DNA of 31,446 nucleotides, from NCBI RefSeq assembly GCF_000006405.1, contig NW_003213081.1, forward strand, positions 642,233-673,678, given 5' to 3'. Shown piece after piece: positions 1 through 31,446 of the stretch; position 1 is the stretch's first letter; each line of letters begins with the position of its first letter. The notes beneath the pieces are model-generated. The model was not told where the DNA came from. It made no database searches and was given only the letters and a program-made list of their open reading frames with translations. Position numbers and translations under genes: made by a program. The stretch comes from Perkinsus marinus ATCC 50983. Its lineage: Eukaryota; Perkinsozoa; Perkinsida; Perkinsidae.

Positions 1-2
1 TG

Positions 3-3000
3 TTCAGTTCGGTGGGGGAGCGGTCGAAAGTGTCTCAAGGGTTGAGAGAAGATAGAAGGGCGATTGTTGGAAAGGCCGTGGGAGATTTGATGGTCATTTC
101 GTTGTTGCCATCGTTGGATGGTCGGAAGACTGATCCGAAAGCGGAGATCTTGATCACCCCAGCGGATCTGGCTGCTAGGGTTGTTGTCAGTGTTGCAGTC
201 GAATGCGTAAGCGGCTCGGTTGAGGTAGGGAAGGTTGTGGGTTCAATTCGTGGTGGAGGTATTTTTTCATCAGGTTAGTGGTGAGGGTCCGCAAGTATAT
301 GCTCTAGCGTTGGCATCTCCACTGCTTCAATGGGGGAAGTTACGCAGATTGATAATCGATCACTCGGGCGGGCGCGCATCTGCTGCTGATGGTCGACAGA
401 GCGGCGCTATTCTCCGCAGGGCTCAGTCGTCGAACGAGGTACCATCAATTTTCCATTTTATCAAAATCTTTAAATACTTATGTCGCCTCGTATGGTATCG
501 TGTTGTCCGATCCACTTATTATATTCTTAGGTATGCAGTTCCTCGTTAGAGTTGATAGCACCGGAGATCTGTCAAGATGCACGCGGCATTCATGTTCACA
601 ACTACCTCCTCCATTGTCTTGGTTTGATCGAAAATGGCGGAGCGGAGGTCTTGGATGATGTTCACTCATCGTTGGGGAGGAGTCTGACGATGCAGCAAGC
701 ACTACGTTACACTGATGTGTTGTCGGACGCAAAGTGGAAGCATGGAGGAGTGCTCAACTTTGTGGGCTAATTTTGTGGCGCGCGGTAATTTTGAGATGGT
801 TGTAGGCACTTCGAAAGGAAGCAGTATCGTATTATATGCCTGATATGAATCGAGTGAAGGCTTTGGTGATGAACTCGAAAGCTGTTCAGGATGCTACTCA
901 CAGCAAAAAGTTGAAGGCTGAGGCGGCGGCGATGCTGGTACGGCAAGTGTTCGAGGAATATACTATGTTCCTTGAACATAGCATATATGTGTATTCTATA
1001 CATATATAGTATATTCAACACACTATGTATGTATGTATAGTGTTCGAGGAATGTACTATGTACGTTCGCGCAGATGTTTCCTTACTACTAACATACGAAT
1101 TCGACCTCAGAATTTTCATATTGTCACCAACATATGTAGTTGAGCATGTGCATGCTTTTCCACGCTGCATTTTGAACTCGCTCGCATCAGCGTCGGTCGA
1201 ATGCGTCGGTGCTGGTTGAATTTTTAGCAGACTGATATCATAATTTTGGTGGTTGTGAAAATTGTACGATTTGTTCGACGATAGTCGTTGAAATTTTCAC
1301 ACATGTTAAAACTGGAAAATGCCACGGTTTCGCAATGGGATTGCATTCGGTGTTTTTAACGAATGATTAAAGTAGCAATTTTAAGAAGATTTCGAAGATT
1401 GGAATAATAATTTCTTATTGGATTTTGAAGTTTTCCTGCTCATTTTCGATGTGGTATAGTACGCGCGATCCCGATAACGAAAATACGTGTGAAGGGGTAA
1501 CTTTCCCAACGCAATGACTTGGAATCTCAAATTTGTAATATGTGTGGGGGGAAGGGATATGCACATGGTCATCAACTACATGTGTTGGTGATGATGATGA
1601 CAATATGAAAATGGGGGGAAAGGGATATGCACATGGTCATCATCAACTACATGTGTTGGTGATGATGATGACAATATGAAAATGTGGGGGGAAAGGGATA
1701 TGCACATGGTCATCAACTACATGTGTTGGTGATGATGACAATATGAAAATGTGGGGGGAAAGGGATATGCACATGGTCATCAACTACATGTGTTGGTGAT
1801 GATGACAATATGAAAATGTGGGGGGAAAGGGATATGCACATGGTCATCAACTACATGTGTTGGTGATGATGATGACAATATGAAAATTTTGAGAAGTTTT
1901 CGCTGGTTTGTGTACGTTTGTTATACAAATTAGTATATAAACTACTGTAATTTCTGAGGAAACCCCCGAGCTCAGTTGAGGGATGCGAATATATATTCCA
2001 ACACTGGTGATATGAGCCTCTCTTATGTAAATTCATTATATGGAACTTGTTCGCAATCGATTTTCGTGAAAAAAATTTCACGGTACTTTTGTGTATTGGC
2101 AGGACCGTATTATGGGCAACCAGAGGAGTGACATCTTACGAGCATTTGTCATCGTATTGCATCGCGTATTCGTTTCGATATACGACAGAGTACTTGTCAA
2201 CCACGATGGTCTGGAGAAGCTGAAAGAGTAGGAGACCCGGGTTCGATTCCCACTGGAGGCATTTTTCTGTTGCAGGCTGAATAAACGTGGTGCCAAGGTG
2301 CTCCTACTACCGACGCATAGGAGCTATATCGATTTCCTAGTTCTCAGCTACATTTGCTTCTAGTAAGGATAGCGGTAACGTGTGCTCGAGTTGCTCTTTG
2401 GGTGGTAAAGGCCTAGGAGAATCTTGAGTCTTGTGTTAGTCGATTCGAAAAGAGTTGTTCTATTGGTCGGAATGTCAGATAGTAGCATCGACTGACTTTT
2501 GAAGGCCATAGGGAATCACAATTGCGGTAGACTAGTAAGAGCGTTTGGAATTCAAAATTACTCAATTGTATCACATAAGCTTATATTCAAACTCCGAGTG
2601 GAATTTTATGTGATGCAACTGAGTCATGTCGAGTGAAGATTTCAAAGCTGCTTTGGATGCAGTATGGAGGAGGTCTACTCGGTCGTTGGTTTTGTTTCAG
2701 TGCCGACATTCGGCTACCTTTTATTGCTACCGGAGATAACTTCTTTTCCATCGTGGGAATATGGAAGATACTGCAGCATTCAGGTGAGAAAAATTTCCGA
2801 TGCGGGGACTCGAACCCCGGTCGCGTGGGTGAGAGCCACGAATCCTAACCAGCTAGACTACATCGGATGATAATATTTCGAATGTGTTGTTATGTTGGTC
2901 CGAATGTAGGTGCATTCTTTATGAAAAGATCTTTTAACAGCGAGACTCATCCTCTGTACTCGATTGTTTTCAAGACCTACATACAGGTCATCCTCGAGGA

Positions 3001-5887
3001 GCAAGGTGATCATCGGTCGCCTCCTCATACTCTACTTCTCATTAATAACAAGTGTTGAAATACATCTTCGCTTTCCTCGGCTGAGTACATGAGTTTCCTC
3101 ACTAATCATGGGAGTTCGTAGACTAACTGGGTTAGAAGTGTACAGAAACCGGCAAGAATTCCTCAAAAATTTCCTCCTAGAATTTTCATATTGTCACCAA
3201 CTCATGTGCAATTCTTACCACGCTGTTAACAACTCCCTTATTCAGGGTGTGTTGAGATGTTCATCGAAGGAGCTCGCTCTAGAAGTGGGACGATGATCCG
3301 CCCTCCCAAGGTTGGCCTTCTGAGATTTGCTACGGAATCTGCTGTTCATAATGCGATGAACGCTACCTCGATGGCTAACTTTATAGGTGAGGGCTAAGTA
3401 GTAAGTCTAGTACACTGAGTGCGTTGAAAACACCTTTTTTTATTTCGTGTACCACAATTTAGTGAACTCCAACCAGAATCTTCATAGCCATACTGTATAG
3501 AGAAATCACCATTGCGGTTCAAGTCCAGCATATCTCGCTCAGATGAAGAGGATGTTTATCTCGTGCCGATTTCTATCGGTTACTCCAGAGTGATGGAGGT
3601 AGACTCCCTCGCCACCGAGCTGGAAGGCCGAGCCAAGGTCGCTGAAAGCCTCGCCCGAACCGTTTCGTAGGCATAGTTCAACCGCAGTGTTTGCCGCACT
3701 CTTATCCTTGCAGAGCACTACGTTATTTATCTATGAACTTTGGAACTTTGACGGTTCACATCGATCCTCAACCGATTCGAGTCAGCGATGTTGTAAAACG
3801 TTGGAAGGACGATCAGAAAAGTGGGCAGTGGAGTTCGCTTTCCTCATCTGAGTTCAGGAGTTTCCAAAGCTAGTTATAAAAGTAGTATGTACAGAAACCA
3901 ATGAGAATTTCCGCAAATTTCATTTACAATATGCATATTTTCATACACGGCTCGCAGTGAGTCGCTCATAGGTAAACACTCTCCTCCTTCCGGGCTGAAG
4001 TGTCATCAATATTATACCACTCCATTTCAACAACTCGCTGAGGAAGTGGCTGATCGTTTGGATGCCAACATGCCTATTCACACCACTCACTTGGTCGGTC
4101 TTTGGAGGCCTTGGGTGGGCGAGAGAGGTCGAGTTTAGGTGGCTGCAATTTTGCTGTGGAAACGACACGACTCGTCGCCTGCTGTAAGTCACCCTGTGAT
4201 GGTGGAGAAAGTGAGATGGCTCTGTGGTATATTGAGGAAAAATGGTGTAACGGTTATACTCGACGACAACAATGTGAGAGGGCGTGGGTTCGACCCTCAG
4301 TGATGACGTTTAGGTGTATCCTCTCAGACCTCCTCAGCTGTCTCCCGCGTGGCTTCCCTCTACGTCGATCATGTCGTCATATCTGCGCCCGAGGAGGAGA
4401 CCGGTGAAGTGAAGTGAGCTCGGTTATTGACTTATTCTCCGATGGAATAATACTTTCACTGTGAAAGTTTCACAATCACTTTAATACTGTCGAAAGCAGA
4501 TGAGGATCGATCGATCACTGGGTGCCATTGCTGAATCGTTGAGTAGAGACCTTGATTACCTGATTTGTTGATATAACCTTCTCCACAACACCTCGTGATT
4601 CTCATCGGAATGTACTGTCGTCATCCCCGTCCATACCATTGCTAGATTTGAGTCTTCTGTGTAGCTATAGTGAGCGCCTTACTGATCAGATACTCGGTAT
4701 GTCCTACCAACCCGCTGTTCGCCACACTTCTACTCAGCTACTATCGCAATCAGCTAATCTACCGTCTCGGTCACGAGGCCTGTCTAGTCTTAGCTGGTGG
4801 TGATCCCAACAAGCTGGCCTTCCTTCGCGAGGAACTACTACTAGAATGCATTCCCCTGGTCAACCCACACGAAACCGCTATAGAGTCCGCTGAGCTCAAA
4901 GACTTCGCGGTGTCCCTCATAGGACCAGTCGTGGAGTGCTGGTGGATCGTAGCTCTTCTTGCATGCAGCCACGGAAGGCCTTGGTCTGCTACTCTCAATG
5001 AACTGGTCTCGTCAGCATCGACTTTGGCTAAGGATATGTTCGCGGAGGGCAAGTGTGTGTATTTGGAGGCGTGCTCTTTTGACTTCGCAAAGAAGGCAGT
5101 TCGAGGAATGGAAAAACGAGGGTGAGCACATACGCCACTTCACTACTCGAGTGGGGAGAGTGTGAACTGCCCTGTCTGGAGCCTCATCGTTCAGCTGTGT
5201 GCACTACAGTCCGGTCGAAAAATGTCCAGAGCTGATCTGAAGCATTTAAGCTCTTGATGGCCCTACGAATGCCTGGTCTAATGAGCTCGGGATCATCCCT
5301 TTGTTCTTACTTTTAACGGCTGCGGACATTTTTTGACCGGACTGTATACGTATACGTTGTGTTCAGGTGTAGCGTATATTACGTATATGTATACACGCAT
5401 ACTGTTATATATGTACTATATGACTCGATCGATGGTATAAGAAACTGCTCGGTGATAGGTCTGGCTATTTTGAGTTCATATTGCAGAATGCCCCTGATTT
5501 GTTCTATATCGTAGCTCCTGCGTATTGGATTGAAGTCGATCGAGGAAAGAGTAAATCGATCGCATGCTGTTTTTCTTGACTTGCAGATGCCTAGTGGTGA
5601 ATGGTAAGAGTCTCCACGTTGTATTCGAGAAGATGCATGAGCTCTTGGCTCTGCTGCAGTCCATAAAAGAGTGTATGTTCATGGTCGCCTAGCATCATCA
5701 TCATCATCATCGATGTATCCTTGCAATTTCAGGCCCAGCTCTTCCCCAAACCAGAACACTGTCGAACTCCTCAGAGGCATCCTGTGGGGTTGAAGAGAAG
5801 CCACCACAGAGGAGATTCTTCACTCAACTCCGCGGGATGACCCTTGCTAGGCCCCTAAGCCGCTCTGCTGGCACTTCCAAGATGTGA
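3..5887 (+). CDS. GNPAT: Dihydroxyacetone-phosphate acyltransferase (GNPAT/DHAPAT type), 18 exons, 5' partial
   Basis: Acylates dihydroxyacetone phosphate at the start of peroxisomal ether-lipid synthesis (family knowledge). Proposed exons: 3-224, 274-438, 531-761, 806-946, 2103-2227, 2276-2362, 2701-2783, 2910-3005, 3246-3386, 3543-3666, 3714-3872, 3958-4093, 4139-4273, 4328-4413, 4738-5121, 5459-5550, 5595-5672, 5733-5887. They sum to 880 codons with all phases agreeing. Acyltransferase block I LPTHRSYIDF (HX4D) is in exon 6, PFIATGDNF in exon 7, GAFFMKRSF in exon 8, FIEGARSRSG in exon 9, LVPISIGYSR in exon 10, THLVAAILL across exons 12-13 and YYRNQLIYRL at exon 15. The last intron starts GTATGT and the final exon ends Ser-Lys-Met-stop, a PTS1-like tripeptide. 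The first three exons are an unrecognised N-terminal extension; stopping at TAA 768-770 is the alternative there. The exon 11/12 join is the weakest. The start lies outside the window. Confidence 0.85.
946..1061. repeat. 23-base direct duplication of a splice-donor region flanking AT-rich palindromes
   Basis: Bases 946-968 and 1039-1061 are the same 23-mer with one mismatch and contain the proposed exon 4 donor (CAA|GTGTTC at 947). Between them lie about 70 AT-rich bases with nested inverted repeats, for example ctatgttc with gaacatag around 965-983. It looks like a small insertion with a duplicated target inside GNPAT intron 4. Confidence 0.6.
1108..1180 (+). repeat. Dispersed non-coding element, copy 1
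   Basis: The family core, ttttcatattgtcaccaac, is followed by acatg, gttga, a tgtgca stretch and ttccacgctg. Other copies lie at about 1543-2000 (-), 3136-3235 (+), 3886-3950 (+), 10680-10860 (-) and 11440-11620 (+). In fuller copies the upstream part carries tgtacagaaaccaa and aaaattttcctcag. No coding capacity or terminal inverted repeats are seen. Four copies sit in GNPAT introns and two between ASNSD1 and the EF-hand gene. Confidence 0.6.
1543..1887. repeat. Minisatellite, about five units of 66-73 bases
   Basis: Five nearly identical units start near 1543, 1611, 1684, 1751 and 1817. Each contains ggggggaaagggatatgcac, catggtcatcaac, acatgtgttggtgatga and gacaatatgaaaatg. Units differ mainly in the number of GAT triplets (two to four). 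The unit is the antisense core of the dispersed element, so the array is an expanded fragment of it. It lies within GNPAT intron 4. Confidence 0.9.
2228..2275 (+). other. 48-base GNPAT intron carrying a tRNA T-arm-like sequence
   Basis: The intron has donor GTAGGA and acceptor TTGCAG. It contains gggttcgattccc, a textbook B-box/T-loop, followed by a sequence shaped like an acceptor stem (actggaggca). No matching 5' half exists upstream, so it is not a tRNA gene. It may be a relic of one or chance. Confidence 0.35.
2560..2624. repeat. Inverted repeat hairpin in a GNPAT intron
   Basis: Arms 2560-2578 and 2606-2624 (19 bases) are reverse complements with two mismatches, both G-U compatible in RNA, around a 27-base loop. 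It lies in the 338-base intron between exons 6 and 7. It could be a small inverted-repeat element or an RNA hairpin; no target duplication is visible. Confidence 0.6.
2795..2867 (-). tRNA. tRNA-Glu (CTC), antisense inside a GNPAT intron
   Basis: Read on the - strand from 2867, the acceptor stem TCCGATG pairs fully with CATCGGA. The D arm contains AGCTGGTTA, the anticodon arm CGTGG/CCACG holds CTC in a seven-base loop, and the T arm is CCGGG-TTCGAGT-CCCCG-like. The gene occupies 73 of the 126 bases of the intron between exons 7 and 8 (2784-2909), opposite to host transcription. Confidence 0.95.
3136..3235 (+). repeat. Dispersed non-coding element, copy in GNPAT intron 8
   Basis: This copy begins at tgtacagaaaccgg, runs through ctagaattttcatattgtcaccaac and ends near ttaccacgctg. 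It fills much of the intron 3006-3245, whose acceptor (cccttattcag) lies just beyond. A shorter relative at 3886-3950, with tgtacagaaaccaatgaga and atattttcata, lies in the intron between exons 11 and 12. Confidence 0.55.
5207..5344. mobile_element. 138-base mariner/Tc1-type MITE with TA target duplication
   Basis: Terminal inverted repeats of 21 bases start CAGTCCGGTCGAAAAATGTC on the left; the right end is complementary with one mismatch. They are flanked by TA at 5205-5206 and 5345-5346, the target duplication typical of Tc1/mariner elements. The CAGTCCGGTC...TGTCC termini resemble that superfamily. There is no transposase, so it is non-autonomous. It sits in the GNPAT intron 5122-5458. 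Confidence 0.8.
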
Positions 5888-6425
5888 TGGCCATCGGCTG
5901 GATGTCGAGCTGGTCACGCTCTTTGAGGGAGTTGTTATCATATATTCGTTTGTCTTTTTGTCATGGTTAGTTTTGGGATATACAGTCTCTAGGATCAGCA
6001 TCACGGTAGTCGCGTTGACAGTTTTTTCATGGTTGTGGGAGGGTACGTCCTCTGACGATCACTACTTAAAGACTAAGTGCATGAATCAACTCTGTGTTCG
6101 GGAGCTGTTGACCACGCGACGTCGAGTCGCAGAATCACTACTTGCCTGAGCCGGGTCAGTAACAGGGCGCATAAAAGATCCACAATGACTTGCTGTAGTG
6201 GCTGTAATCTATCTATATGACTTCATCTGTAACGTGAGATTCGAATTTGATCCATTCAGTAGTAGACCTCGATGAGTGGCCACAATAGATAGATATGTCG
6301 CTCGTTGCGTAACCCGAAGTTACCGATTGTTCACTTGTACACAACACAAAGAATCAGAGTGAACACTTTTATTTTGATCGCCTTGGCAGGACAGCTAGCT
6401 GGCTTGATATTGATGTATTTATGAT
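5888..6425. other. Convergent intergenic region GNPAT / SLX1
   Basis: GNPAT and SLX1 end toward each other here. A 63-codon open frame at 5958-6149 (+) contains the hydrophobic stretch ISITVVALTVFSWLW and possible splice sites, but no supported partner exon. I see no firm gene. Both 3' untranslated regions and terminators are expected here. Confidence 0.4.
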
Positions 6426-8231
6426 CTATGGGAATCTGTCAGGCGACACCTGCAAAGAATGGATAGTATAACGTCTGTCGTGATCAGATGAACCATCGCC
6501 CTGCTGGCCCAATGGATAAGGCGCCACCCTCCTAAGGTGGAGATTCCGGGTTCGATCCCCGGGTAGGGTATTTGTGCTATAACATTTCATGCAGAAGACA
6601 TCGCTTACATCCATCGAAGATTCCTCAATCTCAAATTCGTTCTCGTCCAGGTCGTTCTCATCTTCCTCATCGCTGCTGCCAAGAGTCTCGGGCTGTCTTT
6701 GATAGACTCCTACTGTACGGAGTAGATCACCCCATTTGGAGACATCGTCGCAAACAGGGCATTCTGAAAGCAGCGACGCTATGTCAAACTACAGATCAGA
6801 CTCGAGACAGTTACGGAACGTTAACGATGATTTAATATTGTAAAATAACGTCCTTAATGCAGGGATACATATTATATGAGTAGTAATATCTCCGTATTGA
6901 TAGTCTGAGGCGGCAGTCTTACTCACAAAGTCCGGGATAAGTCGGTCTTCTGCATCAAGCACCGGGGATCCAGTAGGATCACAGCATCCTTCAGAAGCGA
7001 TGCATGTGATGTGTGAAGAAGTCCGACAGGACAAACATACCGCTCGTTTGGTGACCCCCACCGTGAAGGCTTGCATGCAGACACAGCAACAATGATTGCG
7101 ACTGTCTGCCTCGTCTACGAGCGCCTGAGGATGAAGATTCTTAGAAGCTCCAATCCCAGCTAATGTGGTTTGATCAGCGTCCCGTAAGAGTATCCTCCCA
7201 CTCCACGTTGGCAGACTCCATGGTCACGGAAAAATCTCACCTGGGAACTCCCTGCAACATGAGTTCGATGGAGAACTTCTATAGGTAAGTGTTCTATCCG
7301 GAAACATGCGCTCGAGGCCGCTTCACCTATGGGGAGACGAACTGCAAAGGAACGCGTCCCGCCGCACTCTTACCTCTCGCAGCCCTGAACTCCGCTACTT
7401 TAGTTTCTACAGCGCTAGCCACCCCGGGCTCGAGGACGTTGAGCACGAGCGGCATGCGGGACCATGGAGGTAAGTGAAGCATGCCGATGACCAGTGCAAG
7501 GCTGTCATGGACGTTATTGGTCCTCTGACGCCCACGCTTGGTCAGGCCTTTACCTGATGAGAGGAGGATCAGCCAATCCGGAAGGATCCACTCGGGCAAG
7601 CAGCACTGCCGGGTGATTCACCTATGTTGGCTAGACCTTCTCGAGTGAGTCGTGATAACCTGGGATGCTGCCACGTCCACTCGAACTGTAATGCCTGAAC
7701 GACACTGGAACATGCATTAACACCACATGCCAAGGAGTCGGTGATAGTAATCTTCTTGTATGTCCCCTCTAATGTTATATTTCAAGTCGCTATCGTCTAG
7801 TGGTTAGGACGTCACGTTGTGGCCGTGACAACCCCGGTTCAAATCCGGGTAGTGACTTTTTTCTTACCTGAACTTGACTGCTAAATCCATAGCAAACCAA
7901 CAACATCTTCCAAGGCCTGTGCCGCTTCGTCCGATGTGCTCCTCCATTATTCAGCTCCCCGTTGTGCTGTCGAATCCTGACCGAATGAACTCCAACAACT
8001 ACAAGCCATCAAGGGCGTAGCGATATATCAATCCACCCTTCCAGGTATCAAATCGGTCACAGACACAGGCCGACCATAGGACAACCGATTTACACGAATG
8101 CTATGGTTCAAGGCTCACCTTCTCCGAGGGTTAACTGTAAATCCGATATAGCCAACATTTGGTGACGCTTCGCTCTGTAACAAGTAGCAGCCGTAAAATC
8201 CCGACTCGTTACCGTCACCGAGATGTGACAT
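6426..8231 (-). CDS. SLX1: Structure-specific endonuclease catalytic subunit SLX1, 8 exons
   Basis: SLX1 with SLX4 cuts branched DNA in the nucleus (family knowledge). Exons on the - strand: 8231-8119, 7976-7868, 7694-7622, 7553-7374, 7341-7241, 7124-6927, 6788-6609, 6449-6426, giving 325 residues with all phases matching. The GIY-YIG nuclease half shows FYGCYLLQSE, GYIGFTVNPRRR, RQHNGEL, RPWKMLL and ALQFEWTWQHP, including the catalytic Glu. LHLPPWSRMPL follows. The C-terminal RING-like zinc half has clustered Cys/His (CCVC, CLSC, HITC) and then LIPDF and CPVCDDVSKWGDLLR, as in SLX1. An acidic tail precedes the last exon. The exon 6/7 join, with acceptor at 6789-6790, is the least certain. 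The start ATG is the first in frame upstream of the GIY motif. Two introns carry antisense tRNA genes. Confidence 0.92.
6498..6570 (+). tRNA. tRNA-Arg (CCT), antisense inside SLX1 intron 7
   Basis: The acceptor gccctgc pairs with the 3' strand gtagggt, with G-T at positions 1-72 and 6-67. The D arm contains AATGGATAA, the anticodon arm CCACC/GGTGG holds CCT at loop positions 34-36, and the T arm is CCGGG-TTCGATC-CCCGG. It lies within the 159-base SLX1 intron 6450-6608, transcribed opposite to the host. Confidence 0.95.
7786..7857 (+). tRNA. tRNA-His (GTG), antisense inside SLX1 intron 2
   Basis: The acceptor GTCGCTA pairs with TAGTGAC (one G-T). The D arm contains CTAGTGGTTAGGA, the anticodon arm TCACG/CGTGA holds GTG in a seven-base loop, and the T arm is CCCGG-TTCAAAT-CCGGG. 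It lies in the 173-base intron 7695-7867 on the opposite strand to SLX1. Six T residues follow directly. Confidence 0.95.
7857..7862 (+). terminator. Pol III T6 terminator of tRNA-His
   Basis: The run of six T at the 3' end of tRNA-His ends four bases short of the SLX1 intron 2 donor dinucleotide (7866-7867 on the - strand), so one stretch serves as terminator for one strand and donor context for the other. Confidence 0.8.
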
Positions 8232-8753
8232 TACAGAACACCAACGATTTCACACTCGAACCACTCTTTGTTATAATTCTGGTCTCGAATGATGTACTCC
8301 ATAGAAGACTTCGTATACACCACCACCCAAACTACAACTCAACAGATGTTCACCCGCACACTATATTGAAAATCTACGAAGAGTACATGTGTTTCGGTGG
8401 TAGCATCGTCAGCAGTAGCCTTACAAACTTCCGCCTGGTTCGATAGGACCACTGATATCAATGAGCAACACCTCTGCTGTTAACTCTCTCATCAGGAACT
8501 CACCCCCTCACACCGCCACAACCCAACAGATAGATGACTGCCTGGTAGCCCTCAGCCCAAACGATTTCAGGCGAGCTCGTACTTTGCAAAATTGCCTTCA
8601 GCAAAGCGGCGAATATTCCCACCAAAATTGACCAACGCGAAGCAGCCACATCATTGACGAGAAATAAGCTGTCCATATCCAACCACCGTTTTCCGGGCAT
8701 CCCTGGCGCCGCCTTCCCCTGCTCTCGATCATGATAGCTTCTACCATCTAATC
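8232..8753. other. Intergenic region ASNSD1 - SLX1
   Basis: Both neighbours are on the - strand, so this holds the ASNSD1 3' end and the SLX1 promoter. An 85-codon - strand frame (8757-8500) overlaps the ASNSD1 stop as ATGA but has no recognisable content. I see no convincing gene. Confidence 0.4.
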
Positions 8754-10574
8754 TCACAACCCGCTGAACTTCCGTTCGCCATTTCCCTGTCTGTTGCTGC
8801 CAAAATGAGCCACGTTGTTAACCTTAGCGATTCTCGTGCCGAACTGTATAGCCCTTTTCCTAAATCCTGCCAAGTCCCCCAACGCTCCCCCCGCGATTAA
8901 TCTCAACGCACCACGCAACAACGGTTTCGTCTCCACATTACTATCACATAGTCGGTGGCGGCCGATCCAGTTGAGGAGGTCCTCATCCAGATAGGGGTGC
9001 CGGGGCTCTCGAGCATGATCACTCATAACTCGATCGTCCCTCCCAAGGTTCCGTCGCCAAAGCCGATGCAGATCTCTGAGCATCTCTCGCCTCCTCCCAT
9101 CGAGGCCTCCTCTGAGTTCGCTGGTCCGATACCGAGCATAACCACCCAGGACCTCATCCGCACCATGGCCGACCAACAGCACTCGAGCCTCCGATCGAAC
9201 CAACGCTCCTCTAGGAGCAGCACTGGTGAGGACCAGCGGGAGTGGAACGCGATCTACTTCGCCATTCCGAAGTAGCTCCCCCGCCTTGTGCGTGCGGCAA
9301 TAAGGCGAAGCTCCCTCGTCAGCCTTTCTACGACAACAGAACTTACACATTCCTCGAATGCAGCTCTCCTTAGCCACTCTAGAGCAACCATCACTCGAAC
9401 ACTTCTTCCTTACCGGCTCCGAATGCACAGCCATCCGCCTACACTCCGCTGAGGCCTCGTTCTCTTCCCTCAACACAGCCCGACGGAACTCGTCATTTCC
9501 GCATTGCTCGGGCTCAACGAGCACCCCTTCCCCCCGAGCTGCCGTCCATAACGCTGCTGATATGTTCACGTCCATATGCGTCACTTCAGGGCTGCTTAGA
9601 CCCATCACTCGATCATACATACCCTTATCACTCGCGTCAATTCCACACAATATCAGCCGCACTCTCGCACGTCCGTAGACCTCCGCTAGGCGCTGATAGC
9701 TGACCAGGGCTGTCCTCAGATCGGGCGAGTCCCTTCCATCTACACTAGCAGTAAGGAGATCAACTTGCCTGTCCGACTCCTCTAGGGCGAGCGCGGCGAG
9801 AGTCGTCGAATCGACACCACCCGAAAACAAGATACCAATAGGTCCAGGATGGTCCAACATGCGGACACGACGAGCCACCGCTCGCCGTAAAACTACCAGA
9901 AACTCTTCTGGCGTTCCGGTGTCGGTCGTGTTGGTGTTCCAGAAGGCTTCCTTTCTAAAGGGAACTCCAGTAGGGTAGGGGACTTCCCGAATTCGACGGC
10001 TCTTCAAATCAAGGCAGTACACGCTACCTTCAGCCGGAACCTCAGCAACCTCAAATTTTCCACCAATACTCCCAACAGAGGCTATCGTCAGACCATTTTC
10101 GGTATCATTAGATAACAGCAAAGACCTTCTGCCGAGTCTATCACGGCCAAACCAGATCTCCCCCCGCCTCGCATCGTAATATACGAACGCGAATGGTCCT
10201 TTCAGAGCTTCCAAAGCGATGATCGGTTCCTCAGTTGCGCACAGCCTATCAAAAACCTCAATAGTGTCGCTTCTGCTGGGCCCGTTGAGCTCGTCATTGA
10301 AGAGCTCACCGTTCCACAGGAGGATGTGGTCGTCAGTACAGTATGGTTGCTGCACCGCACCTTGCGAGCCGCGCATGTGTAAAACCGCAGATTTGAATTC
10401 CATAGTGGTATCACCGTAATGAGCCCGCCGACTCCTGAAACGATCAGGGCCGCGACAGCGAAGGAGGTCGTCCATCTCGGGGAGTTTGGCAGAAGCTGAG
10501 TGGTTTTCGAATTTGTAGGATGCCGGGATCGAACTTGCGCATGTGTCGATTATGTGAAGGCATATGCCACACAT
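8754..10574 (-). CDS. ASNSD1: Asparagine synthetase domain-containing protein (ASNSD1 type), single exon
   Basis: 606 residues from the ATG at 10574. That start is chosen because it gives MCGIC, placing Cys2 as the expected N-terminal nucleophile of the glutaminase domain; five in-frame codons upstream are ignored. NGELFND and GPFAFVYYD follow. The synthetase domain has the ATP pyrophosphatase P-loop SGGVDS (about residue 251), VGHGADEVLGGY (about 468), NLGRDDRV, HPYLDEDLLNW and a C-terminal KRAIQFGTRIAK as in ASNSD1. Between the two synthetase halves (about residues 392-430) is a Cys-rich insert, C-x4-C-x7-C-x4-C-x2-CC-x11-C-x2-H, that looks like a zinc site. The frame is unbroken for 1.8 kb, unlike every other well-supported gene here. 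Substrate is not provable from sequence. Confidence 0.93.
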   Translation of the reverse strand: MCGICLHIIDTCASSIPASYKFENHSASAKLPEMDDLLRCRGPDRFRSRRAHYGDTTMEFKSAVLHMRGSQGAVQQPYCTDDHILLWNGELFNDELNGPSRSDTIEVFDRLCATEEPIIALEALKGPFAFVYYDARRGEIWFGRDRLGRRSLLLSNDTENGLTIASVGSIGGKFEVAEVPAEGSVYCLDLKSRRIREVPYPTGVPFRKEAFWNTNTTDTGTPEEFLVVLRRAVARRVRMLDHPGPIGILFSGGVDSTTLAALALEESDRQVDLLTASVDGRDSPDLRTALVSYQRLAEVYGRARVRLILCGIDASDKGMYDRVMGLSSPEVTHMDVNISAALWTAARGEGVLVEPEQCGNDEFRRAVLREENEASAECRRMAVHSEPVRKKCSSDGCSRVAKESCIRGMCKFCCRRKADEGASPYCRTHKAGELLRNGEVDRVPLPLVLTSAAPRGALVRSEARVLLVGHGADEVLGGYARYRTSELRGGLDGRRREMLRDLHRLWRRNLGRDDRVMSDHAREPRHPYLDEDLLNWIGRHRLCDSNVETKPLLRGALRLIAGGALGDLAGFRKRAIQFGTRIAKVNNVAHFGSNRQGNGERKFSGL

Positions 10575-10679
10575 AAGGAGAGTAACCAAAGAAACAGTAA
10601 AATCTGATCTGAAAATTTTCAGGGTGCCGCCCTTCCCCGAAACTTTTCACAGCTGATGAGTTATGACACCTAGAAGCAG

Positions 10680-10860
10680 TGTGGAAATAAATTTGCACAC
10701 GTTCATCAACCACATGTGTTGGTGACAATATGAAAACTCTGAGGAAAACTTTGAAAATTTTTTGTTAGTTTCTAGACACTCCTCGTAAATTCTCCCAAAT
10801 CGTACATAAACTCCCATGATTGTTGAGAAAAGTATTGAGCTCATCTCAGGAGAAATTGAA
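10680..10860 (-). repeat. Dispersed non-coding element, longest copy
   Basis: Read on the - strand it carries aaaattttcaaagttttcct, cagagttttcatattgtcac and accaacacatgtggttgatg, then ttccacactgctt. It aligns over about 180 bases with the antisense copy at 1881-2000 and the + copies. The core shared with the minisatellite is at 10697-10735. Confidence 0.6.
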
Positions 10861-11422
10861 CATTTTTTTCGCAGAACTTCTTATCACATATCGTTAGAAA
10901 GTATTTCTCGACTTCTGCATGAATGTGTACACAACCGTATGCTCAGCGCCTTTTGACGCCTCGAAATGCACAGAAAAACACATGTACGCGATATCACAAA
11001 TCGCGATTACTTACTATCGCCCTGCATAGTGTGTTCTGTTTCGATCGCCCAACAGTAATATGAACAGCGTGCCTCGCCTACACCCTGTAACTGTTCGTGA
11101 TCGAGTATGATCATACTTATCGAAATTTCTCTTATCCGTAGAACTTATAATGATCAGATTTTTCTAAGCTACAAAATGTTACCGTTTTGGAAAAGTTCAG
11201 AAACATTTCCTCCTCAACTGTTCCCTCCGGAGGTAACATCCCCAACATGGGTAGGAGGCTTACCCTGAGCCTTCCCTCTCTCCGAATTGAAGAGCCGCGC
11301 GATGAGGGTGTCTGCCGGAGGCCCTACTAGAAGGCAACAAAGCGATCTCCTACTTCTAAGAGGAGTAGTGCATATCAGCAAGTTACCTTCACTATACAGA
11401 AACCTGTTTTATACTGTTGACA

Positions 11423-11550
11423 TACGAATTCGGATATAAATGTACAGAAACCAATACGAACTCGGGTATAAATGTACAGAAACTAATACGACTTCGGGCA
11501 TAAATGTACAGAAACCAATACGAATTCGGGTATAAATGTACAGAGACCAA
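11423..11550 (+). repeat. 32-base tandem repeat, four units, joined to a dispersed-element copy
   Basis: Units at 11423, 11455, 11487 and 11519 each read tacgaattcgg-like followed by tataaatgtacagaaaccaa with one to three changes. The last is followed by gaattccccaaaattttctc and ttcatatcgtgaccatg, so the array is an internal amplification of the element's upstream part (copy 11440-11620). Confidence 0.85.
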
Positions 11551-11826
11551 TACGAATTCCCCAAAATTTTCTCAGAACTTTCATATCGTGACCATGTGAT
11601 TATCGATTATAATGGCGAGCGCGAAGTGAAAAGCGCACCTTCGAAGTTTGCTGACAATCTCAAGGTTGGTCCAGTTCGAGCATAATTAAACTCGGTGTAT
11701 TCAATAGACCTCTGCTGAGCTTCAAGAGCGATACCGGAATTGAATTTAACGTGTAAATTTGGATTCTGGGAGCGGTCCGGTCCAACTGCATTGGATATCG
11801 CATGAATCGTATTAGTTCCCCCAGTT

Positions 11827-14800
11827 ATGGTGATCCCAGTCTCTCAAGACCAACGAAGGCTGCCCTCCATTAAATCGGTCGAGGACGATATCATACTCGA
11901 CCGAAGCTTCTTCGATGAGCTCCTACTGCCTTCCACAACGAATACTGATTATGACATTTACTTGCTAGAGGCCCTATGGCCGATTCTAGCTAGGGCGCTA
12001 GCAACGCTTTCACTCGAGGTGGGTGCTTCAGCACCACACATGTCCACCTCTACTCTTCCCTTGGTGACGGTGCAGCTCTTGAAACGCTCGCACAGAGATA
12101 TCATGATGACAATATTTCTCAATTTCCGTCGGGAGTCTTCAAAAAAATTCAAAAGGTGCGATCGATACGATATACTCTAAATCAACTTTGGTCCCATTTT
12201 CCGTGGGAGAATCAATTTTATAATCGTTTCACAAGTCGTTCATTGAATGCTCTCGTTCGTCCAGGTTGAACGCCTCCACTTCCGAGAGGACGCAGACCCG
12301 GTAGTCCGCAACAGATTCTGTCCGCTAGCTTGGCTAGCTCAGTATCTACTTCGTAACAAACCTAATAGTGGCACTCTTGAAAGAGATGGAATACAGCGAG
12401 AAAGAGAGTTGAAACAATTCTCTGCGTGGGTGGACATTGAACGGGGCCGTCGAGAGGTGAGAAACCGTCGTAAATCGCACAGTGATAGTGACTAGTTCAT
12501 GAAGAGAACTTGTAGACCTAGATATGTTAAATGAAAAAATATATTAAGTTCCACCTTATATAATTATAAATAATAAGAAGATATATCAAAAATAAAACGT
12601 ATTCTTTATGACAATACTTATAATGAAAACTCATAATGGCTGCAGTGGGCGCATCATATGATGTTGATATCGTATAGTCGCCGGACGTTTGATGGAGGTC
12701 TCTTCATGAGTTCCGAATAACTCATTAAGACGGGTATAATACTATTCATGAAAAACGAAGATGAAAATATATCACGCGATCGTTCATCACAGATACATCG
12801 TCGCGAGAATCTAGTGCGACGTGTTTTCAACGGCTTCTCTTCCAGAAGACAAGTCCGCATAAGCGCCCTCCCAAGAGTCGTAGCAGTTCTAGACGAACTA
12901 GCTTGCCTCGGTGGCGAGCTTGTCAGCGCCGAGTACTGCAGTAGCAAGAACATCATCAACAACTTCACCGGGAAGGACTCTATCGATTTCGCGGAGTTCT
13001 GGAGTTGGTTCGCTGGACCGCCCAGAGGAGAAGGTGGGAATCCACTCGAATTCAAATGACCGAGAGCCTCCAAGTTCGTTCCGAATGGTCCATATCAGTA
13101 GGTGGGAATTTCTAGTAGTTGTTGTAGCTGCGAGAATAGTCATCATTTACCTTGAGTATGCTGAACACACTGCGGTCATTGTGCCATGAGAATCAACATC
13201 AAGTTCCTCGTCTTCGTCACGAGCATGAGTTCGATGTCCTGCAGGAGGCGTGCCTTTGAAATGGACGGCGTTCGTCCGCGCGGAAGCCCGTAAACACCAT
13301 AAGGCTGCTCAAGTAAGACGAAAACAGTCCAATACCCGTATAGGTCACCGACATAACTGTTCTCGCATGTGCCTTGATCGACTACTGTGATATGGTCAAC
13401 CGCTTCTGCCTTCCTGTAGCGCGCTATAGTTTTTTTAGCCAAGATGCGATGGGGATGTATACTTTCGATTCTCAGGAACAGAAAGCAAAGAAAGTAGAAA
13501 AGGAAGAGATAGCAATTGTTGCTGCCGTACGTGCTGACGAGGATCGTGAAGAAGCGGAGTGAGTCCTGCATACCTATCTGTGCTACTTAACTACCTTTGT
13601 GAGGCTCAGTCATTAGACTAAGCGTGTGACTGGGGTATTCGATATTGTCTCCAAGAGTCTTAAATTCCCCTCGGGTTGAACTCGCGAAATTCATAAGTTC
13701 GAAGTATGGTGAAACCCCGTCCGAGGGGATGCTCATTTGGCGAGAAAATGAGCTCGTGAGTGCTCGTCGAGTCAACTCGTGGCTGTTCTCGTTGAAGCAA
13801 TTCTCAACTGCCCTTCTACACAGCCGATGTGGTCCTATAGTCACTATAGTTATTTTTACTGTACTGTAGTGCAATACACTATACTTTATCGATAGTGTAC
13901 ATTAATTGTATGCAGTTTGGGTAGGGGCTTTCACTGAGAGGCGATGCTCTTCTTATCAGATTCAATAACCTCTGCGACGAGTTGTCAGAAAATGAGGAAA
14001 TTCGGAAAATACTCGATGAAGACTTCATCCTCACAGGCGATGAACTCGCAGAAGACGAGGAAGCCGACGATGAGGTGACGAAACTTTTACGCCATTTTCG
14101 ACTGAACTTCGTTCACGCTAGGTGCCCTCTAGAGGTAGCCATGTTGAGCTAATCTGTGCTCTCATGGAGAAAGCTGGATTACAAAGAGACCCAAATTGCT
14201 GCCCTGCTGAGCTGGCTGCTGTCCCAGACGTTGGTGACGCGAAATGGTGAGGAATGCTCACCCTTTAAATGAAGAGACACGTCTGGCTCTCTCTCCCGTA
14301 TGCTTTAGTCGCGATTCCTGCTAGTTCGTCCGATCGAAACAACTGAGTTTGGCCCTTCAGGACGGCAGTTTGTGTGCAGCAATGGGCGCTACTGCAACGC
14401 CTTCTGGCTTGCCAATGTGAGGACGGAGTGGTAGACGCGGAGAGCCTTGAGAAGATGATGGATCGCAAGGAATTCGTTGCCCTGAAACGGAGAGTGGCGT
14501 AAGTGACGACACTCGATGTGGTATGCGGTATAGCAGGGTGACTGAAATATTTCATGGTGGAATATTTCACGGTGTCGCGGCGCCTTGCTCCAGCCACTCT
14601 GCGGTATAGCAAAACAGACTAGGTTTGCATGTTGAGGGCATGAACGAAGCAGATATCGATGTTTTGAATACATTCGACTATCAACAACATCTCTAGCGGC
14701 TGTGTCTCGTGGATGCTCAGTTTAACCAGAGATCTGCATCCTAGCCCTGGAGCGGACGATCATGTGCTGCGAGTTGCACTTGCTGGAAAAGATGAGGAAA

Positions 14801-15817
14801 CTGAGGGGGCCAACAGAGGTGTGTACTTCGTCGCTTCTTGCAAATACGATATTCGAATCCCCATGTCTCCTCTACAGATTCTGTCCTGGAAAGCTGTGGT
14901 GGACGGCAGAGCACCGCTCCGGGAGGAAAGCGCAAACCTTCTATGAAAGAGCTATCGGACAGGTGAGAGCAGCCGAGGACTATCACAGGTCACTTCAATA
15001 CGCACAGTAGATACAATATAAGCATAATTCGCCTTGAATGGTTGCTAGAACAGTTTGGAACGTTGATGCCAGAAGGGCGCGACGATTATCCTGAGAACCC
15101 ACAAGTAGGCGCGATATGGAAGAGTATTTTTGGGATGACGTTCATCAGTCCTTATCCAAATCTGCCGTTCGTGGGTTGGCTGAGGAGTTGTGTCCGGATA
15201 TCACTGACGAGGAATTTGAGGTGAGTGTCGTTAGAATGTCTGAGGAGGGCAGGAGCTTCCAGCCAGGAAGAAAGCGTCTGCTGAATTTCGATGGAATGTG
15301 TAGATAATTTATCACTACATATTTATTCAAAAGGAATACCAAGGGTTAGAGAGTCTAGTCCTGCCGTAAGCTATTATCAGAGTCGTAGAGTCTGTATACG
15401 ACTCTGATATTAACCCGATAGATAGTCCTGTAATGCGACTTCTCTGAGGAATGAACATAATTGAATCTATCATTCATCAAACTCGTTTGCTAGATTAGCA
15501 CGTCACGCGGTCACTGTTTTCGGCAAGAGCTTGAGAATTAATCATTAATTATTAGTGATTCGAAATTAAAGCGAAAAGCATGTCATTATCAAACGTAACG
15601 ACTATTACGAAGAGTTTTCGCAATAGTCATTATCTTGAAAGCCCGAACAGGATAGGCAGCGGACACCACTCAGGCCAAATGGGTCATCATTGACGCGGAC
15701 GGATCTGGCTCCTTGGAATTCGACGAGTTCGTTGAATGGATGGCCCTCGATGAGTTCGACATCGATGATGGTGAGTGGTGGCAACTTTCTGGACCAGAAT
15801 TGAGACAGCTGAGGTGA
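11827..15817 (+). CDS. Dpy-30-like / EF-hand protein, 13 exons
   Basis: Exons 11827-12018, 12265-12456, 12793-13033, 13245-13312, 13476-13558, 13656-13755, 13925-14074, 14122-14246, 14361-14498, 14721-14818, 14878-14962, 15109-15220 and 15674-15817 give 575 residues with consistent phases. Exons 1-2 form a two-helix Dpy-30-like segment ending PLAWLAQYLLRNKP, a dimerisation motif found in chromatin and axonemal proteins. Exon 3 has a weak EF-like piece (SIDFAEFWSWF), exons 4-5 an A/E/K-rich helix, exons 12-13 a canonical EF hand: helix PDITDEEFE, then loop DADGSGSLEFDE (about residue 535) and FVEWM. Ca2+ binding at that loop is expected. A flagellar scaffold role is only a guess. Several internal acceptors have alternatives one codon away, and the 5' end may extend upstream. 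Confidence 0.75.
15375..15628. repeat. Three palindromes inside the last intron of the EF-hand gene
   Basis: 15375-15409 has 13-base perfect arms and a 9-base loop. 15540-15560 is 10-1-10 with one mismatch. 15600-15628 is 14-1-14 with two mismatches. The latter two have the single-base centre seen repeatedly to the right. Confidence 0.75.
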
Positions 15818-16085
15818 GTAATGATTTTACCTCTTCCAGACTGATCGGCGGAGCTAAAAGTGGTTAATTGCACCAGGTGGACATTTGATTGTGTCTGCGT
15901 TTATGGCGTCATGACATGCCGTTGCTCTACTTGGCATTGGTGTCGTTTGTGTTGTAAGTTAGAACACAGAAGGTCAAAATGAATTGAAACAACTCGCTGT
16001 TGAATCCACCCCTCTCAGCTGGGAAACGAGACAACTCAGCAAGACTCGTGTATGAGCAGTTTTTAACGTGCCAGCAATGAAGAAA

Positions 16086-16134
16086 TCATAAAACTTGCGT
16101 TAGGTTAGGCCCTAACCTAACGCAAGTTTTATGA
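16086..16134. repeat. 49-base perfect palindrome with one central base
   Basis: Arms of 24 bases are exactly complementary around the single base at 16110. Each arm contains a TTAGGTTAGG or CCTAACCTAA doublet. It lies about 270 bases after the EF-hand stop, just before the segmental duplication. No gene reading is apparent. Confidence 0.9.
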
Positions 16135-16158
16135 CTCAAGTGCACTCAAGTCTCCCTG

Positions 16159-17530
16159 GGAGAAAGGCAAGTACAACAAGAATTTAAGAGTGGGACAGAA
16201 TTTCATGTGCAGCATCTCCCCACCTCAACAACGCTCCTGGGGGAACGTTCGTGTGTAACAAGCGGCACTCCTCAGGAGTCTATCCCCAGGATAGTATCCT
16301 GAGATTCAGGACCTGAATGACACTAGACCAACGGGAGACAGCCATCATCGATGTGAACATCTTGTGTTGTCTAATTGGCGTCGTGCTCGCCATATAGGTT
16401 AACGATAGAGCCTATAGCTGGGAACTAACCCGACATTTCATTCATCGCTCATTCCCGACACCATGGGATTCATAATTTCGAGAAGGCATATGGGAAATAC
16501 GATATGGATGATTCTGACTTATCGCACAACCCAATGTACATTGTATGTTTTATACATGCATGCCGAGCCTCGATGCCTCTATTATTATTAGCACTCCTCG
16601 TACAACTCACTGAGGAGAATAACAGCATAGCTGGTATTCGGAGGAATCCAACGTGTTTCGGTTCATAAGCTTTCAATCCCTCTCCTCTTCCCCTTTGATT
16701 GCTTTCCGCAACCAGGTTGTCACAACCTGGTTGTGTGAGACTCCTTGCATAGAGAAGATGGGAAAAGAGGAGCAATCGAGATACTTATACTGTATTGTAG
16801 TAACTACTACCCTTTGTGTAGTCCTTACTGCGTTGGCTGCATTTTTTCCCGAGGTGAATTCACTGAATGGTCACAAGTCTCGCTCATGTTCGGCTAACTC
16901 CTACAATTTTCTCCTTGTACTTGATTTTCTCTCACCCAATGTTTTGCATGTTTGATGGTCTTGATATTTCTTAGATTTCCCAGAGGCTCTGGGCCAGAGA
17001 TACAGGGTCTCAATTGAGATCCGAATTGTTTTCGCATCCATTGAGAACGCAAGCAGGCTCACCGTTACTTCTGCTGATATATGAACTACGTTGACTATAA
17101 TTAAGATTCCTTAAAAATTCATTGCACTTATAGACTCTTTCTGTGAGATCAGAAGGTCGCATATGTATGAGGTGATGACGCGAAGGTTTGTGTGACGCAT
17201 TGATCCCGGATGGGCCATCCGGGATGGCCATAGACCACTTGTTAGTCTTCGGGCCCGACAAGCAAACACAAGATCGGTATTGGCCGTCACAGAGCTAACC
17301 AGGCTGGTTAAACCAGCACAACGATGCTGAGTCGCCGGACTGGCTCTAGCTAATTTGATAATGCAATTTGGAAGCATCATGTTATGATACTGATCCCCGT
17401 TCGGTGGGGGATCAGTACACCCTGAAACCATTTGGAAGGATCGAGAGCACTGGGGACTAGGAGATCAAACGTGACAATGATCCAGTGGCCTCCTCTCTGA
17501 GGCTCTCCGCCTCCGAACGGTTGAACAACA
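16159..17530. repeat. Segmental duplication, copy A
   Basis: It aligns collinearly with 18148-19785. Shared stretches include gggacagaatttca, cataatttcgagaag, ctgaggagaataacagcata, gtgtttcggttcataagc, gattgctttccgcaacca and gaattcactgaatggtcaca. Copy A also carries a short exon-like frame from ATG 16758: a charged N-terminus, then hydrophobic LYCIVVTTTLCVVLTALAAF, then a GTGAAT donor. That frame is kept in copy B to within one base at its end. Differences between the copies are mostly substitutions plus clean 14-base insertions. Confidence 0.85.
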
Positions 17531-18147
17531 GAAAAGAGATATCCTATTTGGAGGTCGTCGACGAGTTGCACCAGCAGATGCTCCTATACTTCATAGTCGC
17601 AAATGAGAGGAGCGAATGGTTTGGAGGCTGTGAGGTCATAGAGAAGGACAAAATGATTGAAACTCTGTTCGATCAATGATCGTTTATTTCCTCGGCCACA
17701 AGCGCCATATTTGGGGACACGAGCTTTACCAGCCTTTGTTCCATTTTGGATTAGTTTAGTTCGGCGTAGTAGAGATATTGGGTACCTTTTAACGACCACA
17801 TATTGTGTTGTTGTCGATTACTTGCTTGATTCATCGTTTGCCTTTAATGATAGTTCGTGTGAGCCTGTGACCGTCGGAGTCTGACGATCTCTCTAATTAC
17901 GCGTTAGGCTTTGATAATATCAAATTGATATGATTCTGCATACCTATCGTCTCTATGAATTCGAATGTTGATAGTTGAATTTCTGGATAGTTGTCGAGAT
18001 CGTCGTTCAGCACATCCAACGTTACTTGATTGGTCATACGATAGGGCCCCTGGCGGGCATAGATAAGATAATATTGGGGTCATGTAGGTCCGAAAGGCAA
18101 GTCGGATGCCGAAGTTGTTGCCGAAGATGCCGAGTAGATGCCCGTCT
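17531..18147. other. Single-copy segment between the duplicates
   Basis: Open frames of 60-75 codons exist on both strands, for example 17485-17679 (+) with SERLNNRKEISYLEVVDELH and a possible C-terminus. None connects to a recognisable gene. Confidence 0.3.
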
Positions 18148-19785
18148 TCCTTTCTGAAAGGCAAGTGCGATGAGATTCAAGAGTGGGACAGAATTTCAAG
18201 TGCAACATCTCCCCACCGCAACAACGCTCCTGGGGGAACCTTTGTGTGTAACAACCTGCAATCTTTGAGTCTATCCTCAGGATACTATCCTGAATGACAC
18301 TAGACCAAGAGACTCTCTTGAAGAGAGACAGCCATCAAGTTCTTCTCCTATCGTATTCGGCTCCCAGGCCCCAGGTTCCTTCGGGATGGGTTTCTTTGTT
18401 GGTTCATATTCGATGTTATGATTGTTCATTGTTAACATTGTTATCATCTTGTCGTCAAATTGGCATCGTGTTTGCCTATAGGTTAACGATAGAGCCTATA
18501 GCCGGGAACTTACCCGACATCCCATTCCCGACAACATGGGATTCATAATTTCGAGAAGACATTTAGCCAGAATGATATAAATGATTCGCACTCATCATCC
18601 AACCAAATGTACATGTCATGTCTTATACATCATGTATAAGAATGCCACATTGGATAGAGGTGGCCTCTCTCCAATGTGGCATGATGCATGCCGAGCCAGG
18701 ATGACTCAATTATCCTCAGCACTCCTCGAACAATTCTTTGTCAGTAAGTCACTGAGGAGAATAACAGCATAGCTCGTACTCGGAGCAATCCAACGTGTTT
18801 CGGTTCATAAGCTCTCGATCTCTTTCCTTTCTCCCCTTTGATTGCTTTCCGCAACCAGTTTGTGTGAGACTGCCTTTATAGAGAAGATGAGAAGAGAGGC
18901 CCAATCAGGATACCTACACTGTATTGCAGTAACTGCTACCCTTTGTGTGGTCCATACTGCGTTGGCTGCATTTTTCTCTCGAGGTGAATTCACTGAATGG
19001 TCACAAGGCTTGCTCGTGTCCGGCTAACTCCTACAATTCTCTCCGTTTACTTGATTTTTCTCACCCAATGTTTGGCATAATTGATGGTCTTGATACTTTT
19101 TAGACTTTGCAGAGCTACAGGGTCTAAATTGAGATCCAAATTGTTTGCGCATCCATTGAGAACGCAAACAGGCTCACCGTTACATCTGCTGAAATATGAA
19201 CTACGTTGACTATAGTCAAGTGCCGCGACGAGGCAATAAGCTGTGATCTACATCTCTCCAAGTCCCGCAGGAAGTTATCGCAGATGGCTTGAACTATATC
19301 TGTAGCCATAGGCTGAACTTCTCCTGCCCATCACGGGAATGTCTTGAACTAGCCGCGCATTTCATACTGAACGAAGGCTCCGCACATGATTGTTTCCCGC
19401 AGAGCAGACGGCTTCCAGGCATGGAGGATCACGAACACGCAGCTGTCAGAGCAGGCACCAACGGCGTTGAATGATTCAACGCCGTTGAATGATTCAACTT
19501 GAATCGTTGAAAAGTGACGGCACAAGATCGGTATTGGCCGTCACAGTCCGTGACCCACAGAGCTAACCAGCACAACGATGCTGAGTCGCCGGACTGGCTC
19601 TGGCTGGTTTGATAATGCAATTCGGAAGCATCATGTCATGATACCGATCCCTGTTCGGTGGAAGATAAGTACACCCTGCAACCATTTGGAAGGATCGAGA
19701 GCACTGGTGACTAGGAGATCAAACGTGACAATGATCCAGTAGTCTCCTCTCTAAGGCTCTCCGCCTCCGAACGGTTGGACAACAT
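18148..19785. repeat. Segmental duplication, copy B
   Basis: Partner of 16159-17530. It is longer because of extra hairpins: a 9-1-9 palindrome at 18622-18640, a 41-base 20-1-20 hairpin with two mismatched pairs at 18642-18682, and a 29-base perfect palindrome at 19459-19487. The exon-like hydrophobic frame recurs from ATG 18888 but is shifted by one base before its donor, so at least one copy is not under tight coding constraint. Confidence 0.85.
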
Positions 19786-19950
19786 TACCGTGCAGTAGAC
19801 GACAATGCCGTCTTGGCGTACGAAAGGAGCTCATTCTTAATAGTCTCGCTATAGTCATGATGCTCTTGAGTAGCCATGTGAACGTTTTTGACTCGTTTGA
19901 AAGCATCACAATGTCGAGCACCATCGAACTTTTCGACAAAACTGCTTAAC

Positions 19951-20027
19951 CGACGAATCATTGATTCGTCGACTATGATTGGCAACTTCTCATTGATTCG
20001 GAATCAATAAGAGGTTCCCAATCATAG
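19951..20027. repeat. Two adjacent single-centre palindromes
   Basis: 19951-19971 is a perfect 10-1-10 palindrome. 19973-20027 is 27-1-27 with three mismatched pairs. They overlap the start of a - strand frame (19985 down to 19785) whose first codons read IVDESMIRRL, so the palindrome may be partly translated. Confidence 0.8.
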
Positions 20028-20061
20028 CAATTATCACCAACTTCTTGTTGAGCAGATTCCT

Positions 20062-20823
20062 TCACTTCTTTGTCCTCGACCGTAGCCAAAAAAGCATAGC
20101 CGAAACAAACTTCTTTTCATCCATATGAATACCACCACCGGCTTCCACCAATAAACGACCAGAGGCACTCAAATGAGACATCAAGCGGAAGCGGCCAGTG
20201 AGCTTGGGGAACCGAATCTTATCAACGGCCTCAGAAGAAAGTCTAGTCTGCCTTCTACGATCTCTGCCAGAGTAATACTCAACTGGTGGCATCGGAGCAT
20301 ATGCCTGGCGTCCCCGACCACGAACAAATCTACAAGAGGATATATGACTTGGTACGGTACCGATTGGTACCTAAGGTACCAATGAAAGGGAAGTTGAAGA
20401 TAACGAGGACGACGAATCACCATCATCACCGTCATCATCATGGATTAGCAGTTCAGCCAGTTCTTGACCACCAGACTTCTTACTCCTTTTTTTAGCCTTC
20501 GTAACAGATGTTTGTACTGAGCGTTGGGTCAAACACTCTCAAAGATCTTCCTCAATCAAGGATTAATCAGCCTCACCAGCTCTTCTTCAGACTTACGTTC
20601 TCTAGTAGAGAACCTCTACCTTCAAGGTTCAGCACAGGCGGATCATTATCATCACCCGCAACAGCTACGATCTGCTTGAGACCATCTTTACTAGAGATTC
20701 TTCAGTAGCCTCTAACTGAGAATGGAGCTTTCCTTGCTGTCGGCGGAGCCCCGTCGTCTTAGAACGCAAATCATCACAACGCGCCGCTAAGGACGGAAGA
20801 CCAGACCCATCGTGGAGCTCCAT
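20062..20823 (-). CDS. Hypothetical basic / acidic low-complexity protein, exon chain incomplete
   Basis: ATG at 20823 opens a helical segment (DDLRSKTTGLRRQQGKLHSQ), then a frame break near 20690, resuming as GLKQIVAVAGDDNDPPVLNL to a GTAAGT donor at 20597. The next exon, 20535-20380, has 52 codons with TKAKKRSKKSGG and a D/S-rich run. A third segment to a TGA at 20064-20062 has RGRGRQAYAPMPP and KIRFPKLTGRFRLMSHL. Between the last two an in-frame TAG falls at the centre of the palindrome 20363-20383; an intron ending at a CAG before GCATATGCT would remove it. A further frame at 19985-19785 may belong. I do not recognise the protein. It may be decaying. Confidence 0.5.
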
Positions 20824-21239
20824 GGAGAGTTGACTTGTTGGATGAACACGATACCAAGAGGACTATGTAGAGACTTAACTTGTAATGATAAATAATGCAA
20901 GAATTGTCTCACGCTAGGCTAAAGATACTCCATAGCTATCGCAAAATAAGGGACAGATCCACTTATCACGAAGAAGACAGAAATACACGTACCTCACATC
21001 GTCTTGAATTATCTTCCATCCACACTCGACTAACCAATCCGATAGCACCAACACTTCAGCTCGTGCCGTAGGGGGCATGATACCAATATTCCCTAGTAAT
21101 CATCTCTAGCTTGACTTTAACCATCGATTAACCAATCCGATAACGTCAATAACCAGAGGACGTCGTTGCAGACTTCAACCACAGAAGAAGCCCGCTATCA
21201 CCCGCTAGGTTCCTTGATCATTCGGACTGATAGCGTGTT
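20824..21239. other. No gene seen
   Basis: AT-moderate sequence upstream of the - strand gene starting at 20823, probably including its promoter. It contains two related phrases, accaatccgata, at about 21030 and 21131. No coding frame stands out. Confidence 0.3.
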
Positions 21240-21299
21240 TTGTGTGCCTCTGTCCTCGAAAGCGTTATTGTTCGGATCCCACGCACCACAGTCAATGTC

Positions 21300-21557
21300 T
21301 GTTGTCTCTTCTCACTTGGCGATGACGTCACAGTTTTGTTTCCTAACTCCAATATGTTAGAATTACTATCACCGGAGTTGCTCCAACTGCGAACGTACCA
21401 TGTGACGATGAAACTAGGAAGTTCGCGTGTCGGACTTGCGTTGGAATCTTTGGCGCCTCCATACTGCCAACGCGATGACCTCGTTCTTGCTTACATATCC
21501 TTGAATGTGCCGGAGAGTTATGTCTTCTACGCGATCAGCGAGATCCTCTTCCAGTAG
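21300..21557 (+). CDS. Hypothetical protein exon
   Basis: The frame reads DDVTVLFPNSNMLELLSPEL, then LQLRTYHVTMKLGSSR and ESYVFYAISEILFQ, ending at TAG 21555-21557 or at a GTAGGG donor just before it. Composition is protein-like, but the antisense frame is also open, so strand is not certain. It weakly resembles the segment at 22019-22176 (both have a tyrosine, alternating hydrophobics and a gatcccac-type stretch at DNA level), which suggests a diverged duplication. Confidence 0.35.
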   Translation, partial: CCLFSLGDDVTVLFPNSNMLELLSPELLQLRTYHVTMKLGSSRVGLALESLAPPYCQRDDLVLAYISLNVPESYVFYAISEILFQ

Positions 21558-22018
21558 GGAGAGTATAGGCATGCAGAACGATATGTAACAGCAATACTTC
21601 TGACTATATGTCAAATAGTACATGATTTGTAAACGCGAAATGCTTGGATTTGATCAGTTTCTGCTCTTGGATCTCTACCTCAGTTCGTCTTGCAGCGAGC
21701 ATGGTCTACTGTAATACAGTAACTGTATGAACTGGAAACTATAGCGATGTCTTCCTGCTCTAGACCAACCGCAGCTGTATTCTGTGTGCCGTGTAGACCC
21801 TGTTCCGGCGGTTCACTTCTCTCCCTGTGCGTCTCTCAGCGTATCCCGTGCGATGTCGTCACTTTTGCATATGTTAGAGCTGCAGGGGTTCTATATCGTC
21901 TGCTTCACAGTAATCGTAACTTTTTCTCATCATTTCAACCTTTTTTGAAGTTTAGGTATTATATCTGGCCCCGTTCTTTGCATTATGTACCTCTCTCTCT
22001 CATTGTAGTAGCAGCCAC

Positions 22019-22176
22019 ATATGTCTAGTGTTAGTGAGCCTCGGTGTTATAGCCTCACTATTGCGTTGCGTTCCGATCCCACTCCATACGCTACAGTAAC
22101 GTTCTTGACTCCGAAAGTGATACATCGAGTATGCGACACGCTAAGCTGGGAAAGTATCTCGAAGATGTTGCTGTAG
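22019..22176 (+). CDS. Small hypothetical protein or exon
   Basis: ATG at 22019 opens 51 codons with RCYSLTIALRSDPTPYATVT and FLTPKVIHRVCDTLSWESIS, ending at TAG, or at a GTAGCT donor just before it. It is too short to identify. It ends 14 bases before the convergent coiled-coil gene. Confidence 0.35.
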
Positions 22177-22189
22177 CTTGCACAGGTGC

Positions 22190-23696
22190 TCATAAGCCAA
22201 CTGACAAAAAGCTACACATCGAGCGAGACCGTCTCAGCTCCTCATGAACATTGATTCGATAGTCAAGCCTTGTGGCATTCTTGAAACCTAGTTCACTCCT
22301 AGCGATTTTTGTCATCCTAGAACCGATATCGCACCCACTTCCGCAGACTTCTCCCGGTCCACAGCGGCTGAATTTTGACGCTTCATCTCCTGCTGCATGT
22401 CTCGTGCTTGCTTGGCTGCTCGAGCTTGTTCGATACTCCCCTGTGTATTGATTCTATCCCGTGTCTCCCGAAGACTCTGAATCTGATCGCTACATTGAAG
22501 AGCGATCGCCGAGATCTATATGACCTGAGCATCCAGCGCAGTTACCTCATCAGCCAAGTCTTCGCAGAGCGTATCTGTTTGACGCGAATGGTAGTCACGA
22601 AGAAGAATCAGTCATCATCGACCTCTCTCAAGCACGTGATAGACTGGGCTGCGGTTGTTCTGTGCTTCACGCAGCCTCAAGGCCATGTCAGTACACTTCC
22701 GGTGTTTGGTTCTGAGTTCGAGCTCTAAGTCTCTAGCCATAATCCGCAGTTTCTGAAACGCCCAAGGACGACAGCCTAAGGACATCACCTAAGCACTGCG
22801 GTGTCATTACGTGTTGCCTCTGACGAGCTCCCTGGATTTCAGACTGGAGGGCACCGCTTTCGTTTCCAGCGGCTGCATTCGAATGGAGAACCTTTGCGAA
22901 GGCAGGGTAAGATCCAAACGTCACAAACGATGAAGCTCGCAATAACAGAAGCAGAAACTCTGAAAACGCATGAACGATTCCTCGACTCACTCTATGCTGT
23001 TCGTTGAGGATTCTCTGCAACGACTGCATTTCGGTACGCATCGTGGTTGCCACAGTATACCTGGTGATACACTCCGACAGAGATTGCGTTGAATAACCAT
23101 ACGAGCGACCAGGGCTCAGCTACGTGACTTAGACTACGAGCCGTAGTCTATGACGACGTCGTAACGATGTATGCTCCACGTGACGTGGACCACGTCAAAC
23201 CGATATTGTAATCGACTAAGATCTACCCGCGGGAGTCACCGACCGCACCCGCAGCCTACTTTTCCCGTATGGCGTTCTCAAGCCTAGTAGAAGACCGTAT
23301 CTGGTCCTCTCTTTGACGGAGCTATAAAAGAAAACAACAGGGTTGAATGGCTACGACGATTTTTTGAAGACTGAACGATAACCAATCGATGTTAATTGAT
23401 ACTTCCCTCCTGAGGTAGGCAATTTCGTTTTTCGTTTCCTTCAGCTCAGCGAGCAGTTCCTGCAATTCCCGCCGCTTGGCTCGACTCTGGATACCGTATC
23501 TGCGCTACGTTCTAGTTGTACAAGTTAAGCTATCTATTGCATTGTGTCATGGAGCAAGGCCTCACTCAGTATCGCGCGCTTTCCCTCTCCCAGCTACTAA
23601 AGTGATCTGTCCGACTGCTTCATCCTGAGAAGTGTGATAATTCACTCCATTGACCACAACTCCAATTATATCCTCAATTCTCTGATGCTCCCTCAT
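22190..23696 (-). CDS. Coiled-coil protein, 9 exons
   Basis: Exons on the - strand: 23696-23566, 23499-23403, 23321-23260, 23060-22991, 22891-22811, 22752-22623, 22574-22525, 22482-22339 and 22279-22190, giving 284 residues with every phase agreeing. After a short N-terminal region (MREHQRIEDIIGVVVNGV) the rest is rich in Glu, Gln, Arg and Leu with heptad-like spacing: RAKRRELQELLAELKETKNE, TEMQSLQRILNEQHR, ARDLELELRTKHRKCTDMAL, QIQSLRETRDRIN and AKQARDMQQEMKRQ. No catalytic motif is seen, so a structural role is likely. Introns are 42 to about 200 bases; two donors begin GTC. An in-frame TAG at 22516-22518 falls inside the proposed 42-base intron. Confidence 0.8.
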
Positions 23697-23722
23697 TCTA
23701 TCAGTAGAACATCAGCGAGTAC
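23697..23722. promoter_or_regulatory. 26-base divergent intergenic gap
   Basis: The start codons of the coiled-coil gene (-, 23696) and a small + gene (23723) are separated by only 26 bases. Any shared promoter must overlap transcribed leader or coding sequence. No motif is recognised. Confidence 0.4.
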
Positions 23723-23857
23723 ATGGCGGAACCTGCAGAATTGTATTACGAGAGTATAAGCGAGTTCCACCAAGCTGTTTCTGAGGGAGGCGTTTGCTGC
23801 ATGAATGTCTGTCATAGGAAACTAACAGAGTTCCTGAAAAGCACGAAGAGGAAGGAG
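23723..23857 (+). CDS. First exon of a small hypothetical gene
   Basis: 45 codons from ATG 23723 (MAEPAELYYESISEFHQAV ... HRKLTEFLKSTKRKE) to the donor GAG|GTGAGA; a second donor GTAAGT lies six bases on. The next acceptor with good context (aattttcag, ending about 24107) would reach a stop at once, giving a protein of about 46 residues. The unspliced frame stays open to 24121. The intron contains a degenerate tRNA on the other strand. Confidence 0.5.
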
Positions 23858-23941
23858 GTGAGAGTAAGTTCAGCATCACCCTATTCTGAATTGCACAGTC
23901 AAAATTTGGAACAGTCATCCGATCAATATTACAGACCTTAC

Positions 23942-24014
23942 AGACTCTCTCGGGATCGAACCCGTAGCCTCGAATCAATGAGGTCTACGCGCTGTCTATT
24001 GTGTCATAGCCACA
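23942..24014 (-). pseudogene. Degenerate tRNA-like sequence, antisense in an intron
   Basis: On the - strand it has GCGCGTAG, an extended anticodon-type stem (CCTC/GAGG plus GTAG/CTAC), CGGGTTCGATCCCG and a 3' agagagtc, the order expected for a tRNA. The T loop is one base short, the anticodon loop one base too long, and no 5' strand pairs with the acceptor, so I call it a tRNA relic. Confidence 0.5.
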
Positions 24015-24121
24015 CGAACGGGAAGAAATACAGTTCGTTCGAAAGCCTTTCGACGGAAGGAGCCGTTGAACGAGATTCACACCATTCAAAAACTCTACAA
24101 TTTTCAGATTTAATGAGTTGA

Positions 24122-24386
24122 GCTCATTGAAGGCAAAAAATTGCAGTCTCAGCCCAAACTCAACCGTAGTGTTATACTTCAGTTATACTGCAATGTACTC
24201 TATCATGTTATATCACTACAGTGCAGTATATTACTAGCAGTAACTTACTACTAACAATATAACGTGACGAGGTGATGTAGGGTAGTGATTACACTATTTT
24301 ATGTATTTTACTGATATACGTATGTATGTGCACCCTCGTTTAACTCTCTCTTCCACTCTCAGCGACGATACATTTTGTTATCATCT
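24122..24386. other. AT-rich intergenic stretch
   Basis: Rich in ttatac, tactac and actgca words with small inverted repeats. No coding frame. It separates the small + gene from a - strand gene ending at 24387. Confidence 0.35.
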
Positions 24387-24841
24387 TCAGGCGAATTCCT
24401 GGTTCAGGTTCGTCTTCGTCTTCAAAATTTGTCGCGTACATGCTATACATGCTATTGTGGCTACCACGGGCCATAATTCAAGGCCTATCCACTGAAAACC
24501 TTTTATGGCCACCAAATTCCGCGTTGCCTTCCGGGCTGTCCCGATCTCTGCTACGATCATATTTGTTATAAGTACAACAGCGCCTGATGGATCATCAGTG
24601 ATGATCCTCATCACCCCCATAGTATGGGACCCATACGACTAATTTGGAGAGATACTGTGCGCCGAGTAGACACAGTGTCGACTATCGCTGATGACTCGCG
24701 TAGTTTTTGTGGACTTACCTTGCATTTGATTGAGGCGGTTATGCTGTCACACATGCGAATTAGGATCGCTGGTTCATCCAGTTGATCTCTACTTATATTA
24801 CTCAATATCCGATTACTTGAAGATATGGTATCTCTTCCCAT
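24387..24841 (-). CDS. Hypothetical membrane-anchored protein, 2 exons
   Basis: Exon 24841-24719 (41 codons, MGRDTISSSNRILSNIS ... TASIKCK) ends at a strong GTAAGT donor. Exon 24638-24387 resumes in the same phase and ends at TGA, giving 124 residues. The second exon has AVVLITNMIVAEIGTARKAT and a hydrophobic ELWPVVATIACIACT that could span a membrane. An alternative frame there encodes an acidic stretch. No family recognised. One 6-1-6-1-6 motif (24585-24604) lies inside its coding sequence. Confidence 0.5.
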
Positions 24842-25528
24842 CGGAGAGAGAAAATGCGACTATAGTAGTCGGACTACTGGAGACTGATCGCTCTCTACTG
24901 AAAACCGAACATGCGCCCCTGTATTGATATCCAGTGACTGAGGCACTGTGCCTCAATTTGCGGCAAATACCATCATCGTGGCGCTTATGTGTAGCCACTA
25001 CATTTGGTGTAGTACACCATGGCCTCCAGTATAGAGTCGTAGAAGTGGTCCTTAGTAGTAGTATGGACTCCATTGAAAAGGATACGACCTTTTCACCCTA
25101 CTTACAATCGACCAACGTCAGGACATCGCCCAGAACCTGAAACATGAACGTGCAGCTCGCGTCAGGGTTTCGAAGACACAGAAGTTCAAAACGCTTCACA
25201 ACGGCTACTCGCACGTCATAACTCAATGAAATCGATCGATGTTGCGGTATATCTGATCTCGGAGATTAGATCTCCAAAAGGTCACTGACCTTTGACCTTA
25301 GGTCAGGTCTAATACACTCGAAGCCAGAACAATGATACCGCAAGACCCAATACAACGAATTTAAGAGTGTATGCCCGCCTCAGAGCAACAGCGACTGCAT
25401 AGAACTGATCGGAAAATCTACGCGAACTTCTCAAGTTGAGCCGCTTAAGGCGGCACTTCCGTCAACATGTGCGTAAAACAATTTCTGTCGAAAATTTCGA
25501 CTCGAAATGCTGAAGCTGGGATTGTAGG
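24842..25528. other. No gene seen; dense in short inverted repeats
   Basis: Contains motifs at 24858, 24999, 25255, 25279 and 25488 and a 7-1-7 palindrome at 25440-25454. Open frames are short and lack splice partners. Confidence 0.4.
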
Positions 25529-25982
25529 CTATAATGGTATACAAGAATGCTGTCTGCGGTGTATTTCGAAGACCATAATATGACGGTGTACTCGAACCTT
25601 TGCAGACTCAAAAGGACGAGCCGTACTCAACGAAGCGAATTTCAACACAAGCTGTGTCTGACAAGCATGCGTATATATGTATGAACATGATGTACTAACA
25701 AATGGACTGCGCGAAGTCCGACATGCGCTGTGTCCCACATGCGCGAAGTGCATCGCTAATATTTCAGGCATGGGGTGCATTCGCTCCCACAGCTCACACA
25801 TGTCGAAAGTCCCCATCAGCTTCCGTTACAACCGCGATAGCAATGGCTAACGACCGGTCCCAGAGGAAGAGGTGCCGTCTCATGATTACCTTCACTCGAA
25901 CGAGTGACAAGCGAAACTGATGATCTCCATTGGAGAATAGCCATCCGGCGCTTTGGCCTTGTATGAAACCAGTGTGCGGCAC
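25529..25982 (-). CDS. Hypothetical protein, 3 phase-0 exons
   Basis: Exons 25982-25890, 25819-25700 and 25657-25529 are all phase 0, ending at TAG. Segments include QSAGWLFSNGDHQFRLSLV, DMCELWERMHPMPEILAMHF and STARPFESAKVRVHRHIMVF. The second intron is in frame and could be retained. There is no ATG at 25982, so an upstream exon is likely. Function unknown. Confidence 0.45.
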
Positions 25983-26380
25983 AGTTGGCGAGACCGACCG
26001 ATACTACCTTTCCGACTCATAGGCTGTGATCAATATAGGTCATAAATCATGACTCATAATACATTGTATTGATCACCCGCATCGACGTAATAGGATACTT
26101 GACCTCTCTAGCCTCTAAACGAGCTCGTGAGCTCACGTAGAGCATTTTCTCCCGAGCGCGTCGGCTCATCGTTCTTTGTAGCAAGCCATCACCAGATAAA
26201 CCATTGTAGGAGGGCATCAGCAACTCCGAATCAGAGTCTCCGATCTCTTATGGTCGAGCAAAGCTCCAGCTCCCTAGACGTGATCTGAGGTAAGGGGGAT
26301 AGAGGGCTATCGTGCCCAACCGAAGGTTGCTGTTGGACCCCAACTAGTCCCAGGGATGTCATAGAGGATGCATGCGCTTT
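25983..26380. other. No gene seen
   Basis: Sequence without a convincing frame. It adjoins the retroelement fragment and may include more of it, too decayed to recognise. Confidence 0.3.
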
Positions 26381-26961
26381 CTATACCGGGACAGAGAGAC
26401 AAGACGATAGGGCTACTTCGGCGTTGTAGAAGTCGATCTTGGCCTTCAACAGTCCGAGACAGTCGATGCCTACGATGAAGTCGACGTCCAGAAGCAGATC
26501 CTTCACCAGGTATGCCTTGATGGGCAGCGCCTCAGAGGATGGTGTCGTTCTTATCTGTAGGATTACTGGCTTCGCAGATCGCTTGCCCCGACCCCGGTGA
26601 CAATGATGTCACTTCGGGAGGGGTCAGCATGAGAACAAGGGCACGTGGGGCGATTCGATGCCACAAGCGTCACCTGACTGCCAGAGTCTAGCAATGCTCT
26701 GAGCAACAAATTGAGCAGGCTCATACCTCGGCTCTCATCACAGGGGCAGTCATCGGTCGCTAGCTGTGCAAAAACAGGAAACTGTTCAAAAAATCGAGGA
26801 GCCTTGGCTCCACGAATCATATTGCCATATGATCCCGATAACAAAATCGTATTTTTCAACACTGCATTAGGATGCCGCAGGCCAGGCGCGGCCCAGCAGC
26901 CCGGCATACCCAAAATTCTCGAGAAAAGTTCGCCAAAAAATACAACGAAGATTTGTCTCAC
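26381..26961 (-). pseudogene. Retroelement pol fragment (aspartic protease), frameshifted
   Basis: The frame 26961-26563 contains LLRALLDSGSQVTLV, with the retropepsin active-site triplet Asp-Ser-Gly at about 26688. After a shift near 26575 a second frame, ending at TAG 26381-26383, has a flap-distal VDFIVGIDCLGLLKAKIDF, matching the conserved ILG-type strand of LTR-retrotransposon proteases. Upstream Cys/His residues (GCW, RHP) could be a worn zinc knuckle. No reverse transcriptase, integrase or terminal repeats are visible, so it is a remnant of a Ty3- or Bel-like element. Confidence 0.65.
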
Positions 26962-27363
26962 CCGTCAAACAGAAGCTCGTGTGCAACCGCCCACATAACG
27001 GCCCTAGGTGGGGCCTCGTGAGGTGAGGTTTATTCCTCGTTGCTACTGTGATGACGTGTCGCGACATGAATGTAAAAATCATCTGAAAGTTTCAAACAAA
27101 TTTCGCCTCGGTCTGTTGCAGACGGGAACAGGCCGAGACGAAAGTTGTTGGCGATAGCAGCTTCTCCAGAAGTTCATTGGATCTGGTCCAATAATCTGAC
27201 TGTCGGTCAGTGACCGATTGGCACACGACAAACAAAGCATTTCTGATGTACGTTTGGCCAACTTAGTCAAAGCTGGTCGTAAAATACATCTCATGTACAT
27301 TGAATTTAACTTTCGATATGAAACCGTTTCATCAGAACGTCAAAATGGTAGCAACAACCCTAT
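26962..27363. other. No firm gene
   Basis: Short frames on both strands (27218-27406 + and 27300-27079 -) have no recognisable content. The near-perfect motif 27197-27216 lies here. Confidence 0.3.
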
Positions 27364-27567
27364 ATGGGATCTCCACAGAAACCCTCTCCTCTCCAGCATA
27401 AGGTAAGTTAGCTCTGCTGCCACCCACGTTCCTCAAGCGAAGCTTGCTCTTGGGCTCAGATTTAGGTATTCGGGGAGAGTTCTCTGTTTGTGAATAAGGA
27501 AAGCGACGTCACGCCGAGGAAAGCTGCCTATATCCATCACGTGCTCCGAGCTATGGTCCAGGTATAA
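27364..27567 (+). CDS. Small hypothetical gene, at least 2 exons
   Basis: Exon 27364-27402 (MGSPQKPSPLQHK) ends at GTAAGT. Exon 27466-27561 resumes in phase 0 (VFGESSLFVNKESDVTPRKA ... HHVLRAMVQ). It either ends at TAA 27565-27567 or uses the GTATAA donor. No convincing third exon was found. Unknown function; a basic N-terminus may suggest a nuclear protein, but this is weak. Confidence 0.45.
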
Positions 27568-27936
27568 TATACATGAACCGGAGCATATACATTGTATATA
27601 CTCACATTCCAACTATATATGTCTAGATTCATCACTGAAATTCCTTTCACGTTATGCTAAACGCCTTTCCTCACGAAATGGATAGCGAAACAATTATCTA
27701 TGCGATATGGAACCTCGCACCCCCCACACTGGATATGCACTGCACGATGTGCGCGACTGAGAACACGGCAAAACTGTGTAACAAATTCTGCATTAACAGA
27801 TGAAATGAAAATACAAGACCAAGATGCTGATGAATTTCATACGCTAGTAGCGTAACGCTACCACGCCCAAGCGGGACCACTTTGGCTGACAAATAACCTA
27901 ATCAGCGAGGACAAAAGCCATGCGCCACGGAATTTC
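27568..27936. other. No firm gene
   Basis: Includes a 7-1-7 palindrome near 27584-27599 and the perfect motif 27841-27860. Frames are short and carry stops. Confidence 0.3.
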
Positions 27937-28834
27937 TCAAAACCTTTCGCACTCATCGGACTTGTACTCCTCTTGATTCCTCGCAGCGAGGCGTCCTTCT
28001 TCCCGAAGAGATGCCAAAAACTTATGACGTTCAGCTCCCTGACCCGTCGCTTGTGCAATCAGAAGATTCCGATTCTCCCGTCGGAAGCTTGATCTGAAAC
28101 AGATTTGGCGAGTTCTATCCCCATAATCGTGATCTCGAAAGAACATTGCTAGTTCCCCTACCTGGACTGTCGTGCATCACCTCGTCGGACTGCTTTGTTG
28201 TTCACACTGGAAATCGAGCTACCGATACTAGACACTGATGACAGAGATGACGACCGGATCGAGGCCGATGAGCCGGAAGGATGAGGCCTACTTCGAAAAA
28301 GACTAATAACCACACTATCACCAACTTTACTGTCTTCCTGATATAGTCCAGTTGAATTCACAGTGAATCGAACAAGGCATCACTTTAAGCAAATGAAGCG
28401 CAATTCCGAGTGTTTACTTCCGACTCCTTGACAAACTCCTTCCCCTCCCAGAGGCGCCACTAGTGATGCTCGTTCCACTGCTGACCTCCCATCTGTCACT
28501 CCCTGCGCTCTAAAACAAGTCCATCTCCATCGACAAGAGAACAGTCTCTCCGAGAAGGTTGAGTTAACAGAATTTCTGAGTGCGAGCCCTACGTTCATCG
28601 GTTCTTCGGCAGCTCTACTACGTCCAAGCCACGATGACAGCCACCCCGCTTTGTTATCTGGCGACTGTGTCTAAATGGAGAGAATGATCACTGAGACACA
28701 AAATTCCGACCAGCCAAATACCTCAGGCCGACCATTCGGTACCAGCCTTGAGTGGTTCGCACGTGTCGGAGATACTGACGATTCGCTTGAGGTCTCCACC
28801 CATGAGATGTCGCTGGGGCCGTCGTGAGGCGTTC
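27937..28834 (-). CDS. Ser/Arg-rich hypothetical protein, at least 5 exons, 5' end unknown
   Basis: Exons 28834-28722, 28670-28593, 28509-28486, 28337-28162 and 28093-27937, ending at TGA. Content is mostly disordered: SWVETSSESSVSPTRANHSR, then GWLSSWLGRSRAAEEP, then RSSSLSSVSSIGSSISSV. It ends in a helical, charged tail (SFRRENRNLLIAQATGQGA, LASLREEGRLAARNQEEYK). The junction from 28486 to 28337 uses a GTCAGC donor and is doubtful; a longer exon with GRGRSLSRSRK and a GTAAAC donor fits less well in phase. Function unknown. Confidence 0.55.
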
Positions 28835-29126
28835 CTGAGCAAGACAGCAAGGCAAGATACGGCTCGATGAGGATATTATTGCGTAGAGGTGACGGGAATG
28901 TGGAGGATTGCCGTATTGCGGCTATAGTATTGCCGTGCGACTACATAAACTTGATACAACTACATAAATTATAGATTTGATGGACAAATTGTCATTGAAT
29001 GACAATTGACGAGGGAGCGTAGACTTGTTTACAAAATTCGTGTGAAAAAAAGTGATTATCATATCATAGTGCTTCCAAGAAAAACTACGCCATCATATAA
29101 ATCTCACACCTTAACGGGGAGCACCT
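28835..29126. other. No firm gene
   Basis: Probably upstream exons or promoter of the Ser-rich gene. Contains the 9-1-9 palindrome 28988-29006 and tandem tattgccg words at 28912-28935. Confidence 0.3.
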
Positions 29127-29258
29127 ATGAAGAACCTGTCTCCCTCTACTCCCTCTTCAACCGCAAGATGTGTGTCCGTTGCTGTCGAGGACGAGATATC
29201 CCTGTCATCGCCAGCCCGCCATGCTGATGTCGCACTTATCTCGAGCACTGAAAAATAA
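29127..29258 (+). CDS. Small open frame, 43 codons
   Basis: From ATG 29127 to TAA: Ser/Pro-rich start (MKNLSPSTPSSTARC) then VSVAVEDEISLSSPARHADV. It may be an exon of a larger gene; an overlapping frame of 73 codons is also open. Weak support. Confidence 0.25.
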   Translation: MKNLSPSTPSSTARCVSVAVEDEISLSSPARHADVALISSTEK

Positions 29259-29952
29259 CTTAATAATTATGTGTTAGTCGGACTAACTTAGTCCGTACTC
29301 GACCGACAAATGGAGAATATTAAGAGTCTCAATATTCGTAATTTAAGACATGTGTGTGTGCGAGCTTGATGTCATCGATGCGCATCGGCTAACGAGGGGC
29401 CGACAAAGCTGAAACGTAGTCATTCCGGTGGAACGACCACTGTCTGGTGCCCTCTAACAGGCAAATACATTGGGAATGCCCCAATATTTACGACCACGGT
29501 AGGGAAAACGACATCGAGGAAAGCTAACGCTTGCCTCCGCAAACACAACTCATACTCGCTAGTGACATGCTCAGGCCACTGATGCTTTTAGAAGGTAACT
29601 TTCGGCGAAAGTCTTCCGTACAGATCGAGTACGACGTTGAAGTTAGAATCACTCCCACTCTAACCACTATAGTATCAAGTTCATCTAAGCCATGCTATAT
29701 TGGTCTGCGACGGTCGCGCAACTACCATCCTCCAATGACTAACGCTCAAACACAGAGGTCGCCTAACTCTCTCTTTCACCGTGAAACCAGGGACCTCACG
29801 ACGATCTGCGAACTACAGTTTTCCCACTGAAGTTTCCTCCAAGCTCGCTCAATAACCCTTACCAGCCAAGTCTATAACTGCCCTTAATATAAGTATGACA
29901 ATAGCGGATTCTCCATGGGAAAAACTCAATGTGCAAAGGACCGCTTATCCTT
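29259..29952. other. No firm gene
   Basis: Contains motif 29274-29293 and an 11-1-11 palindrome with one mismatch at 29315-29337. A possible exon near 29531-29600 (+, LILASDMLRPLMLLE followed by a GTAACT donor) has no partner. Confidence 0.3.
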
Positions 29953-30264
29953 TCACTGCCTCGTTGAAACTCCGTGGGACGGCTTCGCAATACGATAGGG
30001 AAGTTTTTTTCTTCTCCTCGTCGTCCATCTTCCCGAACTGATAAGCGATGCCAATAATGTGGTAGCAGACTTTTCTCTCAGAAAGCCCACACAGGAGCAG
30101 ATGAACTCTCTACAGTCCATACAGCTTGGGTCATACCACCTCACTATATGCTACAAATTATAGCACATTGTGAATTGTTCGCGGATAGTAGAAGGATATG
30201 CGATGCATTCCTGATCCAATCCGGCATTCTCCAAGCCTTCAGCAGTGCGCTGGACTTGTGACAT
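29953..30264 (-). CDS. Hypothetical protein, 2 exons, splicing unresolved
   Basis: ATG at 30264 opens MSQVQRTAEGLENAGLDQEC ... STIREQFT to a GTGCTA donor. The terminal exon (about 30116 down to the stop near 29955) reads RVHLLLCGLSERKVCYHIIG and QFGKMDDEEKKKTSLSY in one frame; a competing frame also lacks stops to 29953. Exon phases do not yet agree, so one boundary is wrong. No family recognised. Confidence 0.4.
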
Positions 30265-30678
30265 CTCTCTGGAAGACTCGCTTGAAAATTCGGAATGTTA
30301 CATTCCACACGACAGAACCCTTGAACCTGGTCTGGTTACTGCACTCATACCGAACAATCTACTCCTCGCAAGATCACTAACGCTGTCGGGTTGAATGCTA
30401 CAATATACCATCATGATATATTGTGGAACATATATCGTCGTTTGACAGCGCATCATGATTTGCTCCCCAATGTTGCGTGAGGCGATGATCTCATAACATT
30501 TGCATTACATTGAATATCATCTAACTGACAAATTGTCAGTGACAATCATTCCCCGAAAAGACGAGGAAAGACCTTGAGGACACTCTAGACCCGAATCCCT
30601 GATATCCAGGCTGCGGACGACTTTGTCTGTCCGAGATCCCCACGATGGTCCAGAAATGGGGAGAATGGATCATACTCA
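30265..30678. other. No firm gene
   Basis: Holds the near-perfect motif 30286-30305, an 11-1-11 palindrome with one mismatch at 30401-30423 and the perfect motif 30526-30545. Confidence 0.35.
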
Positions 30679-31073
30679 TTATTCGAGAAAAATAGCATTC
30701 TGGGCCACCCTGGGACATCCCCGATCCAATTCAGCTAACGCGGAGCCATGCGTACCATCCTCCTTAGTTTCTTCGGGCGGAATGACCTTTGGGCCAAATA
30801 CCAGCTCTTGAGGGGCGGACGGGCGATGAGGAGAATGACTCGGTGGAGAGGATAGCTCAACTGTAAACAAATACTCTGAGCAAAACATGTCGCTGTGACA
30901 TTCGCCTTACAACTCGTATCATGATCTCTCGCAGGACTCGATTCAATCGGGCCGAGGGTGTCTGAAAGGAATAACCTACCTTCACAAGCCTGTAGTGGCA
31001 TACCGGCGACAGGAACCGACAAGACGAGCTTAGCTCGTTGAGCTATGAGTGTGTATGAGGAGCATAATCCACT
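30679..31073 (-). CDS. Pro/Ser-rich hypothetical protein, 2 exons seen, 5' end unknown
   Basis: Exon 31073-30980 (SSYTLIAQRAKLVLSVPVAG ... QACE) ends at GTAGGT in phase 1. Exon 30860-30679 continues in phase (ELSSPPSHSPHRPSAPQEL, VFGPKVIPPEETKEDG) to TAA; a GTACGC donor inside could lead elsewhere. A near-perfect 6-1-6-1-6 motif (31025-31044) lies within the first exon. Possibly one gene with the frame at 31253-31432. Confidence 0.45.
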
Positions 31074-31252
31074 CTATTATTGGAATATTTTTTACTATTC
31101 TATCATTACTAGAATCAACTCTATTACGCAAAGTTTGAGAAATAGTCTATTTCGAATAGAATTCGTTAATCGGAGTTCAACGACATTCAGAACGAGCGCA
31201 AACCTAGGGCGCGAGTCCTATCGTAATCGCCAATGAAATCTCCCCTCAATAA

Positions 31253-31432
31253 TCAGCTAATGCGGAATAAGTCCGTAACACGACAAAATATGGTACCGTG
31301 CACGGTCGGAGGAGCATTTTCTCCATCGTCATCGTCATCCTCCTCGTCACTACGAGTCATTGACCGTCTCGGCTGACTTCTAGGTCTGCTACTCATCGCT
31401 CGTACATCATCTTCCGACAATATCTGGAGAAC
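31253..31432 (-). CDS. Partial hypothetical protein at the right edge
   Basis: Acceptor CTCAG then 60 codons to TGA: VLQILSEDDVRAMSSRPRSQ, RRSMTRSDEEDDDDDGE and APPTVHG, where a GTACCA donor (phase 1) may end the exon. The acidic run follows a basic Ser/Arg stretch, typical of a disordered linker. It continues beyond the window. Confidence 0.45.
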   Translation of the reverse strand, partial: VLQILSEDDVRAMSSRPRSQPRRSMTRSDEEDDDDDGENAPPTVHGTIFCRVTDLFRIS

Positions 31433-31446
31433 CTGAGAGTCTCAGG

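What the first reader, a model, noticed from the sequence alone, without database searches (positions are those of the whole stretch)
16281..31159. A sequence-independent motif, X-n-X'-n-X with 6-base X, recurs about 28 times in one window
Each locus is a 6-mer, one base, its reverse complement, one base, and the 6-mer again. Arm length and one-base spacers are constant while the 6-mer differs. Twelve bases are fixed by the rule, so chance predicts about 31446 x 4^-12, or 0.002 perfect cases; I count 14 perfect, plus about 14 with one or two mismatches. One sits at 4454 and the rest right of 16 kb. Known short repeats have conserved sequence; here only the geometry is conserved. It implies a process that copies a local 6-mer once inverted and once direct with fixed spacing, such as a polymerase template-switching at a hairpin or a terminal-repair enzyme. 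I know of no described system with this signature.
Basis: seen in the sequence. Interest (0 to 1): 0.95.

Follow-up and report, generated by a model that had tools for sequence, protein, structure and literature searches.

The report
Uniform scars of departed hAT transposons
The short "word, reversed word, word again" patterns are real and are most likely near-identical scars left each time a jumping gene of the hAT family cut itself out of this protist's DNA, apparently many thousands of times.

Summary

This is what hAT transposition chemistry predicts: 8-bp target duplication, flank hairpins closed one base outside the element, hairpins opened, complementary 8-nt overhangs annealed and filled. 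The scars' Z prefers T2/A7 (nTnnnnAn), as Hermes does, and intact hAT elements here have 8-bp duplications with the same preference.

The host looks like Perkinsus. A non-random sample extrapolates to about 20,000 scars. The annealing step is inferred, and I saw no site filled in one copy and scarred in another. The chemistry is known; a nearly uniform product on this scale was not found in print in my searches.

The parts
4453..4474 (.). perfect 22-bp scar, the only perfect one left of 16 kb
15536..15557 (.). scar with one mismatch
16182..17530 (+). first copy of a diverged duplicated segment (approximate limits); carries scars at 16280, 16297, 16714, 16979, 17207, 17296
18175..19784 (+). second copy of the duplicated segment (approximate limits); carries scars at 18271, 18306, 18617, 19484 and a decayed one (three mismatches) at 19540
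16280..16301 (.). scar (one mismatch) shared with 18271 in the second copy, so older than the duplication
16297..16318 (.). scar (one mismatch), 14 bases absent from the second copy; overlaps the end of the scar at 16280
16714..16735 (.). perfect scar, 14 bases absent from the second copy
16979..17000. scar (one mismatch), 14 bases absent from the second copy; one search splits the gap as 11 plus smaller gaps
17207..17228 (.). perfect scar
17296..17317 (.). perfect scar, 14 bases absent from the second copy
17910..17931 (.). perfect scar
18271..18292 (.). scar (one mismatch), counterpart of 16280
18306..18327 (.). perfect scar, absent from the first copy (net difference 13 bases)
19484..19505 (.). 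perfect scar
19540..19561 (.). decayed scar (three mismatches), 14 bases absent from the first copy
21707..21728 (.). perfect scar in a 13-copy family; 14 bases absent from copies such as L044
23175..23196 (.). perfect scar
25487..25508 (.). perfect scar
27840..27861 (.). perfect scar
29273..29294 (.). perfect scar
30525..30546 (.). perfect scar
20598..31160 (.). further one-mismatch scars starting at 20598, 24039, 24584, 24615, 24857, 24933, 27196, 30285, 31024, 31139 (22 bases each)
16707..29619 (.). two-mismatch cases starting at 16707 (overlaps 16714), 18617, 23149, 24998, 25254, 26039, 26223, 29598 (22 bases each)

Best explanation
[not shown]
For: Spacers templated as predicted: 78 and 79 of 87 perfect cores. 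Peak at target length 8 with one base lost per side: 67 perfect and 123 with at most one mismatch in 207,067 bases; lengths 7, 9, 10, 11, 12 with the same loss give 8, 1, 1, 0, 0. Copy-specific 14-bp insertions into intact sites in three sets of paralogues; 4 of 7 gaps between L015 and L017 are 14-bp scars, one is 43 bp and two adjoin a run of N. Z prefers T2/A7, 96 of 236, p = 2.9e-6, the Hermes pattern (PMC10368747, PMC2803484, passages). hAT transposase domains at 14 places. Intact elements with matching 8-bp duplications: two 4.3-kb copies, one of 1.7 kb, 8 of 10 copies of a 1.4-1.6 kb family; T2 6 and A7 10 of 11; empty sites with one Z for three insertions. One-base-centred palindromes are the described mark of Ac/Ds hairpins (PMC5873905, passages), and they are in excess here, 288 against 12.6 expected.
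Against: No site was found filled in one copy and scarred in another. The empty paralogues read at three insertion sites (18 in all) are clean, none scarred. Scars greatly outnumber the elements found: about 17 right ends of one family and 14 transposase matches, both lower bounds, against an extrapolated 20,000 or so scars. Described hAT footprints are varied, for example 28 types in 128 revertants (PMC5873905), while here one type dominates. Density is very uneven and unexplained. One of 10 element copies had no matching duplication and one was unreadable on one side. The hairpin opening and annealing steps are not observed.
Confidence: 0.85

Rival explanations
1. Replication or break-repair template switching without a transposon: a 3' end folds back, copies a few bases, then returns to its template, as in small inverted triplications of FEN1/Rad27-deficient cells or foldback insertions at breaks.
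For: The layout direct-inverted-direct is the same in outline (PMC13334657, PMC11724301, passages).
Against: Those events vary in size: small inverted triplications have medians of 148/160/148 bp with 30-bp spacers, and the foldback insertions are mostly 5-34 bp and use nearby inverted microhomology. Here the unit is 8 with one base lost per side and almost nothing at 7 or 9, and the word has the hAT target bias.
Confidence: 0.06
2. The same hAT hairpin chemistry, but mostly without a lasting insertion: hit-and-run insertion followed by prompt excision, or a domesticated hAT nuclease that cuts 8-bp targets.
For: Scars far outnumber elements found; target bias and geometry fit equally well.
Against: Mobile elements with 8-bp duplications are present and two copies read are identical over 875 bases, so ordinary cut-and-paste over a long time suffices. 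No domesticated gene was looked for.
Confidence: 0.07
3. Assembly or read artefact, such as palindromic read errors.
For: Raw reads could not be examined.
Against: Some scars are shared by diverged paralogues (16280 and 18271; a related 13-bp insertion in L047-L050) and scars carry graded substitutions. A read artefact would not explain an 8-bp unit with a target bias.
Confidence: 0.01

Closest known systems
Excision footprints of hAT transposons (Ac/Ds in yeast, Candida and plants; TcBuster)
   Same: Palindromes centred on the complement of the base next to the element, with frequent microhomology, attributed to flank hairpins (PMC5873905, PMC3499496, passages); 8-bp target
   Different: Described footprints are short and varied; here one exact 7+8+7 product dominates and recurs across the genome
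Small inverted triplications (FEN1/Rad27)
   Same: Direct-inverted-direct layout
   Different: Sizes broad, median 148/160/148 bp, no fixed 8-bp unit (PMC13334657, passages)
Kat1 of Kluyveromyces lactis (domesticated hAT transposase)
   Same: hAT enzyme that makes hairpin-capped breaks, mostly one base from the terminal repeat (PMC4763223, passages)
   Different: Acts at one locus for mating-type switching, not genome-wide
Dada transposons of Perkinsus marinus
   Same: Cut-and-paste elements reported from this genus, in tRNA genes (PMC3706591, passages)
   Different: 6-7 bp duplications and strict targets; here 8 bp and loose targets

Membership tests
hAT transposon excision footprint | 8-bp target unit | tested here: met
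   Length 8 gives 123 cases with at most one mismatch; lengths 7 and 9 give 8 and 1
hAT transposon excision footprint | Palindrome centred on the complement of the base next to the element (hairpin closed one base outside) | tested here: met
   One base lost per side; one-base-centred palindromes 288 against 12.6 expected, against 19 and 19 for centres of 0 and 2 bases, 32 for 4; centres of 3 and 5 bases give 145 and 99, partly as shadows of longer one-base-centred arms
hAT transposon excision footprint | Target bias nTnnnnAn of Hermes-like hAT elements | tested here: met
   T2/A7 96 of 236, p = 2.9e-6; moderate bias only, both T2 and A7 in 18 of 118 words
hAT transposon excision footprint | hAT transposase and elements with 8-bp duplications in the same genome | tested here: met
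   14 PF05699 matches; 11 element copies with matching duplications
hAT transposon excision footprint | Scar seen at a site known to have held an element | tested here: inconclusive
   18 paralogous sites at three insertions read, all clean empty sites, none scarred
hAT transposon excision footprint | Dependence on transposase activity | not testable with these tools
   Needs an experiment
Small inverted triplication (FEN1/Rad27) | Broad size range of duplicated and inverted parts | tested here: not met
   Single unit length of 8
Dada transposon | 6-7 bp target unit | tested here: not met
   Length 7 gives 8 cases and length 6 gives 33 under a looser rule with 10 constrained positions, against 123 at length 8

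The most novel reading that the evidence does not exclude
This lineage repairs hairpin-capped breaks by one nearly fixed route (opening beyond the duplication, then annealing of the 8-nt complementary overhangs), so that transposon departure writes the same 14-bp insertion everywhere. It would be a main indel process of the genome, perhaps driven largely by hit-and-run insertions, and a readable record of past transposition that far outnumbers the living elements.
Probability: 0.35. Interest if true: 0.8.

Novelty: new variant of a known kind. Interest (0 to 1): 0.62.

Why it matters
hAT footprints are known as small, messy and varied. A genome where one exact product dominates makes two questions testable from sequence alone: how hairpin-capped breaks are opened and joined in this protist lineage, and how often transposons have jumped, since each scar gives a site, a target word and a rough age. 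It also warns annotators: 14-bp frame-breaking insertions and 22-bp hairpins in such genomes can be scars and not regulatory motifs.

Tried and rejected
Telomere or terminal repair: the window ends at its contig end, but I saw no telomere-like repeat in the last 300 bases (by eye) and scars occur on other contigs. Loss of Ku as the cause of annealing repair: a weak, broken Ku match over the cut-off exists, so absence cannot be claimed. Element candidates from the duplication-plus-inverted-end scan: 16 rows listed, of which only L006 was followed; several others lie in triplet repeats. Coding depletion: open-frame cover differs only weakly between scar-rich and scar-free stretches. Pfam: of ten frames tested in the right half none passed a curated cut-off and one gave a sub-threshold match; of ten short frames in the left half none matched; the left half does hold an asparagine synthase-like frame, a GPAT fragment and three tRNAs. 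A general test for retained hairpin flaps found 17 of 309 rows, many of them shadows of neighbouring scars, so it supports the L045 case only weakly. Fold prediction and model building were not used.

Rows dropped before counts: one search left out L001-L003, L010 and L011 as redundant and merged identical 22-mers for the motif table (123 to 118); one search also left out L048; searches left out these and the E. coli locus L053. Geometry against my reading: length 10 with loss 3 (also 14 constrained positions) gives 7 perfect and 37 near cases; all 37 overlap canonical scars, so I read them as shadows. Length 8 with loss 3 gives 32 and length 6 with loss 1 gives 33, with only 10 constrained positions; 9 and 10 of these overlap canonical scars.
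Full report

The geometry is sharp. Over 207,067 readable bases in 48 sequences, target length 8 with one base lost on each side gives 67 perfect and 123 cases with at most one mismatch. Lengths 7, 9, 10, 11 and 12 with the same loss give 8, 1, 1, 0 and 0; length 8 with loss 0, 2 or 3 gives 0, 1 and 32. Two kinds of exception were looked at: length 10 with loss 3 gives 37, all overlapping canonical scars, and rules with only 10 constrained positions give about 30, partly overlapping them.

Where it is. The window is the end of a 673,678-base contig of a 54.5-Mb genome in 347 contigs. A spliced-leader pattern that I recalled for Perkinsus matches 34 places and its control none. PMC2868825 (passages) says that Perkinsus has trans-splicing with a leader one base different from that of dinoflagellates, but the letters were not in the passages I saw; the genus is therefore likely and not proven. 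Seventeen 10-kb stretches that I chose by place, 10 on the window's contig and 7 on contigs with hAT matches, held 49 cases with at most one mismatch in 113,090 readable bases, which by simple proportion is about 23,600 in the genome. The sample is not random and the figure is rough. Of 14 stretches with readable sequence, 5 well-read ones have none, a sixth with none had only 348 bases, and the highest are 12 per 10 kb in a well-read stretch and 21 in one with 2,339 bases.

They are insertions. The window has two diverged copies of a segment (about 16.18-17.53 and 18.17-19.78 kb). Scars at 16297, 16714, 16979 and 17296 in the first copy and at 18306 and 19540 in the second have no counterpart in the other copy. 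The difference is 14 bases for five of the six and a net 13 at 18306; 16979 reads as one 14-base gap and as a split gap. The scar at 16280 and 18271 is in both copies and so is older. This pair has 49 gaps, of many sizes, many of them in the poorly alignable middle; one 14-base gap is not a canonical scar. The cleaner pair L015/L017, at 95.6% identity over 1651 columns, has seven gaps: four of exactly 14 bases, all canonical scars, one of 43, and two at a run of N. With about 73 substitutions by my arithmetic, that is roughly one scar per 18 substitutions in that pair. In a 13-copy family, separate 14-base insertions mark the window copy, L042 and L045, and a 13-base one is shared by L047-L050.

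What makes them. A hAT transposase duplicates 8 bases on insertion. On leaving it nicks one base outside each end and closes a hairpin on the flank: for Kat1, cleavage mostly one base from the terminal repeat is reported (PMC4763223, passages), and Ac/Ds palindromes are centred on the complement of the base next to the element (PMC5873905, passages). With Z on both sides the left hairpin reads pX-q'X'p' and the right one, on the other strand, q'X'-pXq. Opened outside Z, their 3' tails are complementary over exactly q'X'p' and pXq. Annealing and filling give the observed product for every Z. This is derivation and not observation. It explains the 8, the loss of one base per side, and why only the geometry is conserved.

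Independent tests of that reading. First, the target word in 118 distinct scars prefers T at position 2 and A at position 7 (96 of 236 against 0.266, p = 2.9e-6). Hermes prefers nTnnnnAn (PMC10368747 and PMC2803484, passages). The nnnTAnnn of TcBuster (PMC3499496, passages) is not seen. Second, the genome has hAT transposase matches in 14 places, three in open frames of 725 to 850 aa. Third, intact elements have 8-base duplications: two 4.3-kb copies 99.9% identical, one of about 1.7 kb with 11-base inverted ends, and 8 of 10 copies read of a family of 1.4 to 1.6 kb; of the other two, one reads N on one side and one has no matching duplication. Two copies of that family are identical over the 875 bases compared. 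Among the 11 duplications T2 is 6 and A7 is 10. Fourth, paralogous empty sites confirm a single target word for three insertions: one in the tRNA-Cys gene of a tandem Arg/Cys array (8 units read, one with a base change in Z), one in a repeat on C78 (8 paralogues read, 4 with a one-base variant of Z), and one in a repeat also on C154 and C9 (2 read). None of these 18 sites carries a scar.

Other products. Palindromes with a one-base centre and arms of 7 or more number 288 against 12.6 expected. Of these 196 lie within two mismatches of the canonical product; one scar can give two such palindromes. The other 92 include arms up to 24, at window 16110. These may be hairpins opened further out and joined elsewhere, but decay and chance make up part of them. 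In L045 three bases of X are replaced by the continued palindrome; the general count of such replacements was low, 17 of 309 rows, many of them shadows of neighbouring scars. Single mismatches gather at arm ends: 31 of 56 fall at four of the fourteen positions.

Limits. I found no site filled in one copy and scarred in another. The steps after hairpin formation are inferred. The uneven density is not explained: the scar-rich right half of the window shows no Pfam-level gene in the ten frames tested, while the left half has asparagine synthase and GPAT fragments and three tRNAs, yet other scar-free stretches are not clearly richer in open frames. Raw reads and related genomes were not available.

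Literature. Searches of the held library combined hAT, footprint, hairpin, palindrome, triplication and Perkinsus terms. In the listings I saw no paper on this scar type or on hAT scars in Perkinsus; I read only passages of the papers cited. The yeast study of Ac/Ds hairpins that would matter most (Yu 2004) is not held and is known to me only through passages of PMC5873905, which reports palindrome arms up to 20 nt in S. cerevisiae and microhomology in most footprints. Some footprints of the present form may therefore already be in print there.

Noticed in passing
window 21659-22072; L039-L050: A family of at least 13 copies spread over several contigs, with a well-conserved 3' part; nature unknown, no Rfam family matched the window there.
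   Followed up: partly
L076, L077 (contigs C9 and C282): A tandem array of units of about 373 bp with a tRNA-Arg(CCT) and a tRNA-Cys(GCA) each; one unit on C282 has a hAT element inside the tRNA-Cys.
   Followed up: partly
window 16086-16134: A perfect palindrome with 24-base arms around one base, far longer than the usual scar; perhaps a hairpin opened far out.
   Followed up: no
window 1546-1887 and 11422-11581: Two tandem-repeat arrays, with units of about 67 and 32 bp, in the scar-poor left half.
   Followed up: no
window 8754-10589 (-): Asparagine synthase-like frame (PF00733 in 3 stretches, plus a glutamine amidotransferase domain).
   Followed up: no
genome contigs with element copies, such as C201, C196, C137, C78: A family of hAT-like elements of 1.4-1.6 kb sharing ends with a 4.3-kb transposase-bearing one; two copies compared are identical, which suggests recent movement.
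   Followed up: partly
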